NCBI RefSeq assembly: GCF_000381265.1
Contig: NZ_KB906257.1
Coordinates: 248,001-312,000 of the forward strand
Origin: Curvibacter lanceolatus ATCC 14669
GTDB taxonomy: Bacteria > Pseudomonadota > Gammaproteobacteria > Burkholderiales > Burkholderiaceae_C
Direction of reading: 5' to 3'
Length of the DNA stretch: 64,000 bases
A program made the translations under genes and the position numbers. Positions within the stretch are counted from its first letter, which is position 1. Each line of letters starts with the position of its first letter. A model generated the notes under the pieces. It did no database searches. It saw only the letters and a list, made by a program, of their open reading frames with translations, and was not told the DNA's origin. Below are positions 1-64,000 of the stretch, piece after piece.

Positions 1-1
1 G

Positions 2-2464
2 GTGCAGGTGCGCGTGCAAGGCCAGTTCGAGGCGGTGGAGCAGTTGCGCGCCATGCCGATCCGCGGCAGCTCGGGCAACCAGCTCCGACTGGGCGACATC
101 GGCGAGGTGCGCCGTGGCTATGTGGACCCACCGTCGGTGAAGGTGCGCCACAACGGCCGTGAAGTGATCGCCATGGGCGTGTCGATGGCCAAGGGCGGCG
201 ACATCATCCAGCTGGGCAAACAGCTGCAACTGGCCACCGAGAAGATCGAGAAAAGCCTGCCGGCCGGCCTGACCCTGGTGCAGGTGCAGGACCAGCCCAA
301 GGCGGTGACCACCTCGGTGGGCGAGTTTGTGCACGTGCTGATCGAGGCCGTGGTGATCGTGCTGGCCGTGAGCTTCGTGAGCCTGGGCCTGCACAAGCGA
401 GCGGGCAGCCAGCCGCTGTGGCGCCGCTATTACATCGACGTGCGTCCGGGCCTGGTGGTGGGCATCACGATTCCGCTGGTGCTGGCCGTGACCTTTCTGG
501 CCATGTGGTACTGGGGCATCGGGCTGCACAAAATCTCGCTGGGCTCGCTGATCATTGCGCTGGGCCTGTTGGTGGACGACGCCATCATTGCGGTGGAGAT
601 GATGGTGCGCAAGATGGAGGAGGGCTACGACAAGGTGCGTGCCGCCACCTTCGCCTACGAGATCACTGCCATGCCCATGCTGACGGGCACCTTGATCACG
701 GCGGCCGGCTTCTTGCCGATCGGCCTGGCCAAGTCGCAGACGGGTGAATACACCTTTGCCATCTTCGCGGTGACCGTGATCGCCCTGGTGCTGAGCTGGG
801 TGGTGTCGGTCTACTTTGTGCCGTATCTGGGGGCCTGGCTGCTCAAGCGCCCGCCCCATGTGCAGGAGATGGGCGCCGGGCATGAGGGCGGCGAGCCGCA
901 CGAGATGTTCGACACCCCGTTCTACAACACCTTCCGCCGCGCCGTGACCTGGTGCGTGGCGCACCGCTGGGCCACCATCGCGGCCACGCTGGCGATTTTT
1001 GCGCTGGGCATCGTGGGCATGGGCAAGGTGCAGCAGCAGTTCTTCCCGGATTCCAGCCGGCCCGAGATCCTGGTGGACATCTGGTTCCCCGAAGGCACCT
1101 CGTTTGCAGCCAATGACGCCGTCACCCAAAGGGTCGAGGCGCGGCTGCGTGAAGAGGTGGGCGTGAAGAGCGTGAGCACCTGGGTGGGCTCGGGTGTGCC
1201 CCGCTTCTACCTGCCGCTGGACCAGGTGTTCCCGCAGACCAACGTCTCGCAATTCATCATCCTGCCGGTGGACCTGAAGGTGCGCGAGAGCCTGCGCATC
1301 AAGCTGCCGGCCTTGCTGGCCGAAGAGTTCCCCGAGGTGCGTGGCCGCGTCAAGCTGTTGCCCAACGGGCCGCCCGTGCCGTACCCGGTGCAGTTCCGGG
1401 TGTTGGGTTCGAACCCGGCGGTGCTGCGCGAGCGGGCCGACGAGGTCAAGGAGCTGCTGCGCAAGAACAGCCACATGCGGGGTGTGAACGACAACTGGAA
1501 CGAGTCCGTGAAGGTGATCCGCATGGAGGTCGATCAGGCCAAGGCACGCGCCCTGGGTGTGACCAGCCAGGCGATCGCGCAGGCCTCGGCGGCCATTCTG
1601 TCGGGCACGGCGGTGGGGCAGTTCCGTGAGAACGACAAGCTGATCGACATCGTGGTGCGTCAGCCCCTGGAAGAGCGCAACGCGATCACCGACCTGGGCA
1701 ATGCCTACCTGCCCACCGCCAACGGGCGTTCCATCCCGCTGACCCAGATCGCCAAGCCGGTGTTCACCTGGGAGCCAGGCGTGATGTGGCGTGAGAACCG
1801 CGACTATGCGGTGACCGTGCAGGGCGACATCGTGGAAGGCCTGCAAGGCGCCACGGTGACGGCTGAGCTGTTGCCCGAGCTGCGTGCCCTGGAGGCGAAG
1901 TGGCAGGCCTCGGGTCAGGCCTTCCGCATCGAAGTGGCGGGCGCGGTGGAGGAGAGCAGCAAGGGTTCGGCCTCGATCGTCGCCGGCCTGCCGGTGATGC
2001 TGTTCCTGACCTTCACCCTGCTGATGCTGCAGTTGCAGAGTTTCAGCCGCTCGGTGCTGGTGTTCCTGACCGGCCCGCTGGGCATTGCCGGTGTGGCCGG
2101 CGCCTTGCTGGTGCTGAACCGGCCGTTCGGCTTCGTGGCCTTGCTGGGGGTGATTGCCCTGATGGGCATGATCCAGCGCAACTCGGTGATCCTGATCGAC
2201 CAGATCGAGCAAGACCGCGCCCGCGGCGTGCCGGCCTGGGACGCGATCGTGGAGTCGGCGGTGCGCCGCTTGCGCCCCATCGTTCTGACCGCCGCGGCGG
2301 CCGTGCTGGCCATGATCCCGCTGTCGCGCAGCGTGTTCTGGGGGCCGATGGCCGTGGCCATCATGGGCGGCCTGATCGTGGCCACCTTGCTCACCTTGCT
2401 GGCCCTGCCGGCCATGTATGCCGCCTGGTTCCGCGTGAAGCGCCCCGAAATCGAGGTGAATTGA
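2..2464 (+). CDS. RND-family efflux pump inner-membrane subunit (5' truncated by window edge)
   Basis: The 820 residues seen are the larger C-terminal part of an AcrB/MexB-like proton-driven exporter; the gene starts before the window. Visible are the first hydrophobic block with the TM4-type motif GLLVDDAIIAVEMM near residue 190, whose acidic pair belongs to the proton relay. A periplasmic porter domain follows (about 340-650), and then a second membrane block containing GMIQRNSVILIDQIEQ. Such pumps work with a periplasmic adaptor and an outer-membrane channel; those genes would lie upstream and are not visible. The drug or metal range cannot be read from the sequence. Family certain, substrate unknown. 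Confidence 0.93.
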   Translation: MQVRVQGQFEAVEQLRAMPIRGSSGNQLRLGDIGEVRRGYVDPPSVKVRHNGREVIAMGVSMAKGGDIIQLGKQLQLATEKIEKSLPAGLTLVQVQDQPKAVTTSVGEFVHVLIEAVVIVLAVSFVSLGLHKRAGSQPLWRRYYIDVRPGLVVGITIPLVLAVTFLAMWYWGIGLHKISLGSLIIALGLLVDDAIIAVEMMVRKMEEGYDKVRAATFAYEITAMPMLTGTLITAAGFLPIGLAKSQTGEYTFAIFAVTVIALVLSWVVSVYFVPYLGAWLLKRPPHVQEMGAGHEGGEPHEMFDTPFYNTFRRAVTWCVAHRWATIAATLAIFALGIVGMGKVQQQFFPDSSRPEILVDIWFPEGTSFAANDAVTQRVEARLREEVGVKSVSTWVGSGVPRFYLPLDQVFPQTNVSQFIILPVDLKVRESLRIKLPALLAEEFPEVRGRVKLLPNGPPVPYPVQFRVLGSNPAVLRERADEVKELLRKNSHMRGVNDNWNESVKVIRMEVDQAKARALGVTSQAIAQASAAILSGTAVGQFRENDKLIDIVVRQPLEERNAITDLGNAYLPTANGRSIPLTQIAKPVFTWEPGVMWRENRDYAVTVQGDIVEGLQGATVTAELLPELRALEAKWQASGQAFRIEVAGAVEESSKGSASIVAGLPVMLFLTFTLLMLQLQSFSRSVLVFLTGPLGIAGVAGALLVLNRPFGFVALLGVIALMGMIQRNSVILIDQIEQDRARGVPAWDAIVESAVRRLRPIVLTAAAAVLAMIPLSRSVFWGPMAVAIMGGLIVATLLTLLALPAMYAAWFRVKRPEIEVN

Positions 2465-2641
2465 GCGTTGGCGCGGCTTGCAGCGCGAAATTTGCGGGGT
2501 TTTGGGGCCTTTTCGGGCCTCAGAACCCTGCATCTGACCCGGTTTCGGGCCGGAACCCGGATTTCATCCCGCTAAAATAGAAGGTTGACCGATTTCGTTG
2601 GGGTGGTCAGTGTGAGCTGATCGCCCGTTTTGTTTTCAGGC

Positions 2642-2728
2642 GCGCGGGTGGCGAAATTGGTAGACGCACCAGGTTTAGGTCCTGACGCCAGCAATGGTGT
2701 GGGGGTTCGAGTCCCCCCCCGCGCACCA
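2642..2728 (+). tRNA. tRNA-Leu (anticodon TAG)
   Basis: An 87-nt cloverleaf with encoded CCA. The acceptor stem GCGCGGG pairs with CCCGCGC. The anticodon loop TTTAGGT holds TAG at 2676-2678, the variable arm is long as in class II tRNAs, and the T arm GGGGGTTCGAGTCCCCC is perfect. It reads CUA codons, possibly with wobble to others. Its 3' 55 bases are repeated at 3859-3913, so the gene has served as an integration site and was regenerated intact. Confidence 0.97.
2674..2728 (+). repeat. att repeat, left copy (3' part of tRNA-Leu)
   Basis: Fifty-five bases, from the anticodon loop to the CCA end, are identical to 3859-3913. The 5' boundary is sharp: the base before the repeat differs between copies. 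This is the expected product of tyrosine-recombinase integration into a tRNA gene. Confidence 0.9.
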
Positions 2729-2752
2729 TAGTAAAAGCGGGGAAAGCCATGG

Positions 2753-2776
2753 AAAATCAGTCACTTGCGTGATTTT
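2753..2776 (+). terminator. Possible terminator after tRNA-Leu
   Basis: AAAATCA and TGATTTT form a 7-bp stem around a 10-nt loop and end in a run of T. The stem is A/T-rich and weak. It lies just inside the left end of the integrated remnant, so it may belong to the element rather than to the tRNA. Confidence 0.35.
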
Positions 2777-2845
2777 TAGGCTCTCCCTTCTTTTCACTTG
2801 TTTTCATTTATCTTCATCAGTTTTCACCTAAATTCATCCCTCCGG

Positions 2846-2872
2846 TTTGGGAAAATTTTGGGAAATTTGGGA
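2846..2872 (+). repeat. TTTGGGAA-type direct repeats, left end of the remnant
   Basis: Copies of TTTGGGAA(A) lie at 2846-2854, 2857-2865 and 2866-2872, about 120 bases inside the left att repeat. A matching trio lies at 3747-3785 inside the right repeat. Paired arrays near both ends resemble integrase arm-binding sites; that role is inferred. Confidence 0.5.
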
Positions 2873-2957
2873 GGGTGTTCAAGTTGCTGAAACGCGACAC
2901 CTTCCAGACCGGGGCTATGCTGCTGAACATCTAGCACCGATTCCATCGCGCCCTCGT

Positions 2958-3611
2958 ATGCCATCAAAACACCTCGTATTGCTACAAGCGATGTTTCCCG
3001 GCGTGCTGATGCTCGACATCGACCAAATTGCTTCCTTGACGCGATATGGGCGTGGCCACCTGTACAACCTCAACTACGAAGGCAAATTGCCGTTCAAGGT
3101 CAGTCGCGGGCCCCGCAACAAGATTCTTGTTTCTATCATCGAGTTTGCCGCTTACCTCGACAAGACGTCGCTGTCGGAGTACGCGCCGCCAGTTGATCAA
3201 CCCCCTGAACTGATCGTCAAGAAACCTGGACGGCCCCGAGGCGCCACTACCAGAGCGAGTGCGACGGTATCCAGCTTTCAGAGCGAACTTCATGCTGCAA
3301 TCTATCGGGTGCAGGCCAGGGAGTTGCTGTCAGGTATCGGGCATCGCATTGCTGGTGAGCGTCTCGATGGGGATGAAAGCATGGGTTGCGAGGAGCAAAT
3401 GCGGAAAACTCTTTCGAGACTCTCCGCTGCTGTCGAGGCTGCCTCGTATGAATTCGAGCAGTCATCCTTGTCGGCCAGTTTGATCTGGACCTCAAAAGCC
3501 GTTTCCAGTTGCTTTAAGGCGTTCTTGGGCAACTTGGCTGGATCGGGGTGTCCCTGGCTTGCCAGGTACTCCAAGGCCTTGGATTTGAGGCGAAACCTCT
3601 GCTCCTTCTGA
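2958..3611 (+). CDS. AlpA/PrtN-like DNA-binding protein, 3' end probably chimeric
   Basis: I chose ATG 2958; the frame is open further upstream through low-quality starts. Residues about 15-65 (LMLDIDQIASLTRYGRGHLY followed by KLPF and an ILV-rich strand) look like the small winged or helix-turn-helix regulators found next to integrases on Burkholderiales islands. A basic KKPGRPRG AT-hook-like segment follows, then a helical part. The last roughly 50 residues are only the antisense of an integrase fragment (3302-3658, minus strand). The natural C-terminus therefore seems to have been removed by a deletion near 3460. Its role would have been regulation of excision or transfer of the lost island. 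The function is inferred from resemblance. Confidence 0.5.
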   Translation: MPSKHLVLLQAMFPGVLMLDIDQIASLTRYGRGHLYNLNYEGKLPFKVSRGPRNKILVSIIEFAAYLDKTSLSEYAPPVDQPPELIVKKPGRPRGATTRASATVSSFQSELHAAIYRVQARELLSGIGHRIAGERLDGDESMGCEEQMRKTLSRLSAAVEAASYEFEQSSLSASLIWTSKAVSSCFKAFLGNLAGSGCPWLARYSKALDLRRNLCSF

Positions 3612-3658
3612 CCGGCCAGCTTGACTTGCCAAGGGGAGCGATTGGAGATGTTTGCCAT
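3302..3658 (-). pseudogene. Tyrosine recombinase (integrase), N-terminal fragment
   Basis: About 65 residues read like the arm-binding N-terminus of tRNA-targeting integrases: SPWQVKL, a basic KEQRFRLKSKALEYLAS stretch and QLETAFEVQIKL. After about residue 66 (near 3460) the frame turns to unrelated sequence and stops, so the core-binding and catalytic domains are missing. No R...H-x-x-R...Y motif occurs anywhere between the att repeats. The gene pointed inward from the right end of the element. Confidence 0.65.
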
Positions 3659-3746
3659 GGGTTCTGCCTTACCTGAAAAGTCTGGTCAGTTAGAATGCCG
3701 AGTTCCCCGGAGGGAGGCATTGCCTCTCGAAGCGGGTAGGGGCCTG

Positions 3747-3785
3747 TTTGGGATTCTGCTCGAGTTTGGGAAATAGTTTGGGAAA
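3747..3785 (+). repeat. TTTGGGAA-type direct repeats, right end of the remnant
   Basis: TTTGGGA at 3747-3753 and TTTGGGAAA at 3765-3773 and 3777-3785 lie upstream of the integrase fragment and about 75-110 bases inside the right att repeat. Orientation is the same as in the left trio. Confidence 0.5.
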
Positions 3786-3858
3786 GTCGGAAAAATCAGT
3801 CCGTTTTTTTCGGTTTTCCCTATGAAAATTTAATCCGTGCGCGTTTGGTTCATTCGGA

Positions 3859-3913
3859 TTTAGGTCCTGACGCCAGCAATGGTGTGGGGGTTCGAGTCCC
3901 CCCCCGCGCACCA
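3859..3913 (+). repeat. att repeat, right copy (tRNA-Leu 3' duplicate)
   Basis: A perfect 55-bp copy of the tRNA-Leu 3' end. It has no 5' half and cannot fold as a tRNA, so it marks the right boundary of the integrated remnant. The tig gene begins 72 bases further on. Confidence 0.9.
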
Positions 3914-3985
3914 CATGTGAGATTTTTTACGCCAGGCCAGGACGTGCACATCACGCGGCCTGACACGCCATATCAGGAGAAAACA

Positions 3986-5296
3986 ATGGCTGTTACCGTT
4001 GAGACCCTCGAGAAGCTCGAACGCAAGATCACGCTGACCCTGCCCGTCACGGCAATCCAGGCTGAAGTGGACACGCGCCTGAAGCGCCTGGCCCGCACCG
4101 TCAAGATGGACGGCTTCCGTCCGGGCAAGGTGCCGATGGCCGTGGTGGCCCAGCGCTATGGCTACTCCGTTCAATACGAAGTGATGAACGACAAGGTGGG
4201 CGAGGCTTTTGCTGTGGCTGCCAACGAAGCCAAGCTGCGTGTGGCCGGCCAGCCCCGCATCACCGAAAAAGAAGGCGCGCCTGAAGGCGAGCTGACCTTT
4301 GACGCCGTGTTCGAAGTGTTCCCCGAAGTCAAGATCGGCGACCTGTCGACCGCTGAAGTCGAAAAGCTGGCGGCCGATGTGGACGAAGCCGCCATCGACA
4401 AGACCCTGGAAATCCTGCGCAAGCAACGCCGCACCTTCGCTCAGCGCGCCCAGGATCAGGCTGCCCAGGACGGCGACCGCGTGACGGTCGACTTCGAAGG
4501 CAAGATCGACGGCGAACCCTTTGCCGGCGGCAAGGCCGAAGACTTCCAGTTCCTGATCGCTGACGGTCAGATGCTGAAGGAATTCGAAGACGCCGTGCGC
4601 GGCATGAAGGCTGGCGAAAGCAAGACCTTCCCCCTGGCCTTCCCGGCCGACTACCACGGCAAGGATGTGGCCGGCAAGCAAGCCGACTTCTTGGTCACCG
4701 TGAAGAAGATCGAAGCCGCCAACCTGCCCGAAGTGAACGACGCCCTGGCCAAGACCCTGGGCATCGCTGACGGCACCGTGGACGCGCTGCGCGCCGACAT
4801 CAAGGCCAACCTCGAGCGTGAAGTGAAGTTCCGTCTGCTGGCCCGCAACAAGCAAGCCGTGATGGACGCCCTGGTGAGCAAGGCCGAACTCGACCTGCCC
4901 AACGCCAGCATCCAGGCTGAAATCGGCCGTCTGGTCGAAGGCGCCCGTGCTGACCTGAAGCAGCGCGGCATCAAGGACGCCGACAAGGCCCCGATCCCTG
5001 ATGACGTGTTCCGCCCGCAAGCCGAGCGTCGCGTGCGCCTGGGTCTGGTGGTGGCCGAACTGGTCCGTGCCAACGAACTGCAAGCCAAGCCCGAGCAACT
5101 CAAGGCCCACATCGAAGAGCTGGCTGCCAGTTACGAGAAGCCGGCTGAAGTGGTGCGCTGGTACTTCGGCGACCAGAACCGCCTGGCCGAAGTCGAAGGT
5201 GTTGTGATCGAAAACAACGTCACCGAATTCGTGCTGTCCAAGGCCAAGGTCACTGAAAAGTCGGTTTCGTTCGACGAACTGATGGGCCAGGCCTGA
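3986..5296 (+). CDS. tig: Trigger factor, ribosome-associated chaperone and peptidyl-prolyl isomerase
   Basis: A 436-residue protein, the usual length. The N-terminal ribosome-binding domain carries GFRPGKVPMAVV, matching the signature loop that docks on ribosomal protein L23. An FKBP-type isomerase domain follows (about 160-245, with DGDRVTVDFEG and FADYHG-like segments), then the long helical chaperone domain. ATG 3986 is preceded by AGGAGA; the frame is open upstream to 3845, but that part is tRNA and att sequence. It acts on nascent chains at the ribosome exit. The following clpP, clpX and lon genes form the classical protein quality-control block. Confidence 0.97.
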   Translation: MAVTVETLEKLERKITLTLPVTAIQAEVDTRLKRLARTVKMDGFRPGKVPMAVVAQRYGYSVQYEVMNDKVGEAFAVAANEAKLRVAGQPRITEKEGAPEGELTFDAVFEVFPEVKIGDLSTAEVEKLAADVDEAAIDKTLEILRKQRRTFAQRAQDQAAQDGDRVTVDFEGKIDGEPFAGGKAEDFQFLIADGQMLKEFEDAVRGMKAGESKTFPLAFPADYHGKDVAGKQADFLVTVKKIEAANLPEVNDALAKTLGIADGTVDALRADIKANLEREVKFRLLARNKQAVMDALVSKAELDLPNASIQAEIGRLVEGARADLKQRGIKDADKAPIPDDVFRPQAERRVRLGLVVAELVRANELQAKPEQLKAHIEELAASYEKPAEVVRWYFGDQNRLAEVEGVVIENNVTEFVLSKAKVTEKSVSFDELMGQA

Positions 5297-5400
5297 GACC
5301 TGATCTGATCTCTCTTTTTTGAGATGTTGAGGGGCTTGTGCTTTGTTGCGCAGGCCCCACTTCATTTTTGGGTACAGTTAGGTTTCCCCTTGGAGAAAAC

Positions 5401-6009
5401 ATGAGCGCACTGGACATTCAAGGCCTGGGCATGGTCCCGATGGTCATCGAGCAATCGGGTCGTGGCGAACGGTCCTACGACATTTATTCACGCCTCCTGA
5501 AGGAACGCGTGGTGTTTCTGGTGGGCCCGGTGAACGACCAGACCGCCAACCTGGTGGTGGCGCAGCTGCTGTTCCTGGAGAGCGAAAACCCCGACAAGGA
5601 CATTTCGTTCTACATCAACTCGCCGGGTGGTTCGGTGAGTGCCGGCATGGCCATCTACGACACCATGAACTTCATCAAGCCGCAGGTGTCGACGCTGTGC
5701 ATCGGCATGGCCGCCAGCATGGGCGCCTTCCTGCTGGCTGCGGGCGAAAAGGGCAAGCGTTACTCGCTGCCCAATTCGAAGGTGATGATTCACCAGCCCC
5801 TGGGCGGCGCGCAAGGCCAGGCCACCGAGATCGAGATCCACGCCCGCGAGATCCTCAAGACCCGCGAGCAGTTGAACAAGATCCTGGCTGAACGCACAGG
5901 GCAGCCGCTGGAGAAGATCGAGCGCGACACCGAGCGCGATTACTATCTGTCTGCCGACGAAGCCAAAGATTACGGCTTGGTGGATCAGGTGATTGCCAAG
6001 CGGCCTTGA
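5401..6009 (+). CDS. clpP: ClpP, ATP-dependent Clp protease proteolytic subunit
   Basis: A 202-residue serine peptidase that forms the double-heptamer chamber of ClpXP. The triad is Ser106 (in GMAASMGAF), His131 (in MIHQP) and Asp180; the His-Asp spacing equals that of the E. coli enzyme. It starts at ATG 5401 with a GGAG-type site just before. It lies 104 bases downstream of tig and is separated from clpX by a terminator-like hairpin. The N-terminal extension is short, and autoprocessing is likely but not visible. Confidence 0.97.
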
Positions 6010-6030
6010 GCAGTATCCCGGCTGAATGAG

Positions 6031-6064
6031 CGGCGTTTCCCGGGAGAGGGAAGCGCCGTTTTTT
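6031..6064 (+). terminator. Intrinsic terminator between clpP and clpX
   Basis: CGGCGTTTCCC pairs with GGGAAGCGCCG (one G-T wobble) around a short loop and is followed at once by six T. It probably ends clpP messages, possibly only in part, because clpX starts 45 bases later. Confidence 0.8.
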
Positions 6065-6108
6065 ATTTCGCTATCATCTAGAACAACGCGTTACAAGGCA
6101 TTTCCGAC

Positions 6109-7374
6109 ATGGCCGACAAAAAAGGCTCCACCAGCGAGAAAACACTCTATTGCTCCTTTTGCGGCAAAAGCCAGCACGAGGTGAAGAAGCTGATCGCCGG
6201 TCCATCGGTTTTCATCTGCGATGAGTGCATTGATCTTTGCAATGAGATCATCCGTGATGAGCTGCCTTCGACCGAGGCGGGGCGCGAAGCCCGTGGCGAT
6301 CTGCCGACGCCTTCCGAGATCAAGCTCAACCTCGACAACTATGTGATCGGCCAGGAAGTGGCCAAGCGCACGCTGGCCGTGGCGGTGTACAACCACTACA
6401 AACGCCTGCGCCACAAGGACAAGGGTGCCAAGGACGAGGTCGAACTCTCCAAGAGCAACATCTTGCTGATCGGGCCCACCGGCTCGGGCAAAACCTTGCT
6501 GGCCCAGACGCTGGCGCGCATGTTGGATGTGCCCTTTGTGATGGCCGACGCCACCACCCTGACCGAAGCCGGTTACGTGGGTGAGGACGTCGAGAACATC
6601 GTGCAGAAGCTGCTGCAGAGCTGCAATTACGACGTCGAGCGCGCCCAGCGCGGCATCGTCTACATCGACGAGATCGACAAGATTTCGCGCAAGTCCGACA
6701 ACCCTTCGATCACCCGCGACGTGTCGGGCGAAGGGGTGCAGCAGGCCTTGCTGAAGTTGATCGAAGGCACCATGGCCAGTGTGCCGCCCCAAGGTGGGCG
6801 CAAGCATCCGAACCAGGATTTCCTGCAGATCGACACCACCAACATCCTGTTCATCTGCGGCGGCGCTTTTGCCGGCATCGAAAAAGTGATCGAGAACCGC
6901 ACCGAAGCCTCGGGCATTGGTTTTGGCGCCTCGGTGAAGAGCAAGAAGCAACGCAGCCTGACCGAGATGTTTGGCGAGGTGGAGCCTGAGGATCTGATCA
7001 AGTTCGGCCTGATCCCCGAATTGGTCGGCCGCATGCCGGTGGTGACCACGCTGGCCGAACTCAGCGAAGATGCGCTGGTGCAGATCCTGACCGAGCCCAA
7101 GAACGCCCTGGTCAAGCAGTACCACAAGCTGTTGGCCATGGAAGGTGTCGACCTCGAGATCCGCCCTGCGGCTTTGCAGGCCATCGCCAAGAAAGCCTTG
7201 GCCCGCAAGACCGGTGCACGGGGCCTGCGTTCGATCCTGGAGCATGCCTTGATCGACACGATGTTCGATCTGCCGAATGCCTCGAATGTCGAGAAAGTGG
7301 TGGTGGACGAGTCCACCATCGATGAGAACAAGCCGCCGCTGCTCGTGTACCGCGAGGCGGCCAAGAAGGCTTGA
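6109..7374 (+). CDS. clpX: ClpX, AAA+ unfoldase of the ClpXP protease
   Basis: A 421-residue ATPase that recognises tagged proteins, unfolds them and feeds them to ClpP. The zinc-binding domain has Cys15, Cys18, Cys37 and Cys40. The Walker A motif GPTGSGKT is at about 122-129, Walker B is IVYIDEIDK near 185, and the C-terminal small AAA domain contains [12 protein letters not shown]. Length and all key residues are normal. It begins only 45 bases after the clpP terminator and so may need its own promoter. Confidence 0.98.
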
Positions 7375-7500
7375 CCCCCCGGGCTGGCAACATGACCCAA
7401 CCTGGTGCTGGCACGGCGGCTGCTTGGCCGTCATGTCGGCGCCGGCGGGTTGAAATCTCCCGTTTGCGGACCATATTCAACAGGTAACCAAAGGATATCC

Positions 7501-9936
7501 ATGTCCGGACAACCCCCCCTGCCTGCCACGTCCATCGACCTGCCGCTGCTTCCGCTGCGCGATGTGGTCGTGTTCCCCCACATGGTGATTCCGCTTTTCG
7601 TCGGCCGCCCCAAGAGCATCAAGGCTCTGGAGTTGGCGATGGAGGCCGAGCGCCGCATCATGCTCGTGGCCCAGCGCACCGCCGCCAAGGACGAGCCCTC
7701 GGTGGCCGACATGTTCTCGGTCGGTTGCGTCTCGACCATCCTGCAGATGCTCAAGCTGCCCGACGGCACCGTCAAGGTGCTGGTGGAAGGCCAGCAGCGC
7801 GCCACGGTCGAGAAGATCGACGATGCTGAGAGTCACTTCTCGGCCACCGTGCTGCCTCTGCCCGTGCCCGAGGTCGAGCCTGAAGGCGCCAAGGCCAGCG
7901 AGATCGAAGCCCTGCGCCGCGCCGTGATGCAGCAGTTTGACCAGTACGTCAAACTCAACAAGAAGATTCCACCCGAGATCCTGACCTCGATCGCCAGCAT
8001 CGACGATCCGGGTCGCCTGGCCGACACGATTGCCGCGCATTTGCCGCTGAAGCTCGACAACAAGCAGGCTGTGCTTGACCTGGCTGGCATCAAGGAACGA
8101 CTCGAAAATCTCTACGAGCAGCTGGAGCGCGAGGTCGACATCCTCAATGTCGACAAGAAGATCCGTGGTCGCGTGAAGCGCCAGATGGAGAAGAACCAGC
8201 GCGACTTCTACCTCAATGAGCAGGTCAAGGCCATCCAGAAGGAACTGGGCGAAGGCGAAGAGGGTGCGGACATCGAGGAGATCGAGAAGCGCATCAAGGC
8301 CGCCAAGATGCCCAAGGACGCCTTGAAGAAGGCCGAGAGCGAGCTCAAGAAGCTCAAGCTCATGTCGCCCATGTCGGCCGAGGCCACCGTGGTGCGTAAC
8401 TACATCGACGTGCTGGTGGGCCTGCCCTGGGCCAAGAAGACCAAGATCAAGCACGATCTGGGCAATGCCGAGAACGTGCTCAACGAAGACCACCATGGCC
8501 TTGAAAAGGTCAAGGACCGCATTCTTGAGTACCTCGCGGTGCAACAGCGTGTCGACAAGGTGAAGGCGCCCATCCTGTGCCTGGTCGGCCCCCCGGGCGT
8601 GGGCAAGACCTCGCTGGGCCAGTCGATCGCCAAGGCCACCGGGCGCAAGTATGTGCGCATGGCCTTGGGCGGCATGCGCGACGAGGCCGAGATCCGCGGG
8701 CATCGCCGCACCTACATCGGCGCCTTGCCGGGCAAGGTGCTGCAGAGCCTGACCAAGGTCGGCACGCGCAACCCGCTGTTCCTGCTGGATGAGATCGACA
8801 AGCTGGGCACGGATTTCCGGGGCGACCCCTCGAGCGCTCTGCTGGAAGTGCTGGACCCCGAGCAGAACCACACCTTCGGTGACCATTATGTGGAGGTCGA
8901 CTTCGACCTGTCCGACGTGATGTTCGTGGCGACCTCCAACTCCATGAACATCCCGCCCGCGTTGCTGGACCGCATGGAAGTGATCCGCCTCTCGGGCTAC
9001 ACCGAAGACGAGAAGACCAGCATCGCCGAGAAATACCTGCTGCCCAAGCAGATGAAGAACAACGGCGTGAAAGACAGTGAGTTGCTGGTCACGGAAGAAG
9101 CCATCCGCGACATGGTGCGCTACTACACCCGTGAAGCGGGCGTGCGTTCGCTCGAGCGTGAGCTCTCCAAGATCTGCCGCAAGGTGGTCAAGGGCCTGTT
9201 GCTCAAGAAGATGACGCCCAAGGTGGTGGTGACCGGCGAGAACCTGGACCAGTTCCTGGGCGTGCGCAAGTACACCTATGGCCGTGCCGAGCAACAGAAC
9301 CAGGTGGGTCAGGTCGTTGGCCTGGCCTGGACCGAGGTGGGTGGCGATCTGCTGACCATCGAAGTTGCCTTGATGCCCGGCAAGGGCAACATCACCCGCA
9401 CCGGCTCGCTGGGCGACGTGATGAAGGAGTCCGTCGAGGCCGCCCGCACGGTGGTGCGCAGCCGCTCCAGGGCGCTGGGCATCAAGAACGAGGTGTTCGA
9501 GAAGAACGACATCCACATCCACGTGCCCGATGGCGCGACGCCCAAGGACGGCCCGAGTGCCGGCGCGGCCATGACCACCGCTTTTGTCTCGGCGCTCACC
9601 GGCATTCCGGTGCGCAGTGATGTGGCCATGACGGGCGAGATCACCTTGCGTGGCGAAGTGACGGCCATCGGTGGCTTGAAGGAAAAGCTGCTGGCGGCCT
9701 TGCGGGGTGGCATCAAGACGGTGCTGATCCCGGAGGAAAACGTCAAGGACCTGCAGGAGATCCCCGAGAACGTGAAGAACGGCCTCGAGATCGTGCCCGT
9801 CAAGTGGATCGACAAGGTGTTGGAGGTCGCTCTGGAGCGTGTTCCGGCCCCGCTGACGGACGAGGAAGTGGCGGCCAGCACGGCGGCTGCTGCCGCGCCG
9901 GCGCCGGCAGTGGCTCCGGACGGCCTGAAGCACTGA
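7501..9936 (+). CDS. lon: Lon, ATP-dependent serine protease
   Basis: An 811-residue LonA protease. ATG 7501 follows an AAAGGA site; the frame is open upstream to 7405, but those codons do not resemble Lon. Domains: N-terminal substrate-binding domain (about 15-210), a coiled-coil linker, an AAA+ module with GPPGVGKT near 363-370, and a C-terminal peptidase domain. The catalytic dyad is Ser686 (in DGPSAGAA) and Lys729, spaced 43 residues as in E. coli. The alanine-rich tail is a common lineage-specific extension. It degrades damaged and short-lived regulatory proteins in the cytoplasm. Confidence 0.98.
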
Positions 9937-9948
9937 AAGAGCCTTGCT

Positions 9949-9987
9949 CAAATTTCGCCCCGTGAGTCCTGATGGGTGCGAAATTTG
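9949..9987. repeat. Inverted repeat between lon and tRNA-Gly
   Basis: CAAATTTCGC (9949-9958) and GCGAAATTTG (9978-9987) are perfect 10-bp arms with a 19-nt spacer. No T run follows, so a simple intrinsic terminator is unlikely. It sits immediately before the TATAAT of the tRNA genes and could be a lon mRNA 3' hairpin or a protein-binding site. Confidence 0.5.
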
Positions 9988-9990
9988 GGC

Positions 9991-9996
9991 TATAAT
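9991..9996 (+). promoter_or_regulatory. Possible -10 element for tRNA-Gly and tRNA-Cys
   Basis: A perfect TATAAT lies 43 bases before the mature tRNA-Gly. No good -35 box is visible at 17-18 bases upstream, so the assignment rests on the -10 alone. Confidence 0.4.
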
Positions 9997-10038
9997 TTTT
10001 GGATCGCAGCAAGCTTGGTAGCCAGGGTTGCTGAGAAT

Positions 10039-10114
10039 GCGGGAATAGCTCAGTTGGTAGAGCGCAACCTTGCCAAGGTTGAGGTCGAGAGTTCGAGACT
10101 CTTTTCCCGCTCCA
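10039..10114 (+). tRNA. tRNA-Gly (anticodon GCC)
   Basis: A 76-nt tRNA with encoded CCA. The acceptor GCGGGAA pairs with TTCCCGC, and the loop TTGCCAA gives anticodon GCC at 10072-10074. It is very close to the E. coli glycine tRNA. It is followed after 53 bases by tRNA-Cys in the same direction, probably on one transcript. Confidence 0.97.
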
Positions 10115-10167
10115 GATTTCCGAAAAGGGAAGCCAGTGCTTCCCTTTTTCGTCAGAGCAGTCAGCAC

Positions 10168-10241
10168 GGCGCGATAGCAAAGCGGTTATGCCCCGGATTG
10201 CAAATCCGGTTAGTCCAGTTCGACTCTGGATCGCGCCTCCA
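10168..10241 (+). tRNA. tRNA-Cys (anticodon GCA)
   Basis: A 74-nt tRNA with encoded CCA. The acceptor GGCGCGA pairs with TCGCGCC, and the loop TTGCAAA holds GCA at 10200-10202. Its last 45 bases recur at 15019-15063, which marks the insertion of a second element into this gene. Confidence 0.96.
10197..10241 (+). repeat. att repeat, left copy (3' part of tRNA-Cys)
   Basis: A 45-bp segment, from the anticodon loop to CCA, identical to 15019-15063. Flanking bases differ on both sides, so the repeat is sharply bounded. Confidence 0.9.
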
Positions 10242-10307
10242 ATATTCATGCGGGTTTGCACGGTTTTCGCTGCAAAACCCGCTCTACAAAATCAGCCCTC
10301 CCTCTAC

Positions 10308-10332
10308 AAAACAGGATTCAAACCCCTGTTTT
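10308..10332. terminator. Hairpin downstream of tRNA-Cys
   Basis: AAAACAGG and CCTGTTTT are perfect 8-bp arms around a 9-nt loop. A/T-rich ends on both sides would let it work in both directions. It lies inside the element, between the tRNA gene and the remains of the convergent integrase. Confidence 0.45.
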
Positions 10333-10349
10333 CCATGACGCGATTTGGC

Positions 10350-11234
10350 TCAGCTATCGCCTGAGCGCTCTGCCCGCGACCTGTCTGCGTGCGCTCTCAA
10401 ACGCAGCCAAATTCGGATGCAGCTTCCGCCCCTTCGGGGCTTCCCTGGGGCAATGCCCCAGACCCTTCTACCCCAACGCCTGACGGTCCGTATGACTGCC
10501 CTTCGAGCTGGTGTCGTGCGGTGCCTGCAACAGGCCGAGCCGGCGGCGTGGCGACCTGGTGTTGGGCCTTTGCCAGGTGCTGGCCAGAGCGGTGCGCGCG
10601 CCGGCGGCGGGCTGGCCATCGAGCTGGTGCCGGGCAGGGCCTGCAACCAGGCCGAGCCGGCGACACGTCGACCTGGTGCCAGGCATTGGGCAGGGCCCGC
10701 CGGCGGCGGGCTGGCCATCGAGCTGGTGCCGGGCAGGGCCTGCAACCAGGCCGAGCCGGCGACACGTCGACCTGGTGCCAGGCATTGGCCAGGTGCTGGC
10801 CAGAGCGGCGTGCACGCCGGCAGCAGGCTGGCCATCGAGCTGGGGTCGGGCGGGGCCTGCAACCAGGCTGAGCCGGTGGCGTGGTGGCCTGGTGCTGGCC
10901 AGAGCGGCGCGCACGCCGGCGGCGGGCTGGCCATCGAGCTGGTGCCGGGCAGGGCCTGCAGGCGCTCAAGTTCCCCCACGTTGTCTCTCTGGGTTCTCGG
11001 GGCTTTGGTCGGAATCACCTCACGGGAATACCTGGCCGCAAGCACCTCGAAGGTTCGCGCATCCGGGGCGGGTTCAGTCCCCTCCAGCCGCGCCCAGGCA
11101 AGCAAGGCCTCTGCACGATGCGGCCCGAGTGCCGTCCACTTCCGAGGCGTCCCGCTTGTCACGTGGTAATACCGCCCTTCCTTCAGGTGCAGGCCCTTTG
11201 GCAACCCCTTGTTCACAGTCCTTTTTCTGCCCAT
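10350..11234 (-). pseudogene. Integrase: intact N-terminus, catalytic domain replaced by tandem repeats
   Basis: Residues 1-92 from ATG 11234 read as a phage integrase N-terminus: MGRKRTVNKGLPKGLHLKEG, then an RYYHV strand, a TFEVLAARYSREVIP core-binding start and TQRDNVGELERL. From residue 93 the frame enters four low-complexity repeat units of 33/39 residues and then arginine-rich non-homologous sequence. No catalytic R, H-x-x-R or Y motif is present. The start lies 3 bases after the DUF4224 stop, the usual pairing for these integrases. The frame stays open only because the repeats are multiples of three. Confidence 0.7.
10527..10958. repeat. Four tandem imperfect repeats, alternating 99 and 117 bp
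   Basis: Units run 10958-10860 (99), 10859-10743 (117), 10742-10644 (99) and 10643-10527 (117) on the minus strand. Each contains the plus-strand landmark CTGGCCATCGAGCTGG, at 10612, 10711, 10828 and 10927. The 117-bp form differs by an 18-bp insertion. Read in the integrase frame, each unit gives a Pro/Ala-rich peptide containing SSMAS. Confidence 0.85.
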
Positions 11235-11236
11235 GC

Positions 11237-11482
11237 TCAACGCCTCCGAATCGCCGAAAAGTCGGGCTGCTCTGCATTGGCATCCAGCCCCGCCCCTGAT
11301 ACCTGCGCATGCGCCCTGAGGCCCATGCGCTCCCCGAAATAGGCCCGTGCAACCCGGGGCTGAGCATTCCTGGCCAACGCGTAGTGCCACCTGTTCTTGT
11401 CAAGCCAACGGGCCTGAAACCGTGGCGCTTTGAACCCGGTCAGCTCGGCCAGCTCATCCGCACTCAGGAACAGGCCGCTCAT
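11237..11482 (-). CDS. DUF4224 small phage protein
   Basis: An 81-residue protein that opens with MSGLFLSADELAELTGFKAP and has Trp26, a KNRWHYA stretch and ARAYF, which together are the DUF4224 pattern. Genes of this family sit directly before tyrosine integrases in prophages and may act as excisionase-like or control proteins; the function is not established. It overlaps the upstream gene by four bases (ATGA) and the integrase start follows its stop by 3 bases, so the three are one transcription unit. Confidence 0.75.
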   Translation of the reverse strand: MSGLFLSADELAELTGFKAPRFQARWLDKNRWHYALARNAQPRVARAYFGERMGLRAHAQVSGAGLDANAEQPDFSAIRRR

Positions 11483-11661
11483 GCACTACCCCCTTGCCTG
11501 AACTTCGCTTTTCGCACCCTCATACGCTTTATGGCCGGATCGCTTTTCATCCTCCTATTGAGCCGTGCCACGTATTTTTCAAACCGGGCTGTGTTGTGCG
11601 CGACGCTCAACCCCCGAATCAATCGGAACTCGCCGGGCCGTCTTTTTGTGGGCAAAAACAT
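11479..11661 (-). CDS. Small basic protein, element-encoded
   Basis: Sixty residues, strongly basic (RRMKSDPAIKRMRVRKAKF near the end), with no family I recognise. It is supported by an AGGAGAG site directly before ATG 11661 and by the 4-base overlap with the DUF4224 gene. Small size and charge would suit a DNA- or RNA-binding accessory factor, but that is a guess. Confidence 0.55.
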   Translation of the reverse strand: MFLPTKRRPGEFRLIRGLSVAHNTARFEKYVARLNRRMKSDPAIKRMRVRKAKFRQGGSA

Positions 11662-11678
11662 GCTCTCTCCTCTTCGCG

Positions 11679-12164
11679 TCAGAGCGCCTTAGACCGTGAC
11701 GCATTGCGCCGATGGCCGGTTGAACTGGATGGGGTGGACACGGTTGAACCGGCGCCGGGGGCTGGTTCAACTCGCAATTTGGCTCGATGAGCAGGGGCAC
11801 GCGGTGCCCCTAGATCGACCGGCACGCCTGGTGCTGGATCGTTGGCAGAGCCGAATTGAGCGATTCGCCCCAAACGATGCATGGCACCCTGGAGGCGCTC
11901 AATCTCTGAGAGGCGAGCACGGGCCAGGCCTGCACTCATGATTGCTGCGTTGTGGGCTTCGGCATCAACGGCCGACATGCCCCACTTGGTGAGCCAAAAC
12001 ACGGCCAGCAAAATGGCACGCGGCGCTGAATCGTGCTTGATCCACTTTTTGACCATGGCCTCAGACACCCCCAAGGACTTCGCTACATCCTTCGGGCTTG
12101 GGCTTCCAATGTCTTCCAGCATCAACCACAGCGGAGGGGTTTGAGAGGGCAGGCGATTAAGCAT
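11679..12164 (-). CDS. HTH-type phage protein next to the replication initiator
   Basis: 161 residues. PSPKDVAKSLGVSEAMVKKW (about 23-42) is a clear helix-turn-helix with W in the recognition helix. It is followed by a hydrophobic helix (ILLAVFWLTKWG) and a helical ALARARLSEIERLQG stretch, then a low-complexity Pro/Ala tail. Its start overlaps the end of the initiator gene by 8 bases, so translation is probably coupled. Role inferred: a control or accessory protein for replication of the element. Confidence 0.6.
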   Translation of the reverse strand: MLNRLPSQTPPLWLMLEDIGSPSPKDVAKSLGVSEAMVKKWIKHDSAPRAILLAVFWLTKWGMSAVDAEAHNAAIMSAGLARARLSEIERLQGAMHRLGRIAQFGSANDPAPGVPVDLGAPRAPAHRAKLRVEPAPGAGSTVSTPSSSTGHRRNASRSKAL

Positions 12165-13452
12165 TGACGCCTCCCGCTTGCCCCGTCAATGCGGTGTTCT
12201 TGCGCGCTACGGCGAATTGCATATGCTCACCCCTCTCTGATCTCCAATCAGTCCGCCCCGCACTCGGCAGCGGTGCCCGGTGCGGGGCACTTCTATTCCC
12301 TCCCCCGACGTCTCCCAACTCCATGCCTTGCAGGGTGGTTTGCCCTTTGGTTTGAAAATTCCCTTTGAAATCAATGGGTGCGCAGTTATTGAATCGAGTC
12401 CAAGGTGGGGAAAGATCGCCGCTTTGAGCTTCGCTCTTGCGCGGCTCAATGCGCCATTCATCGACTCTCGTCGTGATTTCCACGCCGGCTTCGAGGTCCA
12501 CGGCGACCCCCAGAAGCCCCCGCAAACCCTTTGTCACCTCATCGGGATACCTGGCGCTATCGCGCTCGACATAGACCGGCTTGAACGCGATTTCGAAGGC
12601 GTCAACCACATGCAGCCATTGGCCATAGTTGTTTGATCGCGTGGCATCGTGCGCAGCCTTCAGCGCCTGGCTTGGTGCATCGAATTCCTTCAGGCGATAC
12701 AGCTCGCGAGTCGGTGTGATCGGAGGCACTCCAAAGAACTGAAATTGCCTGATGCCCCATGCCCTGGCCCATGCCACAACGCGCTGAGCCGCGTCCGCGC
12801 CGGTGTCGCCCGTTTCGTCGTCAACATCGACACCCTCACCATCGATGCTTTTTGAAACATACTTCGCGACATACCCAACAGCACTGCCCCGCTTCGGGTC
12901 AATGTGTTCGACCTTGAATCGGTGCTCATCCGCACCTGGCTCATCGGGTGAGTCGGCCAGGGCATAGGCCTGAATAGCCGCCGTGACCTTGCTTGCGTCC
13001 TCAGGTCTGACGAACACCAGCACATGCCAATGTGGGCAAGCGTCGTGATGAGGCTCCACCACCCGGACGCCTGAAATCCCCACCCCGGCATTGCTCAGCT
13101 TGCGCGTCGCAAGTCGCCACACACGATTCAGATGGGCCTGTGCGTCTCGCGGGCTGGTGCCGTCATAGGCGGGATTTGCAGCCCCCGTGAAATGCCTGGC
13201 ATGCATCCGACTAGGGCAGGTGATAGTCAGGAACAGCGCCACCTCTTCACGCGCCTTTGTGAACTCCTCCACCCCCCGAATTCGAGCCATCATGGCTTTG
13301 CGACGATTGGCCGGGTTTGACAGGCTGGCTGCTGCAACCTCTTCCAGAGGGATCACCTCCCCCGTGCATTGATTGACCACCTGCATGGAAGCCAAAACGG
13401 CGGCGACCCTGGTCCTGTTCTGCATCGCCCGCGCCATGGTCTTTTCAGACAC
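12157..13452 (-). CDS. GPA-family rolling-circle replication endonuclease, 5' end cut by inversion
   Basis: 431 residues from GTG 13452. The metal-binding HUH motif is seen in CPHWHVLVFV (about 140-149) and the catalytic tyrosine motif in GYVAKYVSKSI (about 193-203, two Tyr four apart). These enzymes nick one strand at the origin and stay covalently bound to start rolling-circle copying. LTITCPSRMHARH is a family landmark upstream of the HUH motif. The frame continues 5' of GTG as AGRYVSEKTMARAMQ; the matching N-terminal piece lies on the opposite strand at 14407-14540. The present protein therefore lacks its natural N-terminus, though the catalytic core is complete. Confidence 0.75.
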   Translation of the reverse strand: MSEKTMARAMQNRTRVAAVLASMQVVNQCTGEVIPLEEVAAASLSNPANRRKAMMARIRGVEEFTKAREEVALFLTITCPSRMHARHFTGAANPAYDGTSPRDAQAHLNRVWRLATRKLSNAGVGISGVRVVEPHHDACPHWHVLVFVRPEDASKVTAAIQAYALADSPDEPGADEHRFKVEHIDPKRGSAVGYVAKYVSKSIDGEGVDVDDETGDTGADAAQRVVAWARAWGIRQFQFFGVPPITPTRELYRLKEFDAPSQALKAAHDATRSNNYGQWLHVVDAFEIAFKPVYVERDSARYPDEVTKGLRGLLGVAVDLEAGVEITTRVDEWRIEPRKSEAQSGDLSPPWTRFNNCAPIDFKGNFQTKGQTTLQGMELGDVGGGNRSAPHRAPLPSAGRTDWRSERGEHMQFAVARKNTALTGQAGGVNA

Positions 13453-13463
13453 GTAACGCCCGG

Positions 13464-13784
13464 CCTTCCCCTCGGGAAATTCGATTGCTTTGCGAAGCTC
13501 TAACAGTCACCCCAAACTACCTGATCTATGGGGACAACGCCCCGTTCCATGAGAGCAACGACTATCAGCGATATGGCCTCTTTTACAGGGGGGCTGCTGA
13601 GAACTATGCGTGGATGCTTTACGTCTTGATGAAATCCCATCCCAATCACTCAGAGGCTGCCATGCGGCTGCTGCTGGACCTGGCTCGGAGCGCGAACAAA
13701 AAGTTCGATGTTGGAGCCCAAAGCGAAGCAAACGAGATGTTCCTGAGCATGGCCGAAGAGCTCAAGGCAAAGTCAAAGGCCTAA
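13464..13784 (+). pseudogene. C-terminal half of the element's XRE repressor (inverted segment)
   Basis: The reading RPSPREIRLLCEALTV followed by PNYLIYGD is the middle of a phage-type XRE repressor, just after the helix-turn-helix. There is no upstream DNA-binding part here. The missing half, ending in YESGTNRPS, is at 14538-14866 on the minus strand. The two halves join perfectly if 13466-14540 is flipped. The C-terminal domain is helical (YAWMLYVLMKS, AAMRLLLDLARS). A product could start at TTG 13485 but would lack DNA binding. Confidence 0.7.
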
Positions 13785-13823
13785 CACTAGGCCAAAGCCG
13801 CCCGGCCGGGTCGGCCATTTCAT

Positions 13824-13921
13824 GAAATTTTAAATTTCACTCTTGCAATTAAAAATTGCAAGCGCTATCCTTCGCTCGCGTTCGAAACGATTCATTGCAT
13901 TTTCGAAATGAATCAATGCAA
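13824..13921 (+). promoter_or_regulatory. Cluster of palindromes upstream of the HTH gene
   Basis: There are three symmetrical sites in 98 A/T-rich bases. GAAATTT-T-AAATTTC is at 13824-13838. TTGCAATT-AAA-AATTGCAA is at 13843-13861. The arms GATTCATT (13889-13896) and AATGAATC (13907-13914) interlock with TTGCATT/AATGCAA (13895-13921). They lie between the repressor remnant and ATG 13940, so operators and a promoter are the likeliest role. A replication origin is possible because the initiator lies near. Confidence 0.6.
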
Positions 13922-13939
13922 ACAACGAAAGGATAGGAA

Positions 13940-14476
13940 ATGAATGCAGCGACCAAGCGTGTAGTGACAGCAGAGCAGCTCAGGCAGGCAGTGAGCGATC
14001 TGGGGTTGACTGGGGCAGCAATTGCGGAGGGCTCGGGCTTATCGAAAGCCTACATAAGCGAGTTCAGGGCAGGGACACGGAACCTCTCGGCAGCCCAGCA
14101 AGCCCAATTGAGGGACTACCTCGAAGCAGAGTACGAAGCCCAGGGAAAAGCGTTTCCCGATGAGAAGAAGCCAACAAGCGAAGACCTGATTCTCCAGGGC
14201 CTTCAAAACATGGGCGGCGCAGTGCAGCGTGTCTCACGTCCGGCATTGATGATGGCCGATCACATCGACCCAGCCACAGCCGACAAAGTCTCCCACCTGA
14301 TTGAAGCAAACAGGCTCAAGGTTGCGGACATTCTCAACGGCGAGTTCAAGGCTGGCGGCTTGCTGGATGGCGCATTTTCCCGCGAAACAGAAAGCGCGAT
14401 ACGTGAGCTTACGTCGCGCACCTGTCTGATGAGCGATTCACCACCGTGGGCGATCCGCAATGCGCGTACCACCTGA
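13940..14476 (+). CDS. HTH phage protein, probably frameshifted near its end
   Basis: 178 residues, with GAAAGGA ahead of ATG 13940. Residues about 12-65 hold a helix-turn-helix: LTGAAIAEGSGLSKAYISEF, then RAGTRNLS. Acidic and helical parts follow. The last ~30 residues change character, and another frame opens at 14407 with protein-like sequence, so a small indel near 14405 is likely. It lies wholly in the inverted segment; in the ancestral order it was on the minus strand between repressor and initiator. Possible role: copy or excision control. Confidence 0.6.
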   Translation: MNAATKRVVTAEQLRQAVSDLGLTGAAIAEGSGLSKAYISEFRAGTRNLSAAQQAQLRDYLEAEYEAQGKAFPDEKKPTSEDLILQGLQNMGGAVQRVSRPALMMADHIDPATADKVSHLIEANRLKVADILNGEFKAGGLLDGAFSRETESAIRELTSRTCLMSDSPPWAIRNARTT

Positions 14477-14540
14477 AAGAGGATGAAGCTGAGTCGCTGG
14501 TGCAGGCAATTCGCAAGCGCCTTGGTTTGCGTGCTGCGAA
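14407..14540 (+). pseudogene. N-terminal piece of the GPA initiator (inverted segment)
   Basis: After a TGA at 14404 this frame reads AHLSDERFTTVGDPQCAYH and ends in LVQAIRKRLGLRAAK. Across the inversion breakpoint it joins AGRYVSEKTMARAMQ of the minus-strand initiator with no gap. No ATG is present; GTG 14443 is the only usual start. It is no longer connected to the catalytic part. Confidence 0.6.
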
Positions 14541-14866
14541 GGGCGGTTTGTCCCCGACTCATACAACGAGAGCACAGCCCTTGATATGCCTTTTTCCTCT
14601 GCATCAAGGCTCTTGGTGAGGTCTGCAAGGTCTCCTTGCGTCAGGCCTTTCGCTTTTCTGCTTTCCTGAATTCTTGCGCCGAGCTCGTCTTCTGGCGGTG
14701 TGCTCCACCGGCCAGGCTGCCGCCTCCCCGCCGGTTGTTTGGCAGCTTCAGCATTCGCCCCGGCCTCAAGGTCTGCGATCTCTACAGCGAGACGCTCCAG
14801 CTCCAGGTTCTTCATGCTGTCGATGGTTGACCCCTTGGGAGTCTCAGGCTTCTTGCGGGTAGACAT
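14538..14866 (-). pseudogene. N-terminal half of the element's XRE repressor
   Basis: From ATG 14866: a charged N-terminal helix (LERLAVEIADLEAG), then the XRE helix-turn-helix LGARIQESRKAKGLTQGDLA and SRAVLSLYESGTNRPS. The frame then runs into unrelated sequence and stops at 14438. The true continuation, PREIRLLCEAL, is at 13470 on the plus strand. A DNA-binding fragment could still be made and might repress weakly. Confidence 0.7.
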
Positions 14867-15018
14867 TGCCGCAGTTTAACGTTGCATCTTGGGGGCGTCT
14901 CATGTTCTACAAAGCGACAGAACGGGCGTCCACGCCACTCTCAGCGGATGTGCTAGAAGTAGACTTGTTGTAGATGCAACTTCTTCTATCTTGTTGCTAC
15001 GCTTGGGCTTCCTCGTGC

Positions 15019-15063
15019 ATTGCAAATCCGGTTAGTCCAGTTCGACTCTGGATCGCGCCTCCA
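15019..15063 (+). repeat. att repeat, right copy (tRNA-Cys 3' duplicate)
   Basis: A perfect 45-bp copy of 10197-10241 without the tRNA 5' half. The strong hairpin 24 bases further on is presumably the original terminator of the tRNA operon, displaced by the insertion. Confidence 0.9.
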
Positions 15064-15086
15064 TCTTTTCATCCCTTGCGGATGTC

Positions 15087-15114
15087 AAAAAGCCCAGCAA
15101 TGCTGGGCTTTTTT
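15087..15114 (+). terminator. Strong intrinsic terminator (original tRNA-Cys terminator)
   Basis: AAAAGCCCAGCA and TGCTGGGCTTTT are perfect 12-bp arms around a very small loop, with six T at the 3' side. The A-rich 5' side makes it potentially bidirectional. Confidence 0.85.
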
Positions 15115-15492
15115 GTTTCCATTTTCTCTTTGTGTCAGCCGATTACATCGACTGGTAGACGTTTGTTCTGTCTTGGGCGTCAGTGTGTCCGTGGCTTGCG
15201 CGTTACGCAGGGTATGCGACAGATTCCGATTGGCGCATCGGTGTGACAAACAGCCATTTTTGGTGATTTCGTTATCGAAAGCTTTATATTTTTCGGGCAT
15301 CATCCTTCAGGTGCATTTGAAAAAATGTGCAAAAATTGTTGCTATCTTGCCATGAGTGTGTTTGGCGAGACTGAGTTGATCTGATTTATCAGATTTTGGC
15401 TGATTTTGGGTGGAATTTGTAGACGATTGCACCAGGTGAGTCAACTCAGCTGTGTCGTCACACCGTTCATATTTTTCTGAGGGCCTGTGTTG
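15115..15492. other. Non-coding stretch before the polysaccharide locus
   Basis: About 380 bases, more A/T-rich than the neighbours, with no convincing gene on either strand. It must hold the promoter and leader of the exopolysaccharide genes that start at 15493. I cannot pick a promoter with confidence. Confidence 0.5.
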
Positions 15493-16662
15493 ATGAGAAT
15501 GCCAGTGATGCTTGCCGTTGCGACTGCAGCATGTGCCCTTTGCATTCCGGTCACAGGACTTCCTGACACGCTGGCGTTGGTGAACGCCAATCTCAAGTCC
15601 GATCTCGATGCCTTGATCGCCGAGGGCAGCTACAACGATGCACTCGCTCTGATTGACAAGGCGGAGCGCCGAGGCAATTTGCCCCCTGAGATGCTGCTGA
15701 AGCGCGGCATCGTGCTCATGCAGCTTGGTGACACCGATGAGGCGCGCAAGGTTTTCGAGCGTCTGCGCGATGCTTATCCGACCCAGGCCGCGCCTTTTGT
15801 GAACCTGGCGGCCATTGATGCCCGAGCCGATGATCTTGAGCGGGCCAGTCAGAACCTGACCAAGGCGCGGGATCTGGCGCCCAAGCAGGCGTCAACCCAC
15901 GAAAGTCTGGGTCGTATTCATTTGGGGCTGGCTTGGAAGAGCTTCAAATTGGCCGCGGAGCTGGACCCGGGGCGTCAAGCTTTGCTGCGCAAGAATGAAA
16001 TGATTGAAAGTCTGATCCGGGACAAGGCTGTGCCGCCTGCTGCACCTGCCACCGTCACGGCTCAGGCTGCGTTACCTGCATCGCCAGCGGCGGCATCGGT
16101 GGCTGCAAGCGCACCGCCGGTCCCGGAGTCGCCGACGCTATCGCGTGGCTCAGAGGTGACCTTGCTGGGAACGCGGCCCGCGGGCATTCCCGCTCCCGTC
16201 GCGGTGCCTGCTTCTCTGCTCCCACGCACGCTCGACAGCCTGCCTGAAGCACGGCGGCCCGCATCGGCAGCGCCGACCGATTCGGGCGCCGCCTTGTGTC
16301 CGTCGGCAGACGACAGTGCCTGTTCTTCCGCATTGCAGGCTTTGGAAGCTTGGCGTCAGGATTGGTCACAGCGCTCACTTGAGAAATACCGGGGGCACTA
16401 CCTGCCGGGGTATTTCCCGGCGCCATTCAAATCAGTAGCCCAATGGATCGCGTTTAAAAAACGAGTGTTTGACAGCGCCGGCAACATTCAGGTTTCCTTG
16501 AATGTCACCGCCGTGAAGTGGCTGGATGGCAAACGCTTGAGCGTTGCGGCCGTGCAGCGGTATCAGTCGGCCACTTACCGCGATCAAACCCGAAAACGTT
16601 TCGTCATGATCAGGGATGGGGACCGCTGGCGGCTTGCTTCTGAACAAAAAGACGAAACCTGA
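15493..16662 (+). CDS. Exported TPR protein with NTF2-like (Cds6-type) C-terminal domain
   Basis: 389 residues from ATG 15493; GTG 15487 in the same frame is less likely. A signal peptide (about 1-22) is followed by tetratricopeptide repeats (about 28-165: YNDALALIDKAERRGNLPPE, LLKRGIVLMQLGDTDEARKV). A Pro/Ala-rich linker comes next, and then a C-terminal domain of about 115 residues with LEAWRQDWSQRSLEKYRGHY and a DGDRWRL end, as found fused to or near L,D-transpeptidases. As first gene of the locus it may organise periplasmic assembly of the polymer machinery. The domain calls are fairly safe; the role is inferred. Confidence 0.75.
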   Translation: MRMPVMLAVATAACALCIPVTGLPDTLALVNANLKSDLDALIAEGSYNDALALIDKAERRGNLPPEMLLKRGIVLMQLGDTDEARKVFERLRDAYPTQAAPFVNLAAIDARADDLERASQNLTKARDLAPKQASTHESLGRIHLGLAWKSFKLAAELDPGRQALLRKNEMIESLIRDKAVPPAAPATVTAQAALPASPAAASVAASAPPVPESPTLSRGSEVTLLGTRPAGIPAPVAVPASLLPRTLDSLPEARRPASAAPTDSGAALCPSADDSACSSALQALEAWRQDWSQRSLEKYRGHYLPGYFPAPFKSVAQWIAFKKRVFDSAGNIQVSLNVTAVKWLDGKRLSVAAVQRYQSATYRDQTRKRFVMIRDGDRWRLASEQKDET

Positions 16663-16681
16663 GTCACTTCCCCCGAATCCC

Positions 16682-17458
16682 ATGCCCTCTGATCACTTGC
16701 CTGGTGCTGTGCGCCTGTTTGGCCTCGATATATTGCCTTTGAGTTTCGAGCAGTCCACGGACCTGTTGGTGCACGCTGCTGCCACCAAAGGGCCCAAGGT
16801 GGTGGTGACAACCAATGTGGATCACGTGGTGCGACTGGAGCGTGACCCTGAGTTGAAGGCCTTGTATGCCAGCGCCGACTACACCTTTGCGGATGGCATG
16901 CCGGTGGTCTGGGCCAGTCGCCTGCTCGGGACCCCGCTGCCTGAACGCGTGACAGGGGCAGACCTGTTTGTGGCGTTGTGCCGTCACAGCATGACCAGTG
17001 GGCAACGGGTATTTGTGTTGGGTGGGCGTCCCGGCCAGGAGCGGCTGCTGCGGGATCGCTATGCCAAGCGCTTCCCCGGCATGGATGTGGTGGTGTATTG
17101 CCCACCGATGAATTTCGACCCGGAGGGCAGTGATGCGGAAGCCATCGTCAAGACCATCCATGCCTGCCAGCCGGATTTCATTTTTGTCTGCCTGGGATTC
17201 GAAAAGCAGGAGCGTTGGGCTTTGCGCCATGTGCGCCGGCTGGACTCGGGTGTGATCGTGTGCGTGGGGGCCGCGCAGGAGTTTGCGCTGGGCCTGAAAC
17301 GCCGAGCCCCGCGCTGGATGCAGGACAGTGGTCTGGAGTGGCTGTGGCGCCTGACCTCCGACCCGGTGCATCTGTGGCGCCGATATCTGCTTCAGGCCCC
17401 TGTGTTCCTCTGGCTTTTGCTGCATGAGTGGCGTGAGCACCGACGCTCTTATGCGTGA
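16682..17458 (+). CDS. WecB/TagA/CpsF-family glycosyltransferase
   Basis: 258 residues from ATG 16682, 19 bases after the TPR gene. Family landmarks: VVTTNVDHVVRLERDPEL near 40-57, the active-site ADGMPVVWASRLLG near 71-84, PERVTGADL with the catalytic Asp, and FVCLGFEKQE. Members (GT26) transfer a sugar such as N-acetylmannosaminuronic acid to a lipid-linked sugar at the inner face of the membrane. It is likely the second sugar transfer in repeat-unit assembly. It overlaps the next gene by 4 bases (GTGA). Confidence 0.9.
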   Translation: MPSDHLPGAVRLFGLDILPLSFEQSTDLLVHAAATKGPKVVVTTNVDHVVRLERDPELKALYASADYTFADGMPVVWASRLLGTPLPERVTGADLFVALCRHSMTSGQRVFVLGGRPGQERLLRDRYAKRFPGMDVVVYCPPMNFDPEGSDAEAIVKTIHACQPDFIFVCLGFEKQERWALRHVRRLDSGVIVCVGAAQEFALGLKRRAPRWMQDSGLEWLWRLTSDPVHLWRRYLLQAPVFLWLLLHEWREHRRSYA

Positions 17459-18564
17459 ATATCTGTCTACCGGCCGGGTTGGATCATTTGACTGACAAAA
17501 TTTCCATCATCGACGCCCGTGAACTCGATGACGACCTGGCTCGGGCGTGGCAGGCGCTCGCCCTGACGCGCTCCGACCTGGGCAGCCCTTTTTACCAGCC
17601 TGGTTTTACCCGCATCATCGCGCGCCAGGATCTGGGCCTGCGCTTGGCCTTGATCGAGCAGCAAGGCCAGTTGTGCGGCGTGTTTCCGTTCCACCGCGAT
17701 CGATGGGGGCGGCTGCGTTCGGTGGGCTACCAGCTCAACGACTACCACGGCCTGGTGATGCGGCAGGGCGCAGAGATCGACGCGATGCAGTTGCTGCGGG
17801 CCTGCGACGCCCGTTACTTTGCGTTTGATCACATGCCGCTGACGCAGACGGCCTTTGCGCCCCACATCGGCCTGGAGGCCCACTCTCCGGTGATGGAGCT
17901 GGAAGGGGGCATCGAGGCCTACCGTCGCCGCCTGAGTGCGCGCAGTGCCAAGGGATCAGCCGGTATCTTCCAATCGGTGGGCAATGCTCGCCGCCGACTG
18001 GAGCGTCAGGTTGGACCGCTTCGCCTGGAGATGGCGTGCAAGGATCCGCATGCCTATCAGCGTCTGCTGGATTTGAAATCGCGGCAATTCATCAGCACCA
18101 CTGGGGGCAATCCCCTGGAGATGCCCTGGATGCGCGGCGCGCTGGATGATGTGTTCGCCTGCGACGAAGGGGGTTTTGGCGGCATGCTGTCGGTGCTCTA
18201 CGCAGGAGATCACATGGTGGCTTTGCATTTGGGCATGCGCCATGCCGGTCAGTGCCATGTGTGGTTCATCACCTATGACCCGGATTTTTCGGCCTATTCT
18301 CCCGGCCTGTTGTTGCTGATGGGCATGGCCGAGGCCGCGCAGGCACATGGATTTTCTCTATTGGACCTGGGGCGAGGCTCTCAGCCTTACAAGGCGCGGT
18401 TTCAGACCTCGTCGATCCCGTTGGGCGAGGGTGCTGTTTCCAGGCCGGCGTGGGTGGCACATGCTGCCATGGCAAAGGCCGCGCGCAAGAGGTGGTTGAA
18501 GACTACAATTTTGGGCCAGGTCTGGCGTGCAGGCAAACGCTGGTTTCATCGGGCTGGCCATTGA
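17455..18564 (+). CDS. GNAT/FemAB-like acyltransferase of the polysaccharide locus
   Basis: 369 residues from GTG 17455, which overlaps the upstream stop. It has two GNAT-like halves. The second carries VALHLGMRHAGQCHVWFITY and a late SLLDLGRGSQPYKARFQTS, the pattern of BcsL/CelD-type proteins common in exosortase-linked polysaccharide loci. It probably N- or O-acylates a sugar or aminoacylates the repeat unit in the cytoplasm. No signal peptide or membrane span is visible. The exact donor and acceptor are unknown. Confidence 0.78.
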   Translation: MNICLPAGLDHLTDKISIIDARELDDDLARAWQALALTRSDLGSPFYQPGFTRIIARQDLGLRLALIEQQGQLCGVFPFHRDRWGRLRSVGYQLNDYHGLVMRQGAEIDAMQLLRACDARYFAFDHMPLTQTAFAPHIGLEAHSPVMELEGGIEAYRRRLSARSAKGSAGIFQSVGNARRRLERQVGPLRLEMACKDPHAYQRLLDLKSRQFISTTGGNPLEMPWMRGALDDVFACDEGGFGGMLSVLYAGDHMVALHLGMRHAGQCHVWFITYDPDFSAYSPGLLLLMGMAEAAQAHGFSLLDLGRGSQPYKARFQTSSIPLGEGAVSRPAWVAHAAMAKAARKRWLKTTILGQVWRAGKRWFHRAGH

Positions 18565-18685
18565 TTTTCGGAGGCCCTGAATGTCAAAACTGGGTGGGGT
18601 GATGCGTTGCAGGTGTCATCCATTCGGCTCGCGCTGCGAGAGTCCAGTCGAGAGTTTCTTGGCCATCTTGAATGGATTGATCTGA

Positions 18686-19720
18686 ATGAAGTTTCTGTTT
18701 CTTCGCCTGCTGCGGAAAATAGGCGGGCCGTTGTTGATCACCTGCCTGTTTGCTCCGGCGTGGGTTTTTGCCACGCCTCTGATTTCCAACCTGCCTTTTG
18801 ACTTGGGTTGGAATGCAGGGGGGGGTGTCGTTCAGGGCCCGACGCCGTCGGTGTCCGCCGCAGTCCCGACCCCGACGCCGACCTCCAAGGCTCCAGCCCA
18901 ATCTTCCACGGGGGCCTCCTCCCAGGCTGCCAAGCCCGTTTCAGTTGCGCCGGCGGTGGCCACGGCCGCTGCAGCCAAGCCGGTGCCTGCACTCAGCATT
19001 GGAGCGGGTGATGTGCTGCAGGTCACGGTCTTTGGTCAGCCGGACATGTCGGCGGAGGTCTCCGTCACCGATGAAGGGGAGGTCACTCTGCCCTTGATCG
19101 GGCTCCTGCGCATTGCGGGCATGTCACAGGCCGAGCTTGAAAAGCTCATTGCCCAGCGCTTGCGGGAACGCGAATACCTGCTGCACCCCGAGGTGTCTGT
19201 CACAGTCCGGCAGAACCGCAGCCAGGCCGTTTCAGTGCTGGGTGAAGTGGTGCGTCCTGGCCGCTACCCGATCCAGGGCCGCTTCACGGTGCTTGACCTG
19301 CTGGCTGTGGCCGGTGGCCTCACCCCCAAGGCCGACACGGTTGCCGTGCTGCTGCGCAAGGGGGAGGGGGGCGCTGCAGGCGCGCCGGTGCGCATCCCCA
19401 TCCGACTCGACCGGGTGGCCAACCCTGACCGCAGTCCACTGGATCTGGTGCTCAACCAGGGCGACATGGTCTATGTGGGTCAGCAGAAGTTCTTCTACAT
19501 CCATGGTGAGGTGCGTCGCCCGGGAAGCTATCCCATGGAGCCTGATCTGGATGTCATGCGTGCCCTGTCGATTGGTGGGGGGGTGACCGAGCGGGGCTCG
19601 ATGAATCGCATCCAGATCCACCGCAAAACAGAGGGCACAGAGGCCCGAGATTTTTCGCCGCACCTGACGGACGCTGTGCTGGACGGCGATGTGATTTATG
19701 TGAAGGAGAGGATTTTTTGA
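18686..19720 (+). CDS. Wza-like polysaccharide export protein
   Basis: 344 residues with a signal peptide (about 1-29) and a Pro/Ala/Thr-rich spacer. The poly-export domain follows (LSIGAGDVLQVTVFGQPDMS from about 108), then two SLBB domains (VLGEVVRPGRYPI near 188 and HGEVRRPGSYPM near 273). It forms the outer-membrane/periplasmic channel for polymer export. No lipobox Cys is visible, unlike E. coli Wza. The next gene overlaps by four bases, TTGA. Confidence 0.92.
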   Translation: MKFLFLRLLRKIGGPLLITCLFAPAWVFATPLISNLPFDLGWNAGGGVVQGPTPSVSAAVPTPTPTSKAPAQSSTGASSQAAKPVSVAPAVATAAAAKPVPALSIGAGDVLQVTVFGQPDMSAEVSVTDEGEVTLPLIGLLRIAGMSQAELEKLIAQRLREREYLLHPEVSVTVRQNRSQAVSVLGEVVRPGRYPIQGRFTVLDLLAVAGGLTPKADTVAVLLRKGEGGAAGAPVRIPIRLDRVANPDRSPLDLVLNQGDMVYVGQQKFFYIHGEVRRPGSYPMEPDLDVMRALSIGGGVTERGSMNRIQIHRKTEGTEARDFSPHLTDAVLDGDVIYVKERIF

Positions 19721-21072
19721 ATCCCTATCCGGTTGGATTGACCCTGAATCAGCTTGGGGCCATGCTCAGATACCGTGTGTGGACGGTGCTGATCGTGACT
19801 CTTGTGACCGTGATCGTCACGGGTATTGCCGTGATGCTGATTCCCAAGAGTTACACCTCGTCGGCTGAATTGTTCATCGAGTTCCGGGTCAACGATCCGA
19901 TTTCGGGTCGACAGTTTCCGGCCATCCTCGATGAAACCTATTTGCAGACCCAGGTCGACATCATTCACAGCAATGAGGTCCTGGATCGGGTGATTGATAC
20001 CCTGCGGCTCATGGAAGCGCCCGGAGCCGAGAAAAATCGTCAATTGCTGCGTGAGCGGCTTTTGAAAAGCCTGGACATTCAACTGCGCCGCACCAGCCGC
20101 ATTGTCGAAATTCAATATTCCGATCGCTCTGCCGAGGCGGCTCGTGCCTTTCTCGATGCATTGATCAAGGCTTATGCCGACATCAACAGCGAAATCAGCG
20201 TGGCACCCGCCCGCGCGCGCACCGAGCAATACAACGCGCAGTTGCAGTTGCTGCGCAATGAAATCGACGGCATTCAGCAAAAGCTCACTGAATACCAGCA
20301 GAAAGCCCAGATCGTGGACACCGATGAGCGACTGGACAACCGATCACGTCAGTTGGGTGAAATCTCGACTCGACAGTTGACGCTGCGTTCCCAGCGCCAG
20401 GAGTTCGAGGCGCGCATGCGGGCCCTGGACACCATGATCCGCGCGGGCAATGATGTGCCGGATGTGCCCGATATTGCCCAGTTGCCGCGTGTGGCTGAAC
20501 TGAAGCTGCGCCTTTCCGATCTGGAGCGGCGCATCAGCGAGTTGTCGGCCACCTACGGCAAGATGCATCCCCGCTTGCAAGCCCTGCAGGATGAGCGCGC
20601 CGTGCTGTTGGAGCGTCTCAGGCGTGAGGCGAAGGCCGCCTTGGAGGGCCTGCGCCTTGAGGGTAACCGTCTGGCCGACCAGGAGCGCGCGTTGGGTCGC
20701 AACTTTGATGAGCAGCAGCGATCTCTGCTGGAGACCAAGCGTCATCGCGACGTCATCAGCTCCTACCAGCGCCAGCTCGAAAGCACCCAACGGGTCTACA
20801 ACACGGCAGTGGCCAAATACGACGAAATCCTCATGTCGGGCACCGTCAACGCCACCAATCTGTCGGTGTTGCGCAAGCCCGAGGCCCCGTTGCGGCACTC
20901 CAAGCCCCAGATCACCAAGAGCCTGATCATGTCGGTGCTGGTGGGGCTGGCCTTGGGTCTGGGCCTGTCGTTTGTGCTGGAGGTCACGGTGCGCCGCCTG
21001 CGTTGCCGCGAAGACATGGAGCGCGGCTTGGGCCTGCGCATTTTTGGTCAGATTGGTCAGTCCACGGTCTGA
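19717..21072 (+). CDS. Wzz/GumC-like chain-length determinant (EpsF type)
   Basis: 451 residues from TTG 19717, translationally coupled to the exporter gene. There is an N-terminal membrane helix (about 18-42), a long periplasmic coiled coil (about 170-390, rich in E, R and Q), and a C-terminal membrane helix near 410-428 preceded by a Pro motif (KPEAPLRHSKPQITK). It controls polymer length together with the tyrosine kinase encoded next. Only a short cytoplasmic tail follows, so the kinase is a separate protein. Confidence 0.92.
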   Translation: MNPYPVGLTLNQLGAMLRYRVWTVLIVTLVTVIVTGIAVMLIPKSYTSSAELFIEFRVNDPISGRQFPAILDETYLQTQVDIIHSNEVLDRVIDTLRLMEAPGAEKNRQLLRERLLKSLDIQLRRTSRIVEIQYSDRSAEAARAFLDALIKAYADINSEISVAPARARTEQYNAQLQLLRNEIDGIQQKLTEYQQKAQIVDTDERLDNRSRQLGEISTRQLTLRSQRQEFEARMRALDTMIRAGNDVPDVPDIAQLPRVAELKLRLSDLERRISELSATYGKMHPRLQALQDERAVLLERLRREAKAALEGLRLEGNRLADQERALGRNFDEQQRSLLETKRHRDVISSYQRQLESTQRVYNTAVAKYDEILMSGTVNATNLSVLRKPEAPLRHSKPQITKSLIMSVLVGLALGLGLSFVLEVTVRRLRCREDMERGLGLRIFGQIGQSTV

Positions 21073-21084
21073 CGACAGCTCTTC

Positions 21085-23355
21085 ATGAAACTAGAACCGA
21101 TCCTCGACGCCCATGCCGCCCCCGTACCTCCGGCCTTGAGCAGTGACCGCATGGGTGAGCTGTTCATCCAGGCGGGCAAACTGACCCGAGCCCAGGTGGA
21201 GCAGATCATCCAGTTGCAGGAGACTTCGCAACTGCGTTTTGGCGAGGCCGCCCGGCAACTCAACCTGCTGTCTGAGCGGGACATCCAGGCCGTGCTGGCC
21301 CATCAGTTCAACTACGTCACGGCCACCAACTTGCGGGTGGGGCTGGATGCCGCCTGTCCCTTGCCGATCGCCAACTCCCCCTACAGCCCCGAGGCTGAAG
21401 CCATTCGGCGCATCCGCTCCGAGTTGTTGCTTGAAGCGCGGGGTCTGACGCCCATGCAACTGGCGGTGGTCAGCCCCAGCGGCGGCGAAGGGCGCACCTA
21501 CATGGCTGCCAACCTGGCGTTCTCGTTTGCCCAGGTGGGTAAGCGCACCTTGCTGATCGATGCAGACTTTCGATCCCCCAAGATCCATGCCTACTTCAGC
21601 ATGAACAACAAGAAGGGCCTGTCTGGCGTTCTGTCCGGGCGCAGCGATGTCACGCTGGATGTGATGACCATGGTCCTGCCCAATCTTTACGTGTTGCCCG
21701 CCGGACCACTGCCACCCAACCCGCTGGAAATCCTCCAGGATCCGAACCTTTCTGCGCTGATCGACAAACTGGCCCGTGACCTGGACGTGATCGTGGTTGA
21801 CACGCCGGCCGCCATGGCGTCCTCGGACAGCAAGGTCATCGCCCGTCAGGTCGGTGCCGCCCTGGTCGTCGGGCGTGAGCATCGCACCCGCATTGCCGAC
21901 CTGCGCGTCACCGTGCAGGCCATGCAGGATGTGGGGGTGCGTGTTTTCGGCACGGTCTACAACCGCTACGACGGGCGCTCTGGCGCGGCCAGCTCGGTGG
22001 CCGTCAGCCCCCCCCCGCCCCTGGTGGTCCGCGCTCTGGCGCCTGCCCCGCTTCGGGCGCACGCGTTGACAGGGGGGCCGGTGGCTGTCGGTAAGCCTTT
22101 TTGGACCCATTCCCTGCTGTCCGTTGTTGATCAGGTGCTGCTCAGTGGACTGAACTTTGCTGTGGGCATGTGCCTGATCCGCTTTGGCAGCAAAAGTGAC
22201 TATGGTCTCTACTCGCAGTTGTTTGCGGCCAGCCTCTTCGCCGTGGGTTTGTTGGAGGCGCTCATTGGCAGCCCCCTGACCACGCTGGCACCTCATATGC
22301 CTGCCCCCCAGCAGGCCTTGGCGATCCGCCGACTGCAGCGCTGGCAGTGCATGGCCGGTGCCGTCCTGGGGCTGCTGTTCGGCCTGATAGCCGCCTGGGT
22401 GGTTTGGGACGGGGTGCCCGAGGTCGCCCCAGGGCCGGTCGGGCTGGGATTTGCCGTTTTTGTGGGCATGACCACGGCGCGTGAGTACCGGCGCACGGTC
22501 TGGTTCATCCAGACCGATCTGCGCAGCCTGTTGCTCAGTGATGGCCTTTACGTGCTGCTGGCCCTGCTTGGTGGTGCCGCGCTGGCGCTGAGCAAGCAGG
22601 TTGGGGCAGCGTCCATTCTGGGGGTGCTCAGTGTGGCCCAGGGCCTGGCGCTGGTGGTGGGGCAGGGGCCTGCCCTGGCCCCGACAGACACACCATCGCC
22701 GCTCTGGAGCGAGACCCTGGCTGCGGTCTGGGACAAGGGCCGCTGGGCCATGCCTGGCATGGTCGTCGGTTGGTTGGGCAACTACAGTTTTCTTTACTTG
22801 GCCTCGGCCATGTCGGGGGTGGAGGCCGCCGCCGAGGTGAGCGCCTCTCGTCTGCTGCTGGTGCCTGTTGGCCTCATGGTGGTGGCCTGGTCCAGGGTGG
22901 CCCGGCCTTTGGCGGGGCGCTTGATCCATGCCCGTGACTGGCGTTCATTGAACCGCTTGTCGCTGGCGTCGCTGGGGGGCATCGAGGCCCTTTCCCTGGT
23001 GTACATGCTGATGCTGGTCCTGGCCCTTCCCTGGTTGCAGGCCCATGTGCTCGGGGCCAAATACCAGGGCATCAACACCCTGGTGATGGCCTGGGGCGCG
23101 TACTTCTTGGTCAGTGTGGCCCGAACCATCGCCACCACCTGGCTGGTCAGCATCGGGGCGTTCCGGCAGTTGTTCGTCGAGGGCTCCGTGGTCGTTCTGT
23201 TCATGCTGGTGGTGGCCAGCGTGACCATTCCCCAATGGGGTGCCCTGGGGGCGGTGTTGGCCCTGATCGCAATGGAGTCTTTTGATTTTCTGCTACTGCT
23301 CGGTCTGATTGCCTATCAGCGGCGCCGCTTGAGCCGGGAGCTCCCCCATGCCTGA
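21085..23355 (+). CDS. Tyrosine autokinase fused to a polysaccharide flippase
   Basis: 756 residues. The N-terminal part (about 15-80, MGELFIQAGKLTRAQVEQII) resembles the GspE N-terminal domain that precedes EpsG kinases. A BY-kinase domain follows: GGEGRT at 131-136 in the Walker A position, LLIDADFRSP near 155-164 and VIVVDTPAA near 236-244. After a Pro/Ala linker (about 305-335) comes a MATE/Wzx-like part of some 420 residues with about 12 hydrophobic segments. The usual Tyr-rich kinase tail is missing, being replaced by the linker. I see no frameshift sign. It would couple length control to repeat-unit flipping. The domain identities are firm and the fusion is unusual. Confidence 0.82.
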   Translation: MKLEPILDAHAAPVPPALSSDRMGELFIQAGKLTRAQVEQIIQLQETSQLRFGEAARQLNLLSERDIQAVLAHQFNYVTATNLRVGLDAACPLPIANSPYSPEAEAIRRIRSELLLEARGLTPMQLAVVSPSGGEGRTYMAANLAFSFAQVGKRTLLIDADFRSPKIHAYFSMNNKKGLSGVLSGRSDVTLDVMTMVLPNLYVLPAGPLPPNPLEILQDPNLSALIDKLARDLDVIVVDTPAAMASSDSKVIARQVGAALVVGREHRTRIADLRVTVQAMQDVGVRVFGTVYNRYDGRSGAASSVAVSPPPPLVVRALAPAPLRAHALTGGPVAVGKPFWTHSLLSVVDQVLLSGLNFAVGMCLIRFGSKSDYGLYSQLFAASLFAVGLLEALIGSPLTTLAPHMPAPQQALAIRRLQRWQCMAGAVLGLLFGLIAAWVVWDGVPEVAPGPVGLGFAVFVGMTTAREYRRTVWFIQTDLRSLLLSDGLYVLLALLGGAALALSKQVGAASILGVLSVAQGLALVVGQGPALAPTDTPSPLWSETLAAVWDKGRWAMPGMVVGWLGNYSFLYLASAMSGVEAAAEVSASRLLLVPVGLMVVAWSRVARPLAGRLIHARDWRSLNRLSLASLGGIEALSLVYMLMLVLALPWLQAHVLGAKYQGINTLVMAWGAYFLVSVARTIATTWLVSIGAFRQLFVEGSVVVLFMLVVASVTIPQWGALGAVLALIAMESFDFLLLLGLIAYQRRRLSRELPHA

Positions 23356-24253
23356 AGTCAGTGTCTGCGTTTGCACTTTTCGGCGGCCCGAGTTGCTGGA
23401 CGGGCTGCTTTCCCTGCTGGCCGAGCAGCGTCTGCCGGCCTTTGAAATCGTGGTCGTTGACAACGACCCTGCCCACAGTGCCTTGCCGGTCTTGCAGGCC
23501 TGGGGCGAACGCCTGCCGCTGCGCTTTGTGCACCTGCCCGAGCCCAACATTGCCAAGGCCCGCAACTTGGCCGTGGCTCAGGCGCGCGGGGCTTGGCTGG
23601 CGTTCATCGACGATGACGAACGCCCAGGCCCGGACTGGTTGTACTTGCTGGTGCAGGCCCAGGCCGCTTCGGGCGCGGACGGCGTGATGGCCCCGGTGCT
23701 GCCCACCTACACCCAGGCCACGCCGGAATGGATGCGCGATGCCGGCCTGTTCGATCGGCGTCGCTTCAGCACGGGCACGCGCGTTTTCACTGAAGACTCG
23801 CGCACCGGCAACGTCCTGTTGAGGACCGCCATGGCGCGCAGCTTACCTGGTCCTTTCGATCCCGAATTCGGCCGTTCCGGGGGGGAAGACACGCTGTTTT
23901 TTTCGTTGCTGCACCGGGCGGGCTTTGTCTTCGTTTGGTGCGATGAGGCCGTGGTCACTGAAGAGGTGCCGGCTGATCGTGCCCGTGTGGCCTGGGTGTT
24001 GCGCCGGGCCTACCGCGGCGCCCAGACCTTTGTCCGGGTGGAGCTGTATCCCCTCAACGGCCGGCGGCGGACCGGGCGGGCCCTTTCGCTCGCGCTGCGT
24101 GCGTTGTTGCAGCTCGGGGTGGCCAGTCTGTTGGCCCTGGGCTTCAGTCCGGTGGCACCCCTGCGCGCCTTTCACTGGCTGCGCGTGGCCTGTGCCCAGC
24201 TTGGCAAGCTCTCGGCCCTGATGGGTGCGCGCTACCTCGAATACCGGGCCTGA
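23348..24253 (+). CDS. Family 2 glycosyltransferase
   Basis: 301 residues, starting 8 bases inside the previous gene. The GT-A fold is shown by EVSVCVCTFRRPELLDGLLS, by VVDND near 38 and by the metal-binding FIDDDE near 82-87; EDTLFF is a likely acceptor-site motif. A hydrophobic C-terminal stretch (about 240-285) should hold it at the membrane. It adds one sugar of the repeat unit. Its 3' end overlaps the convergent O-antigen-ligase-like gene by 22 bases. Confidence 0.9.
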   Translation: MPEVSVCVCTFRRPELLDGLLSLLAEQRLPAFEIVVVDNDPAHSALPVLQAWGERLPLRFVHLPEPNIAKARNLAVAQARGAWLAFIDDDERPGPDWLYLLVQAQAASGADGVMAPVLPTYTQATPEWMRDAGLFDRRRFSTGTRVFTEDSRTGNVLLRTAMARSLPGPFDPEFGRSGGEDTLFFSLLHRAGFVFVWCDEAVVTEEVPADRARVAWVLRRAYRGAQTFVRVELYPLNGRRRTGRALSLALRALLQLGVASLLALGFSPVAPLRAFHWLRVACAQLGKLSALMGARYLEYRA

Positions 24254-25647
24254 GGACCCACATCGGCCCAGCCCTGGCCGCCGGCAGACGTGGCGGGCCG
24301 GCTCGCCAAGCGGTGTCGGCGCAGCGAACTGCTCACGGCAATGGAGGAGTAAATCACCAGCATGGCCAGGAAGTTCACGCCCCGCAGCAAGGAGCTTTCC
24401 GTGAGGTTGTGTACCAGGATCACCACGATCATCGACCCGTGAAAGGCCGCCTCGCTGGGGTCGTGGCGCGACAGCCGGTACAGCGTCACGAGGTGGACCA
24501 CCAGAAAGCAGGCAAACAGACCCAGCCCGATCAGGCCCAGCTCATTGAAGATGTCCAGATAGCCGTTGTGCGCCTGGAACGGCACCCAGTACATCTTGTC
24601 GATGATGGCCTGCGAAGCGCTGTCCTTGCCCAGCCAGAAGGCGCCATAACCAATCCCCAGCCAGGGGTGGCGCTCGATCTCGTCGAGCACCATGTCCCAG
24701 ATGTCGAAACGCCCGCTGATGTCGGTGCGTTTGCCCAGCAGGTCCGCCACGGGCTTGAAGAACTCGTCCCAGGTTGGCAACCGCCCCTGGACCACGTAGA
24801 GCACGTGAACATAAATCAGCAACAGGCCCGCCAAGGCGATCAGCACGCGGCTGACGACAAAGTCATCTGCCACGTATTTCCAGCGGAACAGCGCAAAGCA
24901 CGCCACGCCCATCACGGTCACCAGCAGGCTGGTGGTGCTTTTGGACATCACCAGGTTGAGCCCGCAAAAAGCCAGCACCACCAGCAGCAAAAGTGGGGGA
25001 ATGCTGCGCACCGGCGGTGTGGCGTACAGCCCCACCAGCGTCATCACCGTGAAGGCCGTCATGATGCCGTAGCTGTTCTTCTGATCGGTGATGCCCCGCC
25101 AGGCCCCCCCCACCCAGGCGTCGTTGCCCGCCGTGGCGTACTCGATGGCGGTATCGGGGATCAGTGCCACGGCGACCACAGACAGCACCATGAACAGCAG
25201 CATGGTGCCGCCCATCAACCGCAGCCACCGCATGTGACCCAGTCCCTGGACCTGCAGCACCACGCCGATCAGCACCATGCCGCCCAACAGAACCCCTTTC
25301 TTGATCGTGACCCCGGGCTGGATCGACCACAGCGCATTCAGCAGGCAATAGGCCAGCAGGGCCAGCAAAAAGGGATTCACCGCCGTCATCACCTCCTGGA
25401 ACCGTTCGAAATGGCGAAGGGCCAGCCAGGCGGCCAGCAGAAACAGGCTGCCCCATTGCAACTGGATGACGAAGTTGCCTCCGCTCAGGTTGTCGGCCTG
25501 GTTGGTGAATTCCCAACTGAGCCCCGCGGGCAGCAGGGACCAGGCCAGGCTCAGCACCAGCAGCAGGCTGGCCCAGGCACTGCCTGCCGAGTCCGGGGAG
25601 GGATCGGCTTTCGCTGGCGCGGCCTGCGGATGAGGAGGTGTGTCCAT
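24232..25647 (-). CDS. O-antigen ligase/Wzy-like polymerase
   Basis: 471 residues with about ten to twelve membrane spans and a large periplasmic loop (about 300-390). The loop carries SGRFDIWDMVLDEIERHPWL, GIGYGAFW and the His-containing QAHNGYLDIFNELG, the pattern of the Wzy_C domain. It polymerises or ligates undecaprenyl-linked units in the periplasm. It is transcribed towards the GT2 gene and lies 12 bases after the unknown exported protein gene on the same strand, so the two form a small divergent unit within the locus. Confidence 0.88.
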   Translation of the reverse strand: MDTPPHPQAAPAKADPSPDSAGSAWASLLLVLSLAWSLLPAGLSWEFTNQADNLSGGNFVIQLQWGSLFLLAAWLALRHFERFQEVMTAVNPFLLALLAYCLLNALWSIQPGVTIKKGVLLGGMVLIGVVLQVQGLGHMRWLRLMGGTMLLFMVLSVVAVALIPDTAIEYATAGNDAWVGGAWRGITDQKNSYGIMTAFTVMTLVGLYATPPVRSIPPLLLLVVLAFCGLNLVMSKSTTSLLVTVMGVACFALFRWKYVADDFVVSRVLIALAGLLLIYVHVLYVVQGRLPTWDEFFKPVADLLGKRTDISGRFDIWDMVLDEIERHPWLGIGYGAFWLGKDSASQAIIDKMYWVPFQAHNGYLDIFNELGLIGLGLFACFLVVHLVTLYRLSRHDPSEAAFHGSMIVVILVHNLTESSLLRGVNFLAMLVIYSSIAVSSSLRRHRLASRPATSAGGQGWADVGPQARYSR

Positions 25648-25659
25648 GGCGGTACGGGT

Positions 25660-26883
25660 TCAGGGCAGGGCGGCAGGGCGCGCCAGATAGGCCTTGGACA
25701 GGGTCTTGAATTGCCCGCCATCATTGCGCAACGTGGTCTGGTTGCGTTCGCCCTGGCTGAACACCACACCCACGCCACCGGCGGCCACCAACTGCTCCGG
25801 ATGGGTCAGAAAATACCGCACGCGATTGTCTCGCCAGGGTGGGGTGTTGCTTGGGGCTGCGGCCGGCACGCCCAACGGTGTCTGCCACCACAGCAGCGGA
25901 CGTTGCAGTCCTTCGAAATAGCGCCGGGCCTGGGCCAGGTGCTGGGCAAAGTTCGGGCTGCGGGTGTTGCTCTCGTCCCAATACCAGGGGCCACCGTTGC
26001 GCACACAGGAGGCGGCACGGGATTGGGCCTCCATGCACCCGGCATCGCGGTCCTGGGTCTGCATGACCACGAAGTCGGCTTTGTCGGCCCCGAGTTTCTT
26101 CATGTAAGCCACATCGCCGGCCTGCAGGTCGTAGAACATGGACGGCGGGAACCCGACATAGGTTCTGGGAGCCAGCAGGCGCGCGCTGCGCAGAAGGCAG
26201 GCCGCCATCCCGGCCACTGTGTCGGGCAGCTCGGTGCAGTCGGGGTTGATCTTGACCAGGGCCGGCTGGCGCTGGGGGTCGGGTTGGGCGCGTTGGGCAT
26301 AGCCCCAGAAGTCAGGCTCCAGGTTCACCAGCGCGGGCTTGCCATAGCGGCCCAATTTTTCGAACAACAGGTGCACCTGCTGCCAGTAAGGCCCCATGAA
26401 GGTCGGGTCGGTCAGACCGCTGATGTTGCTGTCGCCCCGTGCTGCCATCTGATAGAGCGTGTACATCGGCACCGCACCGACCAGGTCGGCGTGTTCCGCC
26501 ACGATGTCGACGTAGGCACCGGCCGGGCTGTTCCAGCTGAGCCACGAGTCCTTGCCGACCCCATTGATATATTGGTGGTAGATGTCCAGTGTCAGGCCCT
26601 GGCCCAGCACCGTTGCGGTGTCGCTTGAACCCACCCCGATCAGCAAGCGGCGCGGGCGGCCAATGGCCTGGGCCAGCGCACCGGCGCGCTGGTTCAGGGG
26701 CAGGCTGTCCAGGTCGAGGTGGGCCGGGGCTTCGTTGGCTCGGGTCGCAGCCCCTTGGGTCTTCGGGCCGGCGGCGGCCGCAAGGCCCATCAGGCACCAG
26801 CTCAGGGCCCAGGCCACCAGGGTGGGCCAGCGTATCCGGGCCAGGCGGTGTCGTGTGGTCGAGGTCGCTGAACTGCGATCCAT
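25660..26883 (-). CDS. Exported protein of unknown function in the polysaccharide locus
   Basis: 407 residues with a basic N-terminus and a signal/anchor helix (about 20-38). Features include RRLLIGVGSSDTATVLGQG, LVNLEPDFWGYA, MKKLGADKADFVVMQTQD and LLWWQTPLGVP: alternating strands and helices with conserved-looking Asp, Glu and Trp, as in a TIM-barrel glycoside hydrolase. I do not recognise the family. Co-transcription with the Wzy-like gene suggests trimming or modification of the polymer in the periplasm. That is inference only. Confidence 0.6.
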   Translation of the reverse strand: MDRSSATSTTRHRLARIRWPTLVAWALSWCLMGLAAAAGPKTQGAATRANEAPAHLDLDSLPLNQRAGALAQAIGRPRRLLIGVGSSDTATVLGQGLTLDIYHQYINGVGKDSWLSWNSPAGAYVDIVAEHADLVGAVPMYTLYQMAARGDSNISGLTDPTFMGPYWQQVHLLFEKLGRYGKPALVNLEPDFWGYAQRAQPDPQRQPALVKINPDCTELPDTVAGMAACLLRSARLLAPRTYVGFPPSMFYDLQAGDVAYMKKLGADKADFVVMQTQDRDAGCMEAQSRAASCVRNGGPWYWDESNTRSPNFAQHLAQARRYFEGLQRPLLWWQTPLGVPAAAPSNTPPWRDNRVRYFLTHPEQLVAAGGVGVVFSQGERNQTTLRNDGGQFKTLSKAYLARPAALP

Positions 26884-27144
26884 GAGCGCCTCCTGCTGTG
26901 GCCTTGGGGGTTGGGATGGTTGAAGCGATCACATCCGGCGTGGCCGGGCACCCGGAGATACAGACCGCAGGTCTGCCCAAATTATGCCAGCCGGTCGTCT
27001 TGGTGCGGCGGGCATGGGTGGCTTTGGGCGATTTGTATCTGTGTGTAAGGCTTGTATGCGCCAAAATGGACGATTCGAGGCCGCCAAGACCCCTTCGGAC
27101 GCCATGGCCCCCCCAGTCATCTGAACGCACTCCACGATTTCTCC

Positions 27145-28182
27145 ATGAGCGACTCTTATTCCCGGTTTCAGGCCCAGACGCGTTTCTCATCCCTCGATGG
27201 CCTGCGAGCGCTGAGCATCCTGGGGGTGATCTGGCACCACACCGCTGCCTCGGTCCATGGGCCTTTTTGGGGGCATGTGGGGGCCGAAGGGGTGTCGCTG
27301 TTTTTTGCCATCAGTGGTTTCCTGATCACCACGCTGCTGCTGCGCGAGCAGCGACGCCAGGGGCGCATCGATCTGAAGGCCTTCTATGTGCGTCGCACCT
27401 TGCGCATCTTCCCGCTGTATTACGCGACTCTGCTCCTCTATGTGGTCATGGTTCTGGCGCTGGAGCGCCATTCGGCCGTGGGGCGTGCTTTTTTTGACCA
27501 CCTGCCTTATTTCGCCACCTACACCAGCAACCTGTTTGTTGAGATCCAGGGGCGGGTCATTTTTTATTTCGCCTGGTCACTGGCGGCCGAGGAGCAGTTC
27601 TATCTGATCTGGCCGGGCCTGATGCTGTTGGCTGGCAGCCGGCCCAGGAGCGCGTTGTTGCTGGCACTGTGGCTGGGCATTTCCCAGTGGGCCCAGTCGA
27701 GCGGCCATGGGGTGTGGGCTTTCATGCCCAGTCCGCTGCTGGCTGGCGCCTTGCTGGCGCTTTTGCTCGACCAGCCACGCAGCCACGCCGCGCTCAGCCG
27801 GGTGCTGGGTTTGTCCGGTGCGTCTTTGGTTGCCGCGCTGGCCTTGTGCGCCGCTCTGGCGTGGGGGCAGGCCCCTTCGTTGCTGTTGGGCGTGTTGTTT
27901 GCCACCTGGGTCGGGACCTGCGTGATCCGCGAGCAGCATGTTCTGCAGCCGCTGCTGAACTGCCGTCCGCTGGCCTACCTTGGCACGGTGAGCTATGGCA
28001 TGTACATGCTGCACATGCTGTGCAAGAACGCTGTGACCAAGATGCTGGGCTTGTTCGGACCGGTGTCTGACGGGTGGCTGGTGTTCGGTTTGACGTTGAT
28101 GCTTGCCTTGCTGGCGGCCAGCGTCAGTTTTCGTTACTTCGAGTCCTGGTTTTTGCAGCGCAAACGGGCCTACGAACGTTGA
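27145..28182 (+). CDS. Membrane acyltransferase (acyltransferase 3 family)
   Basis: 345 residues from ATG 27145; codons upstream of it in the frame are not protein-like. Ten or so membrane spans. The catalytic His pair is in the first helix (LGVIWHHTAAS near 20-30), followed by GVSLFFAISGFLIT and RRTLRIFPLYY, and then AAEEQFYLIWP. It transfers acetyl or another acyl group to sugars of the exported polysaccharide. It is divergent from the gene at 26883, with 261 bases between. Confidence 0.92.
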   Translation: MSDSYSRFQAQTRFSSLDGLRALSILGVIWHHTAASVHGPFWGHVGAEGVSLFFAISGFLITTLLLREQRRQGRIDLKAFYVRRTLRIFPLYYATLLLYVVMVLALERHSAVGRAFFDHLPYFATYTSNLFVEIQGRVIFYFAWSLAAEEQFYLIWPGLMLLAGSRPRSALLLALWLGISQWAQSSGHGVWAFMPSPLLAGALLALLLDQPRSHAALSRVLGLSGASLVAALALCAALAWGQAPSLLLGVLFATWVGTCVIREQHVLQPLLNCRPLAYLGTVSYGMYMLHMLCKNAVTKMLGLFGPVSDGWLVFGLTLMLALLAASVSFRYFESWFLQRKRAYER

Positions 28183-28301
28183 TGCGCGAGGTGACTTGGC
28201 TGAGGGCCGAGGTTTTCTGCGTACAGCAGATAATCAAGGTCTGCGGGCTTGTGAAACCTGGGGTCCGACCGTCTTTATTGTCCAGTGCCCATCTTTTGAC
28301 C

Positions 28302-29597
28302 ATGTTCGTGTCCTCTGTCCTTCAGATCCCCGGCTGCCGGGCCTTGGCCCGCTGGCCTCGCTGGCTGGGCCTGGGCGTGGTGTGTGGCGGCCTGGCCCTG
28401 CCGGCCCAGGCCGTGGTCGAACTGGCTGTGCAACTCGATACCAGTTGGAGCAGCGACAGCAACCCGTTGCGCTTGCCGGCGGGCAGCGATGTTCAGACCC
28501 TGCTGGGTCGCCCCGACAAGCGCGACAGCACGATGTCGGCTGATCTGCGGGCCGCCATGATGGCCCCTCTGGGGTCTGACGGCACCCGCCTGGAGCTGGT
28601 GGCCACCCAGGGCAAGCGTCAGTATCAGCACGAGACTCAACTCGATCACGAGGTCCGGCAGCTCGATGCGCGCTTGTACTGGCAACTCACGCCCTTGTGG
28701 CGTGGTCGGGTGACTTACGGAACGGACGAACGCCTGTACCAACCCCAGAACAACGTTCAGGTCGGACGAGATCTGATGCGTCAACAGGTGGGCAGTTCGG
28801 AGCTGGCCTTGCGAGTCACCGAAGACCTTTCCGTGCCTTTGACGCTGGAGCGTCTCTCGGTGCGGCATGAGAACCCGCAGAACCAGTTTCTGGATCGCAA
28901 CGACCACGTCGTGCAACTGGCCCTGCGTTACACGTCTCCCCTGGGTTCCGCCGTGCAACTGGGCTCGCGGCGTACCGGGGTCGACTACCCGAACAGGGGC
29001 TCTGCGGATGCGGCCGTGCTGGACACCCACTACACCGATCAACTCCACTTCGTCGATGTGGATTGGGTTTACAGCCCCATGACCCAATTCGGGGGGCGCC
29101 TGGGCCTGTTGCAGCGCCACTACGACAGCCTGAGTGACAACAATTTCGATCATCGACTGGCCACGCTCAGGGCGATCTACCAGCCCTCACCGTTGACCCG
29201 GATCGATGCCGAATGGGGGCGTCGCATCTACGACTCCAGCACCCCCTCGGCGCTCTACTTTCTGTCCAGCGGCTTGCGCGTCGGACTGGATTGGCGCTGG
29301 AGCGAACTCACCCGTGTGCGCCTGCAGGCCTCGCATGATCGCCAGCAGAACCAGATTGCCAACCTGCCCGGGGCATCGCCAGCTCAGGCCGACAACATGG
29401 TCAATCGCCTGGGCGCCTCGGTCAATTACACCATCAGCCGGGGTTGGCGTCTGTATGCGGAGGGGCTGCGAGATCGGTTCACCACCGTGGGTGGGGGCAC
29501 GGCGATCCAGCAGAACGTGTTTCGGCTGGGGCTTGAATACACCTACGAGAGTGTGGCCGGTACGGCTGCTCGTGCTGGGCTGGGGCGACGACCATGA
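28302..29597 (+). CDS. epsL: EpsL-type outer-membrane barrel of the polysaccharide locus
   Basis: 431 residues from ATG 28302, with a signal peptide ending near PAQA. The rest is a series of amphipathic strands (LYWQLTPLWRGRVTYGT, VRLQASHDRQQNQ, FRLGLEYTYES) typical of a beta-barrel. It resembles the EpsL protein known next to exosortase-B polysaccharide systems. It is a candidate outer-membrane pore or anchor for polymer export. The frame is open upstream to 28074 over the acyltransferase gene, but that part is not credible. The next gene overlaps by four bases (ATGA). Confidence 0.72.
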   Translation: MFVSSVLQIPGCRALARWPRWLGLGVVCGGLALPAQAVVELAVQLDTSWSSDSNPLRLPAGSDVQTLLGRPDKRDSTMSADLRAAMMAPLGSDGTRLELVATQGKRQYQHETQLDHEVRQLDARLYWQLTPLWRGRVTYGTDERLYQPQNNVQVGRDLMRQQVGSSELALRVTEDLSVPLTLERLSVRHENPQNQFLDRNDHVVQLALRYTSPLGSAVQLGSRRTGVDYPNRGSADAAVLDTHYTDQLHFVDVDWVYSPMTQFGGRLGLLQRHYDSLSDNNFDHRLATLRAIYQPSPLTRIDAEWGRRIYDSSTPSALYFLSSGLRVGLDWRWSELTRVRLQASHDRQQNQIANLPGASPAQADNMVNRLGASVNYTISRGWRLYAEGLRDRFTTVGGGTAIQQNVFRLGLEYTYESVAGTAARAGLGRRP

Positions 29598-30352
29598 GCC
29601 TGTCTTTGCTGCGCCGGGCCGATCGCTGGCTGGCCCGCCGGGTCACCCGCCGCCTGGTGCCCCTCGGGAAGGGGCCGGGCGTGCTGAGCATCAGTTTCGA
29701 TGACGCTCCGGTCAGTGCCTGCCGCCTCGGCCGCCAATTGCTGGAAGACGAAGGGGCACTCGGTACGTGGTACATCGCCGGGGGGCTGACCGATCGACTG
29801 GAGCAGGGGCAGCTGTGCCATGCGGTGGCTGATTTACAGTCTTTGGCCGCGGGTGGGCATGAGCTGGGTTGCCACACCTTCTCACACCGCCCTTGCGCGC
29901 GACTCAGTCCGGACGAGTTGCTGGCCGAAATTCGCCGCAATGCAGATTTTTTCATCCGCGACGTCGGTGTGCCAGCCCCCCGCCATTTCTCGTTTCCGTT
30001 GGGGGATTACGGCGTGCTCTCCAAACGGCTGGCCGCAACCCATTTTGATTCCCTGCGTCTGACGCGCCCTGGCATCCACCAGGGGCAGGCCGACCTGAAC
30101 GGCTTGTACGCCCAGGCCTTGTATGCGGACGGCCTGACGGCCACAGGCTTGCAGGTTTTGATTGAACAGACCGCTGCCAGCGGAGGCTGGTTGATCCTGT
30201 ACACCCATGCGGTCGCCACGCCCGCGGTGCGCTGGGGCTGTACACCCACCCAGTTGACACAGGCATTGCGCTGGGCCCGGCAGGCAGGCTGCGACATCCT
30301 GCCCGTGGGGCAGGCGGTGGACTGTTTCAAGGCCCGGGCGACGCGGGCCTGA
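29594..30352 (+). CDS. NodB-type polysaccharide deacetylase
   Basis: 252 residues. The metal and catalytic motifs are present: SISFDDAP (about 33-40, Asp pair), HTFSH (about 94-98, two His ligands) and a late LILYTHAV His. No clear signal peptide; the N-terminus is basic with little hydrophobicity, so a cytoplasmic or loosely membrane-bound enzyme is possible. It would remove N- or O-acetyl groups from the polymer or its precursors. It is the last gene of the plus-strand polysaccharide run, convergent with cytochrome c after 11 bases. Confidence 0.85.
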   Translation: MSLSLLRRADRWLARRVTRRLVPLGKGPGVLSISFDDAPVSACRLGRQLLEDEGALGTWYIAGGLTDRLEQGQLCHAVADLQSLAAGGHELGCHTFSHRPCARLSPDELLAEIRRNADFFIRDVGVPAPRHFSFPLGDYGVLSKRLAATHFDSLRLTRPGIHQGQADLNGLYAQALYADGLTATGLQVLIEQTAASGGWLILYTHAVATPAVRWGCTPTQLTQALRWARQAGCDILPVGQAVDCFKARATRA

Positions 30353-30363
30353 ACAAAGGCTTG

Positions 30364-30669
30364 TTACTTCAGGCTCAGCACCCAGGTGGCCAGCTTCTTG
30401 GCTTCGGCCTCATTCACTTGGGTGTTGGCAGGCATGGGCACCGGCCCCCAGACGCCAGAGCCCCCTTTGAGGATCTTGGTGCTCAGCTTGTCCACGGCAT
30501 CTTTCTGGCCGGCGTACTTGGCAGCCACATCCTTGTAGGCCGGGCCCACCACTTTTTTGTCCACCGCATGGCAGGCCATGCAGTTCTTGGAGGTGGCCAG
30601 GGTCAGATCGGCCATGGCCGGTGCTGCGAAGGCCAGGGTGGCGGCAAGGGTGAACAGGGTGCGCTTCAT
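30364..30669 (-). CDS. Small periplasmic cytochrome c (class I)
   Basis: 101 residues: signal peptide ending at AMA, haem motif CMACH (residues 30-34) and the distal Met in PVPMPAN (near 79), as in c551/c552 electron carriers. It carries electrons in the periplasm, usually to or from oxidases or reductases. It is a single gene, convergent with the polysaccharide locus and divergent from the Trp-rich gene. Confidence 0.93.
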
Positions 30670-30777
30670 GATCGTCTCGTGTCCGTGGGTTGCGTTACAT
30701 TGTGATTCGGGAATTGTAGGGGTCTTGCCTCCGGTCGTGGAGGCAGGTGTTGGTCAATCCTCACATCGGAGTGCGTG

Positions 30778-31020
30778 ATGTATTTTCTGGGCCTGGGCCT
30801 GATCCTGTTGCTGCTCAAATACCTGGAGGTCGGTTTTGTCGCCACCTGGAGCTGGTACGTGATCGGTGCGCCGTTTGCCCTGGCCGCGCTTTGGTGGGCC
30901 TGGGCCGATGCCACGGGCTACACCAAGCGCCGCGCCATGGACAAGATGGAAAAGCGCCGCCGCGACCGCATCGAGCGTCAGAAGGACGCCCTGGGGGTGG
31001 GCATTCGCAAACGGCGCTGA
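30778..31020 (+). CDS. TIGR04438-type small Trp-rich membrane protein
   Basis: 80 residues from ATG 30778, with CGGAG upstream. Two hydrophobic segments (FLGLGLILLLLKYLEVGF and the Trp-rich WSWYVIGAPFALAALWWAWA) are followed by a highly charged tail (RRAMDKMEKRRRDRIERQK). The pattern matches a small family confined mostly to Burkholderiales with no assigned function. It probably sits in the inner membrane with the basic tail in the cytoplasm. Confidence 0.8.
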   Translation: MYFLGLGLILLLLKYLEVGFVATWSWYVIGAPFALAALWWAWADATGYTKRRAMDKMEKRRRDRIERQKDALGVGIRKRR

Positions 31021-31102
31021 GGGCCTGCCCAGGCCAGGGCGCGTCAGCCCGTGCCTGCGGGTTGATGCCTCCTGTGGCGACGTGATCACAAAGCCCGTGT
31101 TG

Positions 31103-31158
31103 TTTGGTAAACCTTAATGCGAGTTGTTATCATTAACATGTAAACTCGCTTCACCAAA
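31103..31158 (+). promoter_or_regulatory. Nested palindromes upstream of the cytochrome c peroxidase/porin operon
   Basis: Three near-concentric inverted repeats: TTTGGT/ACCAAA (31103-31108 and 31153-31158), GCGAGTT/AACTCGC (31119-31125 and 31143-31149) and TGTTA-TCAT-TAACA (31125-31138). The core resembles an iron-regulator (Fur) box in composition but does not match the consensus well. It lies about 90 bases before ATG 31249 in an A/T-rich island; it is probably an operator. Confidence 0.5.
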
Positions 31159-31248
31159 TAACAACAAACCTGATTCATTGGGGCGCAACGGCGTGTGGGC
31201 GACGGTCTTCGTCCTGACGCCGGTCGTGGTGAGCAGGGCAGACTGATC

Positions 31249-32484
31249 ATGGCGTTTCACCTTTTCCGCCCGCCCGTGGGCGCGGCTGCAGGTTTGCGGC
31301 CGGCGCACCGGCTGGCTGGCCTGGCTCTGCTGGGCATGGGCCTTGTACTGACCGCCTGTGGCGGCGGTGGCGGGTCCTCCGCCTCCACCGGAAGTGAGAG
31401 TCTGTCGGCGGCAGCCGCGCTGGGTCAGAAGATCTTCAACGACCCCTCGCTGTCGGCCTCGGGCAAGATGTCCTGCGCCAGCTGCCACGATGCCACGCTG
31501 GGCCATGCCTCGCCTTTCAGCAACGCGGTGGTGGCCGGGGGCCCGGCGCTGGACCAGCCCGGCACCCGCACCCCGCCGGCACTCAATTACCTGCGCTACA
31601 ACACCGCCTTCTTCTTTGCCAGCGATGGCACGCCCACCGGGGGCTTCACCTGGGACGGCCGCGCCAGCTCGCTGGCGGATCAGGCGGTGCGGCCTTTCCT
31701 GAGTGCCAATGAAATGGCCAACAGCAATGCGGCTGACGTCATCGCCAAGCTGGCCAAGGCCAGCTACGCGGCCGATTTCAAGGCCGCCTTTGGGCAGGGC
31801 ATCTTCGACCAGCCCCAGGCTGCTTTTGACCGCGTGACCTATGCGCTGGAGCGCTACCAGCGCGAAGACCCCGATTTCGCCCCCTTCAGCAGCAAGTTCG
31901 ACCTGTTCACCGCGGGCTCGGTGGCCCTGAGCGATGCCGAACTGCGCGGCCTGGCCTGGTTCAACCGCAGCGACAAGGGCAACTGCGCCGCCTGCCACCC
32001 CAGCACCAAGCCGGCCAATGCGCCCGGCGCCTTGTTCACCGACTTCACCTACGACAGCCTGGGCGTGCCGCGCAACACCGAGATCGCCGCCAATGCCGAT
32101 CCGGCCTTCTACGACCTGGGCCTGTGCGGCCCTTCGCGCACCGACCTCAGCGCCCGCACCGATCTGTGCGGCCTGTTCAAGGTGCCCAGCCTGCGCAACG
32201 TGGCCCAGCGCAAGCGCTTTTTCCACAACGGCAAGTTCAGCTCGCTGGAGGACGTGGTGCGCTTTTATGTGCAGCGCGACACCAACCCCGAGAAGTGGTA
32301 TCCGCTCGATGCCAACGGCCGGGCCATCAAGTTCAACGATCTGCCGCCCACCCTGCGGGGCAATGTGAACACCACCGAGGTGCCCTACAACCGCCAGTTG
32401 GGCGGCGAACCGGCCCTCAATGAGTCTGAGATCCAGGACCTGGTGGCGTTTTTGCGCACCCTGAGCGATGGCTACAAGCCCTGA
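31249..32484 (+). CDS. Di-haem cytochrome c peroxidase-like lipoprotein
   Basis: 411 residues from ATG 31249. A lipoprotein signal ends in VLTACG, so the mature protein starts at a lipid-modified Cys. Two haem motifs, CASCH (near 75-79) and CAACH (near 247-251), with KVPSLRNVAQRKRFFHNGKF, identify the MauG/cytochrome c peroxidase family. It reduces peroxide or oxidises a partner using periplasmic electrons. Followed by a porin, an FMN-binding protein and ApbE in the same direction, it is likely part of a periplasmic redox system, perhaps linked to metal uptake. Confidence 0.87.
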   Translation: MAFHLFRPPVGAAAGLRPAHRLAGLALLGMGLVLTACGGGGGSSASTGSESLSAAAALGQKIFNDPSLSASGKMSCASCHDATLGHASPFSNAVVAGGPALDQPGTRTPPALNYLRYNTAFFFASDGTPTGGFTWDGRASSLADQAVRPFLSANEMANSNAADVIAKLAKASYAADFKAAFGQGIFDQPQAAFDRVTYALERYQREDPDFAPFSSKFDLFTAGSVALSDAELRGLAWFNRSDKGNCAACHPSTKPANAPGALFTDFTYDSLGVPRNTEIAANADPAFYDLGLCGPSRTDLSARTDLCGLFKVPSLRNVAQRKRFFHNGKFSSLEDVVRFYVQRDTNPEKWYPLDANGRAIKFNDLPPTLRGNVNTTEVPYNRQLGGEPALNESEIQDLVAFLRTLSDGYKP

Positions 32485-32522
32485 GATCTGAACGCCCCCC
32501 ATTTCAATTGACGAGACGCCCC

Positions 32523-33899
32523 ATGAACCACCACCGCTTCGCCGTTTTCCGTTTCAGCGCTCTGGCGCTGGCCACCCTGGTGCTGACCGGCACCGCGCAG
32601 GCGCAAAGCGCCGCCCCGGCGGCCTTGCCCGATGTGCTGGCCGAGCTGCGCCAGCTGCGCGAAGAGCTCAAGCAGGTGCGTGCCGAGCTCGACAGCGTCA
32701 AACAGCAACAGGCCCAGCCAGGGCAGGGCGCGGCACCTGCGGGTGCTGGCGCCTGGGCCGGCTACGGTGGCACGCCGGCCACCCAGGGTACGGCCAATGC
32801 CGCCGCCAGCGCCGCCCCGGCCGCTGAGCCCGCGCGTGGCGTGGACAACCCGCTGAGCTTCTTCGGCTACGCCGAGATGAACTACAGCCGCCCGCGCAAC
32901 AACGCCTCGGGCGCCACCGCCACGCTGCGCCGCGGGGTGCTGGGCTTTGCCTACCGCTTCAATGAGCGCACCCGCATGGCGGCCGAGCTCGAGGTGGAGA
33001 ACGCCGTGGTCTCGGCCTCTGACCAGGGCGAGGTCGAGTTCGAGCAGATGTACATCGAGCACGACCTGAGCGACAGCCTGTCGGCCAAGGCCGGCCTGTT
33101 CCTGATGCCGGTGGGCTACCTCAACGAAAGCCACGAACCCACGCGCTACTTCGGCGTGAACCGCAATCTGGTCGAGACGGCCATCATCCCCAGCACCTGG
33201 CGCGAGATGGGTCTGGGCCTGCGCGGCACCACGGCCGGTGGTCTGCGCTGGGATGCGGGCATGGTCACCAGCTTCGACCTCACCAAGTGGGATGCCACCA
33301 GCAGCGAGGGGCGTGATTCTCCATTGGGCGCCATCCACCAGGAAGGGCAACTGGCCAAGGCCCGCAACGCCGCCTTCTATGGCGCGCTCAACTACAACGG
33401 CATTCCGGGCTTCAATGTCGGCGGCAGCGTGTTCAATGGCGGTGTGGGTCAGAAGCAGACCAGCTTCGCCGCCCCGAACGCCTCGCTCACACTGGCTGAG
33501 TTGCACACCCGCTGGCAACCGGGCCGCTGGGACCTGTCGGCCCTGGCCGTCCAGGGCCGCTTCAGCGACATCTCGTCGCTCAACGCCACCTTTGCCGGCC
33601 AGGCCACCCCGGTGCCCAGCCGCTTCGGGGGCTGGTATGCCCAGGCCGCCTACCGGGTCTGGAGCCAGGGCGAATACGCCGCCGTGCCCTTCGCACGCTA
33701 CGAGCGCCTGAACACGGCCAGCGCCTACACCGGTCTGCCGGTGGGCCTGTCGCCCTCCATCCTGCCCGATGTGCGGGTGATGACCGTGGGCACCAGCTTC
33801 TACCTGAACCCGCAGGTGGTGCTCAAGGCCGATTTCCAGCGCTACCTCAGCGACAAATCGCTGGACATGTTCAACCTGGGCGTGGGCTTCCACTTCTGA
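32523..33899 (+). CDS. Outer-membrane porin with N-terminal coiled coil
   Basis: 458 residues from ATG 32523. Signal peptide ending at AQA, then a coiled coil (LAELRQLREELKQVRAELDS), then a barrel domain (SFFGYAEMNYSRP to the terminal aromatic LGVGFHF, the usual export signal of porins). It resembles OprO/OprP-like and iron-linked porins. It lies 38 bases after the di-haem gene, in one operon. The substrate is not readable; the surrounding genes suggest ions or ligands linked to redox chemistry. Confidence 0.82.
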   Translation: MNHHRFAVFRFSALALATLVLTGTAQAQSAAPAALPDVLAELRQLREELKQVRAELDSVKQQQAQPGQGAAPAGAGAWAGYGGTPATQGTANAAASAAPAAEPARGVDNPLSFFGYAEMNYSRPRNNASGATATLRRGVLGFAYRFNERTRMAAELEVENAVVSASDQGEVEFEQMYIEHDLSDSLSAKAGLFLMPVGYLNESHEPTRYFGVNRNLVETAIIPSTWREMGLGLRGTTAGGLRWDAGMVTSFDLTKWDATSSEGRDSPLGAIHQEGQLAKARNAAFYGALNYNGIPGFNVGGSVFNGGVGQKQTSFAAPNASLTLAELHTRWQPGRWDLSALAVQGRFSDISSLNATFAGQATPVPSRFGGWYAQAAYRVWSQGEYAAVPFARYERLNTASAYTGLPVGLSPSILPDVRVMTVGTSFYLNPQVVLKADFQRYLSDKSLDMFNLGVGFHF

Positions 33900-33963
33900 T
33901 CGGGCACTGCGATTCGCTAACATCAGGCCCCTTGTCTCAAGCTCTGGCTGAAAGCCCCGCACC

Positions 33964-34518
33964 ATGATCACCCGGCGTCAAACCCTGCAGAAACTCGCGC
34001 TCGGCGCACCGCCCCTGGTGTGGACCGCGCAGGCCTTTGCCGCCAGCTTCCTGAGCCTGGAGCAGGCTCAGCGTGCCCTGCTGCCGCAGGCCAGCGAGTT
34101 CGTGGAGCAGGCCCTGGAGCCCGACGTGGCCGCGCTCAAGGCCGCCGGGCTGGGGGTGCCGGCCGGCTACGCACCCAAGGCCTGGCTGGCGCGCACCGGT
34201 GAGGCTTTTCAGGGCTGGGTGCTGCTGGACCGCGTGGTGGGCAAGTACGAGCTGATCGACTATGCCGCGGGCTTCAACGCCCAGGGGCAGGTCAGTGGGG
34301 TGGAGGTGCTGGTCTACCGCGAGTCGCATGGGGCCGAAATCCGCACCCCGGCCTGGCGGCGCCAGTTTGAAGGCCGCAAAGGGCCTTCGCAAATCCGTTT
34401 CGGCGACGACATCCGCAATATCTCAGGGGCCACCTTGTCCTGCCAGCACGTGACCGAAGGCGTGCAGCGCCTCAGCGCCCTGGTGCAGGGCCTGGTCAAG
34501 GCGCGCGAGGGCCGCTGA
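33964..34518 (+). CDS. Exported FMN-binding-domain protein (flavinylation target)
   Basis: 184 residues. The N-terminus, MITRRQTLQKLALGAPPLVW, is Tat-like and ends at an A-F-A site. The C-terminal domain carries DDIRNISGATLSC, the S-G-A-T-x-S site at which ApbE links FMN to the threonine. The ApbE gene follows directly, so the pair makes a covalently flavinylated periplasmic electron carrier. A likely path is quinol or haem membrane partner to FMN protein to di-haem lipoprotein, by inference from gene order. Confidence 0.85.
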   Translation: MITRRQTLQKLALGAPPLVWTAQAFAASFLSLEQAQRALLPQASEFVEQALEPDVAALKAAGLGVPAGYAPKAWLARTGEAFQGWVLLDRVVGKYELIDYAAGFNAQGQVSGVEVLVYRESHGAEIRTPAWRRQFEGRKGPSQIRFGDDIRNISGATLSCQHVTEGVQRLSALVQGLVKAREGR

Positions 34519-34519
34519 C

Positions 34520-35368
34520 TTGCTGCACCAACGCGCCCGCCCCCTGCTGGGCACCCTGGTGATGCTGCGCCTGCGCGACGAGAACCCCGCCCGCGCCGAG
34601 CAGGCCATGGCCCAGGCCTTCGAGGCGGTGGCGCTGATCGACCGCCTCATGAGCGCCCACCAGCCCGGCAGCGATCTGCATCGGCTGGCCGGCGCGCGTG
34701 CCGGCGATCTGGTGGAACTTCATCCGCACACCGCCCGCGTGCTGGTGCTGGCCCACTATTGGCAGCGCCAGAGCGCAGGGGCATTCGACCCCTTGCAGGC
34801 CGGCGCCGAGCTGGCCCGAAGCGGGCTGCGGCCCGCGCTGGTGCCGGCCTTGGGCCAGGCCCTGGCGAGCTGGAGCGGGCTGAGCTGGGAGGCGCCCCAC
34901 ACGGTGCGCCTGGACGGTGCGCTGCCGCTGGATTTGGGCGGTATCGCCAAAGGTTACGCGGTGGACTGCGCCCTGACCGTGTTGCGCCAGCATGGTGTGC
35001 CCGGCGCTCTGGTCAATGCCGGCGGCGATCTGCGGGCCTATGGCCCCACGCCCTGGCCGATCGAATTGCGCCTGCCAGAAGCCCCCACCCGCACCCGGCG
35101 CCAGCCGGGTCTGCGCGGCCTGCGCGGCGCGGCCCTGGCCTCGTCCGTGAGCGGGCCGCAACGCGCTGACTGGGTGCGCACCGGGCGCACCCGACCGGGC
35201 ATCCGAGGGCGGCCTGTGTTGCAGCCCAAGGCCTGTACCGTCATGGCGCCGGACTGCGTGAGCGCCGACGCCTTGACCAAATGGGTGCTGCAGTGCCCGG
35301 CCGGCGCGCCGCAGGGGCGGCTGGCGCGGGTGTTGCGCGCCCACCGGGCGCGGGTGTGGCTGGCATGA
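34520..35368 (+). CDS. apbE: ApbE, FAD:protein FMN transferase
   Basis: 282 residues from TTG 34520, one base after the previous stop. Family motifs: MSAHQPGSDLHRL, DLGGIAKGYAVD near 138-149, LVNAGGDLRAYG near 164-175 and the metal-binding CVSADALTK near 251-259. It transfers FMN from FAD to a Thr of the partner in the periplasm. No signal peptide is evident, which is odd for an enzyme that acts outside; an upstream start would overlap the FMN-binding gene. The protein is somewhat short. Confidence 0.87.
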   Translation: MLHQRARPLLGTLVMLRLRDENPARAEQAMAQAFEAVALIDRLMSAHQPGSDLHRLAGARAGDLVELHPHTARVLVLAHYWQRQSAGAFDPLQAGAELARSGLRPALVPALGQALASWSGLSWEAPHTVRLDGALPLDLGGIAKGYAVDCALTVLRQHGVPGALVNAGGDLRAYGPTPWPIELRLPEAPTRTRRQPGLRGLRGAALASSVSGPQRADWVRTGRTRPGIRGRPVLQPKACTVMAPDCVSADALTKWVLQCPAGAPQGRLARVLRAHRARVWLA

Positions 35369-35844
35369 ACCGGCGCCACCACCCTCATCATGGGGCCCAC
35401 CGCCCGCCACGCTGGCGGGCCGGCTGGAGCCGCCGTGGCATCGGGGCCCTGGTCCTGCTGCTGCTGGGGCTGTGGCTCAGCGGCATGGCCTTGTGGGCCT
35501 GGGGCGGCGAATGGTCACCCGACACACCGCCCTGGCAAAACCAGGCCCACCGTGCGGCCCAGGTGCTGCACGGCGTGCTGGTGTGGGCCGTGTGTGCCTT
35601 GGCCGGGCGCTGGTTGGGGCCCCATGCCCTGCAGATGTGGGGGCGCAAGGGCGCCCGTGGGGCCTGGTGGCTGGGCTTGGCCACAGCCGCCCTGGGGGCC
35701 TGGGTGGCGCTGGCCGGCCTGGGCCTGCTGTACGGGCCGGCCGACTGGCGCGAGGCCCTGGTGGCCCTGCATTGGTGGCCAGGCCTGCTGTGGCCGCTGC
35801 TGGCCTTGGGGCACGGCCTGTACCACCGCTGGCTGGGGCGTTGA
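35365..35844 (+). CDS. His-rich four-helix membrane protein (possible haem b anchor)
   Basis: 159 residues; ATG 35365 overlaps the ApbE stop (ATGA). The N-terminus is basic with HHPHHGAH. About four membrane helices follow, with His in or near them (VLHGVLVWAV, ALHWWPGLLWPLLALGHGLY), a layout seen in small cytochrome b-type or DUF4405-like subunits. Position after the FMN-binding and ApbE genes suggests it passes electrons across the membrane to the flavoprotein. Family not identified with certainty. Confidence 0.65.
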   Translation: MNRRHHPHHGAHRPPRWRAGWSRRGIGALVLLLLGLWLSGMALWAWGGEWSPDTPPWQNQAHRAAQVLHGVLVWAVCALAGRWLGPHALQMWGRKGARGAWWLGLATAALGAWVALAGLGLLYGPADWREALVALHWWPGLLWPLLALGHGLYHRWLGR

Positions 35845-35923
35845 AGGCAGGTAGCGCAGGGCAGGGCAGGGGGCATCGGCCACTGCCACCGGCGCTTCAC
35901 GTTCTGAAGGCACAATCTCGCGC

Positions 35924-36751
35924 ATGCTGATCTACCCGCAATTCAACCCCGTGGCCCTGCAGCTGGGGCCCTTGTCCGTGCACTGGTACGGCCTGACCTA
36001 CCTGGCCGCCTTTGGCCTGTTCATGCTGCTGGGCATCCAACGCCTCAAGCACCAGCCCTACGCCTCATTGCAAGGCCCGCAGGCCTGGAGCCGGCGCGAT
36101 GTCGAGGACATCCTGTTCTACGGCGTGCTGGGCGTGGTGCTGGGCGGGCGCCTGGGCTACTGCTTTTTCTACAAGCCCCTGCATTACCTGAGCCACCCGC
36201 TGGAGATCGTGCAGATCTGGACCGGGGGCATGAGCTTTCACGGCGGCCTGCTGGGCGTGATCGTGGCCCTGGTGTGGTTTGCCCGGGCGCATCACCGGCC
36301 CTGGCTGCAGGTGACCGACTTTGTGGCCCCTTGCGTGCCCACCGGGCTCGCGGCCGGGCGCGTGGGCAACTTCATCAATGGCGAACTGTGGGGGCGCTTC
36401 AGCCCGCCCGACCTGCCCTGGGGCATGGTGTTTCCGCAGTCAGGCTCGATGCTGCCGCGCCACCCCTCGCAGGTCTATCAGATGCTGCTCGAAGGGCTGC
36501 TGCTGTTCGTGCTGCTGTGGCTCTATGCGCGCAAGCCCCGTCGCCTGGGTGAGGTGTCGGCCGCCTTCTTGCTGGGCTATGGCGTGCTGCGCTTCACGGC
36601 CGAGTACTTCCGCGAGCCCGATGCCTTCCTGGGCCTGCTGTCCATGGGCATGAGCATGGGCCAGTGGCTGTGCGTGCCCATGGTGCTGGGTGGCGTCCTG
36701 ATGTGGCGCTGGGCCCAGGGCCAGCCCCTGCCAGGCGCTCGCGCCCACTGA
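35924..36751 (+). CDS. lgt: Prolipoprotein diacylglyceryl transferase
   Basis: 275 residues, seven membrane spans. The signature [14 protein letters not shown] is at about 145-158, with the earlier [15 protein letters not shown] and [11 protein letters not shown] segments and the catalytic His/Arg positions kept. It adds diacylglycerol to the lipobox Cys of prelipoproteins, the first lipoprotein maturation step, and would act for example on the di-haem protein encoded upstream. A stand-alone gene 79 bases after the redox operon. Confidence 0.96.
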
Positions 36752-36925
36752 GCAGGCCGCAGGCCCTGGGGCGCTGCTGCCCCTGGGCCGGCCTGGCCGG
36801 CGTCTCCCCGAACACGGGCTTTTCTCGGGCTGGCTCTGCTCTCTCCACCCTGTATTTCGGCCCGACTTCGGGGGTAAACACCGAGGGCTGAGTGCTTGTC
36901 TTGGGCGCTCAAATCAAAATAATTA

Positions 36926-36949
36926 GCTGTAATTATGAAAAATTACAGC
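36926..36949 (+). promoter_or_regulatory. Palindromic operator candidate before the malonate regulator
   Basis: GCTGTAATT (36926-36934) and AATTACAGC (36941-36949) are perfect 9-bp arms with a 6-nt spacer in an otherwise A/T-rich patch 80 bases before ATG 37030. It is likely an autoregulatory site for the GntR protein and the whole cluster. Confidence 0.6.
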
Positions 36950-37029
36950 GCCCCAACCTTTTGCCATGCTGGCTGTGGCCCGGTGCTCTGCAGTCTGGGG
37001 TGCCCAGAGTGCACCTCAGCGGAGCGGTC

Positions 37030-37698
37030 ATGCGCCTGAAGCCCAACTCCCTGCACAGCGAGGTGGCCAATCAGTTGCGTGAGCGCATCTTCAACGGTGA
37101 GCTGGCGCCCGGCATGTTCCTGGACGAGGTGGCCCTGTGCGAGCGCCTGTCCATCTCGCGCACCCCTTTGCGTGAAGCCTTGAAGGTGCTGAGTGCCGAG
37201 GGGCTGCTGCGCCACGAGCCGCGCCGGGGCTGTTTCGTCAACGAGGTGACCGAGCGCGATCTGGACGAGATCTTTCCGCTCATCGCCTTGCTGGAAGGGC
37301 GCTGCGCCTACGAGGCGGCCCGCCATGTCAACGATGCCGACCTGGCCACGCTCGCGGTCTTGCACGATCAACTGCAGGCCTGCGCCCAGGCCCAGCAGCT
37401 GACCGAGTACTACCAGGTCAACTACCAGATCCACGAGGCCATCATCCGCCTGGCCGACAACCGCTGGTTGGCGCAGACGATTGCCGACCTGCGCAAGATC
37501 CTGCGCCTGGCCCGCCTGCAGTCCTTGCAGGCCCCGGGGCGCATCGGGCAGAGCCTGTCCGAGCATCTGGCGGTGCTGGCGGCCCTCAAGGCACGCGATG
37601 CCGAAGGGGCCGAGGCCGCCATGCGCACCCATCTGTTGCGTCAGCGTGAGGCGCTGCGTGACCTGGCCCGTCAACAACCCAGCCGACTCCTCGCATGA
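37030..37698 (+). CDS. GntR/FadR-family regulator of the malonate cluster (MatR-like)
   Basis: 222 residues from ATG 37030; the open frame upstream to 36892 is not protein-like. An N-terminal winged helix has the GntR pattern (LRERIFNGELAPGMFLDEVA, then LSISRTPLREALKVLSAEGL). The C-terminal all-helical FCD domain carries metal-ligand-type His residues (IHEAIIRLADN). It overlaps the decarboxylase gene by four bases (ATGA). It probably senses malonate or malonyl-CoA and controls the six genes that follow. Confidence 0.88.
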   Translation: MRLKPNSLHSEVANQLRERIFNGELAPGMFLDEVALCERLSISRTPLREALKVLSAEGLLRHEPRRGCFVNEVTERDLDEIFPLIALLEGRCAYEAARHVNDADLATLAVLHDQLQACAQAQQLTEYYQVNYQIHEAIIRLADNRWLAQTIADLRKILRLARLQSLQAPGRIGQSLSEHLAVLAALKARDAEGAEAAMRTHLLRQREALRDLARQQPSRLLA

Positions 37699-39206
37699 AC
37701 GCCACCACCACCTGGATCAGCCGCCGCGTCTCCAAACTGCTGCCTGCCGCCCTGGCCAAGGACGAGGCGGCTGCGGGCGCCCCGGTCAAAAGCGAAGCTG
37801 CTGCCACCCCCTTGCGTGGCCCCGGCAGCGCCCCCGCGCCCAGCCCGCGCGGCAAGCCGCCCCAGCGCAGCACCCGCGAGCGCCTGGAGGCCACCCTGCG
37901 CCAGGGTGAGGAGGCGCTGTCGCCGCGCATGCTGCGGCGGGCGCTCGACGAGCTGCGCGGCATCATCGACCCGCGCGTCAGCGAGGTCGAGGGCGGGCGC
38001 CGCGCCGCGGCCCTGGCCGTCTGGTACGAGGGGGCCACGCCGGCGCGCCGGCGTGACCTGTGGCTGCTGATGAGCGAGATGTTCGTGGCCGACGCCGACA
38101 AGGCGCGCGAGGCCCAGGCCCGTTTTGCCGCCGCCGTGGGCACCCCGGACGAGGCCGTGGCCGAGGTGCATTACCGCCGCGCCACCGTGTCGCCGCGCCG
38201 GCGCCTGCTGCAGCGCTTCAGCGTGTACCCGGGCGGGGTGCAGTTCCTGGTCGATCTGCGCGCCGAGCTGCAGCCCCATCTCAAGGCCGACCGGCGCCTG
38301 CAGGCCCTGGATGTCGAGATGGAGTACATGTTCTCCACCTGGTTCGATGTCGGGTTCCTGGACCTGCGCCGCATCAGTTGGGATTCGCCGGCCTCCCTGA
38401 TCGAGAAGCTGATCCAGTACGAGGCCGTGCACGACATCAAGAGCTGGTCTGATGTGAAGAACCGCCTGGACAGCGACCGCCGCTGCTATGGCTTCTTCCA
38501 CCCGCGCCTGCCCGAGGTGCCGCTGATCTTCATCGAGGTGGCCCTGCTCGATGACATGGCCAGCGACATCGTGCCCCTGCTCGACGAGTCGGCCGCGGCG
38601 GCCGACCTGCAAAAAGCCACCACCGCGATCTTCTACTCGATCAGCAACACCCAGGTCGGCTTGCGCGGTGTGAGTTTTGGCGACTCGTTGATCAAGCGCG
38701 TGGTCGATACCTTGAAGGAAGAGTTCCCCAAGCTCAAGACCTTTGCCACCCTGTCGCCCATCCCGGGCCTGCGGCCCTGGCTACAGCGCCACCTGGCGGC
38801 TCAGTTGGAGCGCCTGGACGAGCGTGCCCTGCGCGAGCTGGGCCGCGCCGTCAGCTTCGAGCCGCCCAGCACCGAGCATGTGCTGGGCGCCCTGGACAAA
38901 CCGTTGGCCCTGGACGCCAAGTCGCCGCTGCGCCAGTTTCTGCTGCGCTGTGCCGCCCAGTACCTGGGCGCCGAGTGGCAGGACGGCAAGCCGCTGGACC
39001 CGGTGGCGCGCTTCCACCTGGGCAATGGCGCCCGGGTGGAGCGGCTGAACTGGGCTGGCGACCCTTCGCCCAAGGGGCTCAAGCAGTCGTATGGCCTGAT
39101 GGTCAACTACCTGTACGACCTCAAACGCCTGGACAAGCACCGGGCCCAACTGGCCCAGGGGCGCATCCCCATGGCCGCCGAGATCGAGGGCCTGCTCAAG
39201 CCCTGA
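37695..39206 (+). CDS. Malonyl-CoA decarboxylase
   Basis: 503 residues. After a low-complexity N-terminus come the helical domain and the catalytic GNAT-like domain. Landmarks include YEAVHDIKSWSDVKNR, FHPRLPEVPLIFIEVAL, GVSFGDSLIKRVV and TFATLSPIPGLRPWL, the last with the active-site Ser, plus a late MVNYLYDL. It converts malonyl-CoA to acetyl-CoA and CO2. With the malonyl-CoA synthetase encoded at 41190 it completes malonate use. It is translationally coupled to the regulator. Confidence 0.94.
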   Translation: MNATTTWISRRVSKLLPAALAKDEAAAGAPVKSEAAATPLRGPGSAPAPSPRGKPPQRSTRERLEATLRQGEEALSPRMLRRALDELRGIIDPRVSEVEGGRRAAALAVWYEGATPARRRDLWLLMSEMFVADADKAREAQARFAAAVGTPDEAVAEVHYRRATVSPRRRLLQRFSVYPGGVQFLVDLRAELQPHLKADRRLQALDVEMEYMFSTWFDVGFLDLRRISWDSPASLIEKLIQYEAVHDIKSWSDVKNRLDSDRRCYGFFHPRLPEVPLIFIEVALLDDMASDIVPLLDESAAAADLQKATTAIFYSISNTQVGLRGVSFGDSLIKRVVDTLKEEFPKLKTFATLSPIPGLRPWLQRHLAAQLERLDERALRELGRAVSFEPPSTEHVLGALDKPLALDAKSPLRQFLLRCAAQYLGAEWQDGKPLDPVARFHLGNGARVERLNWAGDPSPKGLKQSYGLMVNYLYDLKRLDKHRAQLAQGRIPMAAEIEGLLKP

Positions 39207-39319
39207 AGACGGCCTGGGCCCCAGCCCTCTCGAGGGCAGGGGCCCAGGCCGGGCAATCACCGAGCCGGGGCGGCACTTCGAAGGCCGCCCGAACCCATCA
39301 CGACAGGAGACAGACAAGC

Positions 39320-40324
39320 ATGAACCCGATGTTCCAACGCCGCGCCTTGTTGCGCACCGCATCCCTTCTGGGCAGCACGGCTGCCCTGGGCCCGCTGGCT
39401 GGGCTGGGCCAGGCCTGGGCGCAAAGCGCCTGGCCGGCCAAGCCCGTCAACATGGTGGTGCCGTTTCCGGCCGGCGGGGGCACCGACGCCTTCGCCCGGC
39501 CGCTGTCGGCCGCGTTCTCCAAGCAGACGGGCAAGCAGCTCATCGTGGACAACCGCGGCGGCGCCGGGGGCACGCTGGGGGCGGGCATCGCGGCCCGGGC
39601 CGCACCCGATGGCTACAACCTGTTCATGGGGGGCGTGCACCACGCGATCGCGCCCTCGGTCTACCCCAAGCTCGATTACGACCTCGAAAAAGACTTCATC
39701 CCCCTGGCCATGCTGGCCAACGTGCCGCAGGTGCTGGTGGTCAACCCCAAGAAGGTGCCGGGCGATTTCAAGGCCTTCCTGGCCGCGGTGCGGGCGGCGC
39801 CGGGGCAATTCAACTTCGGCTCGGCGGGCGGCGGCACCTCGCACCACCTGGCCGGTGAGCTGTTCAAGCTCCAGACCCGCACCTTCATCACCCACATCCC
39901 CTACCGGGGGGCCGGTCCGGCCCTGCAGGACCTGATGGCCGGCAACGTCGACATGGTGTTCGATGGCCTGGGCTCATCGGCTACGCACATCAAGGGCGGG
40001 CGCATCAAGGCCTTGATGGTGTCGGGCGCCAAGCGCAACCCGGCCTTCCCCGACGTGCCCTGCGCGGCCGAACTGGGCCTGCCCGACTACACCGTCACCA
40101 CCTGGTATGGCCTGTGGGCGCCCAAGGGCACCCCGGCCGATCTGCAGGCCCAGATCGTCGAGCAGGTGCGCGTGTTGGGGCAGTCTGAAGAAATCAAGGC
40201 CGCCTGGGCCCAAAATGGCGCCGAATTCACGGCCAGCACCCCGCAGCAATTCGGGGCTTTCGTGAACGGCGAAATCAAACGCTGGGCGGCGGTGGTCAAG
40301 GCCTCCGGCGCCAAGCTCGATTGA
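39320..40324 (+). CDS. Bug/TctC-family periplasmic solute-binding protein
   Basis: 334 residues from ATG 39320 (AGGAGA upstream). A signal peptide with RRALLRT is followed by NMVVPFPAGGGTDAFARPLS, the hallmark of the family, and FNFGSAGGGTSHHLAGELF. It binds a carboxylate for tripartite tricarboxylate transporters; its place between decarboxylase and synthetase suggests malonate. No TctA/TctB membrane genes are nearby, so it must share a permease encoded elsewhere, as is common in Burkholderiales. Confidence 0.9.
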   Translation: MNPMFQRRALLRTASLLGSTAALGPLAGLGQAWAQSAWPAKPVNMVVPFPAGGGTDAFARPLSAAFSKQTGKQLIVDNRGGAGGTLGAGIAARAAPDGYNLFMGGVHHAIAPSVYPKLDYDLEKDFIPLAMLANVPQVLVVNPKKVPGDFKAFLAAVRAAPGQFNFGSAGGGTSHHLAGELFKLQTRTFITHIPYRGAGPALQDLMAGNVDMVFDGLGSSATHIKGGRIKALMVSGAKRNPAFPDVPCAAELGLPDYTVTTWYGLWAPKGTPADLQAQIVEQVRVLGQSEEIKAAWAQNGAEFTASTPQQFGAFVNGEIKRWAAVVKASGAKLD

Positions 40325-40354
40325 CAACACAATCCCATCCAGAAAGGTCAATGC

Positions 40355-41137
40355 ATGTCAGCACAGGTACGGGTCGAGCCGGGCTTTGAGGGAGAGGCCC
40401 TGCCCGGGGTGGTGCAGGTGATGCTGTCCAACCCGGGCAAGCTCAACGCCATGTCACGCCCCATGTGGCATCAGCTGCGCCAGGCCTTTGTTGACCTGCA
40501 GGCGCGCGATGACGTGCGCTGCATTGTGCTGCGCGGCGAGGGCGGGCATTTCTGCGCCGGTGGTGACATTTCCGAGTACCCCGACTTCCGCTTCGACGAG
40601 GCGGCCCTGCGGCACTTCCATGAGGTGGAGGTGTGGGGCGGCCTGTCGGCCATGCTGGCCTGCGATGTGCCGCTGATTGCCTGCATCGAGGGCGCCTGCA
40701 TGGGCGCCGGGGTGGAGCTGGCCAGCACCTGCGACCTGCGGCTGGCCGGGCAGTCGGCCCGTTTTGGCGCGCCGATCGCCCGCCTGGGCTTCCCCATGGC
40801 CCCGCGCGAGGTGGCCTTGGTGCGGGCAGCGGCGGGGGAACTCTCGGTGCGCCAGATGCTGCTGGAGGCCGCCACGCTCGATGCCCCCACGCTGCTGGCG
40901 CGGGGCTTTCTGACCCGGCTGCTGCCCGACGATCAGGTGGGCTCTGACGCCCGCCACAGCGCGGCCCGCATCGCCACCCTGGCGCCCCAGGCCGCCCGAC
41001 TCAACAAACAAACCTTGCGCGCGCTGGTCTCGGCCCTGCCCGAGACCCTGCTGGACCAGGCCTACGCCTATGCCGACAGCGCCGAGCACCGCGAGGGCAT
41101 TGCCGCCTTCCTGGCCAAACGCACGCCCGCCTTCTGA
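40355..41137 (+). CDS. Enoyl-CoA hydratase/isomerase-family protein
   Basis: 260 residues of the crotonase fold. The oxyanion-hole segments are GEGGHFCAGGDISEY (about 61-75) and IEGACMGAGVELASTCDLRL (about 110-129). The usual catalytic Glu pair is not clear at the second position (FPMAPREVALV), so the reaction may differ from hydration. It lies 30 bases after the solute receptor and before the malonyl-CoA synthetase. The role in malonate use is uncertain; it might be a hydrolase or decarboxylase variant. Confidence 0.83.
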   Translation: MSAQVRVEPGFEGEALPGVVQVMLSNPGKLNAMSRPMWHQLRQAFVDLQARDDVRCIVLRGEGGHFCAGGDISEYPDFRFDEAALRHFHEVEVWGGLSAMLACDVPLIACIEGACMGAGVELASTCDLRLAGQSARFGAPIARLGFPMAPREVALVRAAAGELSVRQMLLEAATLDAPTLLARGFLTRLLPDDQVGSDARHSAARIATLAPQAARLNKQTLRALVSALPETLLDQAYAYADSAEHREGIAAFLAKRTPAF

Positions 41138-41189
41138 GGCCTGCCGGCCCACTTTCCCATCCCTCATCTCTTTCTCTCTTGCTTTCATC

Positions 41190-42734
41190 ATGACGACGAA
41201 CCAGAACCTGTTTGCAGCCCTGCGGGCGCAGTTTCCCGCTGATCTGGACGCCACGGCGGTGGAGACCGACAACGGCCTTTTCTACACCTGGCGCGACCTG
41301 GACCACGCCACGGCCCGCATGGCCAACCTGCTGGCTTCGCTGAAGCTGCCGGCTGGCGCGCGGGTGGCGGTGCAGGTCGAGAAATCGGTCGAGGCCATGG
41401 TGCTGTACCTGGCCACGCTGCGCGCGGGCTATGTGTTTCTGCCGCTGAACACGGCCTACCAGAGCGCCGAGATCGAGTACTTCATCGGCAATGCCGAGCC
41501 CGCAGTGGTGGTGTGCAGCGCTGCCAACTTCGGCTGGGTCAGCAAGATCGCCTTCAAGGCCGGCACGGCGCACGTCTTCACCCTCAACGACGACCGCACC
41601 GGCTCGCTGCTGGAGCGGGCGGCTCATTTTGGGGACCAGCATGAGGTGGCGCCTTGTGCGGCCGACGACCTGGCCGCCATCCTCTACACCAGCGGTACCA
41701 CCGGGCGCAGCAAGGGGGCCATGCTGAGCCACGGCAACATGCTGAGCAACGCCGTGATGCTCAAGGACTACTGGGGCTGGCAGCCCGGTGATGTGCTGAT
41801 CCATGCGCTGCCCATCTTCCACGTGCACGGCCTGTTTGTGGCCATCCACGGCGCGCTCATCAACGGCAGCAAGATGATCTGGCTGGCCAAGTTCGACCCC
41901 AAGCTGGTGATCCGCAAGATGCCCGAGGCCACGGTGTTCATGGGTGTGCCCACGCTGTATGTGCGCCTGCTGGCCGACCCCGGCCTCACGCGTGAGGCGG
42001 CGTCACACATGCGCCTGTTCATCGCCGGCTCGGCCCCCTTGCTGATCGAAACCTTCAAGGAGTGGCAGGACCGCACCGGCCACACCATCCTGGAGCGCTA
42101 CGGCATGAGCGAGACCATCATGCTGACCTCCAACCCCTACGTGGCCGACGCGCGCCATGGCGGCCAGGCCGAGCGCCGTGGCGGCACCGTGGGCTTCCCC
42201 CTGCCCGGGGTGTCGCTGCGCGTGCAGTCGGACGAGGGGGCTGCCTTGCCCGTGGGCGAGATCGGGGGCATCCAGGTCAAGGGGCCCAACGTGTTCAAGG
42301 GCTACTGGCGCATGCCCGAAAAGACGGCCGAAGAGTTCACCGCCGACGGCTACTTCAAGACCGGCGACGTGGGCAAGGTGGATGAGCGTGGCTACGTCAC
42401 CATCGTGGGCCGCGCCAAGGACCTGATCATCAGCGGCGGCTACAACGTCTACCCGGCCGAGATCGAGAGCTACATCAACGAGATGCCCGGCGTGGCCGAG
42501 AGCGCCCTGGTGGGCGTGCCCCACCCCGACTTTGGCGAGGTGGGCGTGGCTGTGGTGATTGCCAAGCCCAGCGCCACGGTCGAGGCGGCCCAGGTGATTG
42601 CCACGCTGAAGGGCCAGCTGGCCAACTTCAAGATCCCCAAGCAGTGCTATGTGGTGGCCGAACTGCCGCGCAACACCATGGGCAAGGTGCAGAAGAACCT
42701 GCTGCGCGACCAGTACAAGACCTTGTTCGCCTGA
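41190..42734 (+). CDS. matB: Malonyl-CoA synthetase (MatB-like acyl-CoA ligase)
   Basis: 514 residues from ATG 41190. AMP-forming ligase motifs: ILYTSGTTGRSKGAML near 163-178, ERYGMSETIMLTSNPY near 301-316, GYFKTGDVGKVDERGYVTI and the late MGKVQKNLLR with the catalytic Lys. It activates malonate to malonyl-CoA with ATP. The decarboxylase gene in the same cluster supports malonate over other acids. Confidence 0.92.
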   Translation: MTTNQNLFAALRAQFPADLDATAVETDNGLFYTWRDLDHATARMANLLASLKLPAGARVAVQVEKSVEAMVLYLATLRAGYVFLPLNTAYQSAEIEYFIGNAEPAVVVCSAANFGWVSKIAFKAGTAHVFTLNDDRTGSLLERAAHFGDQHEVAPCAADDLAAILYTSGTTGRSKGAMLSHGNMLSNAVMLKDYWGWQPGDVLIHALPIFHVHGLFVAIHGALINGSKMIWLAKFDPKLVIRKMPEATVFMGVPTLYVRLLADPGLTREAASHMRLFIAGSAPLLIETFKEWQDRTGHTILERYGMSETIMLTSNPYVADARHGGQAERRGGTVGFPLPGVSLRVQSDEGAALPVGEIGGIQVKGPNVFKGYWRMPEKTAEEFTADGYFKTGDVGKVDERGYVTIVGRAKDLIISGGYNVYPAEIESYINEMPGVAESALVGVPHPDFGEVGVAVVIAKPSATVEAAQVIATLKGQLANFKIPKQCYVVAELPRNTMGKVQKNLLRDQYKTLFA

Positions 42735-42790
42735 TGGGGGGCTGCCCCGGTCAACCCACGATCCCACGACCCCACTGAAGGAGAATTTTC

Positions 42791-43801
42791 ATGAGGCTTT
42801 TCTCGAAGGGGCTGCGGCCCTGCCTGGCCCTGCTGGGGGTTCTGTGGTGGGCCACGGCGGCCCAGGCGGTGGGCCCCATGCCCGATCCCAAGACCCTGCC
42901 GTCGCGGGTGGAGCTTCATGCGCTGCCCAGCCTCACCCTCAGCGATGCCGACTTTCTGACTGGCAACGCTTCAGCAGGCCAGCCCGTCACGGTGGGGGCC
43001 GAGTTGCGCCTGGCCGATGTGCCGGGCCGCCAGCCCGCCGTGGTGCTGGTGCATGGTTCCAGCGGCATGGGGGCCAACGGCGAGCTGTGGGCACGTGACC
43101 TGAACGCCATGGGCATGGCCACCCTGGCCATCGATGGGTTCACCGGTCGCGGCATCACCACCACCGGGGCCAATCAGGCCCAGTTGGGTCGCCTCAACCT
43201 GTCGCTGGATGCCTACCGGGCGCTGGAGTTGCTCGCCAGGCACCCGCGCATCGATCCGCAGCGGGTGGTGTTGATGGGCTTCTCGCGCGGCGGCCAGGCC
43301 ACGCTGTTTGCCAGCCTGAAGCGCTTTCATGAGGCCTGGAACCGCAGCGGCATCCGCTATGCCGCCTACATCCCGTTCTACCCCGACTGCATGACCCAAT
43401 ACCAGGGCGACACTCAGCTCGATGCCCCGGTGCGCATCCACCACGGCCTGGCCGATGACTACAACCCCGCGGCGCCCTGTCGGGCGTATGTCGAGCGCTT
43501 GCAGAAGGCGGGGCAGGACGTGCAGATCAGCCTGTACGAAGGGGCTCACCACGGCTTTGATTCGCCGCTGGCCCCGCAGCCGGCGGTTCAGGCCAAGGGC
43601 TCGCAGACGGTGCGGGCCTGCAGCATCCGCGAAGAGGCTCCGGGGCGCTTGGTCAACCAGGCCACCGGTCAGGTGTTCAGCTACCAGGATGCCTGCGTGC
43701 AGCGCGACCCCTACGTCGGGCACGACCCGGCGGCGACCGAGCAGGCCCGGGCCTCGGTGGCCCAGACCCTGCAGGCCTTGTTCAAATTGCCGGCACCATG
43801 A
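42791..43801 (+). CDS. Exported dienelactone-hydrolase-family protein
   Basis: 336 residues with a signal peptide ending at TAAQA. Alpha/beta-hydrolase features: VVLVHGSSGMGANGELWA, the nucleophile elbow GFSRGG (Ser near 160), an acidic residue in HHGLADDYNP and the catalytic His in EGAHHGFDS. The extra C-terminal segment has two Cys that may form a disulfide. It hydrolyses an ester or lactone in the periplasm. Last gene of the malonate run; a link to malonate esters is speculative. Confidence 0.85.
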   Translation: MRLFSKGLRPCLALLGVLWWATAAQAVGPMPDPKTLPSRVELHALPSLTLSDADFLTGNASAGQPVTVGAELRLADVPGRQPAVVLVHGSSGMGANGELWARDLNAMGMATLAIDGFTGRGITTTGANQAQLGRLNLSLDAYRALELLARHPRIDPQRVVLMGFSRGGQATLFASLKRFHEAWNRSGIRYAAYIPFYPDCMTQYQGDTQLDAPVRIHHGLADDYNPAAPCRAYVERLQKAGQDVQISLYEGAHHGFDSPLAPQPAVQAKGSQTVRACSIREEAPGRLVNQATGQVFSYQDACVQRDPYVGHDPAATEQARASVAQTLQALFKLPAP

Positions 43802-43802
43802 G

Positions 43803-43829
43803 AAACGGGCTCCGAGGAGCCCGTTTTTC
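43803..43829. terminator. Bidirectional terminator between malonate cluster and DUF4337 gene
   Basis: AACGGGCTCC and GGAGCCCGTT form a 10-bp perfect stem with a two-base loop region, followed by five T. It overlaps the end of the plus-strand gene by a few bases and lies between two convergent units. Confidence 0.85.
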
Positions 43830-43849
43830 TTGCAGCGCCTGCAGCCGCG

Positions 43850-44425
43850 TCAGATGTGCAGCATCGCGGCGGCTCCGATGGCCACGCCGACACCGGCCAC
43901 GCCGAACATGCCGTATTGCAGCCAGCGCTTCTTGGTCAGCAGGGCAATCGCCGCCAGCGCGATGGCCACCTGCAGTGCGGTGGTCGACTGGGCCCAGCGG
44001 TGGTGCAGGTGCATCTGCTCGTCGGATTGTTCGTCCCACTGCTTGGCGTCGGCCTCGAGCTTGTCGGCCACCACCTTGATTTCGTTCTTCTCTTTGTCGT
44101 AACGCTCCACCTTGGCCTGGTAGGTGGCCTTCTTGTCCTCGGGCGCCAGGTCGCGGGCCAACTCGGCCAGTGACTGCTTGGTGCTCTTGGACTGGAAGTA
44201 ATTCCACTGGTTGGAGGCTTCGGTCTTCTTGATGGCCGCGTTGTTCTTGTACAGCCCGGCGTTGGCCTGGGTGGCGCCGCCCATGTAGGAGAAGATGGCG
44301 CCCACCGTCGCGATGATGGCCGTGAACATCGCGATCTGGTTGGTCATGCTGTCGCCACCATGCTGGGCTGCGTGCTCCAGCTCATGGTCGTGCGGGCCGT
44401 GGACGTGGAATCCGTGTCCGGACAT
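43850..44425 (-). CDS. DUF4337 membrane protein
   Basis: 191 residues from ATG 44425. The His-rich start (MSGHGFHVHGPHDHELEHA) is followed by a membrane helix (about 30-50). A soluble coiled segment with NQWNYFQSKSTKQSLAELA and many Lys and Glu comes next, and then two C-terminal helices. This is the DUF4337 layout; its function is unknown. It is co-directional with folA and thyA, starting 2 bases after folA. Confidence 0.82.
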   Translation of the reverse strand: MSGHGFHVHGPHDHELEHAAQHGGDSMTNQIAMFTAIIATVGAIFSYMGGATQANAGLYKNNAAIKKTEASNQWNYFQSKSTKQSLAELARDLAPEDKKATYQAKVERYDKEKNEIKVVADKLEADAKQWDEQSDEQMHLHHRWAQSTTALQVAIALAAIALLTKKRWLQYGMFGVAGVGVAIGAAAMLHI

Positions 44426-44426
44426 A

Positions 44427-44921
44427 TCAAGCTCCTCGTTCTTGTGTGTAGGTGACAAAACTGAATGTCAGGCCGGTCGATGACTGCTGTGTGTCGCGCG
44501 CCACCTCGGTCCAGCCTGGGCCGAATTGTGGCGCAAAGGCGTCGCCCTCAAAGTCTTGCGCGATCTCGGTCACCACGGCCCGGTCGGCCAGTGGCAGGGC
44601 CTGGGCGTACACCTCGGCCCCGCCGATGACCCACACCTCCTGCTCGGGAGGCAGCAGGGCCAGAGCCTCGGCCAGTGAGCCGGCGCGGCTGGCGCCTTCG
44701 GCCGCCCAGGCCGGATCGCGGGTCAGCACGATGTTCTGTCGCCCGGGCAGGGGGCGAAAGCGCGGCGGCAGCGAATCCCAGGTGCGCCGGCCCATGATGA
44801 CGGGGCAGCCCAGGGTGTGGCGCTTGAAGTGGGCCAGGTCCTCGGGCAGGTGCCAGGGCAGGGCGTTGTCGCGGCCGATCACGCCATTGGCGGCCCGGGC
44901 AAAAATCAGGTTCAAAGGCAT
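44427..44921 (-). CDS. folA: Dihydrofolate reductase
   Basis: 164 residues from ATG 44921. Standard motifs: LIFARAANGVIGRDNALPWH at the N-terminus, DLAHFKRHTLG, VIMGRRTWDSLP, the GRQNIVLTR strand and WVIGGAEVYAQAL for NADPH binding. It regenerates tetrahydrofolate from the dihydrofolate made by thymidylate synthase, whose gene lies 11 bases upstream on the same strand. Length is normal. Confidence 0.96.
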   Translation of the reverse strand: MPLNLIFARAANGVIGRDNALPWHLPEDLAHFKRHTLGCPVIMGRRTWDSLPPRFRPLPGRQNIVLTRDPAWAAEGASRAGSLAEALALLPPEQEVWVIGGAEVYAQALPLADRAVVTEIAQDFEGDAFAPQFGPGWTEVARDTQQSSTGLTFSFVTYTQERGA

Positions 44922-44932
44922 GGGCTGGGCTC

Positions 44933-45784
44933 TCAGACGGCGACCGGGGCCTTGATGGCGGGGTGGCACTGGTAGTCCACCACCTCGAAGTCTTCGTACT
45001 GGTAGTCGAAGAGGCTGTCGGGGCGGCGCAGGATGCGCAGCGTGGGGTAGGGGTAGGGCGCCCGGGCCAGCTGGGTCTCCACTTGCTCGTGGTGGTTGCT
45101 GTAGATGTGGCAATCGCCACCCGTCCAGATGAAGTCGCCCACGTCCAGATCGCATTGCTGGGCCACCATGTGGGTCAGCAGGGCGTAGCTGGCAATGTTG
45201 AAGGGCACGCCCAGGAAGATGTCGGCGCTGCGCTGGTACAGCTGGCAGGACAGGCGGGCGCGCTCACCCGGGGCCTGGGCGGGTGCCACATAGAACTGGA
45301 AGAAGGCATGGCAGGGCATCAGTGCCATCTTGTCCAGATCGGCCACGTTCCAGGCGCTCACGATGATGCGGCGCGAATCCGGGTTGCTCTTGAGGGTCTT
45401 GATCACCTCGGCGATCTGGTCGATGTGGCCGCCGTCGGGCGTGGGCCAGCTGCGCCACTGCACGCCGTACACCGGGCCCAGGTCGCCGTCTTCGCGGGCC
45501 CACTCGTCCCAGATCGTGACACCGCGCTCCTTGAGCCAGTGGTTGCTGCTGGAGCCGGTGAGGAACCACAGCAGCTCCTGGATGATGGAGCGCAGGTGCA
45601 CCTTCTTGGTCGTGACCAGCGGAAAACCCTCGTTCAGGTCAAAGCGCATCTGGTAGCCGAACACGCTGGTGGTGCCCGTGCCCGTGCGGTCGCCCTTGGC
45701 CACACCTGTCGTATAGACGTGGCGCATGAAATCTTCGTACTGGGAACGAACGGGGCGTTGGGTCGGTTGGGGCGGTTGGGTCAT
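44933..45784 (-). CDS. thyA: Thymidylate synthase
   Basis: 283 residues. The catalytic Cys158 lies in [12 protein letters not shown]. The Arg site DRTGTGT, the folate-site [18 protein letters not shown] and the C-terminal half ([29 protein letters not shown]) are all present. It methylates dUMP to dTMP with methylene-tetrahydrofolate and forms the usual pair with folA. Confidence 0.97.
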
Positions 45785-46016
45785 GGGGCAGGCGCGCAGG
45801 TCTGTGGGTGACCGGCGATTTTAGGGGGTTCGCCGGCTGCCGGTGCATTTGGGTAGGGCCTCCACCTTCCGTCTGGATTGCCTAGCTGATCGGCAAGATG
45901 GAGCCGCTGGGCCCTCACAGAATGGCCAATCCCCGTACCGTCTGTTCGGGCAACGCCGGTGCGGGCACTCTGGCGGGGCCCGCCACCCCCGCTTTTTGAT
46001 GATGGGAGAACCAACC

Positions 46017-47426
46017 ATGTTTTTGCACTTGTTGTCTTTGCGCCCGGCCTTGGGCGCTGTTCTGTTGCTGGCCAGTGCCTTGGGCCCGGCCGCGCCGGCG
46101 CAAGCTAATGGGCAAGCTGGTGGGCAAGCTGGTGGGCAAGCTGGTGGGGCATCGGATGAGCCCGGCGCTTTGATGGCCCAGGCCTTTGACTACGCCTACC
46201 CGTTGGTCGCCATGGGCCGCCTGCGGGCGGCGTCGCTGGGGGCCGGGACCGACGCCTCACCCAGCCCTGCATGGCAGCACCGCCGCGAGCTGGCCGACCC
46301 GGCGCGCCGGGAGGTCACCACCCCCAATGTCGACACCTTGTATTCGCTGCTCTGGCTGGACCTGCGCCAGGGCCCCGTGGAGCTGTCGCTGCCCGACATG
46401 GCCGGGCGATACCACTCGCTGGCTTTCATCGACATGGTGGGCAACAACTTCGCCATGCTGGGGCGGCGCCTGAACGGCACCCGGTCCAGCCGCCATGTGC
46501 TGGTTGGCCCGGATTGGCCGGGGCCCATGCCCAAGGCGGCCCGCGTGATCCGGGCGCCGTCCAACGATGTGCTGGTGCTGGCACGCATTCTGGTGGATGG
46601 GCCGCAGGATCTGCCAGCGGTGCACGCCCTGCAGGACCAATTGGTCGCCCAGCCCCTGGCCGCGGCCCCCCGGCCCCCGGTATGGGATGCCGCGCCCCCC
46701 CTGGGCCCGACCCCCCAGGCCTTTGTGGACCTGGCCAACCGCATGCTGGAGCGCAACCCGCCACCGGCCTACGAGCAGGCTTTGCTCGGCCGCCTGGCGG
46801 CCGTGGGCCTGTGCGGTGCCGCATGCGCCTGGGATCGTCTGTCGCCCGCCCTGCAGGCGCAGTGGACGCAGTCTTTGCCCACCTTGCTGGCAGGCCTCAA
46901 GACCGCAGCCTTCTCCGCGGGCCGCACGGTCAATGGCTGGCGATACGGTCAAGCCAACCTGGGCCAGTTCGGCACCGATTACCGCTACCGGGCCAGCACC
47001 GCGCTGAGCGGCCTGCTGGCCCTGGAGCCGGTCGAGTCGGTCTACCCCAGCACCGGGGTGGATGCCCAGGGCCTGGCCCTGAGCGGCGCGCACCGCTACC
47101 GGCTGCGCCTGCCGGCCGGGGGCTTGCCGGTGAATGCCTTCTGGTCGCTGTCCATGTACGAGGTCGAGCCTGATGGGCGGCTGTTCTTCAGCGCCAACGC
47201 CTTGCGGCGCTACGCCATCGGCGACCGCACGCCGGGCCTGCAGGTGGCGGCCGATGGGGCGGTCGATTTGACCATCCAGCACGAAGCGCCTGCGACACCC
47301 GAGCAGGCCCGCAACTGGCTGCCGGCGCCCCAGGGGGCCTTCCGCCTGGTGTTGCGCGCCTACGAGCCCAGGGCGGCCTTGCTTGACGGGCAGATCACCC
47401 TGCCTGCGGTTGAGCGGCTGGACTGA
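46017..47426 (+). CDS. Exported DUF1254/DUF1214-domain protein
   Basis: 469 residues from ATG 46017 with GGGAGAA upstream. Signal peptide (about 1-25), then Gly/Gln/Ala repeats, then DUF1254 (AFDYAYPLVAMGRL, TPNVDTLYSLLWLDLRQGP) and DUF1214 (NAFWSLSMYEVEPDGRLFFS, near the end NWLPAPQGAFRLVLRAYEP). Such proteins are secreted and of unknown chemistry. It stands alone, divergent from thyA. Confidence 0.83.
   Translation: MFLHLLSLRPALGAVLLLASALGPAAPAQANGQAGGQAGGQAGGASDEPGALMAQAFDYAYPLVAMGRLRAASLGAGTDASPSPAWQHRRELADPARREVTTPNVDTLYSLLWLDLRQGPVELSLPDMAGRYHSLAFIDMVGNNFAMLGRRLNGTRSSRHVLVGPDWPGPMPKAARVIRAPSNDVLVLARILVDGPQDLPAVHALQDQLVAQPLAAAPRPPVWDAAPPLGPTPQAFVDLANRMLERNPPPAYEQALLGRLAAVGLCGAACAWDRLSPALQAQWTQSLPTLLAGLKTAAFSAGRTVNGWRYGQANLGQFGTDYRYRASTALSGLLALEPVESVYPSTGVDAQGLALSGAHRYRLRLPAGGLPVNAFWSLSMYEVEPDGRLFFSANALRRYAIGDRTPGLQVAADGAVDLTIQHEAPATPEQARNWLPAPQGAFRLVLRAYEPRAALLDGQITLPAVERLD
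46109..46144 (+). repeat. Three perfect 12-bp tandem repeats inside the DUF1254 gene
   Basis: TGGGCAAGCTGG occurs three times in a row, preceded by one degenerate copy. It encodes G-Q-A-G units just after the signal peptide, where length change by replication slippage keeps the frame. Confidence 0.85.
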
Positions 47427-47441
47427 GTGGGGCGCAGTGGA

Positions 47442-47622
47442 TCAGCCCTCTGAGCCCTTTGACCCCTCTGAGCTCTGAGCTGCGACATCCATTTCCTTGA
47501 ACACCTCTTTGGCGGTGCGGAAGCTGTCAATGGTGGCAGGGGCGCCGCAGTAGATGGCGGTCTGCAGGAACACCTCCTGGATTTCCTCGCGGCTCACGCC
47601 GTTGGTGAGGGCGCCGCGCAGG
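47442..47622 (-). pseudogene. Carboxymuconolactone decarboxylase-like gene, 3' fragment
   Basis: The readable part LRGALTNGVSREEIQEVFLQ, then TAIYCGAPATIDSFRTAKEV, is the C-terminal third of an AhpD/CMD-family protein. Upstream of 47622 the homology stops at once and the catalytic Cys region is missing. A 137-bp stretch (47486-47622) matches 63848-63984 at the end of the window with 11 mismatches and no gap. The fragment has kept an open frame, so it is either recent or under copy-to-copy exchange. Confidence 0.8.
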
Positions 47623-47993
47623 AGCCCTTCGTGCGGAGACCGGTGGCGATACATGCGCCATGACCCGTGGCCGTGCTGAACGAGAAGGGCGTGAAGGACA
47701 TGAAGGACTTTGGGCGCCCGTGGACAAAGAACGTCCGCGTCTCTGCACTTTCCCGAAGGGGGTGCACCGACCGCCCTTAGTCCCTCCCAAGGCGCGCAGT
47801 CAAGTGAAGGCTGTCACTTGTTTTGGGGGCATACGGCAAAAATGCTTCTCGATAAAGTCGTGTCCATTCAATCCGACATCGTTCCTGGAAGAAGCCCGCT
47901 CGGGGGCTTCGACCGGTGCCCTGGTGACTGTTGGAACTTTTCCTCGCAGCGGCCCCGAAGTGCGCCCCCTTCATTCGCTTCAAGCGGACATTC
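47623..47993. other. Non-coding stretch at the left edge of the 16-kb gene block
   Basis: About 370 bases with no credible gene on either strand. A hairpin, GAAGCCC/GGGCTTC (47891-47897 and 47904-47910), has no T run. Promoter signals for the ten-gene run must lie here, but none stands out by eye. Confidence 0.5.
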
Positions 47994-48467
47994 ATGCAAC
48001 CTCATGACCCACCTTCTCGTCGGCGTTTGATTTTGCAACTCGCGGCTTTGGCTGCGACAGTGCCGTGGGCAGGAGGGCCGGTCAACGCAGCGCCTGGCTC
48101 GTCGTTTCCAAGGCGGCGCATGCAAGCCTTGGCCTCGGTCTGCACAGAGTTGACCGGCATTTCCAATGAGAGTGAAGCATTGACCCAGCAGTATTTGACG
48201 GTGCTGCTCAAAAGCCTAGGCAAGGCCCAATGGAACGCCTTGCTGAGTCTTGCCAATGCCTCGCCCAAGAACCAGCGCATGGCCTCGTTGCAGGCTCCAT
48301 TGCGTGATGTCGTGGAGTTTGCGTTGCAGTTGTGGGTCAGTGGCATGGCAGGCTCCACTGAAGTCGTCACCTATGTCGGTGCGCCCATCTGGTCCGTGCT
48401 GACATTCACCAAGCCCCCCGGGATCTGTGGCGGCGCCTTCGGTTATTGGTCTGAGCGACCGATCTGA
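47994..48467 (+). CDS. Tat-exported small subunit of an FAD-sorbitol/glucose dehydrogenase-like complex
   Basis: 157 residues from ATG 47994. The Tat signal has SRRRLILQLAAL. ELTGISNESEALTQQYLTVL, the helix ALQLWVSGMAG, VVTY and the closing KPPGICGGAFGYW match the FAD-SLDH small-subunit family. In such complexes this subunit carries the catalytic GMC subunit, which has no signal of its own, through the Tat pore. The GMC gene follows 55 bases later, fitting that role. A cytochrome c subunit usual for the complex is not present nearby. Confidence 0.8.
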   Translation: MQPHDPPSRRRLILQLAALAATVPWAGGPVNAAPGSSFPRRRMQALASVCTELTGISNESEALTQQYLTVLLKSLGKAQWNALLSLANASPKNQRMASLQAPLRDVVEFALQLWVSGMAGSTEVVTYVGAPIWSVLTFTKPPGICGGAFGYWSERPI

Positions 48468-48522
48468 TGGCGCACCTTTTCTCCCGCATTGCGCCCCTTT
48501 TCCCATTTGAAGAAACGCCACC

Positions 48523-50169
48523 ATGAACAAGTCTCTGGAGAAAGATCTGACGGCTGACGTCGTCGTCGTGGGGGCGGGTGCTGTGGGCAGCATGATGGCC
48601 TGGCAACTCGCACAGAAGGGCGTCAAGGTGTTGTTGATTGACGCCGGGCCTCGCATTGAGCGTGCCAACGCGATACAACACTTTTTCGCATCCGCTGAAA
48701 AGGGCCCGAACTCACCCTACCCCAGTCAGCCGTACGCGCCGCACCCCATGCATCCGCAAGACCATCTGGTGCAGGCAGGCCCCGCCGTCTTTGGCGGCAG
48801 TTACCTGCGCGGCGTCGGTGGAACGACCTGGCATTGGACGGGGTTTTCTGCTCGCTTCAGGCCCAATGACTTCCGGACGAAGTCTTTGTTTGGCGTTGGC
48901 GTGGATTGGCCAGTCGGGTACGCGGATCTGCAAGAGCTTTACCTTTTTGTGGAGAAGCAGTGGGGCACTGCCGGCGATAGCGCGTTCGACCAGGGAGGTC
49001 CTCGCGGTGGAGCACCGTTTCCCCTGCCGAAGGTGCCGATGACCTACGCAGACACGCTGATCCGCGACGCCCTGGCCCCCCTGGGGTACACCGTTGCGCC
49101 GTTTGCCCATGCGCGCAATTCCGAAGTCTTCGATGGGCGCCCAGCGTGTTGCGGCAGTTCCAGCTGCGCCCCCATCTGCCCGATCGGCGCAAAGTACGAC
49201 GCCAGCGTGCATGTCGCCAAAGCAGAAGCCGCTGGTGTGCGGGTGGTGTCGGAGGCGCTCGTCGAGCACATCGAAGTGGGACCGGATCAACTGGTGACCG
49301 GCCTGCGCGTGCGTGGATCGGATGGGCAGCGTGCTGTGGCAACGGGCCGTGCCTATGTGATTGCAGCCCATGCCATTGAGACGCCGAGTCTGTTGCTGCG
49401 TTCCGCTCAGGCCAATGCCCCGCAGGGGGTTGCCAACCGCAGCGATGCGGTTGGGCGCTATTTGATGGGCCAGGTGGACCTGGACACGCGCGCCCTGACC
49501 CGCGAGCCGATCTACACCTACCGTGCCCCCACGACCACGGCGGGGGTGCTGGAACTTCGCGACGGTCCAACGCGCAGCGAGCATGGCGCGATCGGCACCT
49601 CCTTCCTCAATCGCGGATGGCGGACCGCGCTGGGTCCCATGCAGCGTTCTGCCCATTTGATCAGGGCCGGGTTGCGTGGGACCGATCTGGCCCGTCGATT
49701 GAGCGATGAATGTGCACGGGAACTCGCCATCAACACTTCCGTGGAAACCTTGCCTTCCGCAAGCAACCGGGTGGTGCCCGACGCCGAACTGCGTGATGCC
49801 AGCGGTATGCCGCGACCGCGTATCCAGTTCACCATTGAAGACTACACCTTGCGTGGCATCGAGAAGGCCAGGGAGCGCCATGCGGCGATCACGAAAGCAC
49901 TGGCTTGCACGGACATCGAGACCGACACTCCTTCCGTGGCCTCCGCGATCATCGCCGGCACGGCACGAATGGGTACTGACGTGCTCACTTCGGTTGTGGA
50001 TCCATTCTGCCGAAGCCACGATCACGCCAATCTTTTCATTGTGGGCACTGCCAATTTTCCCACCATGCCCATCAATGCACCCACCCTCACGGCGGTGGCC
50101 TTGGGTCTTCGGGCGTTGCCCTCCCTCCAGGCCGATTTGACCGCGGGACGTTTCCCTCTGTCTGCCTGA
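48523..50169 (+). CDS. GMC oxidoreductase (FAD) with 3Fe-4S-type cysteines, catalytic His replaced
   Basis: 548 residues. Rossmann motif VVVVGAGAVGSMMAWQLAQK near the start, YLRGVGGTTWHWTG for FAD contact, and C-C-x4-C-x3-C at 209, 210, 215 and 219, the spacing of the iron-sulfur cluster in FAD-glucose dehydrogenase alpha subunits. Near the C-terminus, GTARMGTD and INAPTLTAVALGLRA are present. The His normally three residues before the first Gly is Ile476, while the partner Asn518 is kept. No signal peptide; export with the small subunit is likely. It oxidises an alcohol or sugar, if active. Confidence 0.87.
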   Translation: MNKSLEKDLTADVVVVGAGAVGSMMAWQLAQKGVKVLLIDAGPRIERANAIQHFFASAEKGPNSPYPSQPYAPHPMHPQDHLVQAGPAVFGGSYLRGVGGTTWHWTGFSARFRPNDFRTKSLFGVGVDWPVGYADLQELYLFVEKQWGTAGDSAFDQGGPRGGAPFPLPKVPMTYADTLIRDALAPLGYTVAPFAHARNSEVFDGRPACCGSSSCAPICPIGAKYDASVHVAKAEAAGVRVVSEALVEHIEVGPDQLVTGLRVRGSDGQRAVATGRAYVIAAHAIETPSLLLRSAQANAPQGVANRSDAVGRYLMGQVDLDTRALTREPIYTYRAPTTTAGVLELRDGPTRSEHGAIGTSFLNRGWRTALGPMQRSAHLIRAGLRGTDLARRLSDECARELAINTSVETLPSASNRVVPDAELRDASGMPRPRIQFTIEDYTLRGIEKARERHAAITKALACTDIETDTPSVASAIIAGTARMGTDVLTSVVDPFCRSHDHANLFIVGTANFPTMPINAPTLTAVALGLRALPSLQADLTAGRFPLSA

Positions 50170-50188
50170 TATTCACACGAAAGCTCCT

Positions 50189-51949
50189 ATGCTGCGACGC
50201 CATTGGTTGAGAACGACTGCGCTGATGTCCTTTGCTGCGACACTGCCGGTCAAGGCGCGAGAGGCTTTGCGCAAGCCCGGCGATGCGGTGATCGGTGGAT
50301 CTGGCAGGTATCAGCGCATCGTCCGAAGCATTCGCGACACTTTCCCGTCCCCTGTTCGATCTCAGGCGGCAGACAGCCGACTGTCGCGCCTCATGGCATT
50401 TGCGATGTCGGAGTACGAAAGGCGCAAGTCCCACCGGACCTATCTGGGCACCCGTGGTGCGCTTGACTATGCCGGCGCGCGGCGTGAACGCATCGGCGAA
50501 TCACTGGGCGATGCTCGGAGCACGATCCGGGAGACCGCACGCTATCTGGAAGGTCAGTACACCTGGAGCCATCCCAACGTGCACCGGCTTCACGGATCGG
50601 CCACCTCCGTGTCGATCATTGGCCAGTTGTTCGGCTCGATCATCGACCCCAACACGGTCTGGGACGACCTGTCGCACAAGGCGGCCGAAGCCGAAGTGCG
50701 GGTATCCGCCATGTGTGCGGCGCTGGTTGGGTACGAAGCAGACAAGGCGCTCGGTTTGTTCACCTTTGGGGGAACTGGGACCACCCTTTACGGCATCAAG
50801 GTAGGGGCCGAAATCGCGCAGCCGGGCTTGTTCAACGAGGGGCTGCGACAACCCTTGCGGGTGTTTGGCTCGGACCTGGCGCACTACGCGAAACTCAGCG
50901 CTTCCGCCTGGCTGGGGCTCGGCGCTCAAGCCGCAGTGTCCGTGCCCACCGGGGATGACAACTCGATGGATGTGGTCGCGCTGGAGAAGGCCTTGCGCCA
51001 GAGCATCGAAAAGGGCGAACGGGTCGCCGCGATTGTCGTCACCATGGGGACGACGGATGCCTTCGGCATTGATGACATTGCTGCGGTACATGCCCTGCGC
51101 AAGCGGCTTGTTGAAGAGTACCGACTCGACTACACCCCGCACCTGCATGCCGACGCCGTCATCGGTTGGGCCTACGCGGTTTTCAATGACTATGACTTCG
51201 GTGCAAACCCGCTCGGTATTCCCAACGACGCCTGTTCGTCGCTCGAGGTGGTCCGGCAACGCATTCGGCATTTGCATCTGGCTGACTCTTTGGGCATCGA
51301 TTTCCACAAGAGTGGCTACACGCCCTATGCGTCAAGCCTGTTCCTTGCGCGCGATGCCCAACTGCTCAATACCATTCGGCGCGACAAGGTGGCCATGCCG
51401 TATTTGTTCCAGTTCGGCGAATACGACCCAGGCATTTACACACTGGAGTGCTCGCGCTCCGGCGGGCCTGTCCTGGCAGCGCTGGCGAACTTGCTGATGC
51501 TTGGCAAAGACGGCTACCGAGGCTTGCTCGGTCATTGCATCGAGATGTCGAATCTCTTGCGCCAGAAGGCACGCACACTGCCCTGGTTGACGGTGCTCAA
51601 CACCGGGAACCACGGTGCAGTGGTCGTGGTCCGTGTCTACCCGGATGGCGTGGATGCCGACAAGAGTTACCTGTCGGAAAAGGAAGGCGTCGCCAACCGC
51701 GATGCGCTGGCTCGTTACAACGACTTCAACAAGGCGGTCTACCTGGCAACCCGGGGTGCAGCAGAAGCCGGTGAAAGCTCTGTGTTCGTGCAAACCAGCC
51801 GTTACCGAAATACCGTCTACGGAGAGCCCATCGTCGGGATCAAGGTCTTCACTTTGTCTGCTTTCACCGACTCTGCCTCCGTAGATGCCGCCATCGCGGC
51901 ACTGCAGGCAGCCCGCAAGAAGGCGGCGAGCGGACTGAAATTCGCCTGA
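50189..51949 (+). CDS. PLP-dependent group II decarboxylase with Tat-like export signal
   Basis: 586 residues. N-terminus: RRHWLRT followed by a hydrophobic stretch to VKA, a Tat-like signal. The PLP fold has TFGGTGTTLYGIK near 192-204 for phosphate, HADAVIGWAY with Asp322 for the ring nitrogen and DFHKSGYTPY with Lys374 as the Schiff-base residue. The closest families are glutamate/tyrosine-type decarboxylases, which are normally cytoplasmic. Export would need a folded, cofactor-loaded enzyme, which is what Tat carries. It starts 19 bases after the GMC gene. Substrate unknown; an aromatic or acidic amino acid is possible. Confidence 0.83.
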   Translation: MLRRHWLRTTALMSFAATLPVKAREALRKPGDAVIGGSGRYQRIVRSIRDTFPSPVRSQAADSRLSRLMAFAMSEYERRKSHRTYLGTRGALDYAGARRERIGESLGDARSTIRETARYLEGQYTWSHPNVHRLHGSATSVSIIGQLFGSIIDPNTVWDDLSHKAAEAEVRVSAMCAALVGYEADKALGLFTFGGTGTTLYGIKVGAEIAQPGLFNEGLRQPLRVFGSDLAHYAKLSASAWLGLGAQAAVSVPTGDDNSMDVVALEKALRQSIEKGERVAAIVVTMGTTDAFGIDDIAAVHALRKRLVEEYRLDYTPHLHADAVIGWAYAVFNDYDFGANPLGIPNDACSSLEVVRQRIRHLHLADSLGIDFHKSGYTPYASSLFLARDAQLLNTIRRDKVAMPYLFQFGEYDPGIYTLECSRSGGPVLAALANLLMLGKDGYRGLLGHCIEMSNLLRQKARTLPWLTVLNTGNHGAVVVVRVYPDGVDADKSYLSEKEGVANRDALARYNDFNKAVYLATRGAAEAGESSVFVQTSRYRNTVYGEPIVGIKVFTLSAFTDSASVDAAIAALQAARKKAASGLKFA

Positions 51950-51978
51950 TGACTTTCCATTTTTCACAGAGGTTCCCC

Positions 51979-52749
51979 ATGGCCCTGTCTTCACTCTGCA
52001 CCCGCATGAATTTCATGGCACGGCGTTTCGCCATGATCGCGGGCCTGGTTCTGCCACTGGCCTTGCTCGGGTCGCCTGTGCATGGCCTCGAGCCTGCCAA
52101 GGCTCCGCTTGAGATTCCGGCCCAACTGTTCGCTTTGACCCACCCGATCGGGCAGCAGCGCCTCATCGAAAGCAGCTATCGCCAAGCGTACTGGCCGCTC
52201 GCGGCCTATTTTGAAACCCAGCGCAATCAGGCTTACTGCTCAGTGGCGACTTCTGTGGTGGCCTTGAATGCCCTGGGCGTAGCTCGCCCAATGACGGGCC
52301 TGTATCCGGACTACCGCTTTTTTACCCAGCAGGACTTTTTTGAGGGGGTGGATCCGCGCATCGCCCAGCCCGAGGTGGTGGCCAAGGAAGGCATGACGCT
52401 GGCCCAGCTTGGACAGGTTCTTGCCTCCCAGCCCGTGCGGGCTGAGGTCATCTTTGCCGATACGCTCGATCTCAGCCAGTTGCGCCTGCTGCTGATGAGG
52501 CACTTGCGGGAGCAGGACCGTTTTGTACTGTTCAACTTCAATCGTCGCATTCTCGGCGAGGCTGGCGGTGGGCACTGGTCACCCCTGGCGGCCTATCATG
52601 AAGCGAGCGATTCGGCTCTGTTGATGGATGTAGCCCGTTACAAATATCCGCCCGTGTGGGTGCCCTTGGTGGAGCTGCTGCAAAGTGCACAAGACCATGA
52701 CAGCGTGAGCGGCAAGGCTCGCGGCATGATCGTGCTCAGTGGGCGTTAG
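51979..52749 (+). CDS. Phytochelatin synthase-like cysteine protease, exported
   Basis: 256 residues from ATG 51979 (AGAGG upstream; the frame also opens at 51949). Signal peptide with ARRFAMIAGLVLPLALL. The papain-like triad is Cys87 (in QAYCSVATS), His199 (in GGGHWSPL) and Asp217 (in LLMDVARYKYPP); spacings of 112 and 18 residues equal those of plant and cyanobacterial enzymes to within one residue. Bacterial single-domain members cleave glycine from glutathione. Here the enzyme would act outside the cytoplasm on glutathione or another gamma-glutamyl-type peptide. Confidence 0.86.
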   Translation: MALSSLCTRMNFMARRFAMIAGLVLPLALLGSPVHGLEPAKAPLEIPAQLFALTHPIGQQRLIESSYRQAYWPLAAYFETQRNQAYCSVATSVVALNALGVARPMTGLYPDYRFFTQQDFFEGVDPRIAQPEVVAKEGMTLAQLGQVLASQPVRAEVIFADTLDLSQLRLLLMRHLREQDRFVLFNFNRRILGEAGGGHWSPLAAYHEASDSALLMDVARYKYPPVWVPLVELLQSAQDHDSVSGKARGMIVLSGR

Positions 52750-52755
52750 AACTCA

Positions 52756-53829
52756 ATGGCCTTCATACGAGATATTGCAGCGGGCCGAGACCACAGCCTG
52801 GTGCTGGGTGTCAACGGGCGTCTGCTGGCCTGGGGCGGCGACGGCACAGGGCGATTCCCGCCTCCCGCCAACGTGTGTTCCGTGCCCATGCCGGCGTCGT
52901 CTGCGATCGTGGTTCGCACCCCGTCGCCCCTTCAGCAGGTCAGTGCCAGTGGCGGGACCAGCTTGGGCCTGGACGAGCGCGGATTGCCCTACCTTTGGGG
53001 CGCGAACCGGGCTGGCATTGGCGGGCGTCTGGCGCACATCCTGCACGAAAGCCCGCAGGCGCTGAAAGGCCTGCCTCCGATTGCGCGGCTGCACAGCAGC
53101 GAGTTCCTTTCACTTGCGTTGACGCGTGATGGACGCCTGTTTGCCTGGGGGCTGGTCAAGCATGCGACGCAGGTGAGCAACGACCAACCTTCCATGGTCC
53201 GCGGATTGCCCACGCTGGCGCAATGCGCGGTGGGCGGCTCGCATGTGCTGGCGATCGATCAATCCTGCGGGCTTTGGGGCTGGGGCGCGAACGCGGCGGG
53301 CCAACTTGCGCAGGCCCATCTCCAGGACGAGGACAGTCCGGTGCGCATCCGGGGAGTTGGCCGTGCGCAGGCGGCGGCGGCGGGCCCCAGCCACAGTCTG
53401 GCGATCGATGCCGATGGGAAGGTGTGGGCATGGGGGAGCAATCAGCATGGCCAACTGGGTTGTCGCGAGGCCGCTTACAGCGACATACCGTTGTGCGTCC
53501 GGCTGCCTGAGAGGGTCGCGAAGATCGCGGCCGGCATGTACGTGTCCTATGGCCTGGGCGTATCGGGGCGGCTCTATGCCTGGGGTTGGAATGCACGGGG
53601 CCAACTTGGGCAGGGTGATGTGCTGCCCCATCAGGGCATCTTGACGGTCGCGCTGCCTCGTCGCATACGGCAAGTGGTCTCCGGACAGGGGCATGTATTG
53701 GCCTCCGACGGTGAACAGGTCTGGGCCTGGGGTGATAACACCAGCGGCCAGCTTGGCCGCGAGGGGGGGCATAGCGGCATCCCGAAGCCTCTGCCCGCGG
53801 TCGGCCCAGCATTTCCCCTCCCCACCTAA
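52756..53829 (+). CDS. RCC1-type seven-blade beta-propeller protein
   Basis: 357 residues. Seven repeats can be counted, each ending in a W-G or G-Q-L-G pattern: LLAWGG, YLWGANRAG, LFAWGL, LWGWGANAAGQLA, VWAWGSNQHGQLG, LYAWGWNARGQLGQ and VWAWGDNTSGQLG. No signal peptide is evident, unlike its neighbours, so it may stay in the cytoplasm or be carried by a partner. It is probably a protein-binding platform or inhibitor-like scaffold. It lies 6 bases after the protease gene, so translation is coupled. Confidence 0.84.
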   Translation: MAFIRDIAAGRDHSLVLGVNGRLLAWGGDGTGRFPPPANVCSVPMPASSAIVVRTPSPLQQVSASGGTSLGLDERGLPYLWGANRAGIGGRLAHILHESPQALKGLPPIARLHSSEFLSLALTRDGRLFAWGLVKHATQVSNDQPSMVRGLPTLAQCAVGGSHVLAIDQSCGLWGWGANAAGQLAQAHLQDEDSPVRIRGVGRAQAAAAGPSHSLAIDADGKVWAWGSNQHGQLGCREAAYSDIPLCVRLPERVAKIAAGMYVSYGLGVSGRLYAWGWNARGQLGQGDVLPHQGILTVALPRRIRQVVSGQGHVLASDGEQVWAWGDNTSGQLGREGGHSGIPKPLPAVGPAFPLPT

Positions 53830-53845
53830 CCCACTGAACTCACCC

Positions 53846-55528
53846 ATGACTCACCCACCTTCCCGCCGAAATTTCCTGAACGTCAGTTGGCAACTCGGTG
53901 TCGGGGTCATGGTTTCCCCCGTGCTGGCCGCCTGCGGTGGGGGCCAGACGACGCAGGAAACCTTCGTTGAGCCGCCAAGAATCAAGGCAGCGGATGGTGT
54001 TCTCGACTACACCTTGCGCATGGCCTATGCCGATTTGCAGATCGACGGCAAATCAGTTCACTTGCGGACCTACAACGGCATGATTCCGGCCCCCACACTG
54101 CAAGTGCGGGCTGGGGATGTGTTGCGCCTGCGGGTCGAAAACGATCTGCCGCCGAATCCCGCCAGCGCCGAGCCTGTCGAGCACCTGCGCTATATGAACA
54201 GCGCGAATCTGCACACCCATGGCTTGCACGTCTCGCCAAAGATGGTGGGTCCTGGGGTGTTCGGAGATTACGTCGTGGATGGCCCAGCGTCTGCCGTCCA
54301 ACCCGGTGCGGTGCGCCAGCACGAGTATTCGATCGTCAGCGATCACCCCATCGGAACCTCCTGGTACCACCCTCACTTGCACGGTTCGACTGCCATCCAG
54401 GTGGGCAGTGGCATGGCGGGGGCCATCCTGATCACGGGCGATCTGGACGATGTGCCAGAGATCGCCGCGGCACGTGACCGTGTCATGATTTTTCAGGCCC
54501 CTGTCTTCGACGCGGACGGCCGGCTCGAAAGCTTCTCGCAGGTGACAGCCCCTGATGCTGAGCCCCCTTTTCTCATCAACGGGGTACGCCGCCCGCGGTT
54601 GGTGCTGTCTCCTGGCGAGGTACAACGCTGGCGTCTGGTCAACGCCGGCATTGCCAACTACCTGAATCTGGCATTGGATGCTCACGACCTGCACCTGATC
54701 GCACTGGATTCCTGCCCACGGCGACAGGCGCAGGTCTACTCGGCGCAAGCCGATGCCGGTCTGGTACTGGCACCGGGCAATCGAGCAGATATTTTGATCA
54801 AGGCGGGGCCTCCTGGGCGCTACCTGCTGCGCACCAAACCCTATGACATGGGTTTTCCAAACCCCTTGGCGGGTGATGTCCTGGCCGAGTTGGTGGTCGA
54901 GGGTGCGTCCATGAACATGGCGCTGCCGACGGCGGATCTTCCCGTATCGCAGGTGCTTCGCCCCATCACGGACGATGAGCTGGCCGCACATGGAGGCCTG
55001 CGCCGCAAGGTCGTGCTGCGTTCGGTTTTCAATGAGAACGGTGATCCCTTGAGCGCAGCCCCAGCGGTTGACGCGCTTGACCATCCTGGAGATGAGTTGT
55101 CCCAATGGCAATACCAGACAGATGGCACCTTCTTCGCCGATACGGCGTTCACGGTGGGTGTTGGCGACGGCACGGCTTCGGCAACACCGGTCATGCCGCA
55201 GCGATTTGCGCCGTTTCAATCACACCGGGCGACCCGCCAGACCGTCGCGCTGGACAGCGTTGAAGAGTGGACCGTCTACAACATGAACGCGGTTCAGCAC
55301 CCCTTTCACATCCATATCAACCCATTCCAGGTCGTCAAGATCGACGGTTTGCCGGTCGAGCCCTACTGGGCGGACACCATCGGATTGCCCAAGGGGGGCA
55401 CGGCGCAGGTGCCCACATCCGTGACCTTCCGTACCCGCTTCTCCGATTTCACGGGCCTATTCGTCATGCATTGCCACATCCTGGCCCATGAGGACATGGG
55501 CATGATGCAGCTTGTGGAAGTGACGTGA
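53846..55528 (+). CDS. Tat-exported multicopper oxidase
   Basis: 560 residues from ATG 53846. The signal has SRRNFLNVS and ends in VLAACGGG, so it is Tat-type with a possible lipobox. All four copper segments are intact: HTHGLH (about 122-127), WYHPHLHG (about 173-180), HPFHIHINPF (about 485-494) and HCHILAHEDMGMM (about 541-553). It oxidises phenols, amines or metal ions and reduces O2 to water. The Met after the last segment suggests a type 1 site with Met ligand. It could be the terminal electron acceptor for the preceding enzymes. Confidence 0.93.
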   Translation: MTHPPSRRNFLNVSWQLGVGVMVSPVLAACGGGQTTQETFVEPPRIKAADGVLDYTLRMAYADLQIDGKSVHLRTYNGMIPAPTLQVRAGDVLRLRVENDLPPNPASAEPVEHLRYMNSANLHTHGLHVSPKMVGPGVFGDYVVDGPASAVQPGAVRQHEYSIVSDHPIGTSWYHPHLHGSTAIQVGSGMAGAILITGDLDDVPEIAAARDRVMIFQAPVFDADGRLESFSQVTAPDAEPPFLINGVRRPRLVLSPGEVQRWRLVNAGIANYLNLALDAHDLHLIALDSCPRRQAQVYSAQADAGLVLAPGNRADILIKAGPPGRYLLRTKPYDMGFPNPLAGDVLAELVVEGASMNMALPTADLPVSQVLRPITDDELAAHGGLRRKVVLRSVFNENGDPLSAAPAVDALDHPGDELSQWQYQTDGTFFADTAFTVGVGDGTASATPVMPQRFAPFQSHRATRQTVALDSVEEWTVYNMNAVQHPFHIHINPFQVVKIDGLPVEPYWADTIGLPKGGTAQVPTSVTFRTRFSDFTGLFVMHCHILAHEDMGMMQLVEVT

Positions 55529-56850
55529 AACATCCTGCCGAAGCGAATGACCGCGCGTCGCCGCTCGGGATCGAGCCCCCGTTTCCTCAGGGGGGGAGTT
55601 TCGCCATCGCTGCAGCCTGCATGTTGGCCGCTGTCGCTCTGCCGTTGTTGGGCTGGGCCACGGCCACGCAACTTGCCCCAGGGCTTGTGCTGGCGCTGCT
55701 GGCAGGCTTGTGGATGTTGTCGTCAACACCTTTTCTGCTTCCCCCTTTGCTGGCACTCTTGCTGCTCTGCTTGTTCGATGTTGTTCCTTCGGCAGACTTG
55801 ATCAGGGCGGCCTCGGGCGACGCTGCGCTGTGGGCTTTGGCTTCATTGATCCTGTCGCAGGCGGCCAGACAAAGTGGGCTGCTGGGCACCTTGTTCGTCC
55901 ATGCCGCCGGGCGAGCTGCGCCGGGCAGTGGGGGTCGTGCGATGGGGGCTGTGATCTGGTTGGCTCTGGCGCTGGCGCTGCTTCCGTCGCCGGCGCAGGC
56001 CGCCAGATGGAGCGAGAGTTTTCGTGCGGCCTCAGGGCTGTCCCTTCGAGCAGGCCGCGAACTGTCGGGAGCCGCACATCTGCTGGCGCGGCTCGCTTGG
56101 CTGCCTGCCCACCCAGCCAACCTGGTGGCAATAGGCCTATTGCCTTCGGGAGGCCTGGATCGTTTCGTCGCCCTGCACTGGCTGCTTCAGGTGTGGCCGT
56201 TGCTCGCCCTCGCCTTGGTGCATGGGGCGGCCGCCCAGTGGCTGTCAGCGCGACCCCCCCGACATCCGGAATCGGCTCACTTGATCTCTGCGCAGATCAA
56301 GGACAGGTTTGCCCTTCACGGCGTGGCAGGCATTGGCTTGGGGCTGGCTGTGATGACGGTGCTTCAGCCTTTCCATGGACAGGCCCCCGGACAGGTGGCG
56401 CTGTTGGGTCTGGTCATGTTGTTTGCGCTCCGATGGGTGCCCGCTGGCAGATTTCACCCGTCGATCGATTGGGAGGTGTTGATTGCAGTAGGGCTGTTGC
56501 CGGGCCTGATAGCAGCGCTGGGCTTCTTGCTGCCGGAAGCGGCGGTGTCTCTGCCACTGGCCGCCACAGCCTTGCCACTGTTGCTGGTTTTGCGGGCCCT
56601 GTTTCCTGCTCTGGCAGCGGTCAGCCTGGCCTTCGTCATTGTTGTTCCCTGGACGGGGCGTTTGAGCGCAGATCTGTTGACTACGGCGCTGCCGGTGTTG
56701 GTCTCGCTGCACATTGCCGAACTGGTTCTGGTGTGTCCTGGCGCCGGTGATCGTGGCGTCGGTTGGCAGGGCGTTCTCCAGGCGCTGAGGCGTCCCTGGA
56801 CGTGGCTTTGGGTCGGGGCGTACTACCTCTGGCTTGGCTGGATCCCATGA
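55525..56850 (+). CDS. SLC13/DASS-like polytopic membrane protein
   Basis: 441 residues from GTG 55525, which overlaps the oxidase stop. About eleven hydrophobic segments after a polar N-terminus of 25 residues. Layout and segments such as LARLAWLPAHPANLVAIGLL and SLAFVIVVPWTGRLS resemble the DASS/ArsB ion-transporter superfamily, but the paired S-N-T motifs are poor. It might be a transporter half or a receptor-like relative. The next gene begins inside its stop codon (ATGA). Confidence 0.6.
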   Translation: MKHPAEANDRASPLGIEPPFPQGGSFAIAAACMLAAVALPLLGWATATQLAPGLVLALLAGLWMLSSTPFLLPPLLALLLLCLFDVVPSADLIRAASGDAALWALASLILSQAARQSGLLGTLFVHAAGRAAPGSGGRAMGAVIWLALALALLPSPAQAARWSESFRAASGLSLRAGRELSGAAHLLARLAWLPAHPANLVAIGLLPSGGLDRFVALHWLLQVWPLLALALVHGAAAQWLSARPPRHPESAHLISAQIKDRFALHGVAGIGLGLAVMTVLQPFHGQAPGQVALLGLVMLFALRWVPAGRFHPSIDWEVLIAVGLLPGLIAALGFLLPEAAVSLPLAATALPLLLVLRALFPALAAVSLAFVIVVPWTGRLSADLLTTALPVLVSLHIAELVLVCPGAGDRGVGWQGVLQALRRPWTWLWVGAYYLWLGWIP

Positions 56851-57953
56851 TGGGGGTCTTTCGCGGTCCAGTTGTGGGTGTGCTGGCGGGCGTCTCGTGC
56901 TGGCCGAGACGCTTGTTGCTGAGCGCTTTCGTCGTGCTGGCGAGCAGCCTGCTTTGGAAAGGGGCGCGTCGGCCGGCCGTGCTGGTGGTGCACAGTCAGA
57001 GCGAAGGGATTCCCTGGACCCAGGGTATTGATGCCGGGTTTGATGCGGTGTTTGGTGTCCGCAAGGAAGTCCGGTTGCAGCGCATTTACCTGAACGCCCA
57101 TGACACTCAGCGGGTCGCCGACCAAGTCAACAGGGCGCACGGCTTCATTGCCCGCTGGCGCCCGGATGCGTTGATCACCGTGGATGACTTCGCACAACTC
57201 GCCGTCGGCACGCGCTACGTCGACCAGGTGTCGCCGCAGGTGGTTTACAGCGGTATTGAAGATGCTGGACGTTCCCTGGCGACCCGTGCTGCCTCCAACG
57301 TCAGCGGTATTGTGGAGCGCACGCCTTGGGCCGTGGTCGAGCGCACGCTGCTGAGGCTTGCCAGGCCGCCAGATGGCTCTGCGCGGCAGGCCAATTCAGG
57401 CCGACCGCTGCGCGTCGCCATGATCAACGATGGTGGCGCCGCGTCTGATGAGGAAGCGCGAGGCTTCGCTCTGCACCCCTGGGCGCACGCGGTACCAGTT
57501 GGGGTTTGGCGTTGTCAGACCCTCGCTGAGTGGCGCACGGCCCTCCATGAGATAGCACACCGGGCCGATCTGGTGGTGGTGGGTGATTACCGGGCGATAC
57601 CGGTACCAGAGGGCACCAATGCGCCGATCTGGACGAAGCAGTTGGCGACGCAGGCTTTGGATGCGTTGCCGCAACCGATGGTGGCGCTCTCGTACTACGC
57701 GGTTCGAGATGGCATCCCGATGGGGGTGCTGCCTTCGCCGATGGAACAAGGCGCGGTCGCCGCACGCTATGCTTTGCGTGCTCTCTCGGGCTCATCGGCT
57801 GGTTCACCCTTGTTGCCGCAATATTCCGTCACATCGGAATTCGCGCTGGTGGTCAACCCTGAATCGATGGCGCAACGCCGACTGGCCATCGGTGCCGTCG
57901 ACGCCTATTACGCGCGGCTTTCAAGCCGGATGCTGGGGAGTGGTGGGCGGTGA
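56847..57953 (+). CDS. Anchored periplasmic binding-protein-like protein (ABC_sub_bind type)
   Basis: 368 residues from ATG 56847. The membrane anchor is at about 19-35 (LLLSAFVVLASSLLW). The two-lobed fold then begins with AVLVVHSQSEGIPWTQGIDA and continues with RPDALITVDDFAQLAVG, VVYSGIEDAG and, in lobe two, LRVAMINDGGAASDEEARG and ADLVVVGDYRAIPV. This matches DUF534-type substrate-binding proteins, which often lie beside transporters or sensors. Here it is wedged with overlaps between two SLC13-like genes. Confidence 0.68.
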   Translation: MMGVFRGPVVGVLAGVSCWPRRLLLSAFVVLASSLLWKGARRPAVLVVHSQSEGIPWTQGIDAGFDAVFGVRKEVRLQRIYLNAHDTQRVADQVNRAHGFIARWRPDALITVDDFAQLAVGTRYVDQVSPQVVYSGIEDAGRSLATRAASNVSGIVERTPWAVVERTLLRLARPPDGSARQANSGRPLRVAMINDGGAASDEEARGFALHPWAHAVPVGVWRCQTLAEWRTALHEIAHRADLVVVGDYRAIPVPEGTNAPIWTKQLATQALDALPQPMVALSYYAVRDGIPMGVLPSPMEQGAVAARYALRALSGSSAGSPLLPQYSVTSEFALVVNPESMAQRRLAIGAVDAYYARLSSRMLGSGGR

Positions 57954-59698
57954 AAGGAACTCTGCAGGCACATCCCTTTTGGCGCAGTCTGGACCTCTCG
58001 ACGCGTCAACTGCTCACCCTTGGCTTGCGACCGCTGCAATGGTCGGGGTCGCACGAACTGCAGCAGCTCAGCCAGGGCGAACTCGTGATTGGTTACTTTG
58101 CCCATGGGGGCGTGCTCACGGTGAATGCAAGCACCTTGCTGGCGCAGACAGCGCAGGCTTGCGTCATACCCGATGACGCGGGTCATGGGTGGAGGATTCC
58201 CAGTGACCTTCTGCAACCCTTGCTTGACGGCCAAGAGTCAAGCCAAAGCGAGCTGGCGCGAGCTTGTTCCGCACCTTTCGTGATACCAGAGGTGCCTGGA
58301 CCCGCTCCAGGAGATGAACGCACAGACCCGTTCTCCGGGGCTTTCACGGTTGGCTGGCTCATGGCAATTGCCTTTGCGTTGTTGGCCTCTCTGGTGTGGG
58401 GCAACACGCCTGCGCTCAGTGCGTCTTCGGTTCAGCGGCTGCATTTCCTGGCGGCGCTGGCCTCGGGCTTGTGCATCTGGATTTTCAACCTTGCCCCACC
58501 CTTTGTTGGCGCCTTGTTGGCACTGCTGCTGATGGTGGCGGGCAGTGGCCTACCGCCTGAACTGGCGTTCTCAGGCCTGGCCAGTGGTAGCTTTTACCTG
58601 TTGCTGGGCATGCTGGGCGTCAGTGCGGCTGTCCAGCAGTGCGGGCTGGTGGCACGCCTGCTGTCGGCGGTGCTCAGGCATTTGCCCCGCGGAGCCAGGA
58701 CTGTGCAGGTCAGTGTGTTGTTGATCGGGGTCCTCATGTCGGCATTCATTCCCAGTACCTCTGGGCGATTGCAGCTGATCACCCCCATGGTCAATGCCTT
58801 TGCCCGACCTGGCCACCGATCTGCGCTCGCGTTTGCGGGCTTGTCCGGTTGCACCTTGTTTTCGACCGCATTTCTGTTGGGCAATGCTGGCAACTTCATT
58901 GTGCTGGGTATTTTGCCGGCGCATTGGCAGCCCCACGTGAATGGGCTGATGTGGTTCCGGGGCGCTGCAGTCTACGTGGGGGTGCTTGGCGCCTTGTTGG
59001 CCGCGACGCTGTTGTTGCAGTCCTTGGATTCCGCGGGGGCCAGGTCGCAGACAGCGGTTCCTGATCACCCATTTTCTGCCGACGAAGGCATCGTCGCCCT
59101 GGCGCTTTGTTGTCTCACCTTGGGACTCGGTCTTGGCAATTTTCACCACATCGAGACCTCCTGGTTGACGCTGTTCGTGTTCTTGCTCCTGCTGGCCACC
59201 GGTGTGCTGTCCTCGTCCGGACTGCGCAGCGCCATTCATTGGCCCATTCTCATTTATCTGGTGTGCACGGTGGGGTTCGCTCGTGGGTTCGCATTCACTG
59301 GGCTGAATGAGTGGATTGGCGCCCATCTGGGGGTGCTTACATCGCTCATGCGCGGTGGTCAGACACAGTTTCTGTTGTGGCTCATCGCCATCGTATTGCT
59401 GATGCGGTTGTTGTTGCCTGCCGTGGTCTGTGTGACCACGATTTGCGCTGTGATGATGCCGTTGGCCGATTTGTTCGGCTTGAATCCCTGGGTCATTGGC
59501 TTCGTCGTGCTGACCGCCAGCGAGGTCTGGTTCTTCCCGCATCAAAGCACCGACTACCTGTTGTTTCGTGAGTCGACCGGGCTGGACTCTGGAGAGCGAA
59601 CATGCTTGCTTCGCAACAACACCCTCATCCAAGCCTGCAGGGTACTGGCATTGGCCTTGTCGATTCCCTATTGGCAGCATTTGGGGTATGTGCAATGA
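57950..59698 (+). CDS. SLC13/DASS-family transporter with extra N-terminal soluble domain
   Basis: 582 residues from GTG 57950. The first ~130 residues are soluble (FWRSLDLSTRQLLTLGLRPL, then YFAHGGVLTVNASTLL), perhaps a degenerate cyclic-nucleotide-like or binding domain; not recognised. A 12-segment transporter follows, with the two family re-entrant motifs: FIPSTSGRLQLITPMV (about 264-279) and LLLPAVVCVTTICAVMMP with WFFPHQSTDYLLF near 525-537. It imports a carboxylate, sulfate or related anion with Na+ or H+. It overlaps both neighbours by four bases. Confidence 0.78.
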   Translation: MKGTLQAHPFWRSLDLSTRQLLTLGLRPLQWSGSHELQQLSQGELVIGYFAHGGVLTVNASTLLAQTAQACVIPDDAGHGWRIPSDLLQPLLDGQESSQSELARACSAPFVIPEVPGPAPGDERTDPFSGAFTVGWLMAIAFALLASLVWGNTPALSASSVQRLHFLAALASGLCIWIFNLAPPFVGALLALLLMVAGSGLPPELAFSGLASGSFYLLLGMLGVSAAVQQCGLVARLLSAVLRHLPRGARTVQVSVLLIGVLMSAFIPSTSGRLQLITPMVNAFARPGHRSALAFAGLSGCTLFSTAFLLGNAGNFIVLGILPAHWQPHVNGLMWFRGAAVYVGVLGALLAATLLLQSLDSAGARSQTAVPDHPFSADEGIVALALCCLTLGLGLGNFHHIETSWLTLFVFLLLLATGVLSSSGLRSAIHWPILIYLVCTVGFARGFAFTGLNEWIGAHLGVLTSLMRGGQTQFLLWLIAIVLLMRLLLPAVVCVTTICAVMMPLADLFGLNPWVIGFVVLTASEVWFFPHQSTDYLLFRESTGLDSGERTCLLRNNTLIQACRVLALALSIPYWQHLGYVQ

Positions 59699-60633
59699 CG
59701 CGTCTGTGGCGAATGGCTTGGGTGGTCTGGTTCATGTTGCTGGCCGTTGCGGCAGTGTGGGTCAATGCCGGCAGCCGGCGCATCTTCATATTGCATGAGG
59801 GGCGCGCAGACCAAGTGACGTCACGCGCGTTTTTCAGCGGAGCCGATAGCGTTCTGCGGGGGCTTTCGCATCTGAAGGCCCGTCACCAGTACCTCGGTCT
59901 GGGTCTGGACGCCTGCCGACAAGCCCTGATACAGCTGACGTCATTTCACCCCGATGCCGTGATTGCAGAAGGCCCCCAGGCGCGTGAATGCGTTGGCGAA
60001 TGGCACAACGAGCAGGCACAGCGCATTTTTGAACCTGCGACCGGTGCGGCCACGAACGGTAAAGAAGCCTTTGTTGCGGCCTGGGCGACCTTGCTGCGTG
60101 AGCTGGTGTCTGGCAGTGGGCCAGTCACTTTGCTGCATGGGGACGACCGTCACAGCCTGGCGGAGCGAGACCTCCTGGCGCAAGCGGTGGCCATGGCAGG
60201 ATTTGAAGTGCGCTTTGTCGAATTCAAGACCTCTGCTGCGCCTGACTCTGCCTGGACCCTGCCAGATGCGCTTCTGAGCCAGACAGAAGGCGCGTTGGTG
60301 CTTGGCCGCATTGGGGGAGGGGGCGCAACCGAAAGCAGTGAAAAGGCCTGGCGCACCTTGTTTTCCAAACTCCACGAGGTGACCTCGGAGCCTATTTTGT
60401 CGACCCGGCTTGACAGTGTGTTTTGGGGGGCTGACATGGCCCTTGACGAGGCGCCGGAGCAGCGTGGCGAGCAGATGGCGTTGAGTGCATGGCGGGGCGG
60501 CCGTGAAGAAACGATTCCGCCTCTCGAAATGGCTGTGGCGTTGCGCAGTGCGTTTGCCGAGCGAGTGGCGACGACATTGCCGCAGGTCTATCTGGCCAGT
60601 GCACGGCTTTCCGGGCTTCTGGCAGCACCATGA
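59695..60633 (+). CDS. Second anchored periplasmic binding-protein-like protein
   Basis: 312 residues from ATG 59695. N-terminal membrane helix (WVVWFMLLAVAAVWVN), then a lobed alpha/beta domain: RRIFILHEGRADQVTSRAFF, SFHPDAVIAEGPQARECVG, GPVTLLHGDDRHSLAERD and GALVLGRIGGGG. It is shorter than and not obviously identical to the protein at 56847, but with the same architecture. It overlaps the SLC13 gene by four bases. It probably presents a ligand to that transporter or to the sensor kinase downstream. Not a named family to me. Confidence 0.6.
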   Translation: MTRLWRMAWVVWFMLLAVAAVWVNAGSRRIFILHEGRADQVTSRAFFSGADSVLRGLSHLKARHQYLGLGLDACRQALIQLTSFHPDAVIAEGPQARECVGEWHNEQAQRIFEPATGAATNGKEAFVAAWATLLRELVSGSGPVTLLHGDDRHSLAERDLLAQAVAMAGFEVRFVEFKTSAAPDSAWTLPDALLSQTEGALVLGRIGGGGATESSEKAWRTLFSKLHEVTSEPILSTRLDSVFWGADMALDEAPEQRGEQMALSAWRGGREETIPPLEMAVALRSAFAERVATTLPQVYLASARLSGLLAAP

Positions 60634-60938
60634 ACGGCGGCACCTTGATCACAAAGCGATGGGTGGCGGGTTCGCTTGTGAGCCAAGGCTTGCAGCCATC
60701 CGGTGACAGGGAATCGCAGTCAGGAGGCCCGTGGGCGCTTGATCGCGAGACATCTCACGCGTTGTCGCTGCTCAGGCCAGCGTTCCACGGATATCCCCGG
60801 CTTTCGGGGCGATACCCGACAGGCGGGTTGATAATCCCCCAGTTTCTGTGCAATAGGGGGGCCGTGACCCTGCTTGGCGTTGGCGACGCCATTTGTGCAT
60901 TTGACGGCTGATTCGCCCCAGTCCCCACCCTTGCCACT
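60634..60938. other. Gap between the ten-gene run and its two-component genes
   Basis: About 305 bases. A frame is open here (60630-60911, plus strand) but its composition is not protein-like. No tRNA, strong hairpin with T run or clear promoter box is seen. The gap probably holds the promoter of the regulator genes. Confidence 0.5.
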
Positions 60939-61622
60939 ATGCCAACCCCAGCGCCTTCTACCCAGATTCGGGTTGCCCTTGTCGAGGACGATGTCGAGGT
61001 TCAACACGCCATCGTGAGTGCCATTGAGGCCTCTGCCGATTTGTGCATGGCCTGCCTTGCCAACACCCGGGCTGAAGGTCTGCTTGCTCTGCAAGGTCAG
61101 GCTGCAGACGTCTTGCTGGTGGACCTGGGGCTGCCGGACGGATCCGGCTTGGACGTGATTCAGGCTGCCAGACACCTGTGGCCCACCTGTGCGGTCATGG
61201 TTTGCACCACCTTTGCCGACGAAGCCCACGTCATGAAGTCGCTGGAAGCAGGGGCCTCTGGCTATTTGCTCAAAGACGGCGAGGCGGGCGACATGCTGCG
61301 CGAAATCCGGAGCCTGTATGCCGGCGGCAGCCCCATCAGCCCCATGATCGCCCGTAAGATCTTGACGCACTTTCGCAAGCAGTCCCTGACCAAAGCGCTG
61401 GAGCCTGCAGGTCGGCAGGGCAACATCCCCTCAGTGCTGTCCGGGCGGGAGACGGAGGTGCTGGAGTTGATCACCAAGGGATTCACAGCTGATGAGATTG
61501 CCAAGGTCATGCAGGTGTCTACGCACACGGTGCAAACCTATGTGCGCCGCATCTATGCCAAGCTGAAGGTCAACTCCAAGGCTGAAGCCATTTACGAAGC
61601 CCGATACCAGGGTCTGGTATGA
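60939..61622 (+). CDS. NarL/LuxR-family response regulator
   Basis: 227 residues. Receiver domain: acidic pocket at Glu16-Asp18, phospho-acceptor Asp62 in LLVDLGLPDGSG, and Lys in GYLLKDGEAG. C-terminal LuxR helix-turn-helix: LSGRETEVLELITKGFTADE, IAKVMQVSTHTVQTYVRRIY, AKLKVNSKAEA. It is partnered with the sensor kinase that starts 17 bases later. Its likely targets are promoters at 47.6-48 kb and at its own gene. Confidence 0.93.
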   Translation: MPTPAPSTQIRVALVEDDVEVQHAIVSAIEASADLCMACLANTRAEGLLALQGQAADVLLVDLGLPDGSGLDVIQAARHLWPTCAVMVCTTFADEAHVMKSLEAGASGYLLKDGEAGDMLREIRSLYAGGSPISPMIARKILTHFRKQSLTKALEPAGRQGNIPSVLSGRETEVLELITKGFTADEIAKVMQVSTHTVQTYVRRIYAKLKVNSKAEAIYEARYQGLV

Positions 61623-61638
61623 CGGCGTCTTGGCGCCC

Positions 61639-63603
61639 ATGACCCAGGCGCATCGCTCCAAATGGCATCGCCAGGGCTCCTGGAGGCGATGCGTTTGCTC
61701 TCGGCTGGTTCTCGCTTTCTGTGCGCTGGTCTGGAGTCTCGCCCTGGCCGGATGCGAACAGGCCGTGAGCGAGACGCGTGCCACCCAATGGCGCGAGGCG
61801 CAATTTCTATCGGTGCCTGGTCGTGGTTACAGCCGGCCCCCAGCACAACTGACCCCGGAATTTCTGGCTCAGGAAGGCTGGAAGAGCGTCGGGCTCCCGA
61901 GTGCTTTCAAGCGCGACGTGTTGGCCGCTGCGGGCCTTGAGGGGCAAACACTGACCGATTGGTATCGGCTGGATTTGAGTCATTTCAATGCCAGTCAAGA
62001 GCCCCAATACCTCTACATCCCGCGGTGGAAGACCGTTGGTCAGGTGGCGATCTATGCAGATGGTCGCCTGATGTACGCGTCTCAGGGCAGCATGACGCTG
62101 AATGGTTACAACCATCCGCTTCTGATTCCGCTCAACGCCGCCGCCGACGAACTGCTGCCCATGGCGGTCACCCTGCGCATAGACCATTTACGAAACAGCG
62201 GCAGCGCTCTTTCCACGGTCTGGGTAGGCCCTGCGAAGGCCCTGGTCTGGCGCTACCAGTTGCGTCAATTGGTGCAGACCCAACTTCCCTTGATCGGCAG
62301 TGGGGCCTTTTTGGCGGTGGGTTTTTTTGCGTTGGCCATCTGGATCAAGTTGCGCCGTGATGCGCTGTACCTCATTTTTTTTGCAACATCGGTCATGGCC
62401 TTTTTGCGCATGTTGCATTACCACGTGGGTGGCGGATTTCTGCCCCTCTCTGACGAGTGGATGGAGTGGATCAAGACCTGCTCACTGATTTGGCTGGTGG
62501 TCTTCTGCCACTGCCTGATGGAGCGCCTGCATCGACTTTCCATGCGCGGCGTGACTCGTTTTCTGATGTTGAGCGCTTTGCTTTGGAGCGCTGTGACCGT
62601 CCCCGGTCTGGGTATCCTGCCAACGCTGACGCTGTTGACGCCGATGATCAATATTTTGATGGTCCCGGTTGCCGCGCTGATTTTCTATGACGCTCTGCGC
62701 AAAGGGTTTCGTCAGAATTCGCGGGAAACGTGGGTTGTGGCTGGCTGGCTGTTTATCGCAGCGCTGTGTTGCATTTACGATTTATTGTTGCAAACCAATT
62801 GGGTGAGCCCGGAGGGCATCTACACCAATCCGTATGCCATCGTCGGTGTTTTCGGCGTCACCCTGTACATCATGTACGGCCGCTATGTGGGTGCAATGGA
62901 GAATATAGAACAAGCCAATCTTCACTTGGCCCAGCGTCTGTCGATTCGAGAAGCGGAGCTGATGGCCAGCCATGCGCGTTTGCGCGACATCGAGAGAATC
63001 CAAATGCTCAGCGAAGAGCGCCAACGCCTCACGCAAGACATGCATGATGGATTGGGCTCCTCGCTGGTCACCGCGCTGCGCGCGGTGGAGGGCGGTGACA
63101 TGACGCAGGCCTTGCTCGGTGACATTCTCAAAGCCTGCATCGACGATTTGAAATTGACGATTGATTCGATGGAACCCATCGAAGCAGACTTGCTCTTGCT
63201 GCTGGCCACTTTGCGATTCCGCTTGGGTCCCAGGCTCAAAGCGGCGGGAGTGCGACTGAATTGGGAGGTGCAGGATATACCCAAGCTGTCGTGGCTGAAT
63301 CCGCGCAGCGGTTTGCATATTCTGCGCATCTTCCAAGAAGCATTCGCGAATATTCTCAAACACACTCGTGCCACCGAAGTCCATGTGCGTACCGGGATGC
63401 AGGGGCCGAATGTGGTGGTTTCGATTCAAGACAACGGAACCGGCTTTGACTACGAGGCTGTCCGGTTAAACCCCAAAGGGCGTGGTTTGCACAATCAAAT
63501 GCGCCGGGCTCAAGCCATCAATGGGAGCGTTCAATGGGTATCTGGGCCTCTGGGGACGCAATTCACTTTGTTGCTTCCCCTGTCCGAGGCCGAGGAGCGC
63601 TGA
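61639..63603 (+). CDS. Sensor histidine kinase, 7TMR-DISM type
   Basis: 654 residues from ATG 61639; TTG 61630 is possible. Signal peptide or lipoprotein-like start (LALAGCEQ), then an extracellular jelly-roll domain (about 45-205, DWYRLDLSHFNA, LYIPRWKTVGQVAIYADGRL) and seven membrane helices (about 215-420). A coiled segment and a HisKA_3-type dimerisation box with His469 (in LTQDMHDGLGSSL) follow, then HATPase (EAFANILKHTRA, DNGTGF, GRGLHNQM). The sensor domain type often binds carbohydrates. Pairs with the regulator just upstream. Confidence 0.9.
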   Translation: MTQAHRSKWHRQGSWRRCVCSRLVLAFCALVWSLALAGCEQAVSETRATQWREAQFLSVPGRGYSRPPAQLTPEFLAQEGWKSVGLPSAFKRDVLAAAGLEGQTLTDWYRLDLSHFNASQEPQYLYIPRWKTVGQVAIYADGRLMYASQGSMTLNGYNHPLLIPLNAAADELLPMAVTLRIDHLRNSGSALSTVWVGPAKALVWRYQLRQLVQTQLPLIGSGAFLAVGFFALAIWIKLRRDALYLIFFATSVMAFLRMLHYHVGGGFLPLSDEWMEWIKTCSLIWLVVFCHCLMERLHRLSMRGVTRFLMLSALLWSAVTVPGLGILPTLTLLTPMINILMVPVAALIFYDALRKGFRQNSRETWVVAGWLFIAALCCIYDLLLQTNWVSPEGIYTNPYAIVGVFGVTLYIMYGRYVGAMENIEQANLHLAQRLSIREAELMASHARLRDIERIQMLSEERQRLTQDMHDGLGSSLVTALRAVEGGDMTQALLGDILKACIDDLKLTIDSMEPIEADLLLLLATLRFRLGPRLKAAGVRLNWEVQDIPKLSWLNPRSGLHILRIFQEAFANILKHTRATEVHVRTGMQGPNVVVSIQDNGTGFDYEAVRLNPKGRGLHNQMRRAQAINGSVQWVSGPLGTQFTLLLPLSEAEER

Positions 63604-63833
63604 TCGCACCGCGCCCCGGCTTCCACGGCGGCTGCTCGGGTTCCGCCATGCCAGTTGGATCGGCGGTCGGAAAACGCTGGTTTCAACACCCCACCGGCGC
63701 GCACAGCTTGGTCGAACCGTTTGCGCGTTGTGCGAGATCGCAAGGCGTCGATCCCCCCGACAGCAGCCAGGTCGCCTGGCCGCTCAGGGCCGGGGTGAAA
63801 TGGAGCACAACCCCCCTGTGGAGGGGCTGAATC

Positions 63834-64000
63834 TCATCCTGGTTGGGCATCCACTTCCTTGAACACCTCTTTGGCGGTGCGGAAGCTGTCGATGGCGGCC
63901 GGGGCGCCGCAGTAGATGGCGGTCTGCAGAAACACTTCCTGGATCTCTTCACGGGTCACGCCGTTGGTGAGAGCGCCGCGCAGGTGCAGCTTGAGCTCGT
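63834..64000 (-). CDS. Carboxymuconolactone decarboxylase-family protein (5' part outside window)
   Basis: Only the C-terminal 54 codons are visible: ELKLHLRGALTNGVTREEIQ, EVFLQTAIYCGAPAAIDSFR, TAKEVFKEVDAQPG. In the beta-ketoadipate pathway such proteins decarboxylate gamma-carboxymuconolactone, but many relatives act otherwise. The same 3' end, 92% identical, is found truncated at 47442-47622. The 230 bases between the kinase stop and this gene (63604-63833) hold nothing I can identify. Confidence 0.85.
   Translation of the reverse strand, partial: ELKLHLRGALTNGVTREEIQEVFLQTAIYCGAPAAIDSFRTAKEVFKEVDAQPG

Follow-up and report, generated by a model that had tools for sequence, protein, structure and literature searches.

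The closest described systems to the locus presented here are the FAD-dependent glucose and fructose dehydrogenase complexes (FAD-GDH and FDH; 6A2U and 7W2J), whose layout, according to passages of PMC9727119, is one of catalytic, small and triheme subunits. Phytochelatin synthases (PCS) of the Alr0975 type are described in parts of PMC7411734 and PMC3561135 as taking glycine off glutathione and its conjugates, and portions of PMC6206403 report Tat-exported PLP enzymes in pyoverdine maturation.

The window, by which we mean the whole 64,000-nucleotide stretch analysed, contains a ten-gene cassette with resemblances to each of these (Table 1). Its GMC catalytic subunit belongs from end to end to the FAD-GDH/FDH family and has the motifs for FAD and for a cysteine cluster, and its small subunit is of the PF12318 kind with a Tat signal and a conserved cysteine, but the cassette is without a triheme cytochrome and encodes instead a multicopper oxidase (MCO), along with PCS, PLP, RCC1 and transport genes. 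The PCS protein is homologous to Alr0975 of Nostoc across the catalytic domain, including the C, H and D motifs, but it has an export leader and shares its operon with oxidoreductases. As in periplasmic pyoverdine maturation (PvdN, PtaA, PvdP), a Tat-type PLP enzyme accompanies an exported copper enzyme; here, however, the former is a PF00282 decarboxylase and the latter an MCO, and no siderophore genes were recognised. The reading that we favour, with a probability of roughly 0.45, is that of a mostly extracytoplasmic oxidation cassette with an FAD-GDH/FDH-type core, in which a lipid-anchored MCO replaces the triheme cytochrome. The preliminary description held the system to be undescribed, and we found no relevant paper on the combination in open-licence PubMed Central, although such an absence is weak evidence.

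Table 1. Features of the cassette and its flanks (window coordinates).
Feature	Coordinates	Strand	Evidence
Small (gamma-type) subunit, RR signal	47994..48467	+	PF12318, 35.1 bits; alignment
GMC dehydrogenase catalytic subunit	48523..50169	+	PF05199; FAD motif GAGAVG; CCGxxSCxPICP; 6A2U match
PLP-dependent group II decarboxylase	50189..51949	+	PF00282; DFHK lysine; MLRRxWL leader
Alr0975-like PCS-type cysteine peptidase	51949..52749	+	PF05023; N-terminal hydrophobic leader; C, H, D motifs
RCC1-type propeller, without signal peptide	52756..53829	+	PF25390
Multicopper oxidase (MCO)	53846..55528	+	RR leader and lipobox; copper-ligand motifs
SLC13-like membrane protein A	55525..56850	+	9 hydrophobic segments (hydropathy); no Pfam match
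Periplasmic binding-like protein A	56847..57953	+	N-terminal hydrophobic anchor; CD0873/TrpX-like fold (predicted)
SLC13/CitMHS transporter B	57950..59698	+	Pfam CitMHS
Binding-like protein B, divergent relative of A	59695..60633	+	N-terminal hydrophobic anchor
Left 140-bp repeat, partial copy of a gene 3' end	47486..47625	.	flanks insertion
Right copy of 140-bp repeat	63848..63987	.	inside gene running beyond window end

An ORF check confirms ten open reading frames on a single strand at 47994-60633, and the compact unit claimed for them is borne out by the coordinates: the widest intergenic gap is 55 bases, and at five junctions the genes abut or overlap (51949/51949, 55528/55525, 56850/56847, 57953/57950 and 59698/59695). 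Pfam assigns families above cut-off to seven of the ten proteins (the small subunit, GMC, PLP decarboxylase, PCS, RCC1, MCO and the second SLC13, as CitMHS) and none to SLC13-like A or to binding-like A and B. A sigma-70 promoter scan gave no sites against 2.0 expected and 11 terminator-like sites were found against 12.6 expected; with counts near or below expectation the scan is uninformative on transcription units. No Rfam family reaches its gathering threshold within 44000-64000.

Leaders were called by a script from motif and hydropathy. The three RR leaders of the preliminary description, on proteins tied to an FAD/Fe-S partner, PLP or copper, are confirmed; the cluster, PLP and copper motifs are present in all six orthologues. 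The further claim of an extracytoplasmic set holds in part: four of the proteins have leader motifs, but the RCC1 protein has a recognizable signal peptide in none of six orthologues (an upstream stop leaves no room for one in two of them) and probably does not carry its own export signal.

Conservation and distribution of the cassette

The cassette is rare, being present in three of 399 genomes of the family. Of six distinct Comamonadaceae loci, five carry all ten genes in one and the same order; the first six genes are present in every one, and the sixth locus consists of the six enzyme genes alone. Because gene content and order repeat in other genera, the linkage is beyond chance, and the genes clearly do travel together, as the preliminary description had supposed. 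Its picture of one ten-gene set survives with a qualification, since the four-gene transport half is missing in L018 and the cassette is thus modular, composed of six enzyme genes and a transport half that can be separated from them. The neighbours of the enzyme half differ from genus to genus. At the same site G268 has kept PCS alone, and PCS can therefore act alone. Purifying selection seems to act on all ten genes, with dN/dS values of 0.05 to 0.21 against the orthologues of Curvibacter HBC61, at dS values (1.2 to 2.4) that are near saturation.

The cassette is patchily distributed and probably moves horizontally. It lies between two copies of a 140-bp repeat, the source of which we take to be a carboxymuconolactone-decarboxylase-like gene. 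Two sets of neighbouring genes were considered as members and dropped. For a response regulator and kinase (60939-63603), tblastn (E 1e-5) gave no match in G331 and G283, whose stretches run about 9 and 10 kb beyond the cassette, or in L015 to L019, three of which (L016, L017 and L019) extend just ~1.3 kb beyond it. A DUF1254 gene at 45843 is also present in the cassette-free G194.

The multicopper oxidase and one branch of GMC proteins

The GMC protein matches 6A2U over its full length (E 5e-131), and the cluster motif CCGxxSCxPICP, present in all six orthologues, suggests that it contains a 3Fe-4S cluster. The script found no signal peptide in this subunit, which would be carried out via Tat by the small subunit. 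The latter is the sole PF12318 match in the genome (35.1 bits against a cut-off of 24.2); its RR leader is present in all six orthologues, and Cys145 of its KPPGxCGG motif is invariant in the five sequences aligned. A triheme cytochrome c subunit of the FAD-GDH/FDH type is absent from the cassette: CxxCH occurs in none of the ten cassette proteins and in none of five flanking proteins tested, and among frames of at least 100 residues in window positions 40001-64000 there is a single CxxCH, in a 132-residue frame that falls within the GMC gene. The MCO has the motifs HTHG, WYHPHLHG, HPFHIH and HCHILAHEDMGMM, which we take to be the copper ligands, in all six orthologues; a lipobox lies downstream of the RR in each leader, and the protein is therefore predicted to be a lipoprotein. 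Phage matches to the MCO number 11 records, all below 60% identity (24 to 27% among the matches listed, five in number).

The MCO is linked to related dehydrogenases in two further architectures. The order MCO, cytochrome c, PCS, small subunit, GMC and membrane protein is found in Salipiger, G1083 and G1293 (another class), where the cytochrome is small and has one CxxCH in two checked, and the order small subunit, GMC, MCO is found on two Skermanella plasmids. The cassette and the Salipiger type thus have the MCO, PCS, small subunit and GMC genes in common, and all three forms the small subunit, GMC and MCO; the PLP and RCC1 genes are missing in both distant architectures and may have another role. 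In the stretches around the three Salipiger-type and two Skermanella loci, no frame contains more than one CxxCH. In seven plasmid loci of classical type the cytochrome gene adjoins that for GMC, with three CxxCH in six of them and one in L078, and tblastn finds no MCO in any of the seven.

In a tree of GMC proteins a branch with 100/100 support separates all 11 MCO-linked sequences, which form three groups and of which six are close orthologues, from 11 others, a hand-picked comparison sample from plasmids and one class that includes seven cytochrome-linked proteins. A plasmid search matched 575 records, of which the three nearest to the window GMC are exactly the MCO-linked ones. The second trees were built without the distant GMC sequences L071, L073 and L075 and the long MCO sequence L088, and L072 and L074 are in no tree. 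Because the MCO-linked and cytochrome-linked proteins are set apart in this way, the earlier suggestion that O2 serves as acceptor through the MCO gains weight. Around four of the GMC loci in the tree, the stretches examined contain no MCO and no multihaem cytochrome, and a missing cytochrome alone therefore does not imply an MCO partner. The MCO proteins are not one clade in the best tree (p-AU 0.0515 when groups A, B and C are kept together and 0.088 for groups A and B), and the MCO may for this reason have been recruited more than once.

These last two observations also speak for the alternative that the MCO is not the acceptor for GMC at all. It would then be an independent laccase or cuprous oxidase, protecting the exported enzymes or acting on a phenolic product, with GMC passing electrons to the quinone pool or to a cytochrome encoded elsewhere. 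The MCO does resemble laccases, and the small cytochrome c of the Salipiger-type operons could feed a respiratory chain, with the MCO then serving, for example, copper or phenol oxidation. We nonetheless think this somewhat unlikely, given that no cytochrome is encoded in the Comamonadaceae cassette or the Skermanella triads and that MCO linkage follows a single, fully supported GMC branch.

Peptidase, decarboxylase and transport genes

The PCS protein scores 192 bits against a PF05023 cut-off of 24.9 (E 9e-57), with Cys-His-Asp motifs, presumably catalytic, in all six orthologues. The PLP protein scores 61 bits against 27 for PF00282 and has HADAV and DFHKSGY in all six orthologues. It gives a partial, weak alignment to an aromatic amino-acid decarboxylase, six NCBIfam models match it, all far below cut-off (the best being aspartate decarboxylase PanP, E 1.5e-20), and the two plasmid relatives examined, ~30% identical, adjoin GadC antiporters. 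The hydrophobicity of its RR leader is low (1.1 to 1.75 across 15 residues), and its placement outside the cytoplasm is tentative. A structure model of this decarboxylase, with a mean pLDDT of 45.5, was set aside.

TRAP and TTT systems are binding-protein-dependent secondary transporters, and as in these a secondary-transporter-like membrane protein is encoded here beside a periplasmic binding protein. The membrane protein differs in being of the SLC13/CitMHS kind, with a cNMP-type N-terminal domain in relatives, and the cassette binding protein in its predicted CD0873/TrpX-like fold; the cassette points to a possible further kind of such transporter. Profile comparison aligns SLC13-like A to SLC13 B, whose relatives outside the cassette start with the cNMP-binding domain. 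The predicted fold of binding protein A matches periplasmic binding proteins, the best being those for Tyr, Trp and Phe (6hnj: Z 20.3, 275 residues, rmsd 3.9). Pfam gives no ABC_sub_bind (PF04392) match for it, and the L053 relative scores 21.9 against a cut-off of 25.9. Binding protein A matched nothing when searched against plasmids; relatives are present in seven other genomes, five of which were examined (G066 and G059 were left out), and the match in G014 carries one internal stop. In G121 a relative of the SLC13/binding-protein pair lies within a YcaO/ThcOx peptide cluster that also has a C39 exporter; the other listed pairs have no cluster of this type by eye.

The G121 arrangement, together with the exported PLP enzymes of pyoverdine maturation cited above (PMC6206403, in part), would fit periplasmic tailoring of a peptide or metal-binding metabolite made elsewhere, with PCS, PLP, GMC and MCO each modifying one group, as in the PvdN/PtaA and PvdP system. 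We regard this as improbable, as no peptide synthetase, precursor peptide or exporter was recognised in the cassette or on reading through the flank ORF lists, the neighbours of the enzyme half vary by genus, and the other listed pairs show no such cluster by eye. Similarly improbable is a pathway that uses glutathione conjugates of phenolics as nutrients or detoxifies them, with PCS trimming the conjugate, the other enzymes opening it and the transport pairs recovering amino-acid pieces, an idea that the reported Alr0975 activity (PMC7411734 and PMC3561135, in part), the aromatic amino-acid receptor-like fold of binding protein A and the partial decarboxylase alignment would favour, but against which stand the absence by Pfam of any gamma-glutamyl-splitting enzyme or glutathione transferase from the cassette, the weakness of the PLP resemblance, the sub-threshold PanP match and the GadC neighbours.

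A possible extracytoplasmic oxidation pathway

In the reading that we favour, an oxidation cassette whose MCO stands where the triheme cytochrome c subunit usually is, electrons from oxidation of a hydroxyl group would most likely pass through FAD, the putative 3Fe-4S cluster and type-1 copper before reaching O2 at the copper cluster, transfer to the MCO being direct or, in the Salipiger-type form, perhaps via the small monohaem cytochrome. The PCS-like peptidase would cleave glycine from glutathione or a glutathione conjugate, the Tat-type PLP enzyme may decarboxylate an amino acid or a gamma-glutamyl or aromatic product, and the SLC13/binding-protein pairs would import the products. As leads to the substrates we have glutathione-type peptides, from PCS, and aromatic amino acids, from the binding-protein fold.

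A broader proposal, which we consider doubtful, is that these loci represent a bacterial class of periplasmic oxidases whose Tat-exported FAD/3Fe-4S dehydrogenase passes electrons directly to an MCO, reducing O2 to water without a respiratory chain. Lineages would have extended this core by a thiol-peptide peptidase, by an exported PLP decarboxylase and by a new type of SLC13 transporter that depends on a binding protein. If the electron route is right, the dehydrogenase and oxidase would constitute a natural pair outside the cytoplasm that runs on O2 alone, and would be of interest to bioenergetics and to the biosensor field, which, according to passages of PMC9727119, already uses cytochrome-linked relatives. 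The cassette would also give a biochemical context to the phytochelatin-synthase-like peptidases of bacteria.

Composition, predicted export and distribution of the cassette

The ten genes of the cassette, in a host genome of 6.8 Mb, lie on a single strand, and the preliminary description of them as one unusual unit is upheld; the coordinates, the gaps of 55 bases or less and the five junctions that touch or overlap were all reproduced. Seven of the ten products are named by Pfam over its cut-off; SLC13-like A and binding-like proteins A and B have no family over cut-off. Their assignment is supported by profile comparison with their partners (hhalign probability 96.6 for the SLC13 pair and 92.6 for the binding pair, each alignment having just four rows), and that of binding protein A also by its predicted fold.

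The PLP decarboxylase, used as tracer for the cassette, is found in 3 of 399 genomes of the family and in two of nine from the genus (window's genome counted in each), and in the window's genome only among 399 genomes of the order and 398 of the phylum. Named genome contigs were also scanned by a pattern-based method that detects close relatives only, and five loci were obtained. Counting the Curvibacter sp. HBC61 and G331 loci once, there are six distinct cassettes: those of the window, HBC61, Simplicispira metamorpha, S. psychrophila, the Comamonas NTP6 MAG and genome G283. Curvibacter and Simplicispira are Comamonadaceae, as presumably are Comamonas and, by kinship, the window's genome. The nearest named relatives by cassette are HBC61 and a contig (L015) from an uncultured 'Variovorax' MAG. 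L015 is a nearly identical piece of the window's cassette, with four genes at 99.3 to 100% protein identity, of which the fourth is truncated where the contig stops. The expectation that these genes travel together is borne out, with all ten present in unchanged order at five of the six loci. At the NTP6 locus just genes one to six are present, and a pair on the opposite strand, which we take to be cyanophycin-synthetase-like, comes next. We therefore regard the cassette as modular, six genes making up an enzyme half and four a transport half.

All six orthologues retain the motifs for the copper ligands of the multicopper oxidase (MCO), the Cys/His/Asp residues of the phytochelatin-synthase-like peptidase (PCS), the PLP lysine and the cysteine cluster of GMC. 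The three proposed Tat-type signals are supported: RR leaders occur in 6/6 orthologues of the small subunit, of the PLP enzyme, where the leader motif is MLRRxWL, and of the MCO, whose leader ends in a lipobox in all six. No leader was found in the GMC orthologues, as expected because in the FAD-GDH/FDH family of heterotrimeric dehydrogenases the small subunit is described as a hitch-hiker protein required for Tat secretion (in the account of PMC9727119). Because the RCC1 orthologues also have no leader that we could find, and in HBC61 and S. psychrophila an upstream stop codon is too close for any, RCC1 would be cytoplasmic or the passenger of another Tat protein; we would guess at a Tat-substrate chaperone.

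The insertion site

Within the genus the cassette sits between thyA and a gene that we take to be carboxymuconolactone-decarboxylase-like; thyA and a dhfr-type gene adjoin it in the window and HBC61 only, and not in the other four. In the window, two copies (91% identical) of a 140-bp direct repeat, itself a piece of the 3′ end of the presumed carboxymuconolactone-decarboxylase-like gene, enclose the cassette and a two-component pair, which was not seen in the flanks of the other cassettes as far as sequence reached. In G331 these two genes likewise enclose the cassette. No cassette genes were found at this site in the sister genome G194, whose ThyA matches that of the window at 99.6 to 100% identity, or in G786, and G268 has a lone intact PCS gene there, with 87.6% DNA identity to that of G331. 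Our reading is that a block was gained and lost at one site, with PCS once retained alone, and the events may have run in either direction.

Features of the window and of related loci
Feature	Locus	Coordinates	Context
Cassette	window	47994-60633 (+)	ten genes
Direct repeat	window	47486-47625; 63848-63987	two copies
LuxR-type response regulator and 7TMR-DISM histidine kinase	window	60939-63603	directly downstream of cassette, within repeat-flanked insertion
Lone PCS gene	L097 (G268)	4314-5066	cassette insertion site
cNMP-SLC13 transporter next to CD0873-like binding protein	L052, L053, L055, L056
YcaO/ThcOx peptide cluster	L053 (G121)	33-19764	contains SLC13/binding pair
MCO, small cytochrome c (one CxxCH), PCS, small subunit, GMC, membrane protein	Salipiger plasmid		operon
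Small subunit, GMC, MCO	L057; L058	8355-12229; 8328-12205	Skermanella plasmids

Substrate leads and the transport half

The leads to a substrate conflict with one another. The PCS domain matches Alr0975, the sole solved relative found; enzymes of this kind are described as peptidases removing glycine from glutathione and its conjugates, and one from a cyanobacterium as making phytochelatins too (PMC7411734, PMC3561135). The model of binding protein A is middling (of five predictions the top one has pLDDT 71.7 and the others 58.9 to 42.5), and its best four predicted structural matches are 6hnj (Z 20.3), 3lft (18.4), 3lkv (18.0) and 6hni (17.8), the next scoring 16.6; 6hnj and 6hni are both CD0873, and the three proteins behind the four entries are reported to bind Tyr, Trp and Phe (in the account of PMC6816091). 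Partial alignments link the PLP enzyme to an aromatic amino-acid decarboxylase and to bacterial enzymes that we take to be tyrosine decarboxylases. This is countered by its NCBIfam matches, of which PanP (aspartate decarboxylase) is the best and a diaminobutyrate decarboxylase the next, every one scoring far below cut-off, and by the two plasmid relatives examined (~30% identical), which adjoin GadC antiporters.

Pairs of an SLC13 protein and a binding protein are also found outside the cassette. Binding protein A has relatives in 8 of 150 genomes of the family (window's genome counted), and an SLC13 gene adjoins the relative in four of the five others examined, the contig ending there in the fifth. 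Those four SLC13 proteins start with a cNMP-binding domain, over the Pfam cut-off in two and below it in two, for which the cassette SLC13 proteins tested gave no match. Such pairs are possibly an undescribed binding-protein-dependent secondary transporter. The cluster that holds the G121 pair has a C39-peptidase exporter, and several of its small proteins are alike, share an AVAGG-like motif close to their end and appear to resemble leader peptides.

Distant operons and a proposed change of redox partner

Plasmid searches by MCO and by PCS converge on a single Salipiger operon, the last gene of which, for a membrane protein, has no Pfam match. The identical six-gene order is present in G1083 and G1293, genomes from two different families within one other class of the phylum, presumably Alphaproteobacteria, like Salipiger and Skermanella. 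A GMC profile search of 240 genomes of that class matched eight (nine places) at E 1e-80 or better, two of the eight having the Salipiger-type operon, a biased rate because the class was picked with G1083 already known to carry it. PCS is present in 10 of 329 phylum genomes, and as GMC and MCO lie within the examined stretch in just one (G1083) of the nine besides the window's, it usually occurs without the GMC-MCO system. The triads on two Skermanella plasmids lie upstream of glyoxylate-pathway genes (glyoxylate carboligase, hydroxypyruvate or 2-oxo-tetronate isomerase, GlxR), neighbours which may hint at a glycolate- or C2-type substrate.

Characterised FAD-GDH/FDH relatives are described as possessing a triheme cytochrome subunit (in the account of PMC9727119). 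At seven classical-type plasmid loci a cytochrome gene adjoins GMC in every case, with three CxxCH motifs in six and one in L078, and tblastn found no MCO at these seven. In a midpoint-rooted tree of 22 GMC proteins, all 11 that are MCO-linked (six, three and two by architecture) fall on one side of a 100/100 branch, the Comamonadaceae and Salipiger groups being united at 79/75 only; opposite are the seven cytochrome-linked proteins and four others, at whose loci neither MCO nor a frame with at least two CxxCH was seen in the stretches examined. Independently of the tree, the three plasmid GMC proteins closest to the window's among 575 matched records are those of Skermanella and Salipiger (46 to 49% identity), and the fourth (40.5%) is not MCO-linked. 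The MCO tree is unlike the GMC tree, in that the Comamonadaceae, Salipiger and Skermanella groups do not form one clade in the best tree, nor do the first two (p-AU 0.0515 for all three constrained together, 0.088 for the two).

The simplest reading, inferred from gene content, would be a single partner change in the GMC line, with MCO as the electron acceptor and perhaps replaced later. The cassette shares with FAD-GDH/FDH the two Tat-linked subunits, catalytic and small, but lacks the triheme cytochrome that completes the definition of these enzymes. For these reasons we call it a copper-oxidase variant, which would act like these dehydrogenases but with a copper oxidase accepting the electrons.
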